From assembly GCF_900104945.1 (NCBI RefSeq), contig NZ_LT629736.1, positions 3,127,001 through 3,191,000 of the forward strand: 64,000 nucleotides of DNA, read 5' to 3'. The translations under genes were made by a program, and so were the position numbers. Below are positions 1 through 64,000 of the stretch, in pieces. The notes under the pieces are model-generated. The model had not been told where the DNA came from. It saw only the letters and a list, made by a program, of their open reading frames with translations, and made no database searches. Positions within the stretch are counted from its first letter, which is position 1. Each line of letters begins with the position of its first letter. Source of the stretch: Halopseudomonas xinjiangensis (GTDB lineage Bacteria > Pseudomonadota > Gammaproteobacteria > Pseudomonadales > Pseudomonadaceae).

Positions 1-1182
1 GAAAAGGACCCTGCCCTTTCCGAACTCTACATAGTGGAGGGCGACTCTGCGGGCGGTTCAGCCAAGCAGGGCCGCAACCGCAAGACTCAGGCGATATTGC
101 CGCTGAAGGGCAAGATCCTCAACGTGGAAAAGGCACGCTTCGACAAGATGCTGTCTTCTGCCGAAGTTGGCACGCTGATCACTGCGCTGGGCTGCGGTAT
201 CGGTCGCGAAGAGTTCAATATCGAGAAGCTGCGCTACCACAACATTATCATCATGACCGATGCTGATGTCGACGGCTCGCACATTCGCACGCTGTTGCTG
301 ACGTTTTTCTTCCGTCAGATGCCCGAGTTGATCGAGAAAGGCTACATCTATATCGCGCAGCCTCCGCTGTACAAGATCAAGAAAGGCAAGCAGGAGCAAT
401 ATCTGAAGGACGACGAAGCGCTCGAAGAGTATCTGACTCAGTCGGCGCTGGAAGACTCGTATCTGTTCGTCAATGAAGACGCACCGGGAATAACCGGCGA
501 AGGCCTTGAACGTATCGTTCAGGAATATCGCGGGGTGATGAAAACGCTCAAGCGGCTCGCGCGGCTCTATCCGCAGGAGCTGATGGAGCACTTCATTTAC
601 CTTCCGCGTCTGACGGTCGATAACCTGGCCGACAAGCCGTTCATGGACGAGTGGGTCGGCCGCTTTGAAGCGATGATCAAGGCGACCGAGCGTTCCGGGA
701 CCTATTATGCAGTAAGCCTGCGTGAAGACCGCGAGCGTCGCCTCTGGCTTCCGGAGGTCGAAACAGTGTCGCATGGCTTGTCCAGCTACCATACGTTCAA
801 CCGCGATCTGTTTGCCAGCAACGACTATCGCACCATGGCCGAGCTGGGCGAGAAACTGCAAAGCCTGCTCGAAGATGGCGCCTATATGCAGCGCGGCGAG
901 AAAAAGAAGCCGATCACGCATTTCAAAGAAGGTCTGGACTGGATGATGAACGAGACCGCTCGGCGTCATACCATCCAGCGCTACAAAGGTCTGGGCGAAA
1001 TGAACCCTGATCAGCTGTGGGAGACCACCATGGATCCCGAGAGCCGGCGCATGCTGCGCGTCAACGTCGAAGACGCGATTGCTGCGGATCAGATCTTCAA
1101 CACGCTCATGGGCGACCATGTGGAACCGCGTCGCGACTTCATTGAAAGCAATGCATTGGCAGTCTCCAACCTGGACGTCTAA
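1..1182 (+). CDS. gyrB: DNA gyrase subunit B, C-terminal part (5' cut by window edge)
   Basis: ATP-dependent type II topoisomerase subunit that introduces negative supercoils. The visible 393 residues begin inside the TOPRIM domain: EGDSAGGSA is the metal-binding acidic motif and [16 protein letters not shown] carries the catalytic aspartates. The C-terminal tail with [11 protein letters not shown] and [12 protein letters not shown] is the standard GyrB end that contacts GyrA. The frame is open from base 1, so the start codon and ATPase/transducer domains lie upstream. In Pseudomonas the gene follows dnaA-dnaN-recF, which places the window near oriC. A strong terminator follows directly. Confidence 0.98.
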
Positions 1183-1206
1183 GCCCACCCAGGCAAGCAG
1201 CAAAAG

Positions 1207-1235
1207 AAACCCGGCGTAAGCCGGGTTTTCTTTAT
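1207..1235 (+). terminator. Rho-independent terminator of gyrB
   Basis: A perfect 9-bp stem (AAACCCGGC at 1207-1215, GCCGGGTTT at 1220-1228) with a GTAA loop is followed by TTTTCTTTATTT. It starts 25 bases after the gyrB stop codon. Confidence 0.93.
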
Positions 1236-1340
1236 TTATCAGGCGCTTGCATATCTCATATCATAGCCTTTCGCTCGATTTCCAGGGTTTCGCCTGCGCC
1301 GCGCGTCGGACCCGGGAAACTCGTGCCCCCTCGCCTTTCT

Positions 1341-1356
1341 AAGTCGTATACGACTT
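1341..1356. promoter_or_regulatory. Perfect 16-bp palindrome upstream of the MBL hydrolase; candidate operator
   Basis: AAGTCGTATACGACTT reads the same on both strands. It lies 17 bases upstream of the GTG start of the hydrolase gene, in a 190-base gap after the gyrB terminator. Its position and symmetry suit a dimeric repressor (TetR- or GntR-type sites often have a GTATAC core). No regulator gene is adjacent, so the binding protein is unknown. Confidence 0.55.
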
Positions 1357-1373
1357 GATTAGGGGAAGCCAGC

Positions 1374-2213
1374 GTGCGAATCCATCATCTTAACTGCGGT
1401 TGCATGTGCCCGTTAGGCGGCGCGCTTTTCGACGGACATAGCGCCGGCACGACGGCTCAACTGGTCTGCCATTGCCTATTGATCGAGACCGCGCAGCACG
1501 GGCTGGTCTTGGTTGATACCGGGTTTGGCATGCAGGACGTCGCCAACCCAAGGCAGCGCTTGAGCGACTTTTTCATCGGCTTCAACAACATTCAGTTCAA
1601 CCACCGTTACACCGCCATACAGCAGATCCTCAACCTGGGCTTCGACCCGGCCGATGTTCGACATATCGTGCTAACACATTTGGATTTCGACCACGCGGGT
1701 GGGCTGGAAGACTTTCCTCAGGCGAAGGTTCACGTGATGCAGCGCGAAATCGACGCCGCTCGAACCGCCAGTGGTTTTCGCGACCTGCGACGTTATCGCC
1801 AGGCGCAATGGGACGAGGTGAGTGATTGGCAGTTTTACCAGCCACAGGGGGAAGGCTGGTTTGGGTTCGAGGCGGTACGTGAGCTATCCGGCCTCCCGCC
1901 GGAGATTCTGTTGATACCGCTTGCCGGACACACCGAAGGACATGCAGGTGTGGCCATCGATAGCCCTGAGGGCTGGCTGCTGCACGCGGGTGACGCGTAT
2001 TTCTACCACGGCGAGGTGGGCCAGCCGGAGCGTGACTGCCCGCCGGGCATGCGCTTCTACCAGACCATGATGGAAGTCGACCGAAGCCAGCGGCTGGGGA
2101 ACCAGAAGCGGCTGCGCGAGCTCTCTCTGACGCATGCCGACCAGGTCACCCTGTTCTGCAGTCATGACGCTACGGACCTGGAGCGCATGCGACGTCGCCG
2201 AGTATGGGCCTAG
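1374..2213 (+). CDS. Metallo-beta-lactamase-fold hydrolase (AHL-lactonase-like)
   Basis: A 279-residue protein of the MBL superfamily. THLDFDHAGG (His102, Asp104, Asp106, His107) is the metal-binding motif in the HxDxDH form; GHTEGHAGV and LHAGDAYF supply the later His and bridging Asp. The nearest recognisable group is the AiiA/AttM-like N-acyl-homoserine lactonase and related lactonase/esterase branch, but the substrate cannot be fixed from sequence. No signal peptide, so cytoplasmic. The start is GTG; GGGGAAG lies about 8 bases upstream. It sits alone between gyrB and the convergent plsC gene (4-base overlap of the 3' ends) and behind a perfect palindrome, which suggests an inserted, separately regulated gene. 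Confidence 0.8.
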   Translation: MRIHHLNCGCMCPLGGALFDGHSAGTTAQLVCHCLLIETAQHGLVLVDTGFGMQDVANPRQRLSDFFIGFNNIQFNHRYTAIQQILNLGFDPADVRHIVLTHLDFDHAGGLEDFPQAKVHVMQREIDAARTASGFRDLRRYRQAQWDEVSDWQFYQPQGEGWFGFEAVRELSGLPPEILLIPLAGHTEGHAGVAIDSPEGWLLHAGDAYFYHGEVGQPERDCPPGMRFYQTMMEVDRSQRLGNQKRLRELSLTHADQVTLFCSHDATDLERMRRRRVWA

Positions 2214-2947
2214 GGCTGCGTCGAAGGGGTGCCTAGCGACTCCAGCGCCTGGTTGACCCAGTTTTCGGCCTGCCGGTTGACCTCGACGATCGAGCGCGGA
2301 TCCGGCCCTTTCGGGTAGATCGCCGGGCCGATCATTACCGTCACCTTCCCTGGTCGTTTGCCCCAACCGGCCTTGGGCCAGAATTCGCCGGCGTTATGGG
2401 CGACCGGCACGACCGGGGCCATGTTCGCGCATGCGAGCGCGGCGCCGCCACGGGAGAATTTGGCGGGCTGCCCCGGCAACACACGTGTGCCTTCGGGGAA
2501 CACCAAAATCCAGATGCCTTCCGCGAGCCGCTCCCCGCCCGCTTTGCTGAGCTGCTTCAGCGAGTCGCGCGCATTGCTGCGGTCGATGGCAATCGGCCGA
2601 GCCAAGGCGAAAGCCCAGCCAAAGAACGGCACGTACAGCAGCTCTTTTTTGATCAAGGTCGTCTGCGGAGAAAACACCTGCTGCAGGAAAAAAGTCTCCC
2701 AGGTGCTCTGGTGATTGGCCAAGACGACGCCGGGCTGGTTTGGAATGTTTTCGCGACCAGTCACCTCGTAGCGGATGCCGACGATGTGCCTGGTCAACCA
2801 GACGGCGAACCGGCACCACCGGTTCACAATCAGATAGTACCGCCAGGGATAGGGCAGGAACGGGGCGATAACAAGCATCAGCAGGCCCCAGATGCCGGCG
2901 CTCGCGGAGAGCAGAAGGTAAAATAGAACGACACGCGCAAACATCAT
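2210..2947 (-). CDS. plsC: 1-acyl-sn-glycerol-3-phosphate acyltransferase family protein
   Basis: Membrane-anchored acyltransferase of the PlsC/LPLAT family (245 residues), making phosphatidic acid from lysophosphatidic acid. An N-terminal hydrophobic stretch (about residues 5-32) anchors it. The catalytic block is NHQSTWE (His79 with Glu84, the HX4E form of HX4D), and FPEGTR near residue 150 binds the glycerol phosphate. It overlaps the upstream gmhB stop by 4 bases (ATGA), so the two are translationally coupled. In Pseudomonas the gene in this position (sometimes called lptA) follows gyrB and precedes gmhB. Confidence 0.93.
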   Translation of the reverse strand: MMFARVVLFYLLLSASAGIWGLLMLVIAPFLPYPWRYYLIVNRWCRFAVWLTRHIVGIRYEVTGRENIPNQPGVVLANHQSTWETFFLQQVFSPQTTLIKKELLYVPFFGWAFALARPIAIDRSNARDSLKQLSKAGGERLAEGIWILVFPEGTRVLPGQPAKFSRGGAALACANMAPVVPVAHNAGEFWPKAGWGKRPGKVTVMIGPAIYPKGPDPRSIVEVNRQAENWVNQALESLGTPSTQP

Positions 2948-3483
2948 GCTTTGTTGTCCAGAAGGTGTTCGGTCACAGCTGCCAGATCGTCGAAAATCTG
3001 CGTCCTTTCTGGGAGCGCCTGGGTTGCGGTTTTACGACCTTTACCGGTCCGTACCAGGTAGGGCTGGCAGCCTAGCGCAGCGCCGGCCTGCAGATCGCGC
3101 AGGCTATCGCCTACGGTCGGTACGCCGTCGAGCGGCACGCCGTAATACTCTGAGATCTGCTTGAATAATCCGGATAGGGGCTTGCGACAGTCGCAGCCGT
3201 CATCCGGACCATGCGGACAGTAGACGATCATCCCCAGTCGGCCGCCCGCCTGCTCGATCATCGAACGCATCTTGTCGTGCATGGCTTCCAGCGTGGCGAC
3301 ATCGAACAGGCCGCGGGCCAACCCGGACTGGTTGGTGGCAACGCAGACCGTCCACCCGGCGCGGGTGAGCCGGGCTATGGCGTCGATCGAGCCGGGGACG
3401 TCGATCCACTCACCAGCCGTTTTGACGAACTCTTCCGAGTCCACGTTGATCACGCCGTCGCGGTCGAGAATGATCAGTTTCAT
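2944..3483 (-). CDS. gmhB: D-glycero-beta-D-manno-heptose-1,7-bisphosphate 7-phosphatase
   Basis: HAD-superfamily phosphatase (179 residues) that removes the 7-phosphate in ADP-heptose synthesis for the LPS inner core. The nucleophile motif ILDRDGVIN is at the N-terminus (Asp8, Asp10) and the Cys/His zinc site characteristic of GmhB is seen as CPHGPDDGCDCRKP. VGDSLRDLQA carries the conserved acidic residues. Four bases separate it from the glyS stop, and its own stop overlaps the plsC start, so it belongs to a glyQ-glyS-gmhB-plsC operon. Confidence 0.95.
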   Translation of the reverse strand: MKLIILDRDGVINVDSEEFVKTAGEWIDVPGSIDAIARLTRAGWTVCVATNQSGLARGLFDVATLEAMHDKMRSMIEQAGGRLGMIVYCPHGPDDGCDCRKPLSGLFKQISEYYGVPLDGVPTVGDSLRDLQAGAALGCQPYLVRTGKGRKTATQALPERTQIFDDLAAVTEHLLDNKA

Positions 3484-3487
3484 ACGA

Positions 3488-5545
3488 TCAACCGAGCAGC
3501 GAAATATCGGCCACGCCGAGGAACAACCCGCGCAGCCGCGCCAGCAATGCGTATCGGTTGGCCTTCACCGCATCGTCTTCCACGTTGACCATCACCTGGT
3601 CGAAATAGGTATCGACCGGCTCGCGCAACGTAGCCAGGGTTTCCAGCGTGCGCTGATATTCCCGCTGCTGCGTCAGCGGAGCGATGGACTGCTCCGCATG
3701 TTGAATCGAGGCAGCTAGTGCCTGCTCGGCGCCTTCCTGCAACAGCGTCGGATCGATCGCTTCGCTGATGCCCATTTCAGCCTTGGCGAGAATGTTCGAT
3801 ACCCGCTTGTTCGCCGCAGCCAGCGCTGCGGCATCCGGTAGCCGGCGAAACGCCTGAACGGCCTGTACCCGCTGATCGAAGTCCAGCGGCGAAGCGGGAG
3901 CCACAGCACGAACCGCCTGATATACCGCTACGTCGATGTCCTCGTCTTCGTAGCGCGCACGCAGCCTGTCGAAGATGAAGTCCTGCACCTGTGCAACCAG
4001 CCCGTCCTGCGTGACGCGGTCGCCGTACTGCTCGACTGCGTTCTGCAGGGCACCGTGCAGGTTCAGCTCAAGCTGCTTCTCGATCAGGATGCGCAGCACA
4101 CCCAGCGCCGCGCGGCGCAGCGCATAGGGATCCTTGCTGCCGGTGGGCAACATGCCGATGCCGAAGATGCCGACCAGCGTGTCGAGCTTGTCGGCCAGTG
4201 CTACGGCGGCACCGGTCAAGGTAGTCGGCAGTTCAGCGCCGGCGCCGCGCGGCATGTACTGCTCGTTGAGAGCGAGCGCGACGTCGTCGGCCTCGCCGTC
4301 GTGACGGGCGTAGTAATAGCCGGCAATGCCCTGAAGCTCGGGAAATTCGCCGACCATTTCGGTGGCCAGATCGCACTTGCTGAGGAGGCCGGCGCGGGCG
4401 GCGCGCTCGGCATCGCCACCGATCTGCGACGCGATGGAAGCGGCCAGCTGCGACACCCGTACCGCCTTGTCGTAGACGCTGCCGAGCTGCGCCTGAAACA
4501 CTACGTTGGCCAGACGCTGATTGCGCGTCTCGAGCGGCTGCTTCTGATCCTGTCGATAGAAGAACTCGGCATCGGTCAGGCGAGGCCGTACGACCTTCTC
4601 ATTGCCGGAAACGATCTGCGCCGGATCGTCGCTTTCGATGTTTGCCACGGTGATGAAGCGCGGCAACAGGCGGCCGTTGGTGTCGAGCAGGCAGAAGTAT
4701 TTCTGGTTGTCCTGCATGGTGGAAATCAGCGCTTCCTGCGGCACGTCGAGGAAGCGTTCCTCGAAGCTACAGACCAGCGGCACCGGCCATTCGACCAGCG
4801 CAGTCACTTCATCCAGCAGGTCGTCAGGGATGATCGCCTTGCCCTGTTGTTCCGCGGCAAGCTGCTCCACGCGGGAACGGATCATCTCGCGACGCTCGGC
4901 GAAATCGGCAAGCACCGAGGCTTGGCGCAGGTCTTCGGCATAGCTGGCGGGCGAGCCGATCTGCACCGGGTCGGGATGATGGAAACGGTGACCGCGCGAG
5001 TCGCGGCCCGAGCGCTGGGCAAGGATTTCCGCGGGGATAACCGTCTCGCCCTGCAGCATCACCAGCCACTGCGTGGGCCGCACGAATTCGGTCTTGCGAT
5101 CAGCCCAGCGCATGCGCTTGGGGATCGGTAGCGCAGCCAGCGCAGCATCGACGATGCCCGGCAGCAGCTCGCTGGCCGGCTGACCGGGAATATTCTGCAC
5201 GTAACGCAGCTTCGGGCCGCTGCGATCAAGCTGGTCGACTTCCACGCCACATTTGCGCGCGAAACCCAGGGCAGCCTGAGTCGGCAGACCATTAGCGTCG
5301 AAAGCAGCCTGTACGGGCGGTCCATCCGTCTGGCTGGTGCGGTCGGGCTGCTGGGTGGCCAGTCGCTCGACCAGCACAGCCAGACGGCGCGGCGCAGCGT
5401 AATAGCGAGCCGCTTCGTAGGCCAGGCCTGCGTCGCGCAGTCCGGTCTCAACGCCCTGCAAGAAGGCTTCAGCCAGACGTTTCAGTGCTTTCGGGGGCAA
5501 CTCTTCGGTGCCCAGCTCTACCAGAAAATCCTGTGCCTGCATCAT
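3488..5545 (-). CDS. glyS: Glycyl-tRNA synthetase beta subunit
   Basis: Large subunit (685 residues) of the bacterial alpha2beta2 glycyl-tRNA synthetase, which contributes tRNA recognition. The N-terminus [20 protein letters not shown] is the family hallmark, and the HD-like segment and C-terminal anticodon-binding region follow in the usual order to full length. Its ATG overlaps the glyQ stop by 4 bases. Confidence 0.97.
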
Positions 5546-6489
5546 TCGGCCTCCTTCAGTTTGGCCAGTACTTCGTCACGCAATTCGGGTTTGGCCATGG
5601 GGAAGCCGAGTCGGGCGCGGGCATGCAGATAACTCTGCGCGATCGAACGCGCCAGGCTGCGTACGCGCAGGATGTAGCGCTGACGCTCGGTCACCGAGAT
5701 CGCACGGCGGGCATCGAGCAGATTGAAGGTGTGCGAAGCTTTGATCACCATCTCATACGCTGGCAGCGGCAGGTCGGCGCTCATCAGGCGGTTCGCCTCG
5801 CCCTCGTAGAAGTCGAACAGCTCGAACAGCTTTTCGACGTTGGCGTGCTCGAAGTTATAGGTCGACTGCTCCACCTCGTTCTGGTGGAACACGTCGCCGT
5901 AGGTGACCTTGCCGAACGGGCCGTCGGAATACACCAGGTCGTAGACCGAGTCGACGCCCTGAAGATACATGGCCAGGCGCTCCAGGCCGTAGGTGATCTC
6001 ACCGGTGACGGGATAGCATTCGACTCCACCCACCTGCTGGAAATAGGTGAACTGCGTGACTTCCATGCCGTTGAGCCAGACTTCCCATCCCAAACCCCAG
6101 GCACCGAGGGTCGGCGACTCCCAGTTGTCCTCGACGAAGCGGATGTCGTGCACCAGCGGATCCACACCGATATGCCGCAGCGAGTCCAGGTACAGCTCCT
6201 GGATGTCCTCGGGATTGGGCTTGAGCACTACCTGGAACTGATAGTAGTGCTGCAGGCGGTTGGGGTTCTCGCCGTAACGGCCATCAGCGGGGCGGCGGCT
6301 GGGCTGGACGTAGGCCGCGTTCCAGGTTTCCGGGCCGATCGCGCGCAGAAAGGTGGCGGTGTGGAACGTACCGGCGCCCATTTCCATGTCATAGGGTTGC
6401 AGGATCACGCACCCCTTCTCTGCCCAGTAGTTTTGCAGGGCCAGGATCAGTCCCTGGAAGGTGCGCACGGCTGGATTGTTGTGAGTCAC
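5542..6489 (-). CDS. glyQ: Glycyl-tRNA synthetase alpha subunit
   Basis: Catalytic class II aminoacyl-tRNA synthetase subunit (315 residues) that charges tRNA-Gly with GlyS. The N-terminal [18 protein letters not shown] and [20 protein letters not shown] blocks, plus [19 protein letters not shown], are diagnostic for GlyQ. It is the first gene of the minus-strand glyQ-glyS-gmhB-plsC operon. The promoter must lie in the 157-base gap shared with the divergent tag gene. Confidence 0.98.
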
Positions 6490-6646
6490 GTTTTCACCCG
6501 GTGAGGCTTCGAAGAAGGCGGAAGTATACAGTTAGAACACGCCGGCATACATAAAGCGCGCCAATTGCACGAGGTGTTCTGCCAGACTTTGCCGGTTCGG
6601 CCCTGAGGGGTATAACCGGACGATCAATGCCACGAGGAGATATCAC

Positions 6647-7228
6647 ATGCCCGAAAGTCCGCCAGCCGGAGTGGTTCGCTGTCAGTGGTGTTCCAGTGAC
6701 CCGGTCTATCAGCACTACCATGACACCGAATGGGGCGTGCCCGAGTACGACGCGCAGAAACTGTTCGAGAAGCTGCTGCTCGATGGCTTCCAGGCGGGCC
6801 TGTCTTGGATCACCATCCTCAAGAAGCGTGATCGCTACCGCGAGGTCTATCGCGGCTTCGACCCGCGGTTCATGGCCGATCAGGACGATGACGTGTTGCA
6901 AGCGCTCCTGCAGGACCCGGGCATCATCCGCAACCGGCTGAAAGTCTACGGTGCGCGGCAAAACGCCCGAGCCTGGCTGCAGCTCGGGCAGGAGACGGAC
7001 CCAGGGAAGTGGTTGTGGCAGTTTGTCGGAGGGCAGCCGAAGGTTAACCATTTCCAGAGCTTTGCCGAGGTGCCGGCGATCACCCGCGAAGCAGAAAATA
7101 TGAGCCGGGCGCTACGCAAGGCCGGTTTCACCTTCGTCGGGCCAACGATCTGCTATGCCTTCATGCAGGCGACGGGAATGGTCATGGACCATACCGCTGA
7201 CTGTTTTCGTTATGCAGAGCTCAGCTGA
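6647..7228 (+). CDS. tag: DNA-3-methyladenine glycosylase I
   Basis: Base-excision repair enzyme that removes 3-methyladenine from alkylated DNA (193 residues). The zinc-binding residues are seen as the N-terminal Cys in VRCQWC, the His in YHDTEWG and the C-terminal H-T-A-D-C pair. The HhH core and the LLLDGFQAGLSWITIL and FVGPTICYAFMQA motifs are typical of Tag. Divergent from glyQ, as in other pseudomonads. AGGAG lies shortly before the ATG. Confidence 0.95.
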   Translation: MPESPPAGVVRCQWCSSDPVYQHYHDTEWGVPEYDAQKLFEKLLLDGFQAGLSWITILKKRDRYREVYRGFDPRFMADQDDDVLQALLQDPGIIRNRLKVYGARQNARAWLQLGQETDPGKWLWQFVGGQPKVNHFQSFAEVPAITREAENMSRALRKAGFTFVGPTICYAFMQATGMVMDHTADCFRYAELS

Positions 7229-7291
7229 TGCCAGGTCGCGGGCGGAGCGGATGCGCTTTACAATGGCGTTTTCTGCCATCTGGAGTAACGC

Positions 7292-8179
7292 GTGGAGCGG
7301 TTAAAGGGCGCAATCATCGTCGGCTTTCTCAAGCTTTTCTCGCTACTGCCGTTTTCGTTGGCGCAACGCCTGGGTGCTGGCGTGGGCTGGCTGATGTGGA
7401 AACTGCCCAACCGGTCCCGTGATGTGGTGCGCATCAATCTCGAGCACTGCATGCCGGAGCTCTCGGAAACCGATCGTAGCGACCTGGTACGTCGCACGCT
7501 GCTCGACACTGGCCGCAGCTTCGCCGAGAGCGCCTGCGCCTGGATGTGGCCACCGCAGAAGACGCTCAGGCTGATCAAGGAAGTGGAAGGTGAGCATCTG
7601 CTGGAAGAGGCGCTTGCCGCCGATACGGGGCTGGTATGCATCACCAGTCACCTGGGTAACTGGGAAGTGCTCAATCATTACTACTGCTCCAAATGCTCGC
7701 CGATCATTTTCTATCGCCCACCCAAGCAGAAGGCGGTGGATGATTTGCTCAAGCGTCAGCGCAGCCAACTGGGCAACAAGGTCGCCGCTTCGACCCGTGA
7801 GGGCATCATCAGCGTCATGAAAGAGGTACGTCGCGGCGGCGCGGTGGGGATTCCTGCCGATCCGGAGCCGGCACTCAAGAGTGGCGTATTCGTGCCCTTC
7901 TTCGGTGTGCAGGCGTTGACCAGCAAATTCGTCCCCAGCATGCTCAAGAACGGTCAGGCACGAGCCCTGTTCCTGCATTGCGTGCGGCTACCAGATAACT
8001 CCGGATTCAAGGTGATACTGGAAGCGGCGCCCGAGGGGCTTTACAGTAGCGATGAGACCGAGGCGGTAAGCGCCATGAGCGCAGTGATTGAACGCTATGT
8101 GAGACGTTGGCCCAGCCAGTACATGTGGTCGATGAAGCGCTTCAAGAAGCGGCCACCCGGCGAGAAGAAGTGGTACTGA
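7292..8179 (+). CDS. htrB: Lipid A biosynthesis acyltransferase (HtrB/LpxL family)
   Basis: Inner-membrane acyltransferase (295 residues) that adds a secondary acyl chain to lipid A. The catalytic HX4E motif is SHLGNWE (His120, Glu125), preceded by an N-terminal hydrophobic anchor (about residues 8-35). The start is GTG 64 bases after the tag stop. Gene order tag-htrB-PilZ matches the origin region of Pseudomonas. Whether it acts as LpxL-type lauroyl or another chain-specific enzyme cannot be settled from sequence. Confidence 0.93.
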   Translation: MERLKGAIIVGFLKLFSLLPFSLAQRLGAGVGWLMWKLPNRSRDVVRINLEHCMPELSETDRSDLVRRTLLDTGRSFAESACAWMWPPQKTLRLIKEVEGEHLLEEALAADTGLVCITSHLGNWEVLNHYYCSKCSPIIFYRPPKQKAVDDLLKRQRSQLGNKVAASTREGIISVMKEVRRGGAVGIPADPEPALKSGVFVPFFGVQALTSKFVPSMLKNGQARALFLHCVRLPDNSGFKVILEAAPEGLYSSDETEAVSAMSAVIERYVRRWPSQYMWSMKRFKKRPPGEKKWY

Positions 8180-8206
8180 CCCACCCCAACCAGAAGGACC
8201 TGTGCC

Positions 8207-8482
8207 GTGGCCAACCAGCGACAGTATCCGCGCACTGCGATGCGTTGCCGCATCAAGATCAGTCATCCGCAGATCGGTGAGGTGTTCGGCTTCACGAGGG
8301 ATTTGTCGGACGGCGGCGTCTTCGTCGAGAACGCCGACCTCGCCGGGCTTGCCCCAGGTACCAAGGTGCAAGGCCAGGTACAGGACATGCCCATCGAGGC
8401 CCCTATTCTGGCGATGCAGATCCAGCGAGTGATCCCCGGGGAAGGCGCCGGCATGGCGTTCCTCGACGAAGACCCGATCTGA
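8207..8482 (+). CDS. PilZ-domain protein
   Basis: A single-domain PilZ protein of 91 residues. Both parts of the c-di-GMP binding signature are present: RxxxR as RQYPR near residue 5 and D/NxSxxG as DLSDGG near residue 34. It is therefore a plausible c-di-GMP receptor. The start is GTG with GAAGGA about 7 bases upstream. It follows htrB by 27 bases and is convergent with trkH. Confidence 0.88.
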   Translation: MANQRQYPRTAMRCRIKISHPQIGEVFGFTRDLSDGGVFVENADLAGLAPGTKVQGQVQDMPIEAPILAMQIQRVIPGEGAGMAFLDEDPI

Positions 8483-8483
8483 C

Positions 8484-9932
8484 CTAGCGCCGCCAGAACA
8501 TCGGTGTCAGCAGCACCAGCAGGGTGAACACTTCCAGACGCCCGAGCAGCATGGCGAAGCTGAGGATCCATTTAACCGTCGCCGTCAGCCCACCGTAGTG
8601 TGCGGAGACCTCGCCCAACCCCGGGCCGAGGTTGTTGATACAGGCGGCCAGCGCCGAGAACGCGGTAACGAAGTCCAGGCCGGTGCCGAGCAGGATCAGA
8701 AACAGCACGGCGAAGGTGAACACGTACACCGCGCAGAATCCCCATACCGCTTCGACTATCCGGTCCGGCACGGGCTTGCCGCCCAGCTTGACCGGGAAAA
8801 CGCCGTGGGTATGCAACAGCCGCTTGATTTCGCGCGTGCCCTGCTTGTACAGCAGAATCACGCGAATCACTTTCATCCCGCCCCCGGTAGAGCCGGCGCA
8901 GGCCCCGATGAAGCTGGCGTAGAGCAGCAGGAATGGCAGCACCGTTGGCCAGGCCGAGAAGTCTGTCACGCCAAAGCCGGCGGTGGTGGCGATGGATACC
9001 GTTTGGAAGGCGCTATAGCGGATCGAGGTCCAGACGTCGAAATACTGGAAATGGATCAGAAACACGCAGCAGATCAGGAACAGGCCGAGCAGAATCAACA
9101 GGTAGGTCCGGCACTCCACGTCGTGCCAGTAGTTTTTCAGCGAGCGGAAGCGCCACGAGAGGAAGTGCAGGGCGAAGTTGATCCCGGAAATCAGCATGAA
9201 AATGATGCAGATGAACTCGATAAGCGGACTATCGAAGTAACCGATACTCGCATCGTGGGTGGAAAAGCCGCCGATCGCCACCGTGGAAAAGCTATGGCCG
9301 ATCGCATCGAACAGCGTCATGCCTGCCGCCCAGTAAGCCAGGGCGCACGCCAGGGTCAGCCCGGCGTAGATATACCAGAGCACCTTGGCGGTTTCGGCGA
9401 TACGCGGGGTGAGTTTGTTCTCCTTCAGCGGACCGGGCATCTCCGCACGATACAGCTGCATGCCGCCGACACCCAGCAATGGCAGGATCGCCACCGCCAG
9501 CACGATGATCCCCATGCCGCCGAACCATTGCAGCTGCTGTCGGTAGAACAGCAGCGCGCGGGGCAGCGTGTCGAGGCCGGTGATGACCGTCGCCCCGGTA
9601 GTAGTCAGTCCCGAGAAGGATTCGAACACCGAATCCGCCACGCTGAGGTCCGGCAGCTCCAGCAGGTACAGCGGCAGCGCCCCGAACAGGCCGAGAACCA
9701 GCCAGAACAACACCGTTATCAGATAGCCGTCGCGGGTCCGCAGCTCGTTGCGCTGGCGGCGCACCGGCAACCACATGAGAAAGCCGACCAGGGCAGTCAC
9801 TGCGAAGCCGACCAGGAAGGCTTCACGCGCCTGTTCTCCGTAGAACCAGCCGACGCCTGCCGAGGGCAGCATGCTGGTGGAAAACAGCATGAGCAAAATG
9901 CCGAGGATCCGCTGGATTTGCGAGTACTGCAT
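8484..9932 (-). CDS. trkH: Trk potassium transporter membrane subunit
   Basis: Potassium-translocating subunit of the Trk system (482 residues, about ten membrane segments). The selectivity-filter repeats of TrkH/KtrB proteins are visible, for example SGLTTTGATV, TVAIGGFSTHD, TTAGFGVTD and the last near ACINNLGPGLGE. TrkA is encoded immediately upstream on the same strand (21-base gap), so the regulatory and membrane subunits are co-transcribed. Confidence 0.95.
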   Translation of the reverse strand: MQYSQIQRILGILLMLFSTSMLPSAGVGWFYGEQAREAFLVGFAVTALVGFLMWLPVRRQRNELRTRDGYLITVLFWLVLGLFGALPLYLLELPDLSVADSVFESFSGLTTTGATVITGLDTLPRALLFYRQQLQWFGGMGIIVLAVAILPLLGVGGMQLYRAEMPGPLKENKLTPRIAETAKVLWYIYAGLTLACALAYWAAGMTLFDAIGHSFSTVAIGGFSTHDASIGYFDSPLIEFICIIFMLISGINFALHFLSWRFRSLKNYWHDVECRTYLLILLGLFLICCVFLIHFQYFDVWTSIRYSAFQTVSIATTAGFGVTDFSAWPTVLPFLLLYASFIGACAGSTGGGMKVIRVILLYKQGTREIKRLLHTHGVFPVKLGGKPVPDRIVEAVWGFCAVYVFTFAVLFLILLGTGLDFVTAFSALAACINNLGPGLGEVSAHYGGLTATVKWILSFAMLLGRLEVFTLLVLLTPMFWRR

Positions 9933-9953
9933 GGGGCGCTTACCTGTGCCTGA

Positions 9954-11327
9954 TCAGAAAAAGGTCAACCCGACCTGGAACAGCCGTTCGACGTCGCGGA
10001 TGTGTTTCTTGTCGATCACGAAGAGAATCACGTGGTCGTCAGACTCGATCACCGTCGAATCGTGCGCGATCAATACCTGCTCATTTCGGACGATGGCACC
10101 GATGGTCGTGCCCGGCGGGAGGTCGATATCCCGAATAGCCTTCCCGACCACTTTCGAGGAGCGCGCATCGCCGTGCGCGACGGCCTCGATCGCCTCCGCT
10201 GCACCGCGGCGCAAGGAATAGACGTTGACGATATCGCCCCGGCGCACGTGCGCGAGCAGCGTACCTATGGTTGCTTGCGACGGGGAAATGGCGATGTCGA
10301 TCTCCCCGCCTTGCACCAGATCGACATACGCCGGATTGTTGATCAATGCCATGACCTTGCGTGCACCAAGCCGCTTGGCCAGCATCGCCGACATGATGTT
10401 GGCTTCGTCATCGTTGGTGACGGCACAGAAGATGTCGGCTTCCTCGATGTTCTCTTCTATCAGCAGCTCGCGGTCCGAAGCGCTGCCGTGCAGCACCACG
10501 GTGCGGTCGAGATTCTGCGAGAGATAATCGGCACGCGCCTTGTTCATTTCGATGATCTTGACCTGATAACGGGTCTCGATCGCCTCGGCCAGGCGCTCGC
10601 CGATGTTGCCACCGCCAGCGATGACGACGCGCTTGTGGTTCTTTTCCAGCCGGCGCAGCTCACTCATCACTGCACGGATGTCAGGTGTGGCGGCAATGAA
10701 GAACACTTCATCGTCGGCTTCGATCACCGTGTCGCCCTGCGGCAGGATGGGTCTGTCTTTGCGGAAGATTGCCGCTACCCGCGTATCCACGCCAGGCATG
10801 TGCTGGCGCAGAAAGCGCAGCTCCTGACCGACAAGCGGCCCGCCGTAGAAGGCGCGTACCGCCACCAGCTGTACCTTTCCTTCGGCGAAATCCAGCACCT
10901 GCAAAGCGCCGGGCGTTTCGATCAGACGCTTCACGTAGGTGGTCACGGCCTGCTCGGGGCTGATCAGGACGTCGATCGGCACCGCTTCGTTATGGAACAG
11001 GCCGCCACGGGTCAGGTAGGCCGACTCGCGTATCCGGGCAATTTTCGTCGGTGTGCGAAACAGGGTGTAGGCCACCTGGCAGGCGATCATGTTGGTCTCG
11101 TCGCTGCTGGTCACGGCGATGAGCATGTCGGCATCGTCCGCGCCGGCCTGACGCAGAACGGTGGGGAACGAGCCACGACCGACGACGGTACGAATGTCCA
11201 GCCGGTCGCCGAGTTCGCGCAGACGGACCGCATCGGTATCGATCACCGTTATGTCATTGGCTTCGCTGGCCAGCTCTGCCGCCAGGCTGCCGCCCACCTG
11301 CCCCGCGCCGAGGATGATGATTTTCAT
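9954..11327 (-). CDS. trkA: Trk system NAD-binding regulatory protein
   Basis: Peripheral cytoplasmic subunit of the Trk K+ transporter (457 residues). It has the duplicated RCK arrangement: a first Rossmann fold with [10 protein letters not shown] at the N-terminus, a TrkA-C domain, a second fold with [12 protein letters not shown] near residue 237 and a second TrkA-C domain. Its ATG overlaps the rsmB stop by 4 bases, putting it in the def-fmt-rsmB-trkA-trkH transcription unit. Confidence 0.97.
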
Positions 11328-12676
11328 GAAATGCTCGTCTCCTTGTTGGCAGCAGTGTAGCCGTCGTGCCTGCCGCTGGCGGCGATCTTGATCAGTTTGG
11401 CCAGGTAGAAGCCGTCATGACCGCCCGGCTGCGGTAGCAGCTGGCGACCGCACGGCTGGGCTATACCGAACGCAGCGGCAATGGGCAGTTCGCGGGCGCC
11501 CGGTTCGCGTTCGAGGAATGTCTGGATGACCTCACTGTTTTCCTGCGGCAGGATCGAGCAGGTGGCGTAGACCAGGATGCCGCCCACCGCCAGGGTCTGC
11601 CACAACCGATCAAGCAGCTCGCCCTGTAGCGCGGCGAGGCGGTCGATATCGTCTGGCTGGCGCGTAAGTTTGATGTCCGGATGGCGGCGGATCACGCCAG
11701 TGGCCGAGCAGGGCGCATCGAGCAGGATGCGGTCGAACGGCTGCCCATCCCACCACTTCGCCAGATCGCGCCCGTCGGCGGCAACCAGCGAGGCGTGCAG
11801 ACGCAGGCGCTGAAGATTCTCGCGTACCCGTTCCAGGCGCAGCGGTTCAGCGTCCAGTGCGACCAGCTCGTCGAGATCATCTCGCTGTTCGAGGATGTGT
11901 CCGGTCTTGCCGCCCGGCGCACAGCAGGCGTCCAGTACACGTTGACCGGCCGAGCTTTCCAGAAGCGGTGCGGCGAGCTGCGCCGCTTCGTCCTGTACGC
12001 TGACATGACCTTCGGCGAAGCCGGGCAGCAGCTGTACATCGCAGGGCTCTCCCAGCGTTACACCGGATGGACTGTAAGGCGCCGGATGCGCGGTGATACC
12101 GGCTTCTTTCAGCCTGGCCAGATAGGCCTCCCGAGTGCCGTGCCGGGCATTGACGCGCAAGGTCATTGGCGGATGCAGGTTGTTCGCTGCGCAGATATCC
12201 AGCCACTGCTCAGGCCAGTCGGCCTTGAGTCGCTTCTGCATCCAGCGCGGATGCGCGGTGACCACTACCGGGTCGCGTTCCAGGGTCGGCAACCGCTCAT
12301 CTGCTTCGCGCTGTGCACGGCGAAGCACGGCATTAAGCATGCCGCGCGCCCACGGCTTTTTCAGGGCATTGGCTGCGCTGACGGTTTCGCTGATGGCGGC
12401 GTGGGCCGGGATACGCATGTATAGCAGTTGATAGAGCCCGACGAGGAGTAATGCCTGTAGCTCGACTTCGGCCGGCTTCAGCGGCTTGTCCAGAAGGCTG
12501 TTGGCGAGAATGTCCAGCCGCGGCCACCAGCGTGCGGTGCCGAAGGCCAATTCCTGGGTGAGTGCCTGGTCCCGGGCGGCTACGTTGCGCAGTTGCGGCG
12601 GCAGGCTGCTGCCGAGCGAGGCTTTGCCTGCACTTACCGCGGCGAGCGCACGGGCGGCTGCCAGCCTTGGATTCAC
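11324..12676 (-). CDS. rsmB: 16S rRNA (cytosine-967-C5)-methyltransferase
   Basis: SAM-dependent RNA m5C methyltransferase (450 residues). The N-terminal NusB-like RNA-binding domain (about residues 1-130) is followed by the methyltransferase fold with [25 protein letters not shown] (one catalytic Cys) and [11 protein letters not shown] (the nucleophile Cys). Coupled by short overlaps to fmt upstream and trkA downstream. Confidence 0.97.
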
Positions 12677-13641
12677 AGGCCGTTGTCCAACAGGCTACCG
12701 ACAACAAACTGATCGCGTCGGGCGTTGTACAGGTCGGCGAAGTCCAGAGGCTTGCCGCCGGGCAGCTGCAGGCGGGTCAGACGCAGTGCCTGGTCGCCGC
12801 AGGCGACGAGAAGGCCGGCCCGGCTGCAGTCGAGAATCTGCCCGGGTTGGCCTGTTCCGGTTTCCGGCTTGGCCTGCCACACCTTGAGCGGCTGGTCCTG
12901 CCAGCGCGCATGGGCCAACGGCCAGGGATTGAAGGCGCGGATCAGGCAGTCGAGCTCATCGGTACGACGCGACCAGTCGATGCGCGCATCGGCCTTGCCC
13001 AGCTTATGGGCGTAGGTGGCCTGCGTATCGTCCTGCGGCTCGCCCTGCAGCGAGCCGGCGGCCAGTCCGTTGATCGCTTCGACGACCGCCGGCGGGCCGA
13101 GCTCCGCCAGACGGTCATGCAGAATGCCTCCGGTGTCGCTGGGGCTGATGGGTGTAGCTACCTTGAGCAGCATTGGTCCGGTATCCAGACCGGCCTCCAT
13201 CTGCATGACGGTCACCCCGCTCTCGGCATCGCCGGCTTCGATGGCGCGCTGAATCGGCGCGGCGCCACGCCAGCGCGGTAACAGCGAAGCATGGCTGTTG
13301 ATACAGCCGAGCCGGGGGATATCCAGCACGGCCTGCGGCAGGATCAACCCGTAGGCCACAACCACCATAAGGTCCGGCTTCAATGCCGCCAGTTTGGCCT
13401 GGGCGTCCGGATCACGCAGCTTCTCCGGCTGGTACACCGGCAGATCGTGTTGCAGGGCAAGCTGCTTTACCGCGCTCATGGCCAGCTTGTGGCCACGGCC
13501 GGCGGGGCGGTCAGGCTGGGTGTACACGGCTACGATATCGAAGCCGGCGTCGAGCAACGCTGCCAGGTGAGCGGCGGCGAACTCCGGGGTCCCGGCGAAT
13601 ACCAGGCGAAGGCGGTCGGGTGTGGCGTGCTGAAGCTTCAT
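12673..13641 (-). CDS. fmt: Methionyl-tRNA formyltransferase
   Basis: Formylates initiator Met-tRNA using 10-formyl-THF. [12 protein letters not shown] opens the formyltransferase domain, and the catalytic signature is seen as [17 protein letters not shown]. The C-terminal OB-like domain extends to the usual length (322 residues from this start). I chose the ATG at 13641 because a terminator hairpin ends just upstream at 13654; an ATG at 13647 is the alternative. The gene follows def and overlaps rsmB by 4 bases. Confidence 0.95.
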
Positions 13642-13653
13642 GGGCATCCGTAG

Positions 13654-13679
13654 AAAAAAGGCTTGCCGAAGCAAGCCTT
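13654..13679 (-). terminator. Intrinsic terminator between def and fmt
   Basis: On the minus strand a perfect 9-bp stem AAGGCTTGC/GCAAGCCTT with a TTCG-type loop is followed by a run of six T. It lies after the def stop and only about 12 bases before the fmt start, so it should end or attenuate transcription inside what looks like one operon. Confidence 0.88.
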
Positions 13680-13696
13680 GCGAGTTTATCCGATGC

Positions 13697-14209
13697 TCAG
13701 GCGCTGGCCTGCTGCTTGTGCAGCTTTTCCAGCTTCTTGCGGATGCGATCGCGCTTGAGGTTGGAAATATAGTCGACGAACAGCTTGCCGTTCAGGTGAT
13801 CACACTCGTGCTGGATGCACACCGCGAGCAACCCTTCGCAAATCATCTCGAACGGTTGCCCGTCTCGACCCAACGCCTTGACGCGAACACGTTCGGGCCG
13901 GGTGACGGTTTCGTAGAAGCCGGGCACGGACAGACAACCTTCCTGCATCTCTTCCAGGTCTTCGGTCAGCGGCTCGAACTCGGGGTTGATGAAAACCAGC
14001 GGCTCGCTGTTGTCTTCGGACACGTCGATGACCACCACGCGCTCGTGGACGTTCACCTGAGTTGCAGCCAAACCAATCCCTGGCGCGGCGTACATGGTCT
14101 CGAACATGTCGTCGACCAGTTGCCGGATGCGGTCGTCCACCGCGACGACGGGCTTTGCGATGGTACGCAGGCGCGGGTCGGGGAATTCCAGAATATTCAA
14201 AATAGCCAT
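13697..14209 (-). CDS. def: Peptide deformylase
   Basis: Iron metalloenzyme that removes the N-formyl group from nascent proteins (170 residues). All three motifs are present: [16 protein letters not shown] and QHECDHLNG, with Cys and the two His as metal ligands and Glu as catalytic base. The start [16 protein letters not shown] at 14209 matches family N-termini; a longer reading from 14347 would add a non-conserved leader and overlap the divergent gene. Divergent from the LysM gene, as in other pseudomonads. Confidence 0.97.
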
Positions 14210-14345
14210 GTCGGTTTGTGATGCATTTGTGGAATGGAAATTAGTTGTGCTGCTAAGATTGAGCAGCTTGGAAATAAGCGGGTCTGCTATACGTACTCTG
14301 CCAAGGACCCGGGGTGCTGGCCTACATAATAAAGGGATTCGTGTC

Positions 14346-15371
14346 ATGAGGAAAACATTACTCGGCCTCCTGCTGCTCGGAGTGAGCGTTTGGGCCCAGG
14401 CCCAGGAGTCCGCGTTCAGGGAAGGTCATCCTGAAAGCTACCAGGTGGTCAAGGGCGATACGCTGTGGGATATCGCCGGGCGCTTCCTCAGTCTGCCCTG
14501 GAAATGGCCGGAAATCTGGCACGCCAATCCGCAGATCGACAACCCCCATCTGATCTACCCTGGCGACATCATTTCGCTGGTCTACGTCGATGGACAGCCG
14601 CGCCTGACCGTTAACCGCAGGGCCGGCGGCACCATCAAGCTATCCCCCACCGTACGCGCCAAGCCGATGGCCGAAGCTATCCCGACCATCCCGCTGGAAG
14701 CAATCAACTCGTTCCTCAACGCCGGGCGCATTCTGGACAGTGCCGAGCCGCTGGAAACCGCTCCGTACGTGATCGGCGGCGAAGCCGAGAGCGTTGTTGC
14801 CGGTGCCGGTAACCGGGTTTACGCGCGCGGCGAAATCGAGGAAGGAATTCCGGCTTTCGGCATCTATCGTCGTGGCAAGGCATACTCCGATCCGGAAACC
14901 GGCGAGCTGCTGGGTATTCATGCACAGGACATCGGCAACGCCGAGGTCGTCGCTACCGAAGGCGACGTCACTACCCTCAATGTGACCCGCAGCCGCCAGG
15001 AAGTGCGCATCGGTGACCGTCTGCTGAAGACCGAAGAACGTCCGGTGTCCTCGACCTTCTTCCCCACCGACCCTGATCAGGAAATCAACGGTCTGATCGT
15101 TGACGTGCCCAACGGTGTGACCCAGATCGGTCAGTATGACGTGGTGTTGCTCAACAAGGGCGAGCGCGATGGCCTGAAGGAAGGTACCGTGCTGGCGATC
15201 TACAAGACCGGCGAGATCGTCCGTGACCGCGTGCAGAATGAGCGTGTTCAGCTGCCCGACGAGCGTGCCGGTTTGCTGATGGTGTTCCGCGCATACGAGA
15301 AGATGAGCTACGGCATCGTGCTGAATGCGCGTCGTCAGTTGGCAATCATGGACAAGGTCCGCAACCCCTGA
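14346..15371 (+). CDS. Secreted LysM-domain peptidoglycan-binding protein
   Basis: A 341-residue exported protein. Residues 1-20 form a signal peptide ([18 protein letters not shown] with an AQA-type cleavage site), and residues about 33-80 form one LysM domain ([17 protein letters not shown] ... [13 protein letters not shown]). The remaining 250 residues are the uncharacterised C-terminal region typical of the LysM protein encoded between def and dprA in Pseudomonas (PA0020-like). It probably acts at the cell wall. The ATG at 14346 begins the signal peptide; the open frame upstream is not needed. Confidence 0.9.
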
Positions 15372-15378
15372 TGTATCT

Positions 15379-15412
15379 GGGCGCCGCCACCGCTGGCGGC
15401 GCCCTTCCCTTC
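15379..15412 (+). terminator. GC-rich hairpin after the LysM gene, probable terminator
   Basis: A perfect 11-bp stem GGGCGCCGCCA / TGGCGGCGCCC (15379-15389 and 15394-15404) with a 4-base loop begins 7 bases after the LysM stop. The following TTCCCTT is only a weak T tract, so termination may be partial and dprA may receive some read-through. Confidence 0.6.
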
Positions 15413-15427
15413 GATCAAGGATGATCC

Positions 15428-16534
15428 ATGTCTACCCTGTCCGGGAACCGGCAGGCCTGGTTGGCCCTTTCCATGCTCGACGGTCTGGGACCCAAGGGCG
15501 TCAGACAACTGCTCGATACGCTTGCCTCACCCACCGATCTCTTCGAACTCGATATCACCAGGCTGCGTTGCCTCGGCTTGCATAACCGCGTAGTTGCCAG
15601 CGTGTTGCGCTACCGCCAGGGTGACGCGGATCTCCAGGCGCGTATCGATTCCTCGATTGCCTGGTCGGAACAGCCTGGCAATCATCTCGTCTGGTTGCAG
15701 CATCCCGCCTACCCTGCTTTGCTCAAGGAAATAGCCGACCCTCCGCTGCTGCTCTACGTGCGTGGCCAGCTCGACATACTTGGCGACCCGCAACTTGGAA
15801 TGGTTGGCACACGTAACCCCGGCCCGCATGGGGCGGCAACGGCGCATGATTTCGCTCGTTGCTTCACCGAGCAGGGCCTGCTGGTCACCAGCGGCATGGC
15901 ACTAGGTATCGATGGAGCCTGCCACCAGGGTGCGCTCGCTGCTGGCGGGCCGACCATAGCCGTGTGGGGCACGGGTTTGCAGCGCTGCTACCCGCACCGG
16001 CATCGATCTCTCGCCGAAGCCATCGTCGACAAGGGCGGCGCGCTGGTTTCCGAAATGCCACCGGACGCCGGGCCCCAGCCCGGGCAGTTCCCGCGCCGCA
16101 ATCGCATCATCAGTGGTCTGTCGCTGGGTACGCTGGTGGTCGAAGCCAGTCTCAACAGCGGATCGTTGATCACCGCACGGCTGGCGCTGGAGCAGAACCG
16201 CGAAGTGTTCGCCATGCCCGGCTCGATTCACAATACCCAGGCGCGCGGTTGTAACAAGCTCTTGCGCGAGGGCGCGCATCTGGTGGAGACGGCTGCGGAC
16301 GTGCTGGGTGTGCTGCGCGTGCCGCTGCGTCAGGCCTTGAGCGAGCAGCCCTTGTCGTCGCCCGAGTCGAGTCATCCTCTATGGCCCTGCCTGGGCTACG
16401 ATCCGCTGACTGCCGATCGGCTAAGTCTGGAAAGCGGAATGCCGGTACATCAGGTGCTGCAGGGCTTGCTGGAGCTCGAGCTGGAGGGGCTGGTTCAGCA
16501 GACTGCTCAGGGTTATACACGCGTCCGGCCTTGA
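15428..16534 (+). CDS. dprA: DNA-processing protein DprA
   Basis: Single-stranded DNA-binding protein (368 residues) that loads RecA during natural transformation. A SAM-like N-terminal region precedes the Rossmann-fold DprA core with [30 protein letters not shown] and [11 protein letters not shown]; a C-terminal winged-helix-like DML1 segment ends the protein. The usual gene order lysM-dprA-tsaC is kept. Confidence 0.96.
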
Positions 16535-16589
16535 GCGCGCAGGCTGCCTCGGCTACTGTCGCAGTCAAACGAGACAAGCGAGGGTACCT

Positions 16590-18131
<1,542 letters not shown>

Positions 18132-18132
<1 letters not shown>

Positions 18133-18944
18133 TGGATCGTTACGCGGTTATCGGCAACCCGATCGCACACAGCAAGTCGCCGCTGATACACCGGATGTTC
18201 GCCGAGCAGACTGGGCAGGCGCTGACCTATGAGGCGCTGCTGGCGCCGCTCGACGACTTCGCCGGGACGCTGCGCGGATTCCTGGCCGACGGGCACGGGG
18301 TCAATGTCACTGTCCCGTTCAAGGAACAGGCCTGGGCGCTCGTCGATTCCCATAGCGCTGCTGCAGAGCGCGCCGGGGCAGTGAACACCATCCTCCGCCA
18401 GGCCGACGGCTCATTGCTTGGCGACAACACCGATGGCCGCGGCCTGGTGCGGGATCTGCAGACCAATGCCGGGATCAAGCTACGGGGCGCCCGTATCCTT
18501 TTGCTGGGCGCCGGCGGTGCTTCCCGCGGCGTGATCCAGCCGCTGTTGGCGGCGCGCCCAAGCCAGTTGTGCGTGGTCAATCGCACGGTGGACAAGGCCG
18601 AACAGCTGGCCACGCTCTTCAATGATCTGGGGCCGATCAGCGCTGCCGGCCTGCACTGGCTCGAGGAATCGGTTGATCTGATCGTCAACGCCACCTCGGC
18701 CAGTCTCGGCGGTGAAGTGCCGGCAATCTCACCCAAGCTGATCCGGCCCGGGCATACCGTCTGCTACGACATGATGTACGCCAGTGAGCCTACGGCGTTC
18801 AATCGCTGGGCAAGCGAGCATGGTGCGGCGCGCTGTGTCGACGGCCTCGGGATGCTGGTCGAACAGGCGGCCGAGGCGTTCGAACTGTGGCGCGGCGTCA
18901 GACCTGAGACGGCACCGGTGTTTGCTGCGCTTCGTCGGAACTGA
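18132..18944 (+). CDS. aroE: Shikimate dehydrogenase (NADP+)
   Basis: Reduces 3-dehydroshikimate in aromatic amino-acid synthesis (270 residues). [16 protein letters not shown] is the shikimate-binding N-terminus, VTVPFKEQ holds the catalytic Lys, and [11 protein letters not shown] is the NADP Rossmann loop. Coupled to hemF by a one-base TGATG overlap. Its last 47 bases overlap the 3' end of the convergent trpA gene. Confidence 0.97.
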
Positions 18945-19728
18945 CCGGGCGCAGCGCAGCAGCCAGCTCCCGAGTCAGTTGCAGCGCCGCGTCGACGCCG
19001 CTACGTATGAGACAGTCGACCAGCGCTGACCCGACGACCACTCCCTCGGCGACCGATGCAACGGCTGTTACCTGTGCGGGTGTGCGGATACCGAAGCCGA
19101 CGCATACCGGCAGGTCACTGTGCTGCTTGATTCGCTGAACAGCGCGTTGCACCTCTCCGACCTCGGCCGCGCCGGCGCCGGTCACGCCGTTGACCGACAC
19201 GTAGTAGACGAAGCCGCCGCGCCCATTCAACACCCTGGGCAAACGCAGATCATCAGTGCCCGGAGCCGCCATTGGCAGGATCGCAAGGCTGTCGCCCGCG
19301 GCAAAATTCCCTAGTTCGTCCGCATGTTCAGCCGGCAGGTCGACGATCAGCAAGCCATCTACGCCTGCCGCGCGGGCGTCCTGGACAAAGGCTTCGCTGC
19401 CATAGCGGTGGATAGGGTTGTAATAGCCCATCAGCACCAGCGGTGTCCGACTGTCCTGCTCGCGGAACGTGCGGACCTGGTCGAGTGTTCCGCGAAGGGT
19501 CTGCCCCGCACGCAATGCCCGTTGGGTCGCCGCCTGGATAACCGGGCCATCGGCCATCGGATCGCTGAACGGCATGCCCAGCTCTATGATGTCGGCACCG
19601 GCCGCAGGCAAGGCCCGCAGCATGGCCAGGCTGGTGGCTGGATCGGGGTCGCCGGCGCAGAGGTAGGTAATCAGCGCCGAGCGACCTTCCTCGCGCAGGT
19701 CGGCGAAGCGTTGTTGCAGGCGATTCAT
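18898..19728 (-). CDS. trpA: Tryptophan synthase alpha chain
   Basis: Splits indole-3-glycerol phosphate to indole within the TrpA2B2 complex (276 residues). [20 protein letters not shown] carries the catalytic Glu and Asp region, and [17 protein letters not shown] and [12 protein letters not shown] are the TIM-barrel phosphate-binding parts. The ATG overlaps the trpB stop by 4 bases. The C-terminal tail runs 47 bases into the end of aroE on the other strand. Confidence 0.97.
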
Positions 19729-20936
19729 GCGGTCTCCTCCATTAGCTTGAGTACAGTGGGCATATCCTTGTCACCGCGGCCGGACAGGCAGACCACCATG
19801 ACGTGGTCCGCCGGCAGTTGCGGCGCCAGCCGAATCGCCTCGGCCAGTGCGTGAGCGGTTTCCAGCGCCGGGATAATCCCTTCCAGCCGACAACATTGAT
19901 GGAAGGCGTCCAGCGCCTGCGTGTCGGTCACTGCGGCGTATTCAACCCGGCCGCACTCGTGCAGCCAGGCATGCTCGGGGCCGATGCCGGGGTAGTCGAG
20001 GCCGGCGGAAATCGAATGCGCATCGCGGATCTGGCCATCGTCGTCCTGCAGCAGATAAGTGCGATTGCCGTGCAGCACACCCGGCTCGCCCCCCTGCAGG
20101 CTGGCGGCGTGTCGCCCGGTGGCCAAACCGTCGCCGGCCGCTTCGACACCGATCAAGCGCACGTCGCGGTCATCGAGGAAGGGATGGAAGAGACCCATGG
20201 CGTTGGAGCCGCCACCGATGCAGGCCACCAGACTGTCAGGCAGCCGGCCGGTACGGGCTTCGCACTGCGCGCGCGTTTCGCGGCCGATGATCGACTGGAA
20301 GGTGCGCACCATCAGCGGATAGGGGTGCGGGCCTGCTACGGTGCCGATCATGTAGAAGGTATCGTGGACATTGGTGACCCAGTCGCGCAGCGCCTCGTTC
20401 ATCGCGTCCTTCAACGTGCCGGTACCGGTGGTGACCGGAACGATAGTCGCCCCGAGCAGGCGCATCCGCGCGACATTGTCACGCTGGCGCTCGATATCGG
20501 TGGCACCCATGTAGACGACGCAAGGCAGGCCAAAACGCGCGGCCACCGTGGCCGCGGCCACGCCATGCATGCCGGCGCCGGTTTCGGCGATGATGCGGGT
20601 CTTGCCCATGCGCCGAGCCAGGAGCGCCTGGCCGATGCAGTTGTTGATTTTGTGCGCACCGGTATGGTTGAGATCTTCACGCTTGAAGTAAATCTGCGCA
20701 CCGCCAAGCTTTGCAGTCAGGCGTTCGGCGAAGTACAGCGGGTTGGGCCGGCCGACGAATTCGTTCTCGAAGCGCCGCAGCTCGGCAACGAAATCAGCAT
20801 CCTCGATGGCCGCTTCGAATGTCTTGGCGAGATCCACCACCAGCGGCATCAAGGACTCGGCGACGAAACGGCCGCCGAAGCGGCCGAATAGACCATTGAT
20901 GTCAGGACCGATGAAATCTGATTGGAATGCGTGCAT
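19725..20936 (-). CDS. trpB: Tryptophan synthase beta chain
   Basis: PLP enzyme that condenses indole with serine (403 residues). The PLP lysine is in [16 protein letters not shown], and [10 protein letters not shown] binds the cofactor phosphate. First gene of trpBA, divergent from its activator gene trpI, the arrangement known in Pseudomonas, where TrpI with indoleglycerol phosphate activates trpBA. Confidence 0.98.
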
Positions 20937-21027
20937 AGCTAACTCCTCTTCGATGCCGTCACCCTAAGCACTTCTCTTGGCGAAAAAAATCGATAAGATG
21001 GCTGTAACCTGTGAGGAAAACTGACAT
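20937..21027. promoter_or_regulatory. trpB-trpI divergent promoter region
   Basis: This 91-base gap separates trpB and trpI. It must hold both promoters and, by analogy with P. aeruginosa and P. putida, the TrpI binding sites. An A-rich stretch (CGAAAAAAATCGATAAG, about 20981-20997) stands out, but I could not assign the TrpI boxes base by base. Confidence 0.55.
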
Positions 21028-21927
21028 ATGCCACGTGACATGCCTTCGCTTAATGCGTTGCGAAGCTTCGAAGCCGCGGCGCGTCTGGAAAGTGTAAGCC
21101 GTGCCGCTGACGAGCTGAACGTCACGCATGGCGCTGTAAGCCGGCAATTGCGCAGTCTTGAAGAGGAGCTTGGCGTCGCGCTGTTCGAGAAGTCAGGTCG
21201 CGGCCTCAAACTCACCGATTCAGGACGGCGGTTGCGCGACGCCTGCGCGCAGGCCTTCGGCGATCTGCGCGACGCCTGCACCGCCGTCCGGCAGGCGCAG
21301 GCCCAGGCACCGTTTCTCCTCGCCTGCCCCGGCAGCCTGCTGGCGCGCTGGTTCATTCCCCGACTTGATCGGCTCAACCGCGAGCTTCCCCAGCTCAATC
21401 TGCATCTGTCTGCCAGCGAAGCAGAGCTGGACCCGCGCCGCCCGGGCGTCACCGCTACCTTGCTTTTCGCCGCGCCGCCCTGGCCCGCCGACCTCGTAGC
21501 CTACCCGCTGCTTGCCGAGCGCATCGGACCGGTGTTCAGTCCCAGACTGCCCAGTGCGCAGCGTCTTCAGGGCAGTCCTGCCGAAGCGCTGCTCGGCGAA
21601 CCGCTCCTGCACACCACCTCGCGTCAGACGGCCTGGCTGGACTGGGCCACCAATACTGGTCTCGATCCGGCCCATCTGCGGCAAGGACAGGGCTTCGAGC
21701 ACCTTTATTACCTGCTTGAGGCCGCCCTGGCCGGGATTGGTGTGGCCATCGCGCCAGAGCTCCTGGTGGCGGACGACATCGCCGCCGGGCGGCTGGTCGC
21801 TCCTTGGGGTTTCGTTGACACCGGCAATCAGCTCGCATTGCTGGCAGCGTCCCGCCAGCCTCAGACTTCGATCGATCAGTTGGCGCAATGGCTGGCAGCG
21901 AACCTTGGCATACGGCAATCTGATTGA
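21028..21927 (+). CDS. trpI: LysR-type activator of trpBA
   Basis: LysR-family regulator (299 residues). The N-terminal helix-turn-helix is seen as [36 protein letters not shown], split here only for description, and a periplasmic-binding-like effector domain follows. It has the GcvA/TrpI-type sequence and is divergent from trpBA, so the TrpI assignment rests on both family and context. The inducer in Pseudomonas is indoleglycerol phosphate. Its stop codon overlaps a Fur-box-like sequence for the next gene. Confidence 0.93.
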
Positions 21928-21941
21928 TAACAATTGCTATT
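21925..21941. promoter_or_regulatory. Fur-box-like sequence before the siderophore ABC operon
   Basis: TGATAACAATTGCTATT begins at the trpI stop codon, 63 bases before the ABC ATPase start. It resembles the TGATAAT-N-ATTATCA core in the left half (6 of 7) and less well in the right half (4 of 7). Its place before an iron-siderophore importer is what makes it credible. Confidence 0.42.
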
Positions 21942-22003
21942 TAAGATACATTTTCCTGCTCATTTCCCAGCTCGCCGCGCACCCGTCGCCGACCGGAGCT
22001 CGC

Positions 22004-22774
22004 ATGTTACAGCTCGATGCCGTGACCTTTTCAGTGCCCTCACGGACGCTTTTGCACCCGCTCGACCTCAAGCTGGACGAGGGTCGGATGATCGGCCTGA
22101 TCGGGCACAATGGTTCGGGCAAGTCGACGCTGATCAAGCTGCTGGCCCGCCAGCAACAGGCCGCCGGTGGACGCATAGAACTCGATGGCAAACCCCTAGC
22201 GGAGTGGAGCGAGCGCGAATTCGCTCGCCAGGTGGCGTACTTGCCGCAACAGCTGCCCGCAGCGGAGAGCCTCACCGTTCGGGAGCTCGTGGGTTTCGGC
22301 CGCTATCCCTGGCATGGGCTGCTTGGCCGCTTCAGCGAAGAAGATCGCAACAAGGTCGAGCGAGCCATGCAACTCACCCACGTGGAGCAATATGCCGACC
22401 GGCTTGTGGACAGCCTGTCCGGAGGCGAGCGCCAGCGTGCCTGGCTGGCCATGCTGCTGGCGCAGGACACGCGTTATCTGCTTCTAGACGAGCCCACTTC
22501 CGCACTCGACATCGCCCATCAGGTCGAGGTGCTAGCGCTGATACATGAGCTGAGTCGCGAGCTCGGTCTTGGCGTCATTGTCGTGCTGCATGACATCAAC
22601 ATGGCGGCGCGCTACTGCGACTGGCTGGTTGCGCTGCATTCCGGCCGGCTGCTCATGCAGGGTACCCCCGCCGAGCTGATGACCGACGCGCACCTACACA
22701 GCATTTATGGGCTGCCGATGACGGTGATCCCCCACCCGACCCAGGCGACCTCGATCGCCGTGGTACAGGGGTGA
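22004..22774 (+). CDS. fhuC: Ferric-siderophore ABC transporter ATPase
   Basis: ATPase of an iron-siderophore importer (256 residues). Walker A is GHNGSGKST, the ABC signature is LSGGERQRAWLAMLLAQD, Walker B is YLLLDEPTSAL and the switch His is in VIVVLHDINMAARY. These variants are typical of the FhuC/FecE/FepC class. The start at 22004 follows CGGAG at the right distance; the open frame upstream is not used. It overlaps the binding-protein gene by 4 bases. The exact substrate is inferred from the FhuB- and FhuF-type neighbours. Confidence 0.93.
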   Translation: MLQLDAVTFSVPSRTLLHPLDLKLDEGRMIGLIGHNGSGKSTLIKLLARQQQAAGGRIELDGKPLAEWSEREFARQVAYLPQQLPAAESLTVRELVGFGRYPWHGLLGRFSEEDRNKVERAMQLTHVEQYADRLVDSLSGGERQRAWLAMLLAQDTRYLLLDEPTSALDIAHQVEVLALIHELSRELGLGVIVVLHDINMAARYCDWLVALHSGRLLMQGTPAELMTDAHLHSIYGLPMTVIPHPTQATSIAVVQG

Positions 22775-23631
22775 AACGGCGCGCTTTCCTTCTCGGATGC
22801 CTGCTGATCGCCTCGCTGTCGGTCGCTCGCGCAGAGCCCGGCGCCACGCCGCGGGTAGCCGTGATCGACTGGGGCTTGGCCGAAACACTGCTAGGCCTGG
22901 GCGTGACACCCCTCGCAGTCGCCGAGCTGGACAATTACCAGCGCTGGGTGGCGGTCCCTGAGATGCCGCCTACGGTTCATGACCTTGGTCTGCGTACCGA
23001 GCCCAACCTGGAACTGTTGGCGCAGCTACGTCCGGACATGATTCTCATCACGCCGCAATTCGAAGCAGCCCGGTCCAAGCTCGAGCGGATCGCGCCGGTT
23101 ATCAGTCTGTCGATCTACCGCCCGGATGGAGATGCCTACGCCAACGCCCGGGAGGTCACCCGCGAACTCGGCAGGCTCACCGCAACCGCAGACCGCGCCG
23201 AAGCGCTGATTCAGGCAGTCGATGCGCAGCTTGCCGCATTGCGCGTCGCGCTGGCCGACCAGTCCATCGAGCCACTTTTCGTGGCCAGCTTTATGGACGA
23301 TCGCCACGTTCGGGTGTTCGGCCCGCAAAGCCTGTTCCATGCGGTGCTGATCCGCGCCGGGCTGTCCAACGCGTGGACCGGTTCGGACAACTTCTGGGGG
23401 TTCGCCCAGGCCGGCGTGGAAAAACTGGCCGAGCCGCATGAAGCCGGGCTGATCGTCCTTCGGCCATTGCCCTTGAATGCCGAGCGCAGCCTTGCCGCCA
23501 GCGCCCTCTGGCAGAACCTTCCATTCGTCCGCGCGGGGCGGGTTTATGAACTGCCGCCCACCTGGCAGTTCGGTGGGCTGATTTCCGCGAGCCGCTTCGC
23601 AACGCTTCTGGCCGAGGCGCTGGATGGCTGA
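22771..23631 (+). CDS. fhuD: Ferric-siderophore ABC transporter, periplasmic binding protein
   Basis: Class III periplasmic binding protein (286 residues) with a signal peptide (about residues 1-21, ending SVARA). The family pattern is seen as RVAVIDWGLAETLLGLGVTPLAVAE and LRPDMILITPQF. It matches FhuD-like hydroxamate-siderophore binding proteins more than haem- or B12-binding ones. The GTG start overlaps the ATPase stop, and its own stop overlaps the permease start. Confidence 0.9.
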   Translation: MKRRAFLLGCLLIASLSVARAEPGATPRVAVIDWGLAETLLGLGVTPLAVAELDNYQRWVAVPEMPPTVHDLGLRTEPNLELLAQLRPDMILITPQFEAARSKLERIAPVISLSIYRPDGDAYANAREVTRELGRLTATADRAEALIQAVDAQLAALRVALADQSIEPLFVASFMDDRHVRVFGPQSLFHAVLIRAGLSNAWTGSDNFWGFAQAGVEKLAEPHEAGLIVLRPLPLNAERSLAASALWQNLPFVRAGRVYELPPTWQFGGLISASRFATLLAEALDG

Positions 23632-25603
23632 GCCGATGGGCCGGCGTCCGCCGGTGGGTCTGTGGATTGGCGGCCTTTTGCTTGTCGCGTTTGCACTGGC
23701 GGTGCTGCAGCTGTCTGTTCGCCTGCCGCCCCCGCTCTGGACAGAAGCGCTGCTGCAGCCGCAGCTGAGCGATGTGCGCCAGTTGCTGGTGCATTTCAGC
23801 TGGATGCCGCGGCTGGTCATGAGCGGTCTATGCGGCGCCGCGCTGGGGCTCGCTGGTCTGCTCATGCAACAGGTGCTGCGCAATCCCCTCGCTTCGCCCT
23901 CTACGCTTGGTGCGGCGAACGGGGCGCAGTTGGCTCTCGCACTCGCCACCTTGCATGCCCCGGCATTGCTTGTCGCCAGCCAGTGGATCGCCTTCGCCGG
24001 CGCGGCGCTGGCTACGCTGGCTGTGCTGCTATTGGCAGGACGGCGCGGGTTCTCCCCGCTTAGCCTGATTCTGGCGGGCATGGTCATCAGCTTGTATCTG
24101 GGTGCGCTGAACGTCGTGCTGATGCTGACGCAGCCGCAGGGGCTGACCGCGCTGTTCATCTGGACAGCGGGCTCGCTCAGTCAGAACAGCTGGGATGGCG
24201 TGATGTTCCTGCTGCCGCGGCTGGCCCTGGCGCTGCTTGCCGTATGGATACTGGCGCGCCCGCTGGCGCTGCTCGAACTGGACGAGACCGGGGCGCGCAG
24301 CCTTGGCGTGTCGCTCGGGCGCTTGCGTGTTCTGGCGCTGGGTATCGCAGTGTTCCTCACGGCCTGCGTGGTCAGCAGCGTCGGGGTGATCGGTTTCATC
24401 GGCCTCGCCGCGCCGGCCATCTGCCGGTTGATGGGCGCCCGCGGCTTCGCTCAGCGGTTGGTCTGGACACCGTTGCTGGGTGCCGCTTTGCTGTGGCTGG
24501 CCGACCTGGGACTTCAGCAGCTGGCCAGTGAGCGCAGTGAACTGCTGCCCACCGGCGCGGTGACCGCGCTGCTTGGAGCGCCTCTGCTATTGTGGCTGTT
24601 GCCGCGCCTGCGCATGGGTGCGGCCCCGGCAGTCCGCGCCGTGCCGAGTAGTCCCGCTCGGGCGGGCCCGGCGCGGCATACCCTGGTCGTGCTTGGCCTG
24701 AGCGTACTGCTGCTGGCGGCCCTGGCGCTATTTCTCGGGCAGGGAATGGATGGCTGGTCCGCCACGCTGGACTGGGCGGTGATCGAATGGCGTTTGCCGC
24801 GGGCGATGTCCGCCGCGGGCGCCGGCTTGATGCTGGCGCTGGCCGGAACCCTGCTGCAACGACTGACTGGTAACCCGATGGCTAGTCCGGAGATCATGGG
24901 CATCAGTGCCGGCGCGGCGCTGGGCCTGATGGCCATGGTCTTCCTCTGGCCTGCCGCGCCTTTGCTCGTTCGGCTGGCGATCGGCTGTCTCGGTGCTACG
25001 GTCACGCTGTTCATCATCATCGGCTTCGCCCGCCGTCAGGATTTCTCGCCGGAACGGCTGCTGCTGGTGGGTATCGCGATTAGCGCGCTGTTCGATGCGG
25101 TACAAACGCTGGTGCTGTCGATGAACGATCCGCGCGGTCAGGACCTGCTTGGCTGGCTTTCCGGCTCGACCTATCACGTGGAGCTGCCGCTGGCACTGGT
25201 CGCCCTGATCGGCGCCGGGGTTTTGCTCTCGCTGTGCCTGCCACTGCAACGCTGGCTGACGCTCCTGCCGCTGGGCGACAGCGCGCCTCGCAGTCTTGGC
25301 GTACCCCTGGCACGGGCGCGGCTGATGCTCATGTTGCTCGCCGCGCTGCTGACCGCAGCAGGCACGCTGGTAATCGGGCCGCTGAGCTTCGTCGGCCTGA
25401 TGGCTCCGCACATGGCGCGGCTGCTCGGCTTTCACAAGGCACGCGGACAGCTACTTGCTGCGGCGTTGCTGGGCGCAGGGCTGATGCTGCTGGCGGACTG
25501 GCTCGGTCGCATGTTGATGTTCCCGGACCAACTGCCGGCCGGTCTGCTGGCGGCCGTCATCGGCGGCGCCTATCTTGTCTGGGGGCTCGGTCGTCGCGCC
25601 TGA
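23624..25603 (+). CDS. fhuB: Double-length siderophore ABC permease (FhuB type)
   Basis: Inner-membrane permease of 659 residues made of two homologous FecCD halves (about 1-330 and 345-659), each with the BtuC-type fold. Repeated markers are LMQQVLRNPLASPSTLGAANGAQ in half one and LLQRLTGNPMASPEIMGISAGA in half two. GFIGLAAPAICRLMGARG and SFVGLMAPHMARLLGFHK are the cytoplasmic coupling loops. Fusion of both permeases in one chain is characteristic of FhuB, supporting a hydroxamate siderophore (ferrichrome or ferrioxamine type) substrate. Confidence 0.94.
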   Translation: MAEPMGRRPPVGLWIGGLLLVAFALAVLQLSVRLPPPLWTEALLQPQLSDVRQLLVHFSWMPRLVMSGLCGAALGLAGLLMQQVLRNPLASPSTLGAANGAQLALALATLHAPALLVASQWIAFAGAALATLAVLLLAGRRGFSPLSLILAGMVISLYLGALNVVLMLTQPQGLTALFIWTAGSLSQNSWDGVMFLLPRLALALLAVWILARPLALLELDETGARSLGVSLGRLRVLALGIAVFLTACVVSSVGVIGFIGLAAPAICRLMGARGFAQRLVWTPLLGAALLWLADLGLQQLASERSELLPTGAVTALLGAPLLLWLLPRLRMGAAPAVRAVPSSPARAGPARHTLVVLGLSVLLLAALALFLGQGMDGWSATLDWAVIEWRLPRAMSAAGAGLMLALAGTLLQRLTGNPMASPEIMGISAGAALGLMAMVFLWPAAPLLVRLAIGCLGATVTLFIIIGFARRQDFSPERLLLVGIAISALFDAVQTLVLSMNDPRGQDLLGWLSGSTYHVELPLALVALIGAGVLLSLCLPLQRWLTLLPLGDSAPRSLGVPLARARLMLMLLAALLTAAGTLVIGPLSFVGLMAPHMARLLGFHKARGQLLAAALLGAGLMLLADWLGRMLMFPDQLPAGLLAAVIGGAYLVWGLGRRA

Positions 25604-25628
25604 GTCGCTCTGCAACCACGGACTGCCG

Positions 25629-26378
25629 ATGTTCGAATACCTTGCACTGTTCATCTCGGGTTTCTTCGCCTGGATCGTATCCACCCTGGGCGGTGGCGGA
25701 GGCGCCTTCGTACTGGTGCCGCTGGTGGGTTTCATCGTCGGTGCGCAGGCGGTGGCGCCTGTCACCACGCTGGCCACCCTGATGGCCGGGGGCGGGCGGG
25801 TTCTGGTGTTTCGCCGCGACGTGCAGTGGTCCGTGGTGCGCTGGGGTCTGCCGGGAGCCGTACTTGGCGCCATCGGTGGCGCGTTGGTATTCGCTTCGCT
25901 GAAAGTCGAATGGTTGCAGATCGTCGTCGGTCTGTTCCTGATCAGCATGGTGGTACAGCATCGCTTCGGTGCGCGTGGGCGCAGCTGGACGCCTGCCAAC
26001 TGGTGGTTCTTTCCGGCTCACATGCTGGTGGGTTTCGTCTCGGGGCTGGTCGGTGCGGTGGGCCCTGTGCTCAACCCGCTGTACCTGAGCGCCGGGCTCA
26101 GCCGCGCACGTCTGATCGGCACCAAGACGGCGATCTCCCTGCCCATGCAGATCACCAAGCTGGTCAGCTACGTGATTCTCGGCGCGCTCAGCGGCGAGCT
26201 GCTGTGGTTCGGCGTGGCGGCGGGAGCTGGCGCGGTGACCTCCAACTGGCTGGCCCGGCGCCTGTTGCGTGGCATGGCCGAGCGCACCTTCGAGGGCATC
26301 GTCTTCGCTTTCATGGCCATCAGCGGAGCCTGGATGATCTGGCAGCAACGTCAGACGATCGCCGTGCTCTGGCAATGA
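25629..26378 (+). CDS. TSUP (TauE/SafE) family membrane transporter
   Basis: A 249-residue membrane protein with about eight hydrophobic segments and the TSUP pattern (glycine-rich TLGGGGGAFVLVP early, GLVGAVGPVLNPLYLS in the second half). Members move sulfite, sulfonates, sulfoacetate or other small organic anions; substrate not predictable. I chose ATG 25629 because the protein then begins at the first membrane helix. It follows fhuB by 25 bases but has no known link to iron uptake. Confidence 0.85.
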   Translation: MFEYLALFISGFFAWIVSTLGGGGGAFVLVPLVGFIVGAQAVAPVTTLATLMAGGGRVLVFRRDVQWSVVRWGLPGAVLGAIGGALVFASLKVEWLQIVVGLFLISMVVQHRFGARGRSWTPANWWFFPAHMLVGFVSGLVGAVGPVLNPLYLSAGLSRARLIGTKTAISLPMQITKLVSYVILGALSGELLWFGVAAGAGAVTSNWLARRLLRGMAERTFEGIVFAFMAISGAWMIWQQRQTIAVLWQ

Positions 26379-26469
26379 CCGACTCGGCGCACAGAGCTTT
26401 CCTCCCCGCCTTTCGGCGTCTAAGGTTGGAGCAATCGTACATAACGTTCGAATTTGGTGAGGATATGCA

Positions 26470-27480
26470 ATGAAAGCGATCGGCTATACCCAGCACGGTG
26501 ACAGTTCCCGTGACGACGCACTGGTCGAACTGGACCTCCCCCGGCCCCAGCCCGGCCCGCACGATCTGTTGGTCCGGGTCGCCGCGGTATCGGTCAATCC
26601 GGTGGACACCAAGATCCGACGCACCCGCCCGGCGTCCCCGGACGAGCCGCAGGTGCTTGGTTGGGACGCGGTGGGTACGGTCGTGGAGACCGGCGATGCG
26701 GTAGAGGGCTTCGCCGCCGGTGATCGGGTGTTCTACGCCGGCGCTGTCAACCGGCAGGGTAGCAATGCCGAGTTCCAGCTGGTCGATGCGCGCATCGTCG
26801 GCCATGCGCCGGTATCGATCAGCGATGCGGAGGCAGCGGCCCTGCCGCTGACCGCCATCACCGCCTGGGAGTTGCTGTTCGATCGGTTTGGCGTGACCGA
26901 GGGCAGCGGCAAGGGGCGAAGCCTGCTGGTCATCGGCGCCGCGGGCGGTGTCGGTTCCATGCTGGTGCAGCTCGCCCATAGGCTCACCGACCTGACCGTG
27001 ATCGGCACCGCAGCCAGGCCGGAAAGCGCCGAGTGGGCGCGCCAGCTAGGCGCCGACCACATCATCGACCATAGTCAGCCCATGCTGGCGCAGCTCAAAC
27101 AGCTGGGCCTGGAGTCGGTCGACATGATCGCCTCGTTGACCCATACCCAGGATTACTACGACCAGTACATCGAATGTCTGACTCCACAGGGCAAGCTCGG
27201 GTTGATCGATGATTTCGACAGCCTCGACGTGATCAAGCTCAAGCCCAAGAGTCTGTCCCTGCATTGGGAGTTCATGTTTGCCCGCAGCCTGCATCAGACC
27301 GCGGACATGGCCGCACAGGGCAAACTGCTCGAACGCGTCTCGCAATTGATCGATACCGGCACGCTGCGAACCACATTGGGTGAGCACTTCGGCACCATCA
27401 ACGCAGCCAATCTGCTCAAGGCCCACCGGTTGTTGGAGAGCCACAAGGCGCGCGGCAAGATCGTGCTCGAAGGCTTCTGA
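26470..27480 (+). CDS. Zinc-independent MDR oxidoreductase (quinone oxidoreductase-like)
   Basis: Medium-chain dehydrogenase/reductase of 336 residues. The GroES-like domain starts the protein (VSVNPVDTKIR, LGWDAVGTVVETG), and the Rossmann domain carries LLVIGAAGGVGSMLVQLA. The catalytic and structural zinc cysteines of alcohol dehydrogenases are absent, so despite the common label 'zinc-binding alcohol dehydrogenase' it is more likely an NADPH:quinone or enone reductase. GAGGATATGCA lies before the ATG. It appears to be a single-gene unit followed by a hairpin. Confidence 0.87.
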   Translation: MKAIGYTQHGDSSRDDALVELDLPRPQPGPHDLLVRVAAVSVNPVDTKIRRTRPASPDEPQVLGWDAVGTVVETGDAVEGFAAGDRVFYAGAVNRQGSNAEFQLVDARIVGHAPVSISDAEAAALPLTAITAWELLFDRFGVTEGSGKGRSLLVIGAAGGVGSMLVQLAHRLTDLTVIGTAARPESAEWARQLGADHIIDHSQPMLAQLKQLGLESVDMIASLTHTQDYYDQYIECLTPQGKLGLIDDFDSLDVIKLKPKSLSLHWEFMFARSLHQTADMAAQGKLLERVSQLIDTGTLRTTLGEHFGTINAANLLKAHRLLESHKARGKIVLEGF

Positions 27481-27484
27481 ACGC

Positions 27485-27516
27485 AGCCTCGTCTCGCTAC
27501 GTCGAGATCCGAGGCT
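27485..27516 (+). terminator. Hairpin after the MDR gene, possible terminator
   Basis: AGCCTCG and CGAGGCT (27485-27491 and 27510-27516) pair around an inner TCTCG/CGAGA stem. There is no T tract, so if it ends transcription it is not a classical intrinsic terminator. Confidence 0.4.
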
Positions 27517-27599
27517 ACGCCTTGACAGTCCAAGGGCTGGACAACACCTTCGCCTGAGAAACGGCTGCCGGTTCGGCGGCCTTGCCAAGGAACATGTAC

Positions 27600-28523
27600 G
27601 TGTCGACACAGTTTCCACCGCGAGTACGCCTGGTTGAAGTAGGCCCGCGTGACGGGTTGCAGAACGAGCAGCAGCCGATCAGCGTGGCTGAGAAGGTGCG
27701 GCTGGTAGACGATCTGAGCGCCGCGGGTCTGGGCTACATCGAGGTCGGCAGCTTCGTCTCACCCCGTTGGGTGCCGCAAATGGCTGGAAGCGCCGATGTG
27801 TTCGCTGCCATAGAGCAGCGTCCTGGCGTGACCTATGCAGCGCTGGCTCCTAACCTCAAGGGCTTCGAGGCGGCGTTGGCGGCCGGCGTGCGTGAAGTGG
27901 CGGTATTCGCTGCGGCATCCGAAGCCTTCTCCCAGCGCAACATCAACTGCTCCATCGGCGAGAGTCTGCAGCGCTTCGCGCCGTTGATGGAGGCGGCAGC
28001 AGAGCACGACGTGCGCGTGCGCGGCTATATTTCCTGCGTGCTGGGCTGTCCCTACGACGGCGCGGTGCAGCCCGCAGACGTTGCGCATATCGCAGCCGAG
28101 CTGATCGGCATGGGCTGCTACGAAGTGTCGCTGGGCGATACCATCGGCGTGGGTACCGCCGGCGATACGCATCGCCTGTTCGACAGGGTCTGTCGCGACG
28201 TGCCGCGCGAACGACTGGCCGGCCACTTTCATGACACCTATGGCCAGGCACTGGCTAACATACATGCTGCGCTGATCGAAGGCATCGCCGTGTTCGACAG
28301 CTCGGTGGCCGGCCTCGGCGGTTGTCCTTACGCGCGCGGCGCCACTGGCAACGTGGCCACCGAGGATGTGTTGTATCTGCTCAACGGGATGGGTATCGAG
28401 ACCGGCGTCGACATGGATCGTCTTGTTACAGCTGGCGATCGTATATGTCAGGTACTCGGCAAGCTGAACGGCTCCCGGGTAGCCCGGGCCATGCTGGCGC
28501 GAATTGAGTCTGCGACCGGGTGA
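27600..28523 (+). CDS. mvaB: Hydroxymethylglutaryl-CoA lyase
   Basis: Cleaves HMG-CoA to acetoacetate and acetyl-CoA, the last step of leucine breakdown (307 residues). RLVEVGPRDGLQNE is the metal/substrate motif at the N-terminus, and GLGGCPYARGATGNVATED holds the catalytic Cys in the GxGGCP signature. I chose the GTG at 27600 because AAGGA sits 8 bases upstream; the ATG at 27594 is too close to it. None of the other leucine genes (liuABCD) is next to it. Confidence 0.94.
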   Translation: MSTQFPPRVRLVEVGPRDGLQNEQQPISVAEKVRLVDDLSAAGLGYIEVGSFVSPRWVPQMAGSADVFAAIEQRPGVTYAALAPNLKGFEAALAAGVREVAVFAAASEAFSQRNINCSIGESLQRFAPLMEAAAEHDVRVRGYISCVLGCPYDGAVQPADVAHIAAELIGMGCYEVSLGDTIGVGTAGDTHRLFDRVCRDVPRERLAGHFHDTYGQALANIHAALIEGIAVFDSSVAGLGGCPYARGATGNVATEDVLYLLNGMGIETGVDMDRLVTAGDRICQVLGKLNGSRVARAMLARIESATG

Positions 28524-28584
28524 GACGCGCCCCGTCCTCCTCGTCATACGGCTGGCCTGGACCAGCCCTTTCCAAGGAGAGCCA

Positions 28585-29628
28585 ATGAACCGCTCCAATC
28601 CGCTGGGAACACGAATTCCCTTGATTCAGGCGCCGATGGCCGGAGTGCAGGGCAGCGCGTTGGCGCTCGAGGTATGCCGCGCCGGTGCGCTTGGTTCGTT
28701 GCCTGCCGCGATGTTGTCGCCCGATGTGCTCGAACAGGAGCTGAGCAGACTAGCCGAACACAGCGCCGGACCCTGGAACGTGAATTTCTTCTGTCATACG
28801 CCACCTCAGCCGGACGAGGCGGCGGCGCTCCGCTGGCGCGAAGCGCTGCGGCCGTATTACCAACAATTCGGTATCGATCCGGACTCGGTCAAACCCGGCG
28901 CAGGCAGACGACCCTTTGACGCCGATAGCCTTGCGCTGCTCGAGCGTTTCCGGCCGGCGGTGGTCAGCTTCCATTTCGGCCTGCCTGAACCCGCTCTGCT
29001 GGATCGGGTCAAGGCGCTTGGTATCCTCGTGCTGTCTTCAGCCACGACCGTTGAGGAAGCACGCTGGCTGGAAGCGCGCGGAGCCGATGTCATCATCGCC
29101 CAGGGATCGGAAGCGGGCGGTCATCGCGGCATGTTTCTGAACGATGACCTGACCGCGCAGCTCGGAACTCTGTCCCTGGTGCCGCAGATCGTCGACGCAG
29201 TTCGCCTGCCGGTGATCGCGGCGGGAGGAATAGCCGATACCCGTGGCATACGCGCTGCCCTGGCGCTCGGCGCTTCAGCGGTGCAGCTCGGCACCGCCTA
29301 TCTGCTGTGTCCGGAATGTACTACCACGCCGATCCATCGTGCGGCCCTGGCCAGTCCGGCCACTGCTCGTACCGCCTTGACCAATGTATTCAGTGGACGC
29401 CCCGCGCGGGGTATCGTCAATCGGGTGATGCGCGAGCTGGGCCCGATGTCGCCGGCTGCGCCGGCCTTTCCGCTGGCGACCGCGGGTATTGCACCCTTGC
29501 GAGCGGCTGCTGAACAACAAGGCAATGGTGACTTCTCGCCCTTATGGTCGGGCCAGAACGCCAGCGGCTGCCGGGAAATCCCGGCCTATCAGTTGACCGC
29601 CGAGTTGGGCAGCGCTTTCTCCGACTGA
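28585..29628 (+). CDS. Nitronate monooxygenase family flavoprotein
   Basis: FMN-dependent TIM-barrel protein (347 residues) of the 2-nitropropane dioxygenase family, which oxidises propionate-3-nitronate and similar nitronates. The N-terminus PLIQAPMAGVQGSALA and the segments IIAQGSEAGGHRG (with the catalytic His), PVIAAGGIADTRGI and GASAVQLGTAYLLCPE are characteristic. AAGGAGA lies 5 bases before the chosen ATG. It follows mvaB by 61 bases and is convergent with fhuF. The physiological role is probably nitronate detoxification; some members have other substrates. Confidence 0.88.
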   Translation: MNRSNPLGTRIPLIQAPMAGVQGSALALEVCRAGALGSLPAAMLSPDVLEQELSRLAEHSAGPWNVNFFCHTPPQPDEAAALRWREALRPYYQQFGIDPDSVKPGAGRRPFDADSLALLERFRPAVVSFHFGLPEPALLDRVKALGILVLSSATTVEEARWLEARGADVIIAQGSEAGGHRGMFLNDDLTAQLGTLSLVPQIVDAVRLPVIAAGGIADTRGIRAALALGASAVQLGTAYLLCPECTTTPIHRAALASPATARTALTNVFSGRPARGIVNRVMRELGPMSPAAPAFPLATAGIAPLRAAAEQQGNGDFSPLWSGQNASGCREIPAYQLTAELGSAFSD

Positions 29629-29633
29629 GCCGA

Positions 29634-30401
29634 TCAGGCTTCGCGCGCGAGAATGGCGTCAGGTTGGTAGCCAGCCGGAGGGTTATCGGTGTGCGGACAG
29701 GTCGCGCATAGCTTCTTGCCCGGTAGCAGGTAGCGCACACAGCAGTGTTTGCGCTGCCGGTGCGGTTCGTCCGTGCCCGGGCGCTGCACATAGCGGATGC
29801 TGCCGTACAACGGATTGGTGTAACCATTGGGTCGACAGGTCGTAGTCAGCAGCTCCCTGCCCTGGCTCGTTCTGGCCTCCGGTGCCCCAGCGGAAGCGAC
29901 CTCTCCAAGCGCCCATTCGTAATAGTGGCCGACGCTGCTCCAGAGTACCTTGGGCGCGATCTTCACCTGTGAGCACAGTGCCCGGATCACCGGATCAAGG
30001 TGATGGTCGAGTAGTTCTTCGAAGCGTTCGAACCCATTTACAGGTTCACGCGACCACGGGCGACCTATATCTGGCAGGACGAAGACTTCCGGCAGCCCGT
30101 CTTCGCCAATGACCACGCGAAGCGAGGCAACATGCACCGGCAGGCGCCAGTTGTGCAGCAGGCTGGCGGTCAGCACTGCCGGAACCAGGCGCAGGAAGTG
30201 ATACTTGATCCAGATCGAGGCAAGCGCACGGCGATCGGCGTCGGCGTATTGCGGAGCGAAGCGCAGCAGATTGTCAGACAACTGTTGCGGGGCCAGATAC
30301 TGCTGAAGGTCCACGGACGGACGCGGATCGCCGGCCAGCGTCAGCGTCTGGCCGAGCCTGGCCAGCGGGCCGGGGAACAGGTCTGGCAGTGTCTGAATCA
30401 T
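29634..30401 (-). CDS. fhuF: Siderophore-iron reductase FhuF
   Basis: Cytoplasmic [2Fe-2S] ferric-siderophore reductase (255 residues) that releases iron from hydroxamate siderophores. The diagnostic C-terminal cluster is KHCCVRYLLPGKKLCATCPH, that is Cys-Cys-x10-Cys-x2-Cys. GGAGAACGC precedes the ATG at 30401; the frame upstream adds only a non-conserved leader. Together with fhuCDB 4 kb away it forms a hydroxamate siderophore utilisation set. The outer-membrane receptor that should accompany it survives only as the remnant next to it. Confidence 0.93.
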   Translation of the reverse strand: MIQTLPDLFPGPLARLGQTLTLAGDPRPSVDLQQYLAPQQLSDNLLRFAPQYADADRRALASIWIKYHFLRLVPAVLTASLLHNWRLPVHVASLRVVIGEDGLPEVFVLPDIGRPWSREPVNGFERFEELLDHHLDPVIRALCSQVKIAPKVLWSSVGHYYEWALGEVASAGAPEARTSQGRELLTTTCRPNGYTNPLYGSIRYVQRPGTDEPHRQRKHCCVRYLLPGKKLCATCPHTDNPPAGYQPDAILAREA

Positions 30402-30484
30402 GCGTTCTCCGTTGGCAGTCACCCGCTTCGGGCCGGCATGCATAAGGGTAGGATGTCCGCGGCCGGGGAGGTCGCGGAGGTCGA

Positions 30485-30599
30485 TTACCAGCGATAGCTG
30501 AGGCTGGCGATGACGTTGCGGCGATTACCGTACCAGCAATAGTAGTCGCAGGTGGTGACATATGCCTTGTCGGCCAGGTTGTTGGCGTTCAGTTCATTA
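30485..30599 (-). pseudogene. Remnant: C-terminal end of a TonB-dependent siderophore receptor
   Basis: On the minus strand the frame ending at 30485 reads NELNANNLADKAYVTTC, then CWYGNRRNVIASLSYRW and a stop. This is the last beta-strand region of a FhuA/FoxA-type receptor: NNLADKxY, a Cys pair, YG.RRxV and a terminal aromatic residue after SYR. Nothing of the other roughly 650 residues exists upstream, where the frame runs into the end of the diguanylate cyclase gene. The break coincides with that gene's stop codon (30597-30599). I read this as a receptor gene lost by recombination. Confidence 0.85.
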
Positions 30600-32246
30600 G
30601 AGCAGTCCCTGCTTCTGCTGTGGCGCGACGATCCGGTTGCGCCCCTGGGCCTTGGCCTGGTACAGCCCGGCATCGGCGCGCTCGAGCACCTCCTCGGTCT
30701 GCCACTCCGGCGCTTCACAGGCGCTGACGCCGGCACTGAACGTGCATTGGAACGGGCCTTCGCTACCGCTGAATTGCAGGGCCTCGAAGCCCTTGCGGAT
30801 GTCGTCGAGGATGCTCTTGGCGTCCTGAGTATTGCAATTGGGCAGCACGGCCACGAATTCTTCACCACCGTAGCGGCCGAGACGGTCGATCTTGCGCAGG
30901 CGTTGACGCAACAGGTTGGCCAGCGCTCGAATGACATTGTCTCCAACGCCGTGGCCGTGGCGGTCGTTGACCAGCTTGAAGTGATCGATATCGATCATGG
31001 CGACGCTAACCGGCATATGTGTGCGTTGCGAGCGCTCCACTTCGAGCTCGACCTGCTCCTTGATGTCGGCGTGCTTGAGCAGCCCGGTAAGACTGTCCCG
31101 GGCCAGCGCCCGGCTGACCAGACGGGCACGCTGGGCACGGGAGAACACCGTCGTCAGCAAGGCACTGTCGCTGATAGGTTTGGTGATGAAGTCGTCGCCG
31201 GCCTTGAGCAACGCGGCCATCTGCCGGCCAAGGTCGGTTTCGGCGGACAAGTAGAGAATCGGCACGCGCAGCCAGTTGTCGTGCAGGCGGATCATTTGTG
31301 CCAGCTCGGGCCCGGAATAGCCAGGCATGTGCACGTCCATCACGATCACGTCCGGCAGGAAGTTATCGATATGTTCCAGCAGTTGTCGCGGCTGCTCGAC
31401 GGTCTCGACCAGCATCCCTGCGGCACTCAATACAGTAGCGAAGCGTGCCGCCAGCGCCGTGTCGTCGTCGACCACGAGGATGCGAAACGGCTCGTTCTGC
31501 AGCGATCCGAAGCAGCGCTCCAGGCGATTCTCCAGCGCAGCCAGATCGACCGGGCGCGTGAAGAAACCCTGGGCGCCCGCACGCACCGCGGCGATCTGGA
31601 TATCGAAGTCGTCGTTATCGCTAACCGCGATCAACGGCATAGGATGGCTCCAGCTGCTTTGCAGCTCGGCGATAGTCTCAAGCATCTGGTAGCCCGGTCC
31701 GGCCGGGCTGACGTCGATGACCAGCGCGTCCGGCTGGTGCGCCCGCAGCGCGGATGTCAGCGATTCGGCATCGGCGTGCCGCTCGACGCGGTAGCCGAAG
31801 CTCTCCAGCGTCTGTGACATGCGCATCGCCAGATCCGGGTTCGCTTCCAGTACCTGAATACCTCGATTCTCGCAGGTGTCCGCTATCATCTGGTCGGTGA
31901 TCGGCTCTTCCGGTGCGGGGCCCAGCGGCAGCCGCCCAAGCAGGGCGATGCCGTCGGCCAGTTCCTGACGGCACGTTTCACCGAAGCCATCGCGCAGGCA
32001 GCGATTGGCCAGCTGCTCTAGCTCTCTTGCCTGCACGCCAACTTCGGCGAAGCCGAAGCTTCCGGCTGATCCGGCCAGCATGTGCAACTGGTCGCGAATC
32101 GGTTCCAGCGACTGCAGGTCAGGCTTTTGCTGCGCTGCCAGCTCCAGGGCCTGATCACGCAGCGCGGGCAGTTGCTGCTTCAGGCGCTGGCGAAATCCGT
32201 CGGAAAGCTGCTGAAGCTGTGCGCGCAGATGGTCAGTGGGCTGCAT
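30597..32246 (-). CDS. Diguanylate cyclase with Hpt and two receiver domains
   Basis: A 549-residue signalling protein. Order: Hpt domain (about 1-105, phospho-His candidate His55 in HMLAGSAGSFGF), a first receiver-like domain (about 128-250), a canonical receiver (about 255-375, VVDDD and VIVMDVHMPG), and a GGDEF domain (about 385-545). The active site GRYGGEEF is intact and an RKID inhibitory site lies five residues before it, so it should make c-di-GMP under product inhibition. The start overlaps the preceding receiver gene by 14 bases. Likely output of the phosphorelay begun by the large kinase upstream. Confidence 0.92.
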   Translation of the reverse strand: MQPTDHLRAQLQQLSDGFRQRLKQQLPALRDQALELAAQQKPDLQSLEPIRDQLHMLAGSAGSFGFAEVGVQARELEQLANRCLRDGFGETCRQELADGIALLGRLPLGPAPEEPITDQMIADTCENRGIQVLEANPDLAMRMSQTLESFGYRVERHADAESLTSALRAHQPDALVIDVSPAGPGYQMLETIAELQSSWSHPMPLIAVSDNDDFDIQIAAVRAGAQGFFTRPVDLAALENRLERCFGSLQNEPFRILVVDDDTALAARFATVLSAAGMLVETVEQPRQLLEHIDNFLPDVIVMDVHMPGYSGPELAQMIRLHDNWLRVPILYLSAETDLGRQMAALLKAGDDFITKPISDSALLTTVFSRAQRARLVSRALARDSLTGLLKHADIKEQVELEVERSQRTHMPVSVAMIDIDHFKLVNDRHGHGVGDNVIRALANLLRQRLRKIDRLGRYGGEEFVAVLPNCNTQDAKSILDDIRKGFEALQFSGSEGPFQCTFSAGVSACEAPEWQTEEVLERADAGLYQAKAQGRNRIVAPQQKQGLL

Positions 32247-32625
32247 GCCACTGGCTCCAGATCGTTCGTACCTGCTCGGGGAGGGTCATCGGATCGAATG
32301 GCTTGGTGATCACGTGAGCGGCGCCCATGCGTTGGTATTCCTCTATTTCCGGTGGCTGAACCTTGGCAGTCATGAACACGATAGGTACGTCGTCCAGCGC
32401 CGGTTTTTCACGCAGATGGCGAAGCGTCTGCGGCCCGTCCATGCCGGGCATCATGACGTCCAGGAGGATGAACTGGGGAGCAAAAGCCTCGGCCACCTCC
32501 AGCCCCTCAGGGCCCGATGCGCAGGATTTGACGGTCATTCCGCCGACAATTTCCAGCGCAATGCGGACGATTTCCCGAATCGATGAGTCATCTTCGATGT
32601 GCAACAGTCGCTGCAGGTCACTCAT
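32233..32625 (-). CDS. Single-domain response regulator (CheY-like)
   Basis: A stand-alone receiver of 130 residues. The acidic pocket HIEDD, phosphoacceptor Asp56 in ILLDVMMPGMDG, the switch Thr in IVFMTAK and Lys in ITKPFD are all intact. The ATG at 32625 follows GGAG by six bases. Lying between the kinase and the Hpt-containing cyclase, it may shuttle phosphate between them. Confidence 0.92.
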   Translation of the reverse strand: MSDLQRLLHIEDDSSIREIVRIALEIVGGMTVKSCASGPEGLEVAEAFAPQFILLDVMMPGMDGPQTLRHLREKPALDDVPIVFMTAKVQPPEIEEYQRMGAAHVITKPFDPMTLPEQVRTIWSQWHAAH

Positions 32626-32805
32626 GTCCGGCTCCAGGTGAAAATTTCGGCCTGCGGCATAACCCCTTTCCGGTCGGACGCGGCAGTGTCGCCGATGATC
32701 GGCAAGTCCAAGCGCAATGGTGAACGTACCAGGGACGCGAGTCGAGCCCGGTTTTGCATTCCAGGCAATGAGCTGCTGCGAAAGGCGCAGCACAGCGCGG
32801 AGTGC

Positions 32806-35800
32806 TCATTGCGGCTCGCTCTGCACTCCGTGGCCTGGTGTGCTCAGCGGCCTCGACTCGCCTGCGTCGAGCGGCAGGGTAAACCAGAAGGTCGAGCCAC
32901 TTCCTTCGATGGACTCGAAGCCGACTCGGCCTCCCATCCGTTCGATCAGCTCGCGACTGATCGCAAGGCCCAGGCCGGTCCCGCCCCGCCTGCGCGTGTC
33001 CGAGCTGTCTGCCTGACTGAACTTGTTGAACAACAGCGGCTGCGCTGTCGCGGGTACGCCCTCGCCCTGGTCAATAACGCTGACCCGCACTTCCCCGTTT
33101 TCGGCGACAGCCTGGAGCGTGACATAGCCCTGCGGATGGGAAAACTTGGCCGCGTTGGACAGATAGTTGGCCAGAACCTGCCCGAGCCGCTGCGCATCGA
33201 CTGTCACCTCAACATCATCGATTCGCCCTGCCTCCAGCCTTACCTTGTACTGGTCGGCGTAGCTGCGATTGGCTTCCAGCGCCTGCTCCAGCAGGGGTCG
33301 CAAAGGCTCGATCCGCATGTTGAAATGCACCTTGCCCAGCGTCAGCTTGTCCATGTCCAGCAGATCATTGATCAGACTGTTGAGGTTCTGACTGTTGCGT
33401 TGGGCGATCTCGAGCAGCCGTTGCATGGGTGGCGGTATCTCGCCGAGCGCGCCACCTGCCAGTAGCGAAAGCGCGCCGGACACCGCCGTAAGCGGCGTCC
33501 GCAGTTCATGGCTGACGGTGGATACGAACTGCGATTTCATCTGCTCGATGCGGTGCTGTTCGGTGGCATCCCAGAGGAAGCCGCCCAGCCACAGCAGGTT
33601 GCCCTGGGAGTCGAACTCCCCACGACCCTTTTCGCGCACCCATACCTCGTGGCCGGCGGCATGCACGATCCGATAGCTCAGCTCGTAGCTACCGCGTTGA
33701 TCGATCTGCTCCTGTACAGCGAAGGTCAGCTCGAGGTCCTCCGGATGCACGACGCTGGCATAGCTGCGGACGCGACTGTCGATGAAATCGCTGGCCGGGT
33801 AGCCGGTGATCGCCTCGATTTCATCGCTGAGATACTGCATCGTCCAGTTCGCATCGTTCTGGCACCGGTAAACAGCGCCCGGCAGGTTGGTGACCATGCT
33901 GCGGTAACGTGATTCGCTTTTCTGTAGTGCGCGGGTGGCCTGAATCAGCTCGGTGATATCGGTGGCGATACCGAGAAAGCCAATGGGCTGCTGGTTCTCG
34001 TCGGCCATGCGCGTTACCGTGAGGTTGACCAGGCGTTGCGTTCCGTCCTTGCGGATGAAGGTCCACGGCAACGTTTCCGCCCGACCTGAGCGCACCTTGG
34101 CGACGAACACGTCGATACCCGTCACTGGTCTGCCCAGCTCCTCCGCCAGCGCCGCGGCCCGACGCTCCACTTCGGCGGGCAGGTGGAAGAGTTCGGGTGT
34201 GGACTTGCTGACGATTTCACTCGCGGTATAACCCAGCAGCTTCTCGGCGCCACTGTTGAACAGCGTGATGATGCCGTCGAGATCGATGGTGATGATTGCG
34301 ACCTCGGTCGAGGCGTCGATTACTGCTCGAAGCGAAGAGCGCGCTCGGCGGATCTCCTCGGTACGCTGTACTTCGTCACTGATATCGGCATGGGTACCGC
34401 TCATCAGCAGGGGTTGACCGTGCTCGTCATGGCTGACGACCTGCCCCCTACCGAGCATCCACACCCAGTGCCCGTCCTTGTGGCGAATGCGAAACCGGGC
34501 CTGGAAGTAATCTTCTCTACCCTCGAAATGCTCCTGGACGCTGGCGCGCACCATCAGAAGATCGTCAGGGTGTACCAGGCTGCGCCAGGTATCGATCGTG
34601 GTCGGCTCGAGTTCCTCGAGTCGGTACCCGATGGTTTGCGCCCAACGCTCGTTGAATACGCACTCGCCGGTCTGGATGTTCCACTCGCCGGTGCCGATGT
34701 TGGTCGCTTCGATAATCGAGGCCAGACGCCAGCGCTCACGCTCGAGCGTCACTTCGATATGCTTGCGCGCCGTCACGTCGCCAATGAAGCCGTACCAGAC
34801 TATATCGCCGTTATCGAGCTTGTGCGGGCTGGCAAAGCCGGCGACCCAGATTTCGCCCAGGCGCGGGTGCAACACTCGATATTCGCCACGCCAGACAGTA
34901 AGGTTCTCCGCCGATTCGCTGATGCTTTGCATGACACGGTCTTGGTCATCCGGATGCAGCCGTGAGATAGCTGTGGAAGCGTCTTTGGCTGCTTCCTCGG
35001 CGGTCACGCCGTAAATCTCCTCGATGCCTTCGCTGGCGTATGGGAACCAAAAGCGGCCATCGGTCGAGAGTTGAAATTTGTAGACCATCCCCGGCAAATG
35101 ACGCGTCAGCCTGTTGAAGCGCTCGATCAGCGCATCGCGATCCTGCTCGGCCCGCGCGCGCGTCAGGGTGGAACCCACCCAGCGGCTGCAGAGCCGCATG
35201 AATTCGATGTCGATCTCGTTGAAGTCGGCCCGCACGGGCCGCGAGCTGGAGAAGCTGATCGTACCGAAATACTGGCCATCCACCACAACGGGTGCGCCGA
35301 TATAGGATTCGACCTTGAACGTTTCGTAACTCAGATGTTGGCGGAAATCCGAAGCGCCGATGCGTGACAGATCGAGCACGTCCTTGTGTTCGATAACCAG
35401 GCTGCAGAAGGTCTGGCCGAGATCAAACACGTCGCCGTCATGCAGTGACTGGTCGGGACTCTGCTGCGCGACGACCAGGAACTGGTCACCTTCGATTCGG
35501 CTGACAATGCCCTGATCCAGCCCCAGGTAGTCACATCCCAGGCGCAGGGCGTTGTGCAGTCGAGCGCTAACGTCGAGCGAGGGTTCGGCAGCCATGTCGT
35601 TTAATGCATGCAAAGCCTGCTGCTGTAGTCGCGTCTGCTCGAGCGTCTGACGCCGCGCCGCGGCGCGGGTCAGGCTCAGCAACAAGAGCAACAGAGCGGT
35701 CGCTGCAAGGAAGGCTCCAATCCACCTCGCCAGCTGCTGCAACTGGTCGGCGCGGTGTTCGGCGAGGCTTTCGGTGACATCGCGCCAGGCAAGGATAAGC

Positions 35801-36723
35801 GCTACGGCGGGGGCGGAGCGGTTGGTCCGGGCGCGGTCATGCATGGGAAACTGGGAAACCAGATAGTGCTGCTCTCCGGCAGTAAGCAATTGGTGGCTAG
35901 GCCGATCAGCGGACAGTTCAAGCTGGTCTGCCTGCATCCATTCGAGCGCCTCTTCGCGCGAATAGCTGTCGAGCAGCCAGGTACCGTCCTCGCTGGTCGC
36001 CAGGCCGTCGCTATTATGTTCGCTTCGATTGATGGCAAGGGTCGGCTGGTGCAGCAGAACGGCCAGGCCAGCACCGAGCTCCCTGTCGAGCTGACGCAGC
36101 TCCGGAAGCATGCCGAAACCGACTTCAAGCGTGGCGACGACCGGCGCGCCAGCCTCGTCGGAGGCGCGAATCGGCACGACACCGCTCATGCCCAGGCCGA
36201 AACGGCCGACCTCCAGGCCGCTGCGCGCTACACCGCTGCGCTGCGCTTCGGTCAGCATCGGCCGGTTGCCCACCAGAGAATCGCCCCAACGCTCCGGGCG
36301 GTGCATGCGTAGCAGGCTGACGACGCCCGGGCTGAGATGTATATGCAACTGGTTGGCGCCTGCGTTCTGCAAGGCCGTCCAGAAACCGCTCATGTCCTGT
36401 TCAAGCCTCGCCCGGAACGTCGCCACCAACGGGCTATGCAGTCCGTCGCGCTGGGCCAGCTCAGCGGTCCGACGTATCAGACGCAGGGTATCGTCATCTT
36501 CCGAAACGGTCTCGGCCGCCATCAGTGCCTGTCGCTTCAACGCCTGCTGCGACTGCATCACCGCCAGCCGCTGCAGTTCTGCCTGGGCAGCGAGCTGCCC
36601 GGCCCAGCGATCTTCGCGCTGATGCCAGCTCAACAGTCCCAGAGCGAGAAAAAACAGAGCGAGGGCGAGGATGCCAAAGGGCATCACCAGACGCCCCGTT
36701 AACGGCAAAACGGGTTTGGCCAT
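32806..36723 (-). CDS. Multi-PAS sensor histidine kinase with periplasmic Cache-like domain
   Basis: A 1305-residue inner-membrane kinase. TM1 (about 11-32) and TM2 (about 336-356) enclose a periplasmic domain with HLSPGVVSLLRMHRPERWGD, a pattern of double-Cache sensors. Then come a GAF domain (about 375-525), four PAS/PAC repeats (about 540-1050), HisKA with the phospho-His1072 in STVSHELRTPL, and an HATPase with NAAKFS, DQGEGVP and GGTGLGLAIS. There is no receiver on the chain, so the two downstream proteins are likely partners. The ligand is unknown. Confidence 0.92.
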   Translation of the reverse strand: MAKPVLPLTGRLVMPFGILALALFFLALGLLSWHQREDRWAGQLAAQAELQRLAVMQSQQALKRQALMAAETVSEDDDTLRLIRRTAELAQRDGLHSPLVATFRARLEQDMSGFWTALQNAGANQLHIHLSPGVVSLLRMHRPERWGDSLVGNRPMLTEAQRSGVARSGLEVGRFGLGMSGVVPIRASDEAGAPVVATLEVGFGMLPELRQLDRELGAGLAVLLHQPTLAINRSEHNSDGLATSEDGTWLLDSYSREEALEWMQADQLELSADRPSHQLLTAGEQHYLVSQFPMHDRARTNRSAPAVALILAWRDVTESLAEHRADQLQQLARWIGAFLAATALLLLLLSLTRAAARRQTLEQTRLQQQALHALNDMAAEPSLDVSARLHNALRLGCDYLGLDQGIVSRIEGDQFLVVAQQSPDQSLHDGDVFDLGQTFCSLVIEHKDVLDLSRIGASDFRQHLSYETFKVESYIGAPVVVDGQYFGTISFSSSRPVRADFNEIDIEFMRLCSRWVGSTLTRARAEQDRDALIERFNRLTRHLPGMVYKFQLSTDGRFWFPYASEGIEEIYGVTAEEAAKDASTAISRLHPDDQDRVMQSISESAENLTVWRGEYRVLHPRLGEIWVAGFASPHKLDNGDIVWYGFIGDVTARKHIEVTLERERWRLASIIEATNIGTGEWNIQTGECVFNERWAQTIGYRLEELEPTTIDTWRSLVHPDDLLMVRASVQEHFEGREDYFQARFRIRHKDGHWVWMLGRGQVVSHDEHGQPLLMSGTHADISDEVQRTEEIRRARSSLRAVIDASTEVAIITIDLDGIITLFNSGAEKLLGYTASEIVSKSTPELFHLPAEVERRAAALAEELGRPVTGIDVFVAKVRSGRAETLPWTFIRKDGTQRLVNLTVTRMADENQQPIGFLGIATDITELIQATRALQKSESRYRSMVTNLPGAVYRCQNDANWTMQYLSDEIEAITGYPASDFIDSRVRSYASVVHPEDLELTFAVQEQIDQRGSYELSYRIVHAAGHEVWVREKGRGEFDSQGNLLWLGGFLWDATEQHRIEQMKSQFVSTVSHELRTPLTAVSGALSLLAGGALGEIPPPMQRLLEIAQRNSQNLNSLINDLLDMDKLTLGKVHFNMRIEPLRPLLEQALEANRSYADQYKVRLEAGRIDDVEVTVDAQRLGQVLANYLSNAAKFSHPQGYVTLQAVAENGEVRVSVIDQGEGVPATAQPLLFNKFSQADSSDTRRRGGTGLGLAISRELIERMGGRVGFESIEGSGSTFWFTLPLDAGESRPLSTPGHGVQSEPQ

Positions 36724-36798
36724 CGAGGGTTTCCACAGGTTTATGGGCAGACAATAGCCGTAAAGCGAAGCCCCTGCCAGCCGCCCAGCGACCTGCGG

Positions 36799-37572
36799 TC
36801 AGAGGCTGTTGCTCAGGTGTCCGCCATCGACATTGAGTACGCTGCCGGTCATGAACGAGCCGGCTTCGCTGGCCAGCAGCAGCAACGGCCCGCTCAGCTC
36901 CTCCAACTGACCGAGCCGGCGCATCGGGACCTTGCTGCGGATGTACTGCTGGCCTTTTTCGGTGTCGAAATAATCGCCGTTCATCTCGGTACGAAAATAC
37001 CCCGGTGCGATGGCGTTGACCCGAATACCATGCCTGGCCAGTTCCAATGCCATGGCCTTGGTGAGCTGCACGACACCCGCCTTGGCAACCGCATAATGGC
37101 TGAGCGCCGTGCCCACCCGCAGACCCAGGATCGAGGCAATATTGATCACGCTGCCGCCGGTTTCGGCCTTGGCCATGGCGACGGTGGCACGATGGGCCAC
37201 GCGCCAGGCGCCGTCCAGATTGGTATCCATCATGCTGCGCCAGTTGCCTTCGCTCATGTCCAGGAACGGCACCGGATCGCCGATCCCTGCGTTGTTGACC
37301 AGCACGTCCACCGTGCCGAAGGCCGCCTCGGCCTGGGCGAACCCGGCGTCGATGCTGTCGCCGTCGGTGACGTCCATCGGCACCGCCAGGGCCTGACCAC
37401 CGGCTGACTCGATCCGTTGCACCAATGATTGCAGGCGTTCGACACGCCGCGCGGCGACAACGACGCGAGCACCGGCCTGGCTCAGGATCAGCGCAAAGTG
37501 TTCACCCAGGCCGCTCGATGCGCCAGTAATCAGCGCGGTTTTGCCGCTCAGGTCGAAACGGTTGTTGCTCAT
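36799..37572 (-). CDS. Short-chain dehydrogenase/reductase (FabG-like)
   Basis: Classical SDR of 257 residues. ITGASSGLGEHFA is the TGxxxGxG cofactor loop, LVNNAGIG the NNAG motif, INIAS carries the catalytic Ser, and YAVAK the Tyr and Lys. AGGAG precedes the ATG. Substrate unknown; the sequence resembles 3-hydroxyacyl or glucose dehydrogenase-like SDRs. It is a separate unit with 75 bases to the kinase gene. Confidence 0.9.
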   Translation of the reverse strand: MSNNRFDLSGKTALITGASSGLGEHFALILSQAGARVVVAARRVERLQSLVQRIESAGGQALAVPMDVTDGDSIDAGFAQAEAAFGTVDVLVNNAGIGDPVPFLDMSEGNWRSMMDTNLDGAWRVAHRATVAMAKAETGGSVINIASILGLRVGTALSHYAVAKAGVVQLTKAMALELARHGIRVNAIAPGYFRTEMNGDYFDTEKGQQYIRSKVPMRRLGQLEELSGPLLLLASEAGSFMTGSVLNVDGGHLSNSL

Positions 37573-37739
37573 GTCTTGCTCCTTTCTTGGTTTGGGCCGC
37601 GTCGCTTGCGCAGCGACGGAACGACTACGGCGCTGCGCTTTCTGTTATTTTCGTACGACATGGTGGCGCCGGCCGATCATGTCATCTGCGCATTGTGGCG
37701 GTATTTTGAATACGTTGAACGGGGGCTTGAATGATCATC

Positions 37740-37805
37740 GACTCGGCGAATTCCTCGCCATGTAATGACCCGTTTGTGCAGGCGGGGTTCGAACCCCGCC
37801 GAGTC
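37740..37805. other. tRNA-like fold-back (T-arm plus acceptor mimic), not a recognised tRNA
   Basis: A 20-bp perfect palindrome, GGCGGGGTTCGAACCCCGCC (37781-37800), contains a textbook T-stem/loop (CGGGG-TTCGAAC-CCCCG). Directly after it CCGAGTC (37799-37805) pairs with GACTCGG at 37740-37746, exactly where the 5' acceptor strand of a tRNA would sit. The rest is 66 bases long with no recognisable D-arm or anticodon arm and no CCA. It may be a decayed tRNA, an integration scar or only a strong hairpin in front of the SulP gene. Confidence 0.5.
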
Positions 37806-37819
37806 CGGGTCGCGAGCTG

Positions 37820-39562
37820 ATGCTGGAAAATCCAAGGTTGCGCCCTCCGGGCGGCACCGGATGGCTGGCGTGGCTGCGCAACTATCGCGCGGCATGGCTC
37901 AGCGGTGATGTAACCGCCGGGTTGGTGGTCAGTGTGATGATCATCCCGCAAAGCATGGCCTACGCGATGCTCGCCGGCCTGCCGGTGGAGATCGGCCTCT
38001 ATGCGAGCATGCTTCCGCTGGTGGGTTACGCGCTGTTTGCCAGCAGCATGACCCTGTCGGTCGGCCCGGTTGCGGTCACCGGCCTGATGACCGCTTCGTT
38101 GATCGCACCTCTGGCTCCGGCGGGCACCGAACTGTATCTGCAGCTGGCCATCTGGCTGGCGCTGCTGTCCGGCGCGATGCTGTTCATCCTTGGCCTTCTG
38201 CGCATGGGCTTCCTGGCCAATTTCCTCAGTCATCCGGTGATCAGCGGCTTCCTCAGCGGCGCAGCGTTGCTGATCATATTCAGTCAACTGCCGCATGTTT
38301 TCGGTCTGGCGGCGTTGCCGCACACGCCAGCGCAACTGGCGGACCAATGGCGACCGGTCAACAGTCTGGTCACGGCAATGGGTCTGATCAGCCTGGGCTG
38401 GCTGATGTATGCACGCACCCGACTCGCTGGCCATCTGGTTCGGTTCGGGCTGCATGTGGGCGTTGCCAGACTGGCGGCGCGGTTGGCGCCGATCCTGGTC
38501 GTGGTGCTCGGCATCGCTGCGACCGCCGGGTTCGATCTGGCCGAGCGCGGCGTGCCGGTAGTGGGCGATCTGCCGGCCGGTCTGCCATCGTTGCAGTGGG
38601 TCACGCCGGACTGGAGCCACCTGCGCGTGCTGCTGATTCCTGCTGCGCTGATCAGCCTGGTCAGCTTCGTGGAAAGCGTATCGCTGGCGCAATCCCTTGC
38701 CAGGCGCAAGCGCGAAAGCATCGACCCCGATCGCGAGCTGCTGGCGCTTGGCGCCGCCAATGCCTGCGCGGGCATGTCGGGCGGCTTTGCGGTGTGTGGC
38801 GGGCTGTCGCGCTCGGTGGTGAACATGGAGGCCGGTGCCAATACGCCGTTGGCCAGCATCATCGCGGCGGTGATAATCGCGTTGATTGTGGCGACGCTGG
38901 CACCCCTCTTCCCGCATCTGCCGCTGGTGGTGCTGGCAACCATCATTCTGGTCGCGGTCACGCCGCTGATCGATCTGGTCAGCCTGCGGCGCGCCTGGGA
39001 ATACGATCGAGCCGAAGGCCTGACGCTGCTGCTGACAGCGCTCGGGGTGCTCGTTTTCGGCATCGAAGGCGGCATCATCCTCGGCGTCTGCCTGTCGATT
39101 GCCTCGCAGCTATGGCGGGGCAGCCGTCCACACGTTGCGGTGGTCGGTCGCGTGCCGGACACGCAGTATTTTCGCAATGTGAACCGGCACCTGGTCGAAA
39201 TCGAGCCGCATCTGCTGGCCATTCGCATCGACGAAAACATCTTTTTTGCCAATACCAAGGCCGTCGAGCGAGCCTTGCTCGATGCTTTCAACGATTACCC
39301 GGACACCCGCCATGTGTTGCTGATCCTATCGGCGGTCAACCACATCGACAGCACCGGGCTGGACATGCTCAGCGAACTGACCGAAGGCTTTGCCGAGCGC
39401 GGCGTGCGGTTGCATCTCGCCGAGGTGAAGGGACCGTTGATGGACCAACTCACCGAGACCGACTGGATCAGTCAGCAGGTGGGCGAGGTGTTTCCCAGTA
39501 CACACATCGCGTTCAACACCCTGGCCAATCTCAAGAGCGAGGAGCCGGCGAAGACGGAATAG
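37820..39562 (+). CDS. SulP-family anion transporter with STAS domain
   Basis: A 580-residue SLC26/SulP protein with about 12-14 membrane segments and a C-terminal STAS domain (about residues 445-570, with VLLILSAVNHIDSTGLDML). The SulP signature lies near GLVVSVMIIPQSMAYAMLAG. Members carry sulfate, bicarbonate or dicarboxylates; no carbonic anhydrase is fused or adjacent, so the substrate is open. The ribosome site before the ATG is weak. Convergent with the cytochrome gene. Confidence 0.92.
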   Translation: MLENPRLRPPGGTGWLAWLRNYRAAWLSGDVTAGLVVSVMIIPQSMAYAMLAGLPVEIGLYASMLPLVGYALFASSMTLSVGPVAVTGLMTASLIAPLAPAGTELYLQLAIWLALLSGAMLFILGLLRMGFLANFLSHPVISGFLSGAALLIIFSQLPHVFGLAALPHTPAQLADQWRPVNSLVTAMGLISLGWLMYARTRLAGHLVRFGLHVGVARLAARLAPILVVVLGIAATAGFDLAERGVPVVGDLPAGLPSLQWVTPDWSHLRVLLIPAALISLVSFVESVSLAQSLARRKRESIDPDRELLALGAANACAGMSGGFAVCGGLSRSVVNMEAGANTPLASIIAAVIIALIVATLAPLFPHLPLVVLATIILVAVTPLIDLVSLRRAWEYDRAEGLTLLLTALGVLVFGIEGGIILGVCLSIASQLWRGSRPHVAVVGRVPDTQYFRNVNRHLVEIEPHLLAIRIDENIFFANTKAVERALLDAFNDYPDTRHVLLILSAVNHIDSTGLDMLSELTEGFAERGVRLHLAEVKGPLMDQLTETDWISQQVGEVFPSTHIAFNTLANLKSEEPAKTE

Positions 39563-39576
39563 GATGGCCGCTGCTG

Positions 39577-40209
39577 CTACAGGCCGCTCGCAACCCAGAT
39601 GGCCAGGCCGGCCGTCACCAAGGCCGCAACCAGGACCATCGGGCGTGCCGGTTTGGGTGGTTCGACCGCGGCCGGAACGGGCTTGCGCCCGTGCAGCATG
39701 GCGCCGACGAGTTGTTTCCCACGCCACTGATACGCGGCGATGGCCAGCAGATGAACGCCAATCAGCAGGTACAGCGCCTCTTCGGTCGAGCGATGCCAGC
39801 CGCTCAGGGTTCGGCTCAGTTGCGATGAGACCTCTCCTGCCCAGGGCCCGCTGAACGCCACATCATCGCTGGAAAACAGGCCGGTAACAGCCTGGAAGCC
39901 AAACAACCCGAGCATCGCCAGCACCGACAGCGCACCGACGGGCGTATGGCCTGGGCCCTGCCACTGGCCGTGCCACTGTGCGACGAGTCTATGTGGCGTC
40001 GGCACGAAGCTGCTAAACCGCGCCGCGCTGGGCCCGCAGAAGCCCCATACCAGGCGGAAGCCGAGCAGGCCAACCACGGCCAGCCCTAAACGCTGATGCC
40101 AAAGCATCCACGCCTCGCCCAGACTTACGGTCAGCAGTGCCCCGGCCACGGCCAACACTAGCAGCCAATGAAACAGTCGCGTGGGAAAGTCCCAGACCTT
40201 TATCCGCAC
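39577..40209 (-). CDS. Cytochrome b561-type membrane protein
   Basis: A 210-residue protein of the Ni-hydrogenase/b561 cytochrome b family. Haem-ligand candidates are the His in FPTRLFHWLL, MLWHQRLG, GWHRSTEEAL and LIGVHLLAI, on four main helices, with a fifth hydrophobic stretch at the C-terminus. The GTG at 40209 follows GAGGAG, and the protein then opens with IKVWDFPTRLFHW as relatives do; a longer reading frame extends into the neighbouring gene and is rejected. No catalytic partner or cytochrome c is adjacent. It follows the TSUP gene by 11 bases. Confidence 0.87.
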   Translation of the reverse strand: MRIKVWDFPTRLFHWLLVLAVAGALLTVSLGEAWMLWHQRLGLAVVGLLGFRLVWGFCGPSAARFSSFVPTPHRLVAQWHGQWQGPGHTPVGALSVLAMLGLFGFQAVTGLFSSDDVAFSGPWAGEVSSQLSRTLSGWHRSTEEALYLLIGVHLLAIAAYQWRGKQLVGAMLHGRKPVPAAVEPPKPARPMVLVAALVTAGLAIWVASGL

Positions 40210-40220
40210 AGCGACTCCTC

Positions 40221-40955
40221 TTACCAGGCGTGCACGACTAGCAACGCGCCAGTCAGTGTCAGCAGCGTATAGACGATCTGCCGGAAGCGCGTCTCGTCGA
40301 CGCGATGATGCAGCCATTCCCCGAGCAGTATTCCGACGACCAGAAGCGGTACGTAGGTTAGCGTGCGCGGCAGGGCGGGTATCAGGCTGCCCTGAAGCAG
40401 GAACAGCAGACTCAGACTCGCATTGAGGGTAAACCACACGCTGAGCATGGTCGCGCGCAGACGACTCTTGTCCAGCTCGGTTCCGGCCATGGCATAGACC
40501 AGCAGCGGCCCGCCGGAGGCGAACAGGCCGTGCGTGATGCCAGCTGCAAACGTCAGCGCTCGGCTGAGCCAGACCGGGTGTGCCTGGGAAACCACCCCGC
40601 GGGCCAGGCGCCACAGTTCACGGCCGGCGAACCAGACGATCAGCAGCCCGAACAGCAGCTTGAGCAACTGGTCATCAAGGCCGGTGTGCACCTGATAGCC
40701 GACGAGTGTGCCGGTCAGCATCAGCGGCAGAATCATCCGACTGAGCAGCGGCCAGTCTATGTACCGTCGGTTGCGCCAGGCGAGAAAGCCGCTCATCAGC
40801 ACGCTGAGCGGAACCAGCACCGGCATCACCTCAGGCAGTGGCAGCACCAACGCAGCCAGTGACAAGGCGATGACCAGGCTGCCGAAGCCGGTGACTGCTT
40901 CGATGGTGTAAGCGATCAGAATGCATACGCCGACCCAAAGCCATGGGTCGATCAT
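40221..40955 (-). CDS. TSUP (TauE/SafE) family membrane transporter, second copy
   Basis: A 244-residue eight-helix membrane protein of the TSUP family (EAVTGFGSLVIALSLAAL early, GITHGLFASGGPLLVYA in the second half). It is only distantly similar to the copy at 25.6 kb. The start at 40955 overlaps the SDR stop (TGATG), so the two are translationally coupled. Its substrate is likely a small sulfonate, sulfite or organic acid, unresolved. Confidence 0.87.
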   Translation of the reverse strand: MIDPWLWVGVCILIAYTIEAVTGFGSLVIALSLAALVLPLPEVMPVLVPLSVLMSGFLAWRNRRYIDWPLLSRMILPLMLTGTLVGYQVHTGLDDQLLKLLFGLLIVWFAGRELWRLARGVVSQAHPVWLSRALTFAAGITHGLFASGGPLLVYAMAGTELDKSRLRATMLSVWFTLNASLSLLFLLQGSLIPALPRTLTYVPLLVVGILLGEWLHHRVDETRFRQIVYTLLTLTGALLVVHAW

Positions 40956-41740
40956 CAGCGCAGGTCCCCGGCGAATCGTTTGCGGACCTGGCGCAAATAC
41001 AGTGACGGCGCGAAGCGCCAGAGCAGACTGCCGAAGCGAGATACCGGCTCGGGCATCAGCCAGCGCTTGCGTTGATCCAGGCCGTCGGCGATCAGCCCGG
41101 CCATCCACTCGGCGCTTTTCATACCGCCAACCATCGAGCGCGGGTGGCGTGCAACCTGGCCGTCCTTGTCGAGTGCGTGATGTTCGATAGGCGTGTCGAG
41201 AAAGCTCGGGTAGGCCATAAGCAGATGTATTCCGTCCGGTTCGAGTTCGAGTCTGAGTACCTCGAAGAACTGGGTCAAGGCGCTTTTTGCCGCGCAGTAG
41301 GCGGCGCGACCCGGAACCGGCATCCACCCGGCCATGGAACCGACGCAGATGATGCTGCCGCGGCTTTCACGCAGTAGCGGCAGAGCAGCGATGGAAAGTT
41401 CGACCGGGCCCTGCCAGTCTACCGCCATGACCTTGCGGAACACCTTCGGGTCGGTCTGGTGCGCTGGCGAACGGTGGGTGATGCCGGCGTTGTTTACCAG
41501 CAGGTCGAGGCGGCCGAAGCGTTTGCGGGTTTCGCTGACGAGCCGCTTGATGTCCGCTTCGCTGGTTATGTCTGTGGTGACAGCCAGCACCCGGTCCGGT
41601 GTGCCCAGCTCGTCGGCCCGCTGCGCCAGTTGCTCTGCGTTGATGTCTGCCAGAATCAGTTGATGGCCAGCGGCGTGCCAATGTCGAGCCATGGCCCAGC
41701 CTAGGCCTGACGCGGCGCCGGTGAGTAGGGTGGTATACAT
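40955..41740 (-). CDS. Short-chain dehydrogenase/reductase
   Basis: SDR of 261 residues with LLTGAASGLGWAMA, LVNNAGITHRS, the catalytic Ser in ICVGSMAG and YCAAK carrying Tyr and Lys. The C-terminal tail (LLWRFAPSLYLRQVRKRF) is amphipathic and may touch the membrane. It lies downstream of the two fold-back elements, and 29 bases separate its start codon from the nearer one. Confidence 0.9.
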   Translation of the reverse strand: MYTTLLTGAASGLGWAMARHWHAAGHQLILADINAEQLAQRADELGTPDRVLAVTTDITSEADIKRLVSETRKRFGRLDLLVNNAGITHRSPAHQTDPKVFRKVMAVDWQGPVELSIAALPLLRESRGSIICVGSMAGWMPVPGRAAYCAAKSALTQFFEVLRLELEPDGIHLLMAYPSFLDTPIEHHALDKDGQVARHPRSMVGGMKSAEWMAGLIADGLDQRKRWLMPEPVSRFGSLLWRFAPSLYLRQVRKRFAGDLR

Positions 41741-41769
41741 TTAGTTGCTTCTCCTTGCGTGCCGGCAGC

Positions 41770-41869
41770 TTTGCCAGCCGGGCAGGCTGGACACGCTGTG
41801 AATACATCCCTGTACGCTCGGCGATGCCCATCCTTGGGCATCGACGGTCCAGCCTGCCCGGCTGGCAAA
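41770..41869 (-). repeat. Fold-back element copy 1 (three-way-junction shape, NGGA loops)
   Basis: A perfect 22-bp outer stem (41770-41791 with 41848-41869) encloses two hairpins. Read on the minus strand these are CGATGCCCA-AGGA-TGGGCATCG (41822-41843) and TACA-GGGA-TGTA. The second lies within GTACAGGGATGT (41804-41815), which equals the CsrA/RsmA selection consensus RUACARGGAUGU. It would lie in the leader of the SDR mRNA, ending 29 bases before its start codon. Confidence 0.75.
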
Positions 41870-41959
41870 ACTGCTATAGAGCTGCCGAGTGTCTGCCCCG
41901 CCGCCCTCACCCATCAGTGCGCACAAGGCGGCGTTGATCCCGCACGGTTTCTTGCAGGC

Positions 41960-42063
41960 GTGCTGGGTAGCCCTTGGGCCAGACCGTCCATGCCCATGGA
42001 TGGGCATGGTCGAGCTCACATGGATGTGCTCGTAGCGTGTCTGGTCCAAGGGCTACCCAGCAC
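41960..42063 (+). repeat. Fold-back element copy 2 (same family, opposite orientation)
   Basis: A 25-bp outer stem with one mismatch (41960-41984 with 42039-42063) encloses CCATGCCCA-TGGA-TGGGCATGG (41988-42009) and CACA-TGGA-TGTG (42017-42028). The core aligns with the reverse complement of copy 1 (shared blocks such as ACCGTC, ATGCCCA, GGATGGGCAT, CGAGC, GGATGT, AGCGTGTC). Differences fall in paired positions and keep the pairs. Confidence 0.75.
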
Positions 42064-42087
42064 GGCGCTCGCACGGCTACCGAAAGA

Positions 42088-43020
42088 TCAGCGCTGCCGC
42101 TTCCCATTGCACTGCACGAAAAACTCAAACGTCTCAGCGGAGGTTTTAGCGAGCCGATAGCCGAACTCTTCCTTCAACCGTCGGTTGCTCAACACCGGCC
42201 GATACAACAGAAACCGCACCTGCTCCGACCCCGTTGGCTTGCCGCGCCACTTGGCTACCTGCAAGCCAGCCTTGACCAGCCAAACCGGCAGCGTCAGCAG
42301 CGGCTTGTTCAGCCGTCTGGCGATGTCGCCCATGGTCAATGCACCGTCACCAGCCATGTTGTAGATGCCCGTCTTGCTCTCGCGCAGGCCCATTTCCATG
42401 GCACCGACCACATCCTGATCCCAGATGAATACGAAGGGTGAATTGCTGCCTTTCAAGGCGAGAATGCGCGGGGCGCGGAACAGGTCGGTAATCTGATTGC
42501 GCGTCTCGGAGCCCAGTACCGTCCCGGGCCGGAAGATCAGCTGGGCAAGCTCCGGGTGGGTGTGGCGATACTCGGCGAGCATCTCCTCGATCAACCGCTT
42601 ATGGTCGGAGTAGGCGAATTCCGGATTGCCCCGCAGAGCATCCTGTTCATCGATCCACGACGGGTTGTCGGGATGATAGCCGTACGCCGCCCCAGAGCTG
42701 GTCACGGTGACATGCCGTACCCCCGCCTCCAGACAGCATTCGAGGACGTTGCGCGTGCCGTTGACGTCGATGTCGTAGTCGCGCGCGCGGTCCGGCGATG
42801 CCTGTAGAACCGAGGCCAAATGGACCACATGGGTGATCTGCTCAGCCCGCAGCAGCTCGACCAGCGCCGAGTCGCGAACGTCCAGCTGATGAATAGGAAA
42901 GCGCACGTCGTCGCGCTGGCGGATATCGGTTCCGATCACGACGAAGTCGTCTGCCAGGCGGTCGCCGAGTTGATGGCCGATGTAGCCGGCGGCGCCGGTG
43001 ATAAGGATGCGTTGGTTCAT
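42088..43020 (-). CDS. NAD-dependent epimerase/dehydratase family protein
   Basis: Extended SDR of 310 residues. ILITGAAGYIGHQL is the GxxGxxG NAD loop, HLASVLQ follows the second strand, TVTSSGAAYG carries Ser and YSDHK the Tyr/Lys pair. Substrate unknown; no sugar-nucleotide cluster is near. It overlaps the symporter gene by 4 bases, and with the FMO forms one minus-strand operon, so it may act on the same lipid or steroid-like compound rather than on a nucleotide sugar. Confidence 0.88.
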   Translation of the reverse strand: MNQRILITGAAGYIGHQLGDRLADDFVVIGTDIRQRDDVRFPIHQLDVRDSALVELLRAEQITHVVHLASVLQASPDRARDYDIDVNGTRNVLECCLEAGVRHVTVTSSGAAYGYHPDNPSWIDEQDALRGNPEFAYSDHKRLIEEMLAEYRHTHPELAQLIFRPGTVLGSETRNQITDLFRAPRILALKGSNSPFVFIWDQDVVGAMEMGLRESKTGIYNMAGDGALTMGDIARRLNKPLLTLPVWLVKAGLQVAKWRGKPTGSEQVRFLLYRPVLSNRRLKEEFGYRLAKTSAETFEFFVQCNGKRQR

Positions 43021-43958
43021 GGTAAGCGTCCCGTGGCGGTCGGAGCGGAGTTGATCGGATCATCAGAAGGCAGCGGCAGGCGCGCCCAGATCTGCGATAG
43101 CGTCAGCCCGCTGACCAGATGCCAGACGCCCCAGAAGGCAGTGATCAGCATCATGCCGCCTGCCTCCGGAAAGAACGTGAACATGATGACCAGTCCCAGG
43201 CCGGAATTCTGAATGCCGACTTCCATGGTGACTGCGCGCCGATCGCTGACCGGCAACTTGAGCAGCTTGCCCATGGCGTAGCCCAGCGCCAGAGCCAGTA
43301 GATTGTGAGCCACCACCAGCCAGAAGAAGCTGTGAAAGCGCTCGACGAACAGATCCAGATTCTTCGAGAAGGCGATGGCCACGAAGCCGAGGAATACCAG
43401 AAGCGAGACGATGCGTAGCGGCTTCTCGCTGCGACTGACCAGCGCCGGGAAGCGGCGACCGGTGAGCATGCCCAATGCCAGCGGCAGGGCGAGCACCAGC
43501 AATACCAGCAGCAGAATCCCGCCTGGCTCCAGAGTGATCTCGGTCAGATAGCTGCGTGTGTACGGGTTGAGCCAGCCATACAGCGCAAAATTAAGCGGAG
43601 TGAGAACGGTTGCCGCCAGGCTCGACACCGCTGTCATGCTGACCGATACCGCAACATTGCCACGCGCCAGCCAGGTCATGATGTTGGAGAAGCTGCCGCC
43701 CGGGCAGGCGGCCACCAGAATCATGCCCAGCGCCAGTTCCGGATCGATGCGCATGGCCCAGGTGAACAGACAGGTGGCTAATGGCAGCAGCAGAAACTGT
43801 GCAACCAGACCGGCCAGTGGCGCGATGGGCGCCAGCGCGATGCGCTTGAAGTCTTCCAGCCGGAGGCTCAGCGACACGCCGAACATCATGCAGGCCATGA
43901 TGAGGTTCAGCAGGATCAGGCTGGCCGGGTCGAATTCGAGCGGCAGGGCCCCGCTCAT
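43017..43958 (-). CDS. Bile acid:sodium symporter (BASS) family transporter
   Basis: A 313-residue membrane protein with about ten segments. The BASS pattern is seen as LILVAACPGGSFSNIMTWLARGNVAVS and TMEVGIQNSGLGLVIMF (sodium-site helices), shown in part. Substrates in this family include bile acids, organic acids and vitamins. Coupled by 4-base overlaps to the FMO gene upstream and the epimerase gene downstream. Confidence 0.88.
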   Translation of the reverse strand: MSGALPLEFDPASLILLNLIMACMMFGVSLSLRLEDFKRIALAPIAPLAGLVAQFLLLPLATCLFTWAMRIDPELALGMILVAACPGGSFSNIMTWLARGNVAVSVSMTAVSSLAATVLTPLNFALYGWLNPYTRSYLTEITLEPGGILLLVLLVLALPLALGMLTGRRFPALVSRSEKPLRIVSLLVFLGFVAIAFSKNLDLFVERFHSFFWLVVAHNLLALALGYAMGKLLKLPVSDRRAVTMEVGIQNSGLGLVIMFTFFPEAGGMMLITAFWGVWHLVSGLTLSQIWARLPLPSDDPINSAPTATGRLP

Positions 43959-45280
43959 GCCGTTGCCGCCTGCGGCGGCATCGCTGGCAGGTCGCGTTCC
44001 AACTCGGCGATATGTTGGTGCAGCGAGGCGAGATAGGCGTCCTTGTTCACGTAATAAGCCATCCGCGCCAGCTTGATGTACTGATAACCGCCGTCGAGCG
44101 TAACCCGTGCCCGCTCGCGCTTGAGCTGGTTGAAACGGGTGGCCGCTGCGGTACTGGCGCGCTGCTGCTGAATGTATAGCGCAACCAGCCGGGCCTGCTG
44201 ATTGCGCCCCTCCCAGCCAAGCCCCGCCGCTTCGATCATGCCCATCATGAACAGATTGTTGTGCTCCGGGTGGAACACGTTCATGTACAGCTGCGGCGCG
44301 TCGCGATCCAGCGGCCAGTTCAGATGCTCGCGGGCGATGAAGGGGTAATCCAGGAGGTATCCGGTCGCAAGCAGAATCAGGTCGTACTCGGCGGATTCGC
44401 CATCGCTGAAGTGCACGGTTCGGCCATCCATACGAGCAACGTCGCGGCGCGGCTTGATGTCGCCGTGACCCAGGTGGTGCAGGATCAACGAATTGACCAC
44501 CGGGTGCGACTCGTACATGCGGTAATCCGGGTCCGGCAGACCGTAGTCGGACGGCTTGCCGATGATCATCCGGATCAGACCTGCATCAAATCGCTGTTTC
44601 AGCGGGCGCGGCATCTTCAGTTTGCCGCCGAGCGTATCGACCGGCCGACCTTTCACGAATTTGGGCAAGAAGTAATAGCCGCGGCGCAGGCTCATGTCCA
44701 CGCTGGCTGCCTGATGTACGGCATCGACAGCTATATCTGCTCCGGAATTGCCGCAGCCGACGATCAGTACACGCTTGCCGCGAAACACCTCGGCCTTGCG
44801 GTATTCGGCCGAGTGCATCAGCTCGCCGCTGAACTCCCCGGGCAGGCTCGCGCGGTTGGGGGTATGCAGGGTGCCATTAGCGATCAGCACGCCGTCGAAG
44901 CGGCGGCTCTGCTTCTCGCCGTTGCGCTCGCTGACGAGCATCCAGCCGTCGCCATCCGGCGTCAGCTCGACCACGCGGGTGTTGAATTCATAGTGTCGCT
45001 TGAGTCCGAAGTGTTCGGCGTAATCACGGAAGTACCGGCGCATCTCGATATGGTGCGGATACGGCGCCACATTGTCGCGCATGGGGAACTCGGCGAACTC
45101 GGTCATGCGCTTGGACGAGATCAGGTGCGCGCTTTCGTACATGGTGCTGTGGGGGTTGTCGATGTCCCATAGCCCGCCGACATCGCTATGCAGCTCAAAT
45201 CCGAGAAAGGGAATGTCGAGCTTTTGCAGATTTCGTGCGCTGGCCAGGCCCATGGGCCCGGCGCCGATGACGGCGTACAT
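43955..45280 (-). CDS. Flavin-containing monooxygenase
   Basis: A 441-residue FAD/NADPH monooxygenase. VIGAGPMGLASA at the N-terminus binds FAD, FSGELMHSAEYR fits the FMO/BVMO fingerprint FxGxxxHxxxY, and VLIVGCGNSGADIA binds NADPH. LLATGYLLDYPF is the ATG-containing motif of the family. The ATG at 45280 opens directly on the FAD strand; a longer leader is possible. First gene of a monooxygenase-symporter-epimerase operon, divergent from an AraC regulator. Candidates are oxidation of a ketone, sulfide or long-chain alkane (AlmA-like), unresolved. Confidence 0.9.
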   Translation of the reverse strand: MYAVIGAGPMGLASARNLQKLDIPFLGFELHSDVGGLWDIDNPHSTMYESAHLISSKRMTEFAEFPMRDNVAPYPHHIEMRRYFRDYAEHFGLKRHYEFNTRVVELTPDGDGWMLVSERNGEKQSRRFDGVLIANGTLHTPNRASLPGEFSGELMHSAEYRKAEVFRGKRVLIVGCGNSGADIAVDAVHQAASVDMSLRRGYYFLPKFVKGRPVDTLGGKLKMPRPLKQRFDAGLIRMIIGKPSDYGLPDPDYRMYESHPVVNSLILHHLGHGDIKPRRDVARMDGRTVHFSDGESAEYDLILLATGYLLDYPFIAREHLNWPLDRDAPQLYMNVFHPEHNNLFMMGMIEAAGLGWEGRNQQARLVALYIQQQRASTAAATRFNQLKRERARVTLDGGYQYIKLARMAYYVNKDAYLASLHQHIAELERDLPAMPPQAATA

Positions 45281-45380
45281 GGATGCGTTTCTCCGCTGGC
45301 TTGTTGTTATGATCACACTCTAAGCCAACGCAGCAATTCGGTATCGCACCGAACAGGACACGGGACCGGCAATTCAGGCC

Positions 45381-46361
45381 ATGCACGACTGCGCCGAACA
45401 CAGCGTCACTCCACGTTACAGCCAGGCCATTCTGCAGATGGCCGAGCGGTTGGGCATCGTTCTGCCCGATGGTCTTGACCGACGCCTGCAGGGCATCCAG
45501 CGAGTCCCGATCGGCTGGCAGGACGAGCTGTGGGAAGCCTTTTGTCAGGCCAGTGGGGACCCGCTGATCGGGCTTCGGCTGGGTTTGGAAATCCAGGTCG
45601 GCCATCTCGACAGCCTCGGCATGCTGCTGGTCACCTGCGAGACGTTCGGCGAAGCGCTGGAAGAACTGATCGAATACGCTCCGGTCATCGGCGATGGCGG
45701 GGAATTTCGGCTGCATCGGGACGGGCCCCAGGCGTTCATCGATTATCAGCCGCACCTGAGCGTACGCCGTGCGGAGCGGGTCGAGGCGGTGCTCGGCAGC
45801 ATGCTCAACCTGAGCCGCTGGGCGACCGGCAATCGCTTTCAGCCCAGCGGCATGTGGCTGGCGCATGCTCCGCTAGCCGAGCCCGCGCGCTATGAAGCGC
45901 TGGTCGGCTGTCGCGTACATTTCAACGCCGGATGCAACCATCTGGGCTTTACTGCCGGCCAGTTGGAGCTGCACCAGATCCAGGCCAACGGCGCTCTGCG
46001 CGACCATCTGCGGAGGCTGGCCGACCAGACGCTGGCGGAACTCGGCCACCAGAGCCTGAGCGCCGACGTGCAGCGCCTGGTCACGGCTCATCCAAGCTGG
46101 GGCAAGGAGCGCATCGCCGAGCAGTTGCACCTCAGCGGTCGTCATCTTAACCGACGCCTTGCCGAAGATGGTCTGTCGTTCAAAACCCTGCGCGAGAGCG
46201 TCCTGCAAGCCATGGCCTGCCAGGCGCTGCAGGGTAACCAGCGCGTGGCGGATATCGCCGAGCAACTCGGATTCTCTGATGAAAACGCCTTCATCCGCGC
46301 CTTCCGTCGCTGGCAGGGCATGACGCCTGCGCGGTTTCGGTCAGCTCCCACTTCCAGCTAA
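45381..46361 (+). CDS. AraC-family transcriptional regulator
   Basis: A 326-residue regulator with an N-terminal arabinose-binding-like domain (about 20-205) and a C-terminal pair of helix-turn-helix motifs (about 225-320), ending in VADIAEQLGFSDENAFIRAFRRWQGMTPARFR, quoted in part as GFSDENAFIRAFRRW. This domain layout is common beside monooxygenase and lipid or aromatic catabolic genes. It is divergent from the FMO operon (100-base gap), its likely target. Confidence 0.92.
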   Translation: MHDCAEHSVTPRYSQAILQMAERLGIVLPDGLDRRLQGIQRVPIGWQDELWEAFCQASGDPLIGLRLGLEIQVGHLDSLGMLLVTCETFGEALEELIEYAPVIGDGGEFRLHRDGPQAFIDYQPHLSVRRAERVEAVLGSMLNLSRWATGNRFQPSGMWLAHAPLAEPARYEALVGCRVHFNAGCNHLGFTAGQLELHQIQANGALRDHLRRLADQTLAELGHQSLSADVQRLVTAHPSWGKERIAEQLHLSGRHLNRRLAEDGLSFKTLRESVLQAMACQALQGNQRVADIAEQLGFSDENAFIRAFRRWQGMTPARFRSAPTSS

Positions 46362-46615
46362 CGCTGCGGCATAGCGACTGGCATCCGAGCGGCGACTGCT
46401 TCCACTGGTTCTACTTGTTCTAAGTCTCCCGAGCGCCGCTGCGCCCCGCTGGAACGCCCGCACTGACCGCGCACCAAAGCCGAGCGTATCGGATCATCGC
46501 TGCCGCCTCGATCACCTTTCCCTGCTCCGATTCTTTCTCCTTGAAAAACAGCCTGATACCCCGACTGGTGCGGCTTTTGGCATAGCCGATGCAACAGCTA
46601 TGACAGGCGTTATGA

Positions 46616-46629
46616 CCTGTTAATACAAG
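46616..46629. promoter_or_regulatory. Candidate GntR operator 1, before the ABC binding-protein gene
   Basis: CCTGT-TAAT-ACAAG is an imperfect palindrome with the GT-N4-AC core used by HutC/UTRA-type GntR regulators. It lies 25 bases upstream of the ATG of the binding-protein gene, where it could block the promoter. Two related sites lie at 49943 and 54122. Confidence 0.5.
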
Positions 46630-46654
46630 TTGACCAACCGGCAAGGTGAAGACA

Positions 46655-48025
46655 ATGAATAACCGAAGAGGCCTGATTGCTCTCGCGCTGTGCGGCACCG
46701 TGTCACTGTTCGGCGGCAAGGCCGCTGCCGAGACCATCCAGATCGGCATCGGCCACCAGAGCATGGTGACCAATACCGTTTCCGGGGGCGTGATTCTGGA
46801 GAAGCTCAACCTTCTCCACAAGCACCTCCCTGCCACCGGCAAGTATGCCGATGTCGACTACAAGATCATCTTCCGCGACTACGACTCGGGCCCGCCGATT
46901 ACCAATCAGATGCTCGCTGGCAAGCTCGAGTTTGGCGTCATGGGCGACTACCCACTGATCGTCAACGGCGCCAAGTTCCAGGAAACCGGCAAGCAGCAGA
47001 CGCGGTTCATTGCCGTGACCGGCTACAACCTCAAGGGTACCGGTAACGGCATCGTGGTGCCCTATGACTCCCCGGTCCAGTCGCTGGCCGATCTGGCCGG
47101 CAAGACCATCTCCACCCCGGTGGGTAGCGCTGCCTGGGGCATGACGCTCAAGGCACTGAGCGACGCCGGGCTGTCCGACAAGGTCAAGCTGGTCAACCAG
47201 GCCCCGCCGATCGGCGCGGCGAACATCGCTGCCAACCGCATCGATGCCCATGCTGATTTCTGTCCCTGGTCGGAAATGATGGAGTTTCGCGGTACCGCCC
47301 GGAAGATCTACGACGGCAGCGAGGCCGAGGTGCCGACCTTCCACGGCATCGTCGTACGCGAATCGTTTGCCAGGCAGTACCCGGAAGTGGTCGACGCGGT
47401 ATTGACCGCGACCATCGAGGCCCAGCAGTGGATTCAGAAGGATCCGATGCAGGCGGCGATGCGCGTGTCTGAGTGGACCGGCGTCGAGAAGGAGGTGCTC
47501 TACCTCTACTTCAGCAACGGCGGCATTTCCACCATGGAAGCCAGCATCAAGCCGGAGTGGGTCGAGGCGCTGAAATACGACCACGCCCTGCTGCAAAAGG
47601 AAATGCAGATTCCCGATCTCGACTTCAACGCCTGGGTCGACGCCAGCTACCTCAAGCGCGCTTACCAGAGCGCCGGCCTGGATTACGACGCGCTGGTCGC
47701 CACTGTCGTGAGCCCTACGCCGAACAATCCACAGCTCAATCCCGCGGAAATGTGGGTCGACGGCCAAGGGATCGTCAGCTTCGACAGCATTGCCGAGATG
47801 CTTGCCGCCGAGAAGACAGCCATGGCCAAGGGCACCCTGGTCACCGCCACCTATGTCTACGACAACCGCACCGGACTGAAGCTGTTCGGCAAGGCTGCCT
47901 ACATGGTGCAGGCGCCGAGCGGGGAAGTACTGGCCTTCATGAAGAAGGCCGATTCGGACAGCCACATCGCCGAGTTCGGCGGTACCGCGCTGGTTCCCGG
48001 CAAAGCCGTGGCGATGTTGCCCTGA
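46655..48025 (+). CDS. ABC transporter substrate-binding protein with C-terminal NosL-like domain
   Basis: A 456-residue exported protein. Residues 1-25 are a signal peptide ending AAA. Residues about 27-340 form a NrtA/SsuA/TauA-type binding domain (IGHQSMVTNTVSGGVILEKL, GPPITNQMLAGKLEFGVMGDYPL). The last 91 residues (from base 47750) are extra: GIVSFDSIAEML, then YDNRTGLKLFGKAAYMV and a G-EVLAF-x-ADSDSHIAEFGG pattern like NosL, a copper-binding lipoprotein family. AAGG precedes the ATG at 46655; a GTG at 46646 is the alternative. The ligand is an unknown small molecule, probably an anion. Confidence 0.88.
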   Translation: MNNRRGLIALALCGTVSLFGGKAAAETIQIGIGHQSMVTNTVSGGVILEKLNLLHKHLPATGKYADVDYKIIFRDYDSGPPITNQMLAGKLEFGVMGDYPLIVNGAKFQETGKQQTRFIAVTGYNLKGTGNGIVVPYDSPVQSLADLAGKTISTPVGSAAWGMTLKALSDAGLSDKVKLVNQAPPIGAANIAANRIDAHADFCPWSEMMEFRGTARKIYDGSEAEVPTFHGIVVRESFARQYPEVVDAVLTATIEAQQWIQKDPMQAAMRVSEWTGVEKEVLYLYFSNGGISTMEASIKPEWVEALKYDHALLQKEMQIPDLDFNAWVDASYLKRAYQSAGLDYDALVATVVSPTPNNPQLNPAEMWVDGQGIVSFDSIAEMLAAEKTAMAKGTLVTATYVYDNRTGLKLFGKAAYMVQAPSGEVLAFMKKADSDSHIAEFGGTALVPGKAVAMLP

Positions 48026-48080
48026 CTATTACGCCACGGACCCAAGTCGTCCGGGGCAGCCTGCTGAAGGAGCTGTAGCT

Positions 48081-49022
48081 ATGACCATGAAATCGAACGT
48101 AGCGGTTGCCGAGCCGGTGGTTGCCCCGGCTCCGGCTCCGGCCGAAAGGGGTCCCGGTGCTCCGGCACTGGATGCCACCAGCCAAATGGAACATCACGAC
48201 ACGCCACCAGCCGCACCGGCACCGGCCGCCCTGCGTCATGCCACGCTGGAAAAGGCGCGCCGTTACGCAGTGCGGACCGCGGCGCTGATCATGGCGGTGG
48301 TGATCTGGCACCTGGCCTCGACCAATGACTTCAACCTCTTCGTTAACTTCGAGCACGTGCCGGAGCCGCTCACGGTTGGCGAGGCGTTCCTGGCCGAACT
48401 GACCGGTAGCGAGTTCTACCTGCACATCGCCCATAGCATGCAGCGCATCGCTATCGCTTACGGGCTGGCTGTGGTGCTGGGCGTGACCCTGGGCGTGCTG
48501 ATGGGCCGCTCGAAGTGGGCCGAAGACATCATCCTGCCGTATATCGAACTGCTCCGGCCGATCCCGGCAGTGGCCTGGATTCCTCTTGCGATCCTGATGT
48601 TGCCGAGCGAGCAGTCGAGCATCGTCTTCATCACCTTCCTCGGCGCGCTATTCCCGGTGGTGCTCAACACCGTACACGGCGTCGAGCAGACCAATGGTGT
48701 GCTGGTCAGGGCGGCGCGCTGCCTCGGGGCAAGCAACTCGGCGATTCTCTGGCACGTGATCATCCCCGGCGCCATGCCCAGCATCGTCACCGGTCTGGCG
48801 GTGGGCATGGGTGTGGCCTGGTTCTCGCTGCTGGCTGGCGAAATCATCAGCGGCCAGTACGGCATCGGCTACTTCACCTGGACCTCGTACACGCTGATCC
48901 AGTACCCGCAGATCATCATCGGCATGCTCACCATCGGCCTGCTCGGCACCCTCAGCACCCTGCTGGTCCGCCTGGCCTGCAGCCCACTGCTGCGCTGGCA
49001 GCCAAAAGGAGCACGCGCATGA
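48081..49022 (+). CDS. ABC transporter permease (NitT/TauT type)
   Basis: Inner-membrane permease of 313 residues with six predicted helices after an unusual 60-residue Pro/Ala-rich cytoplasmic leader (EPVVAPAPAPAERG). The coupling EAA-loop is RAARCLGASNSAILWHVIIPGA, here quoted across its length only as RCLGASNSAILWHVIIPG. Nitrate, sulfonate and taurine importers share this fold. Its stop overlaps the ATPase start (ATGA). Confidence 0.92.
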   Translation: MTMKSNVAVAEPVVAPAPAPAERGPGAPALDATSQMEHHDTPPAAPAPAALRHATLEKARRYAVRTAALIMAVVIWHLASTNDFNLFVNFEHVPEPLTVGEAFLAELTGSEFYLHIAHSMQRIAIAYGLAVVLGVTLGVLMGRSKWAEDIILPYIELLRPIPAVAWIPLAILMLPSEQSSIVFITFLGALFPVVLNTVHGVEQTNGVLVRAARCLGASNSAILWHVIIPGAMPSIVTGLAVGMGVAWFSLLAGEIISGQYGIGYFTWTSYTLIQYPQIIIGMLTIGLLGTLSTLLVRLACSPLLRWQPKGARA

Positions 49023-49897
49023 AAACCGCTACCCCGACCGATAGCCGTCTGGCCGTGCTCGATCACAGCCGCCTGAAAAGCCGTACCACACAGAGCGTCG
49101 AAGGCCGCGGCAACATCAGCGTACGCAACGTCGATATCGAGTTCGCCGTTAACGGCAGCCGCAATGTTGCGGTACAGCAAGCCAATCTGGAGATTCGATC
49201 GGGCGAGTTCGTCTGCCTGCTCGGCCCTTCCGGCTGCGGCAAGTCGACCCTGCTCAATGCCATCGCCGGCTTCGTCAATCCGACCCGCGGCGAACTGACC
49301 GTGGATGGCAAGGCCGTGACCGAGCCCGGCCCGGACCGCGGCATGGTGTTCCAGCAGCACTCGCTGTTTCCCTGGAAGAGCGTGCACGACAACGTCGCCT
49401 TCGGCCCGCTGATGGCCGGCGCCAGCCGCGCCGAGGCCAGCAGCGTGGCGCGCACCTTCCTCTCGCTGGTGGGCCTGGCCGCATTTGCCGATGCCTATCC
49501 GACCAACCTCTCGGGCGGCATGCAGCAGCGTGTCGGCATTGCCCGGGCGCTGGCCAACTACCCCAGCGTGCTCCTCATGGACGAGCCCTTCGGCGCCCTG
49601 GATGCGCAGACGCGAATCATGATGCAGGAGAACCTGCTGGAGATCTGGCGCGAGTTTCGCAACACCGTGGTGTTCGTCACCCATGACATCGACGAGGCGG
49701 TGTTTCTCTCCGATCGCATTGTGGTCATGAGCGCCAGCCCCGGACGGATCATCGCCGATATCCCGGTGAAGCTGCCGCGCCCGCGCGATCAGTCGCTGCT
49801 GACCAGCCCCGAGTTCATGGTGCTCAAGCGCCAGTGCCTGGAACTGATCCGTCAGGAAACCCTGAACGCCTTCAAGCAGCAGAACCGGACGGGCTGA
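49019..49897 (+). CDS. ABC transporter ATPase (NitT/TauT type)
   Basis: ATPase of 292 residues. Walker A GPSGCGKST, Q-loop VFQQHSLFPWKSV, signature LSGGMQQRVGIARAL, Walker B VLLMDEPFGALD and switch VTHDIDEA match SsuB/TauB/NrtD. A leader of about 35 residues precedes the domain. I chose ATG 49019 for its ATGA overlap with the permease; a much longer frame upstream is a shadow. Completes a three-part importer with the two genes before it. Confidence 0.94.
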   Translation: MKTATPTDSRLAVLDHSRLKSRTTQSVEGRGNISVRNVDIEFAVNGSRNVAVQQANLEIRSGEFVCLLGPSGCGKSTLLNAIAGFVNPTRGELTVDGKAVTEPGPDRGMVFQQHSLFPWKSVHDNVAFGPLMAGASRAEASSVARTFLSLVGLAAFADAYPTNLSGGMQQRVGIARALANYPSVLLMDEPFGALDAQTRIMMQENLLEIWREFRNTVVFVTHDIDEAVFLSDRIVVMSASPGRIIADIPVKLPRPRDQSLLTSPEFMVLKRQCLELIRQETLNAFKQQNRTG

Positions 49898-49942
49898 ACC
49901 ATGCGCATCCAACGGCTCTTTTTCCTTTCGCTCGACATGACA

Positions 49943-49952
49943 TGTCATGACA
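49943..49952. promoter_or_regulatory. Candidate GntR operator 2, at the GntR gene start
   Basis: TGTCATGACA is a perfect palindrome with the GT-N4-AC core, overlapped by a second 12-base palindrome ATGACATGTCAT (49937-49948). It lies 15 bases before the GntR ATG at 49968, which suits autorepression. The same TGTCATGAC core recurs at 54121. Confidence 0.6.
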
Positions 49953-49967
49953 ACCGGAGTGGCCGCC

Positions 49968-50711
49968 ATGAATGGAATTGATCAGTTCGCGCCGGGCCAA
50001 TCGCCGCTGCCGCTGTACGTACAAATCCGCGACAGCCTGCGCCGGAAGATTCTCGAAGGCAGTTATGCGATCCACGAGCGGCTGCCCTCGGAAAACGAAA
50101 TGATGGTCGCCTTCGGCGTCAGTCGGATCACCATCCGACAGGCACTGCGCGACCTGCATAACGAAGGGCTGGTGTTCAGCGCCCAGGGCAAAGGCACCTA
50201 CGTCAGCAAGCCCAAGGCGGTGCAGAACGTCCAGCGCCTGCAAGGCTTCGGCGAAGCGATGGCCGCCCAGGGCTATGAGGCGACGGCGCGGCTGCTGAGC
50301 ATTCGCGAATGCAAGCCGGCCAAGGCGGTTGCCGCTGCGCTGCACACGCACTCCGGCGAAGACGTGGTCGAGGTCAAGCGTGTGCGCTACCTCAACCGTG
50401 AGGCGGTGTGCCTGGAAAGCAGCTACTTCCCGCTGGATATCGGTCGCCCGCTGTTTTCCCGCGATCTTTCCGGCGACATTTTTCCGCTACTGGAGAACCT
50501 TTTCGGCATCCCGCTCGGGCATGCCGAGATCGGCCTGGACGCCACCCTGGCCGATGACGAAACCCAGGACCTGCTTGGCCTGAAAGTCGGCGAGGCGATC
50601 CTGCGCGTGGAGCGCCTGACCCATAACCGCAGCGGTCGGCCGATCGACTTCGAATACCTCTGTTACCGCGGTGACTCATTCAAATACCAATTCCGAGTGG
50701 ATCGGAAATAG
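49968..50711 (+). CDS. GntR-family repressor with UTRA domain
   Basis: A 247-residue regulator. The winged helix (about 12-80) has PLYVQIRDSLRRKILEG, LPSENEMMVAFGVSRITIRQ (helix-turn-helix) and GKGTYVSKP; a UTRA effector-binding domain (about 95-240) follows with VKRVRYLNREAVCLESSYFP. HutC-subfamily members respond to small ligands of the pathway they control. I chose ATG 49968 because GGAG lies 8 bases upstream and the earlier ATG at 49947 sits inside the palindrome. It stands between the importer and the flavoprotein gene, and probably represses both. Confidence 0.92.
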   Translation: MNGIDQFAPGQSPLPLYVQIRDSLRRKILEGSYAIHERLPSENEMMVAFGVSRITIRQALRDLHNEGLVFSAQGKGTYVSKPKAVQNVQRLQGFGEAMAAQGYEATARLLSIRECKPAKAVAAALHTHSGEDVVEVKRVRYLNREAVCLESSYFPLDIGRPLFSRDLSGDIFPLLENLFGIPLGHAEIGLDATLADDETQDLLGLKVGEAILRVERLTHNRSGRPIDFEYLCYRGDSFKYQFRVDRK

Positions 50712-50721
50712 GAGATTAGCC

Positions 50722-52461
50722 ATGACTACAACCATCAACGACATCCCCGTTATCGATACCGACGTGCTGGTGATCGGCGGCGGTACCGCCGGTCCAATGG
50801 CCGCCGTGACCGTCAAGGAGCAGGACCCTTCGTTGAAGGTAATCCTGCTGGAAAAGGCCAACGTCAAGCGCTCCGGCGCCATCTCCATGGGCATGGATGG
50901 CCTCAATAACGCCGTGGTTCCCGGGCACGCGACGCCCGAGCAGTACGTCAAGGAGATCACCATTGCCAACGACGGCGTCGTTCACCAGCCGGCAATCATG
51001 GCCTACGCGCAGCGCTCATTCCCGATGATCGAAAAGCTCGACTCCTGGGGCGTGCATTTCCAGAAGGACGAGACCGGCGACTACGACATGAAAAAGGTGC
51101 ACCACCTGGGCACTTACGTACTGCCGATGCCGGAAGGCCACAACGTCAAGAAGATCCTCTATCGCCGGCTGCGCCGAGTGCGGGTGGAAATCGAGAACCG
51201 CTTCCAGGCGACTCGCCTGCTCAAGGACTCGGACGGCAACATCGCCGGCATGATCGGGGTGAATACCCGGACCGCCGAGCCGATCATCATCCGCGCCAAG
51301 GCGGTGATCATGGCCACCGGAGCTGCCGGCCGTATTGGTCTGCCGAACTCCGGCTACCTGTTCGGCACCTACGAAAATCCAGCCAACTGCGGCGACGGCC
51401 ATGCCATGGCCTACCACGTCGGCGCGGACCTGGTGAATCTGGAATGCTTCCAAGTCAACCCGCTGCTCAAGGATTACAACGGCCCGGCCTGCGCCTACGT
51501 CACCGGCCCGCTCGGCGGCTTTACCGCCAACGCCTACGGCGAACGCTTCATCGAGTGCGACTACTGGTCCGGCCAGATGATGCTGGAGTTCTTCAAGGAG
51601 CTGGAATCCGGCACGGGCCCGGTGTTCCTCAAGCTCGACCACCTGGCCGAGGAAACCATTCAGGAAATCGAGACCGTTCTGCACACCAACGAGCGTCCGA
51701 CCCGCGGACGCTTCCATGACGGGCGCAAGGTCGACTACCGCCAGCGCATGGTCGAGATGCACATCTCGGAGATCGGCTTCTGCTCCGGCCACTCGGCTTC
51801 CGGCGTATGGACCGACGAGAACGGCGCCACCACCGTGCCCGGTCTCTACGGCGCCGGTGACATGGCCTCGGTAGCGCACAACTATATGCTCGGCGCCTTC
51901 GTCTACGGGCAGATCTGCGGTGAAAACGCCGCGCAGTTTGCCAAGAATCGCAGCGAGCCGGTGCTCGATGAAGCCTTCATTGTCGCCGAGCTGGCGCGTA
52001 TCCAGGCACCGCTGAAGGTCAAGGACGGCATTCCGCCCGAGCAGATGGAATACAAGGTGCGCCGCCTGGTGAACGACTATTTGCAGCCGCCGAAGGTCAC
52101 CAAGAAGATGGAGATTGGCCTGGAGCGCATTCTCGCCGTGCGCGAGGACCTGCCGCTGCTCTCGGCCGCCGACCCCCACGAACTGCTGCGCGCGCTCGAA
52201 GTGCAATCGATCATCGACTGCGCCGAGATGGCTGCGCGTGCCTCGCTGTACCGCACCGAGTCGCGCTGGGGCCTGTACCACTACCGTGTCGACTATCCCG
52301 AGCAGAACGATGCCGAGTGGTTCTACCACAGCCGCCTGTTCAAGGACGAGAACGGCAACATGGCCAGCGGCAAGCGGCCGATTGCCGACTACATCGTCCC
52401 GCTCGGTGAAGAGAAGGACGCTTACAACAAGTTGCGCGTGAAGAAAGCGGCCAACGCCTGA
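50722..52461 (+). CDS. AprA-like FAD flavoprotein (adenylylsulfate reductase alpha/fumarate reductase family)
   Basis: A 579-residue cytoplasmic flavoprotein. The FAD loop is VLVIGGGTAGPMAA, followed by LLEKANVKRSGAISMGMDGL, which tracks AprA (EKA.V.RSGA..MG) closely. Further blocks are IMATGAAGRIG, CGDGHAMAYHVGADLVNLE and LYGAGDMASVAHNYMLGAF. The C-terminal YHYRVDYPEQNDAEWFYHS also resembles AprA. True APS reductase needs ATP sulfurylase and AprM or Qmo, none of which is here, so I call it a paralogue with an unknown substrate. GGAGATTAGC precedes the ATG. The AprB-like ferredoxin follows. Confidence 0.9.
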   Translation: MTTTINDIPVIDTDVLVIGGGTAGPMAAVTVKEQDPSLKVILLEKANVKRSGAISMGMDGLNNAVVPGHATPEQYVKEITIANDGVVHQPAIMAYAQRSFPMIEKLDSWGVHFQKDETGDYDMKKVHHLGTYVLPMPEGHNVKKILYRRLRRVRVEIENRFQATRLLKDSDGNIAGMIGVNTRTAEPIIIRAKAVIMATGAAGRIGLPNSGYLFGTYENPANCGDGHAMAYHVGADLVNLECFQVNPLLKDYNGPACAYVTGPLGGFTANAYGERFIECDYWSGQMMLEFFKELESGTGPVFLKLDHLAEETIQEIETVLHTNERPTRGRFHDGRKVDYRQRMVEMHISEIGFCSGHSASGVWTDENGATTVPGLYGAGDMASVAHNYMLGAFVYGQICGENAAQFAKNRSEPVLDEAFIVAELARIQAPLKVKDGIPPEQMEYKVRRLVNDYLQPPKVTKKMEIGLERILAVREDLPLLSAADPHELLRALEVQSIIDCAEMAARASLYRTESRWGLYHYRVDYPEQNDAEWFYHSRLFKDENGNMASGKRPIADYIVPLGEEKDAYNKLRVKKAANA

Positions 52462-52523
52462 TAACGGATGGTTGCCCGCCGCGGCGCGCAGCCATCCTCC
52501 GAAGCCTTGATGAGGAAAAGACC

Positions 52524-52757
52524 ATGCCAATCAGCAACCATCGCTCCAGCGTCCCGGTCATCGTGGACGAAGAAAAATGCATCGCCGACAAGGGCTGCCG
52601 CGTCTGCATCGACGTCTGTCCACTCGACGTCCTGTGGATCAACGAAGACACCGGCAAGGCGCACATGAAGTACGACGAATGCTGGTACTGCATGCCCTGT
52701 GAGGCCGACTGCCCCACCGATGCAGTGAAAGTGAACATCCCGTATCTGCTGCGCTGA
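52524..52757 (+). CDS. Short 2x[4Fe-4S] ferredoxin, AprB-like
   Basis: A 77-residue ferredoxin. Cys19, 25, 28 and 32 give the spacing C-x5-C-x2-C-x3-C-P, and Cys53, 56, 59 and 63 give C-x2-C-x2-C-x3-C-P. The long first spacing and ECWYCMPCEADCP resemble the ferredoxin segment of AprB, but the C-terminal tail that wraps AprA is missing. It follows the AprA-like gene by 62 bases and is most likely its electron-transfer subunit. Confidence 0.92.
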   Translation: MPISNHRSSVPVIVDEEKCIADKGCRVCIDVCPLDVLWINEDTGKAHMKYDECWYCMPCEADCPTDAVKVNIPYLLR

Positions 52758-52767
52758 GGAGCTGCCC

Positions 52768-53727
52768 ATGAAGACCTATGACGACCCGATGCTGCAGGAA
52801 ATCGCCGAAAACCTGGCATCAAGCGACCCGGGCATTCGCCGGGTAGCGGTGCTCGAGCTGGTCGATTGCGGCGAGCCGGAGGCTGCGGAGCTGCTGATCC
52901 TGGCACTCAACGATCCCGACCCGGCCGTCCGCCAGGAGGCGGCCAAGGTGGTCGACGAGTTCGATGCCGTGGATATCGCCGATGCATTGATTGCCGCGTT
53001 GGGCGACAGCAACGAAGTGGTACGCAACTCGGCTGCGCATGCGCTGGCTGACCTCAAGGATCCGGCCGCCGCCGGCCCGCTGCTCGAAGCACTGGATAAC
53101 AGCAGCGATTCCTTCGTCATGGCCGGCATCCTGCGAGCGGTCAAGCCGCTGCGCAATCCCGCCTCGCAGGCGCCGGCGCTAGGGTGCCTGAACCACGAGG
53201 ACCCTCAGGTCCGCCGCGAGGCGGTAGGGGTGATCGGCTGGCTCAAGCAGACCGAGAACCTGCCGGCGCTGATCGAGCGCGCCCAGCACGACAGCGACGC
53301 CGAGGTCCGCCGCGCCGCGACCGGTGCGCTGGTGTACGCCAGCGGTGATCAGGTCGGCCCGACGCTGGTCGGCCTGCTCGGTGACGAGCACTGGCAGGTG
53401 CGCGTGGAGGCGGCGGTGAGCATTGGCAAGCTGGATTACCAGGCCGGTCTGCAGCCGCTGATGGACGCCACCCGCGACAGCTTCTGGCAGGTTCGCGAAA
53501 AGGCCGTGGACTCGCTGGGCAAGCTGGGCTCGGTGGGCGCCATCCCGGTCCTCGGTACTTGCGCCCGTGACCCGATGAGCAATCTGCGCAAGGCAGCCAT
53601 CGGCGCGCTGGGCAGTATCGGCCACCGCGACGGCCGGCCATTCGTCGAGAGCGCCCTGGATGATCCGGACCCGGACGTGCGCAAGCTGGCGCGTTGGGCC
53701 ATGTCCAAGCTCGAAGCGGCCGCCTGA
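52768..53727 (+). CDS. HEAT-repeat protein
   Basis: A 319-residue alpha-solenoid of roughly ten HEAT/PBS-lyase-like repeats, each about 30 residues, with the recurring pattern D(P)xxxVRxxAxxAL (examples NDPDPAVRQEAAKVV, EDPQVRREAVGVIG, DDPDPDVRKLARWAM). No catalytic residues are visible. It begins 10 bases after the ferredoxin stop, so it is probably made with the flavoprotein-ferredoxin pair and may scaffold or chaperone it. Confidence 0.9.
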   Translation: MKTYDDPMLQEIAENLASSDPGIRRVAVLELVDCGEPEAAELLILALNDPDPAVRQEAAKVVDEFDAVDIADALIAALGDSNEVVRNSAAHALADLKDPAAAGPLLEALDNSSDSFVMAGILRAVKPLRNPASQAPALGCLNHEDPQVRREAVGVIGWLKQTENLPALIERAQHDSDAEVRRAATGALVYASGDQVGPTLVGLLGDEHWQVRVEAAVSIGKLDYQAGLQPLMDATRDSFWQVREKAVDSLGKLGSVGAIPVLGTCARDPMSNLRKAAIGALGSIGHRDGRPFVESALDDPDPDVRKLARWAMSKLEAAA

Positions 53728-53782
53728 GTCTGCTGCCCGGTGCACGGCGCCGGGCAATCTCAACCAGCAGGAGAACCATGCC

Positions 53783-54106
53783 ATGACCTTTGTGGTGACC
53801 GAAAACTGTATTCGTTGCAAATACACCGACTGCGTCGATGTGTGTCCGGCCGATTGCTTTCACGAGGGGCCGAACTTCCTGGTGATTAACCCGGAAACCT
53901 GTATCGACTGCAGCCTGTGCGTACAGGAATGTCCGGCCGACGCGATTTACGCCGATACCGACGTACCACCGGACCAGACCCATTTCATCGAGCTCAACGC
54001 CGAGTTGGCCCAGCTGTGGCCGGTGATTGCCGCAGCCAGTGAGCCCATGGCCGAAGCCGATATGTGGATAGACCAGGGTGACAAGCTGCAGTTTCTGGAA
54101 CGTTGA
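53783..54106 (+). CDS. fdxA: Seven-iron ferredoxin
   Basis: A 107-residue [3Fe-4S][4Fe-4S] ferredoxin. By comparison with Azotobacter FdI, Cys9, 17 and 50 should hold the 3Fe cluster and Cys21, 40, 43 and 46 the 4Fe cluster; Cys12 and Cys25 are extra. TFVVTENCIRCKYTDCVDVC is the family N-terminus, so the start is 53783. Likely electron carrier between the ferredoxin-NADP reductase encoded downstream and the flavoprotein complex. Confidence 0.96.
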   Translation: MTFVVTENCIRCKYTDCVDVCPADCFHEGPNFLVINPETCIDCSLCVQECPADAIYADTDVPPDQTHFIELNAELAQLWPVIAAASEPMAEADMWIDQGDKLQFLER

Positions 54107-54115
54107 GGCATGTCC

Positions 54116-54135
54116 CAACTTGTCATGACGAGTTG
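54116..54135. promoter_or_regulatory. Candidate GntR operator 3, long palindrome after fdxA
   Basis: CAACTTGTCATGACGAGTTG is a 20-base inverted repeat perfect except for one base pair, with TGTCATGAC identical to the site at the GntR gene start and CAACTTGT also found inverted at the first site (ACAAGTTG). It begins 10 bases after the fdxA stop and could control the DUF971-YeiH-FNR-Mrp half of the cluster. Confidence 0.58.
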
Positions 54136-54138
54136 GCT

Positions 54139-54275
54139 GAGACACACGCTGGTGGCTGCTGGTTGTCGGCGCCATCAGCGAAAGCGCTCGCCCGGTGCTG
54201 CTTGACGAGCGACAGCTGCGTCTCGCTGAAGCCCCGGCGCTGGTACTACCCAAGCGCAAGGCCAACCAGGCCTGA
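54139..54275 (+). pseudogene. Possible 3' remnant of a deleted gene
   Basis: The frame from just after the palindrome to the TGA at 54275 reads RWWLLVVGAISESARP, then LLDERQLRLAEAPALVLPKR and ends KANQA. It has Pseudomonas-like codon use but no start codon, and a stop (TGA 54136-54138) lies immediately upstream. It looks like the tail of a lost gene; I do not recognise the family. A short ATG frame from 54109 (31 codons) is less protein-like. Confidence 0.4.
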
Positions 54276-54284
54276 GGAGTCAAC

Positions 54285-54647
54285 ATGACCCGTCCGATGT
54301 TCATCGAAGCGCCGCAGGAAGTGCGGCTGAGAAAGCGTGAGAACCGCCTCGAGGTGCTCTGGGCGGATGGTCAGCGCACCAGCCTGAGCGGCCTGATGCT
54401 GCGCAGATCCTGCGCCTGCTCATTCTGCGTCCAGGCGCAGCAGACCGGCGCGCTGACCGTGATCGATGCCGACGTCGGCGTCGCCCGGCTGGAGGTCAAT
54501 GGCGTCAGCGGCCTGCAGTTTCACTTTACCGACGGCCACTATAAGGGCCTCTATCCGTGGGGTTACCTGCGTGAGCTCAGCGATCAACTGGGCGAGCCGG
54601 TCGCAGATCCTCAGCCTGCCGGTCTCCAGGCGGAGCGCTGCGCATGA
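54285..54647 (+). CDS. DUF971 (GBBH-like N-terminal) domain protein
   Basis: A 120-residue protein consisting of one DUF971 domain (LEVLWADGQRTSLSGLMLRR, CACSFC). The Cys cluster in RRSCACSFC is typical of the family and can bind metal. In plant HCF101 a DUF971 domain is fused behind a MIP18-P-loop Fe-S carrier; here the two are separate genes of the same cluster. GAGGAG lies before the ATG. Its stop overlaps the YeiH gene by 4 bases. Confidence 0.9.
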   Translation: MTRPMFIEAPQEVRLRKRENRLEVLWADGQRTSLSGLMLRRSCACSFCVQAQQTGALTVIDADVGVARLEVNGVSGLQFHFTDGHYKGLYPWGYLRELSDQLGEPVADPQPAGLQAERCA

Positions 54648-55651
54648 CCGAGCGCGCCCAGCCCCGCGACCTGTTGCTTTGGGCGGCCGTTCGACGGCTG
54701 TACCCAGGGCTGGCGCTATGCGCGGTGCTGGCGCTCGCCGGGAGTTTCCTGGCTGAGCATTACGGCACGCCGGCGCTGTTGCTGGTGTTGCTGCTCGGCT
54801 TCGGTTTTGCCAGCCAGGGCCAGGATGTCCGGCTGCAGCCGGGAGTAACGTTCTGCAGCCGACAGGTGCTGCGCATCGGTGTGGCGTTGCTCGGAGCGCG
54901 CATGGGCGTCGAGCAGGTGCTGGCCGTCGGCAGTCTGCCCTTGCTGATGGTGTTGAGCTGTGTGCCCTTGACCATCGGCACAGCGCTGCTGCTCGGTCAC
55001 TGGCTGGGGCTGCCAAGTATGCAAAGTCTGGTGGCGGGTGTGGCGGTAGCCATCTGCGGCGTATCGGCGGCGATCGCGGTGGCAGCGGTGATCCCCGCCG
55101 GCCGGCTGGAAGAACGCCGGCTGCTGGCGGTGGTGGTCGGCGTGACCGCCATGGGTACGCTGGCAATGCTTGCCTACCCGCCGCTGTTGGTCGCCATGGG
55201 TTACACCGACGTTCAGGCCGGGCTCCTGCTGGGCGCGAGCATCCATGACGTGGCGCAGGCGGCTGGAGCCGGCTATCTGGTCTCGGACGCGGCCGGCGAT
55301 GTGGCGACGCTGACCAAGCTGCTGCGCGTGGCCTTGCTCGCCCCACTGGTGATCCTGCTCGGCCTGATCCTGCGCCGCGGCGAAGGCGGCAAGACCGAAT
55401 TTCCCTGGTTTCTCATAGGTTTTCTTGCATTGTTCTGCGCCAACAGTCTCGGCTGGTTGCCTGAGGCGTTGAAACAGATGCTGGTGTCCGCATCGGCGGC
55501 GTGTCTACTGGCGACCATGGCTGCGCTGGGCATGCGCACGTCGCTCGGGGCTCTGCTGGCCCAGGGCTGGAGACCCATGATGCTGATTTTTGTAATGAGC
55601 CTGCTGCTGATGGCCTTTGCCACTGGTTCGCTGGCGCTGTTTTCCCTTTGA
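54644..55651 (+). CDS. YeiH-family putative sulfate/anion exporter
   Basis: A 335-residue membrane protein (about ten segments) of the YeiH/PSE family. FCSRQVLRIGVALLGARMG and GASIHDVAQAAGAGYLVSDAA are hallmark blocks. Relatives next to sulfonate-degrading genes (TauZ-type) are proposed to export sulfate; direct proof is scarce. Coupled to the DUF971 gene. In this cluster it may remove the oxyanion product. Confidence 0.88.
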   Translation: MTERAQPRDLLLWAAVRRLYPGLALCAVLALAGSFLAEHYGTPALLLVLLLGFGFASQGQDVRLQPGVTFCSRQVLRIGVALLGARMGVEQVLAVGSLPLLMVLSCVPLTIGTALLLGHWLGLPSMQSLVAGVAVAICGVSAAIAVAAVIPAGRLEERRLLAVVVGVTAMGTLAMLAYPPLLVAMGYTDVQAGLLLGASIHDVAQAAGAGYLVSDAAGDVATLTKLLRVALLAPLVILLGLILRRGEGGKTEFPWFLIGFLALFCANSLGWLPEALKQMLVSASAACLLATMAALGMRTSLGALLAQGWRPMMLIFVMSLLLMAFATGSLALFSL

Positions 55652-55677
55652 CCTTGTAATTCGTTAAGGAGGCCATC

Positions 55678-56454
55678 ATGGCTGCGATCGGTACGGAAAA
55701 TGTTCTGAGCGTTCACCACTGGAACGACACGCTGTTCAGCTTCAAGACCACGCGGGACCAGAGCCTGCGCTTCGAAAACGGGCACTTCGTGATGATCGGC
55801 CTGCCGGTCGAGGGCAAGCCGCTGATGCGCGCCTACAGCATTGTCAGCGCCAATCATGACGAGTATCTGGAATTTCTCAGCATCAAGGTGCCGGACGGCC
55901 CGCTGACCTCGCGGCTGCAACACCTGAAGGAAGGCGATTCCATTTATGTCAGCCGTAAGCCGGTCGGTACGCTGGTGATGAATGATCTGCGCCCGGGAAA
56001 GCACCTTTACCTGTTCGGCACAGGCACCGGTCTGGCGCCTTTCATGAGCATCGTGCGCGATCCGGAGGCTTACGAGCGCTTCGAAAAGATCGTACTGGTG
56101 CACTGCGTGCGCCAGGTTAGTGAACTGGCCTACCACGACTATCTGACCCGGGAGCTGACGGAGCACGAATTCCTCGGCGACGAGGTGCGCGAGAAGCTGA
56201 CCTATTACCCCACCGTGACCCGCGAGCCGTTCCGCAACACAGGCCGCATCACTACCCTGGTGGGGACCGGCAGGCTGGCCGCGGACATCGGCCTGTCGCA
56301 GCTCAACCCGGAGACCGACCGCGTGATGCTCTGTGGCAGCCCGGCGATGCTCGAAGAGCTCACCGGCATGCTCGACGGCATGGGCTTTGCAGCGTCAGCT
56401 GAACAGGGCGACCCGGGTGATTACGTGATCGAGCGGGCGTTCGTCGAAAAGTGA
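55678..56454 (+). CDS. fpr: Ferredoxin-NADP+ reductase
   Basis: FAD enzyme of 258 residues that exchanges electrons between NADPH and ferredoxin. RAYSIVSANHDEYLEF is the FAD motif (RxYS), LFGTGTGLAPFMSI binds NADP, and the C-terminal FVEK matches the Pseudomonas Fpr ending. It is a second-site, cluster-linked reductase able to reduce FdxA. AAGGAGG precedes the ATG. Confidence 0.95.
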   Translation: MAAIGTENVLSVHHWNDTLFSFKTTRDQSLRFENGHFVMIGLPVEGKPLMRAYSIVSANHDEYLEFLSIKVPDGPLTSRLQHLKEGDSIYVSRKPVGTLVMNDLRPGKHLYLFGTGTGLAPFMSIVRDPEAYERFEKIVLVHCVRQVSELAYHDYLTRELTEHEFLGDEVREKLTYYPTVTREPFRNTGRITTLVGTGRLAADIGLSQLNPETDRVMLCGSPAMLEELTGMLDGMGFAASAEQGDPGDYVIERAFVEK

Positions 56455-56505
56455 AATCAGGCTGATCTGTTACCGCCCGGCTGCGGCCGGGCATGGGAGC
56501 CAAGC

Positions 56506-57606
56506 ATGTCCGAACCCGCACTGAAGATAGTACCCAATGAATTGTCCCGGCAGGCCGAGGCTGCGCTCGGCCAATGGATCGACCCGATCATCGGTTGTGA
56601 TCTGATCAGCGCCGGGGCGGTGATCAAGCTGGAGGCATTTACCTTCCGGCTGTATATCGACCTGCACCTGGGCTTCCCGGCCGATCACTATGGCCCGCAA
56701 CTGCGCAACGAGTTGGAGCGCTACCTGCTGGCCAATACCCAGGCCAAGGTGGTCGAAGTCAACGTGACCTGGTCGGTAAGCGCGGCGCCGCTGACCGCCC
56801 AGACCTTGCCGGCGATCAAACATCTGATCGCCGTTGCCTCGGGCAAGGGCGGTGTCGGCAAATCCACCACCGCGACCAACCTGGCGCTGGCGCTGGCCGC
56901 GCAAGGCGCGCGGGTGGGCATGCTCGATGCCGATCTCTACGGCCCCAGCCAGCCGCGCATGCTGGGCCTGTCGGAGCTGCCCGACACCGTCGATGGCAAG
57001 CTGCAGCCATTGGTGGGCCACGGCATTCAGACCATGTCGATCGGTTTTCTGGTCGACGAGGAGCAGCCGATCATCTGGCGCGGCCCGATGATCACCCAGG
57101 CATTGACGCGCCTGCTCAACGAGACCGAGTGGCAGGACCTGGATTACCTGATCGTCGATATGCCGCCGGGCACCGGCGACATACACATGACCCTGGCGCA
57201 GAAGATGCCGGTATCCGGTGCGGTGATCGTCACCACGCCGCAGGACATCGCCCTGCTCGACGCGCGCAAGGGTCTGAAGATGTTCGACAAGGTGAATATT
57301 CCCGTCCTCGGCATCATCGAGAACATGAGTACTCATGTTTGCAGTAACTGTGGGCACGAGGAACACATCTTCGGCGCGGGTGGTGCGCAGCGCATGGCTG
57401 AGGAGCATGACAGCGAGCTGCTCGGCGAACTGCCGCTGGATATCCGGATTCGCAGCGGTGCGGATGATGGCGAGCCGATCGTCGCGAGCGACCCGCAGGG
57501 CGAGCTGGCCGTCGCCTACGGCGATATTGCGCTGCGCGCGGCGGCGCGGGTGTGGCTACAGAGTCGCGTGCGGCAGCAGACGGTACCGACCATCGTCGTC
57601 GAGTAA
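56506..57606 (+). CDS. Mrp/ApbC-family Fe-S cluster carrier ATPase
   Basis: A 366-residue protein with an N-terminal MIP18/DUF59-like domain (about 12-92) and a P-loop NTPase whose deviant Walker A is GKGGVGKST (113-121). VDMPPGTGDIHMTLAQ is the next NTPase block, and CSNC near residue 280 is the CxxC that binds a bridging [4Fe-4S] cluster. It probably matures the Fe-S proteins of this cluster. A housekeeping apbC is normally elsewhere in Pseudomonas, so this looks like a dedicated copy (inference). Convergent with the AbrB gene. Confidence 0.93.
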   Translation: MSEPALKIVPNELSRQAEAALGQWIDPIIGCDLISAGAVIKLEAFTFRLYIDLHLGFPADHYGPQLRNELERYLLANTQAKVVEVNVTWSVSAAPLTAQTLPAIKHLIAVASGKGGVGKSTTATNLALALAAQGARVGMLDADLYGPSQPRMLGLSELPDTVDGKLQPLVGHGIQTMSIGFLVDEEQPIIWRGPMITQALTRLLNETEWQDLDYLIVDMPPGTGDIHMTLAQKMPVSGAVIVTTPQDIALLDARKGLKMFDKVNIPVLGIIENMSTHVCSNCGHEEHIFGAGGAQRMAEEHDSELLGELPLDIRIRSGADDGEPIVASDPQGELAVAYGDIALRAAARVWLQSRVRQQTVPTIVVE

Positions 57607-57633
57607 GACCGCGATCTTGGAACGATGAGATCA

Positions 57634-58665
57634 TCAGGCCAGTCGCGACCAGGCCCGATAGAGTGGTTCGGCGAGAAACATGACCAGGAACAGCCGCAAT
57701 ACCTGTAGGGCCGTGACCAGCGCCACCGACAGGTGCAGGGCCTCGGCGGTCAGGCAGAGCTCGGTAATGCCGCCGGGCATCATGCCCAGCATGAGGCTGG
57801 CATCGTCGACCTTCGCACCCAGGCTGAGCAGCTCCGCGAGAGCCGCTGCCACCAGCATCGCGGTTAGGGTAAACAGCAGCACGCGAAGCAAAAAGGCCGG
57901 AGCGCTACGGAAAAATGCCCGGTCGAAATGACAGCCGAGCGCGCAGCCGATCAGCCACTGGCCGGCCTCCCCGGCACCGGCCGGCAGTTCGAGATCGAGG
58001 TCGAACACGATGCTCGCGGCGCTGCAGATGATCAGAGGGCCGAGCATCCAGGGGTTGGGCTGGCCCAGGCGCCGCCAGACCAGCGCCAGCAGGCCGCCAA
58101 GCGGCATGAGCAACGCCAGCCACCGCCAGTCGACCTCGCCGCCCTGAGCTGGCTCGGCTGTCGGCAGACCCCAGGTGAACAGCGCTGGAACGATCAGCAC
58201 CACGAGCAACAGTCGAAGGCTGTGCGCCGCGACGACCATCGCCGGCTGCGCCTGGTGGCGGGTCGAGAGCACGGCCATCTCGCTGGCGCCGCCGGGCATG
58301 CTGGCGAACCAGGCGGTGGCACGGTCCACGCCGCTGCGGCGCAGAATGGCGATGCCGATCAGACTGAGCAATGCGGTGCCGCACGCACCCAGAACGACGA
58401 CCCACAAATGGCTGAGCATCTGTGCGAACACCGGCGCGGTAAAGTGCAGCCCAATGGCGCTGGCAACGATCCATTGTCCCGCTTGGCGCCCGCCGGGCAG
58501 CGGAACCAGCAGCCAGCCGCAGCAACGCACGGCGATCACTGACAAGAGTGATCCGACCATATACGGCAACGGCCAGTCAGCGATACTTGCCAACCAGCCG
58601 CCGATCAGTCCTACCACAGGCGTGGACCACATCCGCATGTGGTCCAGCCGGCTTGCTTCAGGCAT
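57634..58665 (-). CDS. AbrB-family membrane protein
   Basis: A 343-residue membrane protein of the AbrB/COG3180 family (about ten segments in two repeats), with WFASMPGGASEMAVLS and MLGMMPGGITELCLTAEAL as the duplicated P-G-G motifs. It starts eight bases inside the end of tctA and so is translated with the tricarboxylate transporter. Function unknown; the name AbrB is from a family label and has nothing to do with the Bacillus regulator. Confidence 0.87.
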   Translation of the reverse strand: MPEASRLDHMRMWSTPVVGLIGGWLASIADWPLPYMVGSLLSVIAVRCCGWLLVPLPGGRQAGQWIVASAIGLHFTAPVFAQMLSHLWVVVLGACGTALLSLIGIAILRRSGVDRATAWFASMPGGASEMAVLSTRHQAQPAMVVAAHSLRLLLVVLIVPALFTWGLPTAEPAQGGEVDWRWLALLMPLGGLLALVWRRLGQPNPWMLGPLIICSAASIVFDLDLELPAGAGEAGQWLIGCALGCHFDRAFFRSAPAFLLRVLLFTLTAMLVAAALAELLSLGAKVDDASLMLGMMPGGITELCLTAEALHLSVALVTALQVLRLFLVMFLAEPLYRAWSRLA

Positions 58666-60178
58666 TGGCTTCCACTACCGCCGCCACGCGTGCCCGGCGT
58701 GCGCGGTAGCCACGCCAGAATGGCAGGGCGACCATCACGATCACCAGCGCCCAGAGGCCCAGGGTGATCGGGCTGTTCCAGAGAATCGCCAGATCGCCGT
58801 CGGAGATCGACAGCGCCCGCCGCAGGTTGCTCTCCATCATGCCGCCCAGAATGAAACCCAGCAGCAGAGCCGACAGCGGGAAACCCAACTTGCGCATGAT
58901 GTAGCCGAAGATGCCGATGGCGACCATCAGAAACAGGTCGAAGGTGGTGGCGTGGACCGCGTAGACGCCGATCGAGGTGATGATGGCGATGGCCGGCACC
59001 AGGGTCCAGTTGGGCACCGACAGGATGCGCGTGAAAATATTGATCATCGGCACGTTCATCACGATCAGGATGACGTTGGCGACGAACAGCGAGGCGATCA
59101 GGCCCCAGACGATGTCCGGCTGATTCTGAAAAAGCAGCGGACCAGGCGTGATGTTGTACAGCGTCAGCGCGCCAAGCATTACCGCAGTGGTGCCGGAGCC
59201 TGGGATGCCCAGCGTCAGCATGGGTACCATGGAGCCGCAGGCCGAGGCGCTGTTGGCGGTTTCAGGCGCGGCCAACCCACGCAGGTCGCCCTCACCGAAG
59301 CGGCCGCTCTCGCCAGCGATGCGCTTCTCCGACATGTAACTCATGGCGCTGGCCAGGGTTGCGCCGGCTCCCGGCAGAATGCCGAAGACGAAGCCCATCA
59401 CGCCGCTACGCAAATTGGTAGCGAACACTGACGAGCCTTCCTTGAAGTTGAACAGCATCCGCCCGCTTGCCTTCACCGCGGCCTGGCCGTGATGTGTCCG
59501 TTCCAGCAGCGTGAGGATTTCGCTGATGCTGAATAGCCCGAGGACCAGCACCACGAACTGAATGCCGTCCGCCAGGCCAAGGCTGCCGAAGGTAAAGCGA
59601 TACACGCCGCTGTTGGCATCGATACCGACGCAGGACAACAGCAACCCTATGATCACGGCTACCGCGGTCTTGACCGGCTTGTCGCCGGCCATGCCGGCCA
59701 GGCAGACGATGGCGAAAACCATCAGCATGAAATACTCGGCCGGTCCGAAGGATACTGCCCAGCGAGCCAGCATGGGCGCAAACATCACCACACCGAGCGT
59801 TGCGATCATGCCGCCAATGAAGGAGCTCCAGGCCGAAATCGACAGGGCGATGCCTCCCTTGCCCTGCCGCGCAAGCGGATAGCCGTCGAGCGTGGTCATG
59901 ACCGCCGAAGCCTCGCCGGGAATATTGAGCAGAATCGAGGAAATCCGTCCGCCGTATTCGCAGCCCAGGTACACCGAAGCCAACAGGATGAGCGCAGTCT
60001 CCGGTGGCAGGCCGAGGGCGAAAGCGACCGGGATCAGCAGCGCGACGCCGTTGATTGGTCCGAGGCCCGGCAGCAGCCCGACGATGGTGCCGATGGTGGT
60101 GCCGGCGAGGGCGGTGACCAGATTGTTCGGGCTCAGCGCAACGCTGAAGCCCTGACCGAGGTATTGAAGAGTTTCCAT
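58658..60178 (-). CDS. tctA: Tripartite tricarboxylate transporter, large membrane subunit
   Basis: Large permease subunit (506 residues, about 11-12 membrane segments). GTTIGTIVGLLPGLGPINGVALL and LGCEYGGRISSILLNIPGEASA are the TctA hallmark blocks, quoted in part as GLLPGLGPINGVALL and GRISSILLNIPGEASA; GSMVPMLTLGIPGSGTTAVM repeats the fold. It follows tctB by two bases. Confidence 0.95.
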   Translation of the reverse strand: METLQYLGQGFSVALSPNNLVTALAGTTIGTIVGLLPGLGPINGVALLIPVAFALGLPPETALILLASVYLGCEYGGRISSILLNIPGEASAVMTTLDGYPLARQGKGGIALSISAWSSFIGGMIATLGVVMFAPMLARWAVSFGPAEYFMLMVFAIVCLAGMAGDKPVKTAVAVIIGLLLSCVGIDANSGVYRFTFGSLGLADGIQFVVLVLGLFSISEILTLLERTHHGQAAVKASGRMLFNFKEGSSVFATNLRSGVMGFVFGILPGAGATLASAMSYMSEKRIAGESGRFGEGDLRGLAAPETANSASACGSMVPMLTLGIPGSGTTAVMLGALTLYNITPGPLLFQNQPDIVWGLIASLFVANVILIVMNVPMINIFTRILSVPNWTLVPAIAIITSIGVYAVHATTFDLFLMVAIGIFGYIMRKLGFPLSALLLGFILGGMMESNLRRALSISDGDLAILWNSPITLGLWALVIVMVALPFWRGYRARRARVAAVVEANA

Positions 60179-60180
60179 GA

Positions 60181-60636
60181 TCAGATCTCCAGCTGGGCGA
60201 GCACGCCCAGGGGTAGGGGCACGTCGAGAACGTTATCGAACAGGAAGTACAAGCCGACGCCGAGGACTACCGCCAGCACCAGACTCTGGGGCCAGCGGCC
60301 ACCGAACAAGCGCGCCATGCCCAGAGCAAAGAGGATGGCCGTGGGAATGAAACCCAGCCGCTCGAACAGCGCGGCCAGTCCCAGCAGCAGAGCCAGGCAG
60401 ATCAGTGCCTTGCGCATCATGGCTGGTACCAGTGCCGGTTCGTCGTCCGTATCGGCTTCAAGGCTGGGTTTGATGATCAGCACAATGGCGCCGAGTCCGA
60501 GCAGCACCATCAGCATCAGGGGGTAGGCGCGCGGGCCTACTGGTTCGTAGGAGTAGGGGGCTTGGTAGCCCCAGGCGATGAAACCGAGGCACAGGCAAGC
60601 CAGCAGCAGGCTCGCCGCAAACAGGCGTTGGTACAT
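60181..60636 (-). CDS. tctB: Tripartite tricarboxylate transporter, small membrane subunit
   Basis: A 151-residue protein with four predicted membrane helices, the size and layout of TctB. Sequence conservation in TctB is weak, and the call rests mainly on its place between tctC and tctA. Confidence 0.9.
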   Translation of the reverse strand: MYQRLFAASLLLACLCLGFIAWGYQAPYSYEPVGPRAYPLMLMVLLGLGAIVLIIKPSLEADTDDEPALVPAMMRKALICLALLLGLAALFERLGFIPTAILFALGMARLFGGRWPQSLVLAVVLGVGLYFLFDNVLDVPLPLGVLAQLEI

Positions 60637-60687
60637 GGGGAAATCCTCGCAAGGGGCAGGCCGACGGGACGCCGACCTGTTCGGCTG

Positions 60688-61668
60688 TTACTCGACCAGC
60701 CCGAACTCGGCGGCCAGTTCGCGGTAGACCTTGACCCGGCTTTTCACATGCGTGTCGAGCTCGTCACCGGTCATCGCGAAGGGAAACAACTCACGTTGCT
60801 CGCGCAGCGTGGCGAAGTCTTCCGAGGCCAGCAGCTGGTCGAAGGCACTTTTCCACCAGTTGAAATCTTCGTCGGACACGTCCGGCCCCATGTAAAAGCC
60901 ACGGATCACTGGCCAGCTGACGTCGTAGCCCTGCTCCTTGGCTGTCGGAATATCCGCCACGGCCTCGCCGGGCAGACGCTCGTCGGACATCACCGCGAGG
61001 ATTCGCATGCCGCCGCTTTCGATGTGCGGCACGGAGTCGGATATGTCGGTGCTGGCCACATCGATATGCCCACCGAGCAGTGCGGTAGCCAGCTCGCCGC
61101 CGCCTTCCATCGCCACGTAGCGCAGGCGGCGCGGCTCGATCCCTGCAGCCCGGGCGACCAGCGCAGTCTGCATCCAGTCCTGCCCGCCGACGGTACCGCC
61201 GGAGCCGATGACCACCTTGCCCGGATCGGCCTTGAGCGCGGCTACCAGATCATCCAGCGTCTCGAATTCAGAGTCCGCACGCACCGCGATGGCGCCGTAG
61301 CTGGACCCAACCGCCGCCAGCCATCGCACCGCCGACTCGTCGAAGCGGCCGAATTTGCCCTGCGAAAGGTTCAGCAACGAGCCGCTGGAAAACGCGGTGA
61401 TGGTGCCGCCATCATCGGCTCGCTGGGCGACCACGGAGTTGTAGGCAACCGCGCCGACACCGCCTGGCATGTAGGTCACGCGCATTGGACGCGACAGGAT
61501 CTCGGACTCAAGCAACGCTGATTGCGCAAGCTTGCAGGTAAGGTCGAATCCGCCACCGGGAGCGGCTGGAGCGATACATTCAGGGCGTCGCGGTTCGTCA
61601 GCCAGGGTGTAGCCGGCCAGGCCGATGCAGGCCAGAGAGAGCAGCGCGGCGCGCAGGGAGGTTTTCAT
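60688..61668 (-). CDS. tctC: Tripartite tricarboxylate transporter, periplasmic binding protein
   Basis: Binding protein of 326 residues with a signal peptide (about 1-23, ending TLADEP region). The Bug-family start ECIAPAAPGGGFDLTCKLAQ, the MPGGVGAVAYN loop and GSGGTVGGQDW match TctC/Bug proteins, which bind citrate and other carboxylates. It is encoded between the porin and tctB; a 51-base gap separates it from tctB. Confidence 0.94.
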   Translation of the reverse strand: MKTSLRAALLSLACIGLAGYTLADEPRRPECIAPAAPGGGFDLTCKLAQSALLESEILSRPMRVTYMPGGVGAVAYNSVVAQRADDGGTITAFSSGSLLNLSQGKFGRFDESAVRWLAAVGSSYGAIAVRADSEFETLDDLVAALKADPGKVVIGSGGTVGGQDWMQTALVARAAGIEPRRLRYVAMEGGGELATALLGGHIDVASTDISDSVPHIESGGMRILAVMSDERLPGEAVADIPTAKEQGYDVSWPVIRGFYMGPDVSDEDFNWWKSAFDQLLASEDFATLREQRELFPFAMTGDELDTHVKSRVKVYRELAAEFGLVE

Positions 61669-61715
61669 GGTGGTTCTCCTATGGAGTCTTATTGTAGGAC
61701 CGTTAGTCGCAAGGC

Positions 61716-62975
61716 TTACCAGATCGGCAGGCTGTAACTGAGGATCAGGCGGTTTTCATCTGCATCGCGGGCGAAGCTGGAGCGGTAGCTCGCATTACGC
61801 CAGCGGATGCCGAGATTCTTCAGCGAGCCGGATTGCACGACATACATCAGCTCACTGTCGCGCTCCCATTCCCTGGCTTCGCCGCCGGCCAGCGGACGAC
61901 CCTGGTCACCGCGCACGTAGCGGGTCATGAAGATCAGACCTGGAACACCGATGGCTTCGAAGTCGTAGTCGTAACGCAGCTGAATCGAGCGCTGGCCGGC
62001 TTCGGCGAAATCGTTGATCTGCACGAAATTGACCAGATAAGGATTGCTGCCGTTGATATAGGGGAAGGCGTTATCGCCGCGCAGCTTCTGTAACGCGGCA
62101 GTAACCACGTGTCCCGAACGACCGTAGCTGACCCGCCCCTGCCAGGCCTGGTTGTCGATATCGCCGGCCAGTGCGCTGCCCTGCTCTTCAGAGAATGCCA
62201 CGCGCAGCTCGCTGGTCAGCACGCCCTCGCCCAGCGGTTGCTCCCAGGCGAGGCCGAGAAACTGTTGGCGGTAGAGATCATCCAGTTGTGCCAGATGAAA
62301 GCTGCCCGCCAGGCCTGGGGTGAATTGGTAATCCGCCCCAACCCATTGAAAATGATTTGCGTTGAACGAGCCGCCAAACCGGCCATTTTTGTTGTTCAGT
62401 GCCAGCTCGTCGGAGCCGCTCGAGTTGCGATACCGGACGCTTTCCAGATGTCCGAGGCTGACTGCCAGCGACTCGATCTCGCCGATGCTGACCATGGCAC
62501 CTTCGAAGGTCTGCGGCAGGATGCGGCTGTTGTTTGGCTGCAGAGTGGGCAGTTTGGGAAACAGCGTGCCCACGTATACTTCGGACTGCGAAGCGCGCGC
62601 CTTTGCCGTCAGCCCGAGGGTGCTGAAGTCATCCTCCGCGCGGTTGTCAGAATCACGCGGCAGCAGGCCGGTACCGGTGCGATCCGGGCTCGAATCGAGC
62701 TTGATACCGAGCAGCGCCTGGGCATCGAGCCCGAAGCCAACGACGCCAGGGGTGAAGCCCGACTCGATATTCAGCAGAAAGCCCTGGGCCCATTCTTCGC
62801 GCTTGGACTGGCCGGCATCTTCCCGGAAGTCGCGATTGAAATAGATATTGCGCAGGTCGAGACGTGCACTGCTGTCTTCGATGAAACCCTGAGCATGACC
62901 AGCCTGACTGGCGAGCGTCGAACCGATGGCGAGGAGAGTGGGGGCCACGAGCGCCCGGCGTGGAACTGTACTCAT
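61716..62975 (-). CDS. OprD-family outer-membrane porin
   Basis: A 419-residue outer-membrane channel. A signal peptide (about 1-28, ending GHA) is followed by FIEDSSARLDLRNIYFNRDFRE, the OprD N-terminus, and the chain ends with RLILSYSLPIW, a barrel-type C-terminus with a terminal aromatic residue. The best parallel is OpdH, the tricarboxylate porin of P. aeruginosa, which is likewise next to tctCBA. First gene of the operon. Confidence 0.93.
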   Translation of the reverse strand: MSTVPRRALVAPTLLAIGSTLASQAGHAQGFIEDSSARLDLRNIYFNRDFREDAGQSKREEWAQGFLLNIESGFTPGVVGFGLDAQALLGIKLDSSPDRTGTGLLPRDSDNRAEDDFSTLGLTAKARASQSEVYVGTLFPKLPTLQPNNSRILPQTFEGAMVSIGEIESLAVSLGHLESVRYRNSSGSDELALNNKNGRFGGSFNANHFQWVGADYQFTPGLAGSFHLAQLDDLYRQQFLGLAWEQPLGEGVLTSELRVAFSEEQGSALAGDIDNQAWQGRVSYGRSGHVVTAALQKLRGDNAFPYINGSNPYLVNFVQINDFAEAGQRSIQLRYDYDFEAIGVPGLIFMTRYVRGDQGRPLAGGEAREWERDSELMYVVQSGSLKNLGIRWRNASYRSSFARDADENRLILSYSLPIW

Positions 62976-63166
62976 CGATGCTGAACTCCATTCTTGTTTT
63001 TGTAACCGGGCGATCGATGCGCCCTGGGTGCGGCTTACCTGCTGAGGAGGGGTACCGTGAAGCGATGCTAGTCAGCCAGGCTTTCACCAACCTTTCATCC
63101 GTACGGCCAATAGCGACACCGGACGGGCGGTGTACACTTCTTCACGAACGACGCAGGGAGACTCAG
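62976..63166. promoter_or_regulatory. oprD/tctCBA - tctDE divergent promoter region
   Basis: A 191-base gap between the porin gene and the response-regulator gene, where the regulator is expected to bind. I see no clear repeat I can call a TctD box. Confidence 0.5.
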
Positions 63167-63835
63167 GTGCGAATACTGCTGGTAGAGGATGATGCCGAGT
63201 TGGCTGACAGCCTGAGCCGTGCGCTCAAGTCGGGCGGCTGGACCGTTGATACGCTGCATGACGGGGTGGCGGCGGACCTGGCTTTGCGCACCGAGGATTA
63301 CGCACTGGCCGTGCTCGATGTTGGCCTGCCACGCATGGACGGATTCGAGGTGTTGCGCGGTCTGCGCGAACGCGGTCAGACCTTGGCGGTGATCATGCTG
63401 ACTGCCAGGGGCGAGGTGGGCGACCGGGTGCGAGGTCTGAATCTGGGCGCCGATGACTACCTGGCCAAACCCTTCGAACTGAGTGAACTGGAAGCCCGTG
63501 TCAACGCGTTACTGCGCCGCAGTCTCATGGGCGGAGAGCGTCAGCAGCACTGTGGTTCGCTGGTTTACGATCTGACCGACCGCCGGTTTACCCTCAACGG
63601 AGAAGCGTTGAGTCTGCCGTCGCGCGAGCACGCCGTATTGGAGAGCCTGATCGCCCGCCCGGGCCGGTTGATGAGCAAGGATCAACTGGCTGGGAAGGTA
63701 TTTGGTCTGGATCAGGATGCTAGCCCCGAAGCCATCGAAATATACATCTCGCGCCTGCGCCGCAAGCTCGACGGCAGCCAGGTGCGCATCGTCACCTTTC
63801 GCGGCCTGGGTTACCTGCTCGAGGCGCAGGAGTGA
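63167..63835 (+). CDS. tctD: OmpR-type response regulator TctD
   Basis: A 222-residue regulator: receiver (VEDDAE, phospho-Asp51 in LAVLDVGLP, Lys in LAKPFE) and winged-helix DNA-binding domain ending EAIEIYISRLRRKLDGS and GLGYLLEAQE. It resembles TctD/QseB-like regulators and is divergent from the porin and tctCBA genes, supporting control of tricarboxylate uptake. The GTG at 63167 follows GGGAG at 6 bases; the upstream open frame is not used. Confidence 0.93.
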   Translation: MRILLVEDDAELADSLSRALKSGGWTVDTLHDGVAADLALRTEDYALAVLDVGLPRMDGFEVLRGLRERGQTLAVIMLTARGEVGDRVRGLNLGADDYLAKPFELSELEARVNALLRRSLMGGERQQHCGSLVYDLTDRRFTLNGEALSLPSREHAVLESLIARPGRLMSKDQLAGKVFGLDQDASPEAIEIYISRLRRKLDGSQVRIVTFRGLGYLLEAQE

Positions 63836-64000
63836 ACCGCTGGAAAAGCCTCCGCGGTCGGCTGCTCAGCCGTCTGGCCCTGGTGCTCGGTATATTGCTG
63901 GCGCTCGGCAGCATCAACGCCTACTGGAGCGCCCGCAGCGCAGCTGATGTCGCATATGACCGTTCCCTGCTCTCCTCGGCACGCGCGATTGCGGAAAGTC
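63832..64000 (+). CDS. tctE: Sensor histidine kinase TctE, N-terminal part (3' cut by window edge)
   Basis: The first 56 residues of a membrane kinase, starting at GTG that overlaps the tctD stop by 4 bases. A basic leader (NRWKSLRGRLLSRL) precedes a membrane helix (LALVLGILLALGSINAY) and the sequence SARSAADVAYDRSLLSSARAIAES, which is the periplasmic TctE/QseC-type start. The catalytic part lies beyond the window. Confidence 0.9.
   Translation, partial: MNRWKSLRGRLLSRLALVLGILLALGSINAYWSARSAADVAYDRSLLSSARAIAES

Follow-up and report, generated by a model that had tools for sequence, protein, structure and literature searches.

A flavoprotein-ferredoxin-HEAT operon with a predicted NtrC/sigma54-type promoter may serve nitrogen scavenging from a small sulfur-containing anion

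The isethionate reductase IsrHDK of Rhodobacter capsulatus releases sulfite reductively, and growth requires an Ssu-type importer, as described in the excerpted text of PMC11423573. The acesulfame clusters of Bosea and Chelatococcus contain an anion importer and a TauE/SafE exporter that flank enzymes acting on an N-S compound, according to the excerpt of PMC10413263. Together with the SsuABC/TauABC importers and the AprAB/PAPS reductase flavoproteins, these are the closest known systems to the locus analyzed here, which lies in a window of 64,000 nucleotides from Halopseudomonas xinjiangensis. The original prediction, made from this DNA alone, described twelve same-strand genes with overlaps or short gaps. 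All twelve are present, consecutive on the + strand at 46646-57606, and their families agree with those first proposed. The largest intergenic gap, 178 bp, separates FdxA from the DUF971 gene. The upstream elements and genes are as follows.

46413-46422, + strand: conserved ACTTGTTCTA element from a footprint of 31 gammaproteobacterial upstream regions, with a degenerate second copy at 46405
46471-46485, + strand: NtrC-type enhancer GCACCAAAGCCGAGC (GCAC-N7-GNGC), 1 mismatch, 107 bp upstream of the -24 element
46578-46593, + strand: sigma54 -24/-12 promoter TGGCATAGCCGATGCA, differing from the consensus used at 2 positions
46646-48025, + strand: substrate-binding protein (SBP), SsuA/TauA-like with a putative C-terminal NosL-like domain (profile, Foldseek; NosL seen in homologues only)
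48081-49022, + strand: ABC importer permease, Ssu/Tau/Sao type (family profiles)
49019-49897, + strand: ABC importer ATPase, Ntr/Ssu/Sao type (family profiles)
49947-50711, + strand: GntR/UTRA regulator (family profiles)
50722-52461, + strand: flavoprotein FLAV, PRK08275 family (NF006131, 1030 bits over a curated cut-off of 587; 8a8o, E 5e-77; tree)
52524-52757, + strand: FdB, AprB-like 2x[4Fe-4S] ferredoxin of 77 aa (family profiles; conserved residues)
52768-53727, + strand: HEAT-repeat protein, matching the C-terminal part of NF010374 (E 3e-31)
53783-54106, + strand: FdxA ferredoxin (NF045490, 157 bits, cut-off 135)
54285-54647, + strand: DUF971 (GBBH-like_N) protein (PF06155)
54644-55651, + strand: YeiH-type putative sulfate exporter (PF03601, 214 bits; TIGR00698, 132.6 bits, under its cut-off of 232.6)
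55678-56454, + strand: Fpr, ferredoxin-NADP reductase (NF008178, 149 bits, under the model's cut-off of 390)
56506-57606, + strand: Mrp/ApbC Fe-S carrier (NF008669, 403 bits, cut-off 348)

A GTG at 50671 is a possible alternative start that would lengthen FLAV. Cys43, Cys45 and Cys48 of the DUF971 protein are kept in at least 90% of aligned homologues. The genome encodes a second Mrp elsewhere, 52% identical to that of the operon.

FLAV, FdB and the HEAT protein occur together in 102/102 loci, all of which were chosen for encoding FLAV and represent an uneven sampling of taxa. Gene presence was counted by tblastn; our home-made gene caller misses some genes, including the ATPase of the window. 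Among 83 full-length loci, the complete importer (SBP, permease and ATPase) is found in 75 and DUF971 in 77, compared with 46 for FdxA, 38 for Fpr, 26 for YeiH and 16 for Mrp. The family core is thus FLAV, FdB and HEAT, usually with the importer and DUF971, and the remaining four genes are accessory. The prediction of a single block holds for the core and importer and was overstated for Mrp and YeiH, which belong to only some versions of the operon. FLAV identity to the window protein is 64-73% in other proteobacterial lineages and 55-61% in cyanobacteria and actinobacteria; two actinobacteria carry a FLAV-HEAT fusion. Recurrence of the gene set across proteobacterial classes, cyanobacteria and actinobacteria, at 55-73% FLAV identity, indicates that it is not a chance neighborhood, and the co-occurrence that was to be looked for in other genomes is therefore found. 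Some copies are plasmid-borne.

Public annotation names FLAV a fumarate reductase/succinate dehydrogenase flavoprotein, a name with which its FAD_binding_2 and Succ_DH_flav_C domains (Pfam) agree. We consider this reading barely credible and rejected it, because the FLAV alignment shows deletions or replacements at the SDH/FRD active-site loops (the RDvva stretch and HGANRLGGNSLL) and a branch with 100/100 support splits SDH and NadB from FLAV, AprA and PAPS reductase. The PRK08275/PRK13800 name is contradicted by the predicted active site, and the family is apparently misnamed. The closest solved relative is instead 8a8o, the PAPS reductase alpha subunit of Methanothermococcus thermolithotrophicus (E 5e-77). 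FdB likewise retains the features of AprB: eight Cys and Trp54 are each conserved in at least 95% of 100 FdB sequences, corresponding to two [4Fe-4S] clusters and the electron-transfer Trp. AprA Asn74 and His398, the latter presumably the active-site His, are matched by Asn62 and His357, both invariant in 42 FLAV sequences. These likenesses would suit an AprAB-type enzyme proper, whether APS/PAPS reductase or sulfite dehydrogenase, an identity that we nonetheless judge very improbable. Arg265 of AprA (2fja numbering), which we take to be a substrate-site residue, is replaced by Leu248, invariant in the same 42 sequences, so that flavin-sulfite chemistry is not assured. The loop holding AprA Glu141/Gln145 has a 6-residue insertion in FLAV, and the score on the curated aprA model is 157 bits against a cut-off of 641.75. 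Five conserved Cys are absent from AprA/PAPS reductase (one, Cys279, is Ser in Tsukamurella). The AprA and 8a8o group (support 100/99) contains no FLAV, which forms one side of a branch with support 78/90, a separation that is not firm. APS needs no ABC importer, and aprA occurs in only 6/42 genomes searched, making FLAV independent of aprA. We therefore set aside the APS reductase reading, given the lost Arg265 and the position of FLAV outside the AprA/PAPS reductase group. The phylogeny proposed at the outset thus places FLAV neither in APS/PAPS reductase nor in SDH/NadB, and on sequence grounds it is neither a fumarate reductase nor an ordinary APS reductase. The AlphaFold model of FLAV is weak (pLDDT 71; active-site stretches below 50) and was left out of these conclusions.

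The finding that is new in this analysis is a predicted sigma54 promoter with an NtrC-type enhancer upstream of the operon. The enhancer lies at an equal position in most gammaproteobacterial loci with the gene order of the window. The ACTTGTTCTA element farther upstream is possibly a GntR operator. NtrC binds a GCAC-N7-GTGC core and sigma54 a -24/-12 consensus; both were calibrated in this analysis. Among genes preceded by a gap of 120 bp or more, sigma54 sites with at most 2 mismatches precede 66/231 operon-type genes versus 43/459 other genes of the same loci. At these sigma54-positive genes, an NtrC core with at most 1 mismatch accompanies 50 of 66 operon-type genes (13 exact) and 6 of 43 others (0 exact), with a template that was adopted after the footprint was viewed and is thus a data-dependent choice. 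Our first NtrC template (7-base arms, spacer 4-5) was too strict and was dropped: it gave 20/63 against 9.25 in shuffled sequences at 4 or fewer mismatches, and 3 against 1.15 at 3 or fewer.

The promoter pair is present in 45/102 FLAV loci, often of close relatives, so that the counts are not independent. They comprise 30/34 named gammaproteobacterial loci with the window's gene order, 14/18 Thiobacillus-type loci and MAGs, and locus L048. It is absent from the other 57/102, including all 23 named Burkholderiales, all six Pseudomonadaceae loci with another gene order (L051-L056) and 17 alphaproteobacterial or other-class loci (0/6 named alphaproteobacteria and 0/11 loci of another class). A pattern derived from the window's site matched five places in the 3.54-Mb genome, compared with two for the backwards control. 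Apart from the operon itself, the matches lie in front of glnA, nirB, allophanate hydrolase and a TauC-like permease with UAAP1 (urea-amidolyase-associated). Across six genomes, an exact-consensus pattern gave two matches in two genomes, both at the FLAV operon, and did not match the remaining four (control 0). The pattern of the gammaproteobacterial sites gave 8 (control 0): five at the FLAV operon, one before a nirB-like gene and, by eye, one each at an ABC binding protein and a porin-like gene. Because the two site-derived patterns were designed to capture the FLAV operon itself, only their matches at other genes count as independent evidence. In cyanobacteria, the NtcA consensus is GTA-N8-TAC; this core lies at -73 to -75 of the SBP gene on 3/4 plasmids, two of them near-identical, versus 1/14 other genes, and the chance of its occurring in both genera was 0.012 by shuffling. 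We found no convincing GlnR site in the Tsukamurella copy. The predicted NtrC/sigma54-type promoter moves the FLAV system from sulfur toward nitrogen metabolism. The original prediction had favored a sulfur compound and mentioned nitrogen in parentheses; the nitrogen side gains from a promoter that it did not foresee.

The importer was expected to be of the sulfonate type, and the TauA/SsuA-like SBP with its permease and ATPase bears this out. The top Foldseek matches of the SBP (model pLDDT 88.5) are TauA and SsuA, and the profile match to TauA has E 3e-24; the curated SsuA cut-off is not reached (114.7 bits versus 163.5). The NosL tail also predicted for the SBP is seen in some homologues: against the PF05573 gathering score of 24, two of seven homologous tails score above it (30.7 and 32.7), three match below it, and two, that of the window included, have no match. 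The Ntr/Ssu importer family also transports nitrate and cyanate, and the Foldseek list includes NrtA and CmpA at lower ranks. Several host genera are, we assume, thiocyanate users. Along with the nitrogen-type promoter, these points would accommodate a nitrogenous anion lacking a sulfonyl group (thiocyanate, cyanate or a nitro compound), with the exporters carrying something else. That substrate seems improbable to us, as the SBP profile matches only four PDB chains at E 1e-5, all of TauA/SsuA type (one labeled "Nitrate transport protein" is titled SsuA), and the linked transporters come from three unrelated families annotated for sulfite/sulfate.

A linked anion exporter, also part of the original prediction, is found in a minority of loci. 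YeiH is close to FLAV in 33/100 loci; we rejected the idea that it is only an extra gene of near kin, since Pelomonas, Methylobacterium and cyanobacteria also have it. TauE/SafE is linked in cyanobacteria, Aquabacterium and L144 and lies behind Rnf genes in L105 and L136, although by the same proximity rule it is near in only 2 loci (in one, L119, on the opposite strand) and far in 4. SulP is linked in two loci, L048 and L097. About two thirds of FLAV loci have no exporter of these three families nearby. Several copies adjoin sulfur genes: LLM monooxygenases, Ssu transporters, 3-mercaptopropionate dioxygenase and rhodanese on some plasmids, and a metX/OAH sulfhydrylase/YeeE island in Nostoc. 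These neighbors, the TauA/SsuA-like SBP and the 57/102 loci without a nitrogen-type promoter would be expected of a sulfur-source system, in which an organosulfonate or other organosulfur anion is imported and FLAV-FdB frees sulfite for assimilation under sulfur starvation. We think this unlikely, because promoters of the glnA/nirB kind point elsewhere and a cell short of sulfur would gain little from a linked exporter of sulfur oxyanions.

The expected ferredoxin/Fpr electron supply is supported by the FdxA and Fpr counts above and by Rnf genes in L105, L119 and L136, with Fpr and FdxA in others. Systems with IsfE/SafE export deaminated sulfonate. FLAV could similarly deaminate a taurine-type aminosulfonate oxidatively for its nitrogen, passing electrons out through FdB, FdxA and Fpr/Rnf while the deaminated sulfonate is exported. 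The nitrogen-type promoter, the TauA-like SBP and the TauE/SafE and YeiH linkage agree with such a route, as does the statement, in the excerpt of PMC6616044, that isethionate arises as a by-product when taurine nitrogen is assimilated. This seems to us rather unlikely, since three kinds of ferredoxin-type electron suppliers point to a reductive reaction and an amine dehydrogenase would have no obvious need for two ferredoxins and Rnf. The Fpr reaction is reversible in direction, which counts against a firm reductive reading.

The explanation that we favor, at roughly even chances, is a nitrogen-starvation system that takes nitrogen from a small anion containing N and oxidized S (sulfonate- or sulfamate-like) by reductive cleavage and exports sulfite. 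Low nitrogen would activate the operon through NtrC and sigma54, in keeping with the promoter elements in the window and in 45/102 loci, and the TauA/SsuA-like SBP and ABC importer would bring the anion in. Low-potential electrons would come from Fpr/FdxA (in other hosts, from Rnf or photosynthetic ferredoxin) and pass to the AprB-like FdB and then to the FAD of FLAV, with HEAT as the constant partner of FLAV-FdB. FLAV would cleave the substrate reductively to a nitrogen compound and sulfite, and YeiH or TauE/SafE (SulP in two loci) may move the sulfur oxyanion. DUF971 and Mrp, which we take to represent an HCF101-type pairing, may load the Fe-S clusters. The original idea of a small imported sulfur compound undergoing a flavin/Fe-S redox step is supported in part, as to the conserved unit, importer, electron supply and putative exporter; the substrate and reaction are our proposal.

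In a more specific and only tentative form, which we consider a modest possibility, FLAV-FdB-HEAT would act as a reductase that draws electrons from ferredoxin and breaks the N-S bond in sulfamate or an N-sulfonate, following a flavin-sulfite route like that of AprA (H2N-SO3- + 2 e- -> ammonia + sulfite), allowing at least 3 phyla to obtain nitrogen and export sulfite. The literature matches listed include no enzyme for sulfamate as a nitrogen source and no paper that we recognized as covering the FLAV gene set. In their excerpted text, the P. phymatum nitrogen-starvation/sigma54 papers (PMC5748707, PMC5979394) list sulfur genes, to which no link of FLAV was found, and the excerpt of PMC3325844 holds nothing bearing on the operon.

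A testable role in nitrogen scavenging can thereby be proposed for a highly conserved, apparently misnamed family, at least for lineages that carry the promoter pair. This role, if true, would add a nitrogen source that is invisible to current genome annotation, in plant-associated, marine and sulfur-oxidizing bacteria, and a further reaction type beside the AprA/PAPS reductase group. The plausible substrates form a short list of small N-S anions, which makes the question answerable.

Compared with known systems, FLAV-FdB shares with AprAB and the 8a8o PAPS reductase the alpha-subunit fold family, the C-terminal motifs, the equivalents of Asn74 and His398, and a small 2x[4Fe-4S] beta subunit with a Trp by the cluster. 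It differs in Leu248, the 6-residue insertion and the five unshared Cys, as well as in its constant HEAT partner, ABC importer and nitrogen-type promoter. NF006131 and NF010374 (PRK13800) are sequence models, the latter spanning a FLAV-HEAT fusion. The importer resembles SsuABC/TauABC in that TauA and SsuA rank first for its SBP by both structure and sequence, but the SBP bears a putative NosL-like C-terminal domain and scores 115 versus 163.5 bits, and the FLAV block contains no SsuD or TauD. The acesulfame clusters differ in relying on hydrolases, and sulfamate is an unused waste product there, according to the excerpt of PMC10413263. IsrHDK is alike in releasing sulfite reductively from a small sulfonate and in depending on an Ssu-type importer for growth; unlike the FLAV system, as the excerpt of PMC11423573 describes it, it is a nitrogenase-like enzyme with a sulfur-source role, and the FAD oxidoreductase gene of its system is dispensable for growth.

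Twelve genes in the window form one block on the + strand, overlapping or separated by at most 178 bp, in a 3.54-Mb genome assembled as one contig. They encode, in order, a substrate-binding protein, a permease, an ATPase, a GntR/UTRA regulator, a flavoprotein, a ferredoxin, a HEAT-repeat protein, FdxA, a DUF971 protein, YeiH, Fpr, and Mrp. Our domain and family searches agreed with the domain assignments of the original prediction. The features discussed here, including those flanking the block, are as follows.

46646-57606, + strand: the 12-gene operon
46646-48025, + strand: substrate-binding protein
50722-52461, + strand: flavoprotein, PRK08275 (NF006131) family
52524-52757, + strand: 77-aa AprB-like ferredoxin
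52768-53727, + strand: HEAT-repeat protein
40221-46361, adjoining the operon: - strand cluster encoding a weakly TauE-like permease (by a home-made model only), an SDR, an epimerase-like protein, a BASS-family transporter, and a flavin monooxygenase
45381-46361, + strand: AraC-type regulator beside this cluster
57634-60178, opposite strand, directly 3' of the operon: an AbrB-duplication membrane protein, plus a protein of 506 aa that by eye resembles TctA and has no NCBIfam match

The - strand cluster may concern another organic acid.

The flavoprotein is a patchy trait: matches above the PRK08275 cut-off were found in 5 of 58 genomes in a search of relatives (4 of 37 within the genus, own genome counted) and in 21 of 398 genomes of a phylum sample. 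For comparison we used 102 loci chosen because they encode the flavoprotein, with three duplicates of named records removed. Within this selected set the flavoprotein, ferredoxin, and HEAT protein co-occurred in 102 of 102 loci; the original prediction had named a lack of such co-conservation as grounds for its refutation. The gene block is real and conserved. Among 83 full-length loci, the three importer genes were present in 75, and together with DUF971 in 70; accessory genes were GntR (67 loci), FdxA (46), Fpr (38), YeiH (26), and Mrp (16). A Crp-type regulator gene was found in 16 loci, largely alphaproteobacterial. Pseudanabaena and Leptolyngbya plasmids carry importer genes, a flavoprotein-ferredoxin-HEAT-Mrp series, and then YeiH and TauE/SafE, and Nostoc has a looser version of this block. 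The flavoprotein and HEAT protein are a single 893-aa gene in Tsukamurella and lie within one 993-aa open frame in Nonomuraea, in both cases adjoined by GntR, ferredoxin, and importer genes.

Several loci have additional genes. On the Nostoc plasmid (L168), HAD, methyltransferase, GNAT, and VOC genes lie between the flavoprotein and its ferredoxin, and GNAT and amidase genes follow Mrp. A GNAT gene also stands 3' of HEAT in Methylocystis (L159), followed by an amidase gene on the opposite strand. In Acidithiobacillus caldus the operon is on the 65-kb mobilizable plasmid pTcM1 (L156), where an ISL3-like transposase gene interrupts the binding-protein region. Immediately upstream of the flavoprotein gene, and in opposite orientation, three cyanobacterial loci (L169, L170, L183) carry a gene for an unusually long (~670-aa) LysR-type regulator.

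The strongest finding, and a new one, is a predicted nitrogen-type promoter confined to part of the flavoprotein family. A -24/-12 sigma54 element is common to the regions upstream of gammaproteobacterial operons, in many cases with GCACCA-N5-GRGC ~107 bp farther upstream; exact GCAC-N7-GTGC sites occur in many Thiobacillus-type loci and Halothiobacillus. Counting operon-type genes with an upstream gap of at least 120 bp, we found a sigma54 site (at most 2 mismatches) at 66 of 231, versus 43 of 459 other genes in the same loci. Among these sigma54-positive genes, an NtrC core (at most 1 mismatch) was present at 50 of 66 operon-type genes versus 6 of 43 others, and exact cores numbered 13 versus 0. 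The pair of sigma54 site and upstream NtrC-type enhancer was detected in 45 of 102 loci. Of the 34 named gammaproteobacterial loci whose genes are ordered as in the window, 30 have it, as do 14 of the 18 loci from Thiobacillus, Halothiobacillus, Sulfuriferula, and MAGs; the remaining positive locus is L048. It was absent from all 23 named Burkholderiales loci, 6 named alphaproteobacteria, 11 further loci of another class, and the 6 Pseudomonadaceae loci whose genes are ordered differently (L051-L056). Copies in Paraburkholderia and Massilia lack it. The six Pseudomonadaceae loci have the Burkholderia-like order GntR-flavoprotein-ferredoxin-binding protein-permease-ATPase-HEAT-DUF971, as though the operon had come into the Pseudomonadaceae at least twice. 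The main rival explanation, that the operon is a sulfur-source system, is favored by the 57 loci without the pair and by sulfur genes adjoining several plasmid copies.

Whole-genome searches bear on the nitrogen-type assignment. A pattern built from the operon's own site had five matches in the window's genome (2 when read backwards); the other four precede allophanate hydrolase, a TauC-like permease (UAAP1 downstream), nirB, and glnA by 49-225 bp. Across six genomes, the exact-consensus pattern had one match in Thiobacillus and one in Halothiobacillus, each at the flavoprotein operon, and none in the four gammaproteobacterial genomes. A gammaproteobacterial-site pattern gave eight matches in six genomes and zero in the control. 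Five were at the flavoprotein operon (in Halomonas, before the permease), and the remaining three preceded genes, named by eye, for a NirB-like protein (then nitrate reductase), an ABC binding protein, and a porin-like protein. In other phyla, an NtcA core, GTATCT..ATTTAC, lies at -73 to -75 of the binding-protein gene on three cyanobacterial plasmids, two from Pseudanabaena and one from Leptolyngbya; it was absent upstream of this gene in Nostoc, and no convincing GlnR site was seen in Tsukamurella.

The predicted structure of the binding protein was good (pLDDT 88.5), and Foldseek placed TauA and SsuA first; by profile, four TauA/SsuA-type chains passed an E value of 1e-5. Homologs have a NosL-like tail, which had no match in the window's own protein. 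In marine gammaproteobacterial loci (L048, L094, L097, L099), genes for SCO1, a PCu(A)C copper chaperone, and cytochrome c are interleaved in the operon, as they partly are in L093, L096, and L137. These genes and the NosL-like tail hint at a link to copper. Some of the marine loci also contain a gene for an unknown membrane protein.

Exporter-type genes of three families, YeiH, TauE/SafE, and SulP, are linked to the operon. Among the 100 loci where a flavoprotein gene was called, 33 have YeiH, a putative sulfate exporter, near it (32 of 102 loci by tblastn). TauE/SafE lies on the same strand in L144, after Rnf and beyond our nearness rule in L105 and L136, and on the other strand eight genes upstream in L119; it is also linked in Aquabacterium and cyanobacteria. 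By the same rule, weak TauE-like matches are far from the flavoprotein in L139 and the window. SulP is near in L048 and L097 and far in L050. Electron suppliers are linked as well: Rnf genes follow FdxA in three gammaproteobacterial MAG loci (Pfam on representatives), and FdxA and Fpr occur in others. Neither FdxA nor Fpr is annotated in the cyanobacterial blocks, which photosynthetic ferredoxin could serve. These suppliers point to a reductive reaction. A ~1,190-aa multidomain FAD/Fe-S oxidoreductase (cluster c14), linked in ten loci (L102, L103, L108, L109, L110, L114, L118, L123, L131, L146), possibly replaces Fpr.

The nitrogen-type promoter, TauA-like importer, AprAB-like ferredoxin-fed enzyme, and sulfur-oxyanion transporters together fit a pathway in which a small anion containing both nitrogen and oxidized sulfur is scavenged for nitrogen, with sulfite released reductively. 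The boldest candidate substrate is sulfamate or an N-sulfonate. Against sulfamate, excerpts of two papers describe sulfamic acid as a proposed conservative wastewater tracer (PMC5292994) and as left unused by acesulfame degraders (PMC10413263). Under either condition, however, a pathway repressed by nitrogen could be inactive.

A profile search of the PDB matched the flavoprotein best to 8a8o, a PAPS reductase alpha subunit (E 5e-77), with AprA 2fja (7e-57) and SDH lower. A 45-protein tree grouped AprA with 8a8o (100/99, no flavoprotein row inside) and SDH with NadB (100/100); the tree tool flagged 8a8o and NadB as long branches. The flavoprotein falls outside both groups; placement inside a family of known function would have counted against the original prediction. 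Its 29 rows all fall to the same side of a branch (support 78/90), which neither rejects nor firmly establishes them as a single group. aprA itself is encoded in 6 of 42 genomes searched. Flavoprotein cysteines 242, 257, 279, 354, and 500 are 99-100% conserved in our alignment set, and the ferredoxin keeps eight cysteines and Trp54. In the alignment, the flavoprotein shares with AprA Asn62 (AprA position 74) and the active-site histidine (His357). Unlike AprA, it has Leu248 in place of Arg265, and the active-site loops of SDH/FRD are deleted or replaced in it. An excerpt of PMC10322725 attributes a clash with PAPS to the conserved AprA residue Gln145 and gives Trp42 as a likely electron-transfer residue. 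The loop holding AprA Glu141 and Gln145 carries a six-residue insertion in the flavoprotein.
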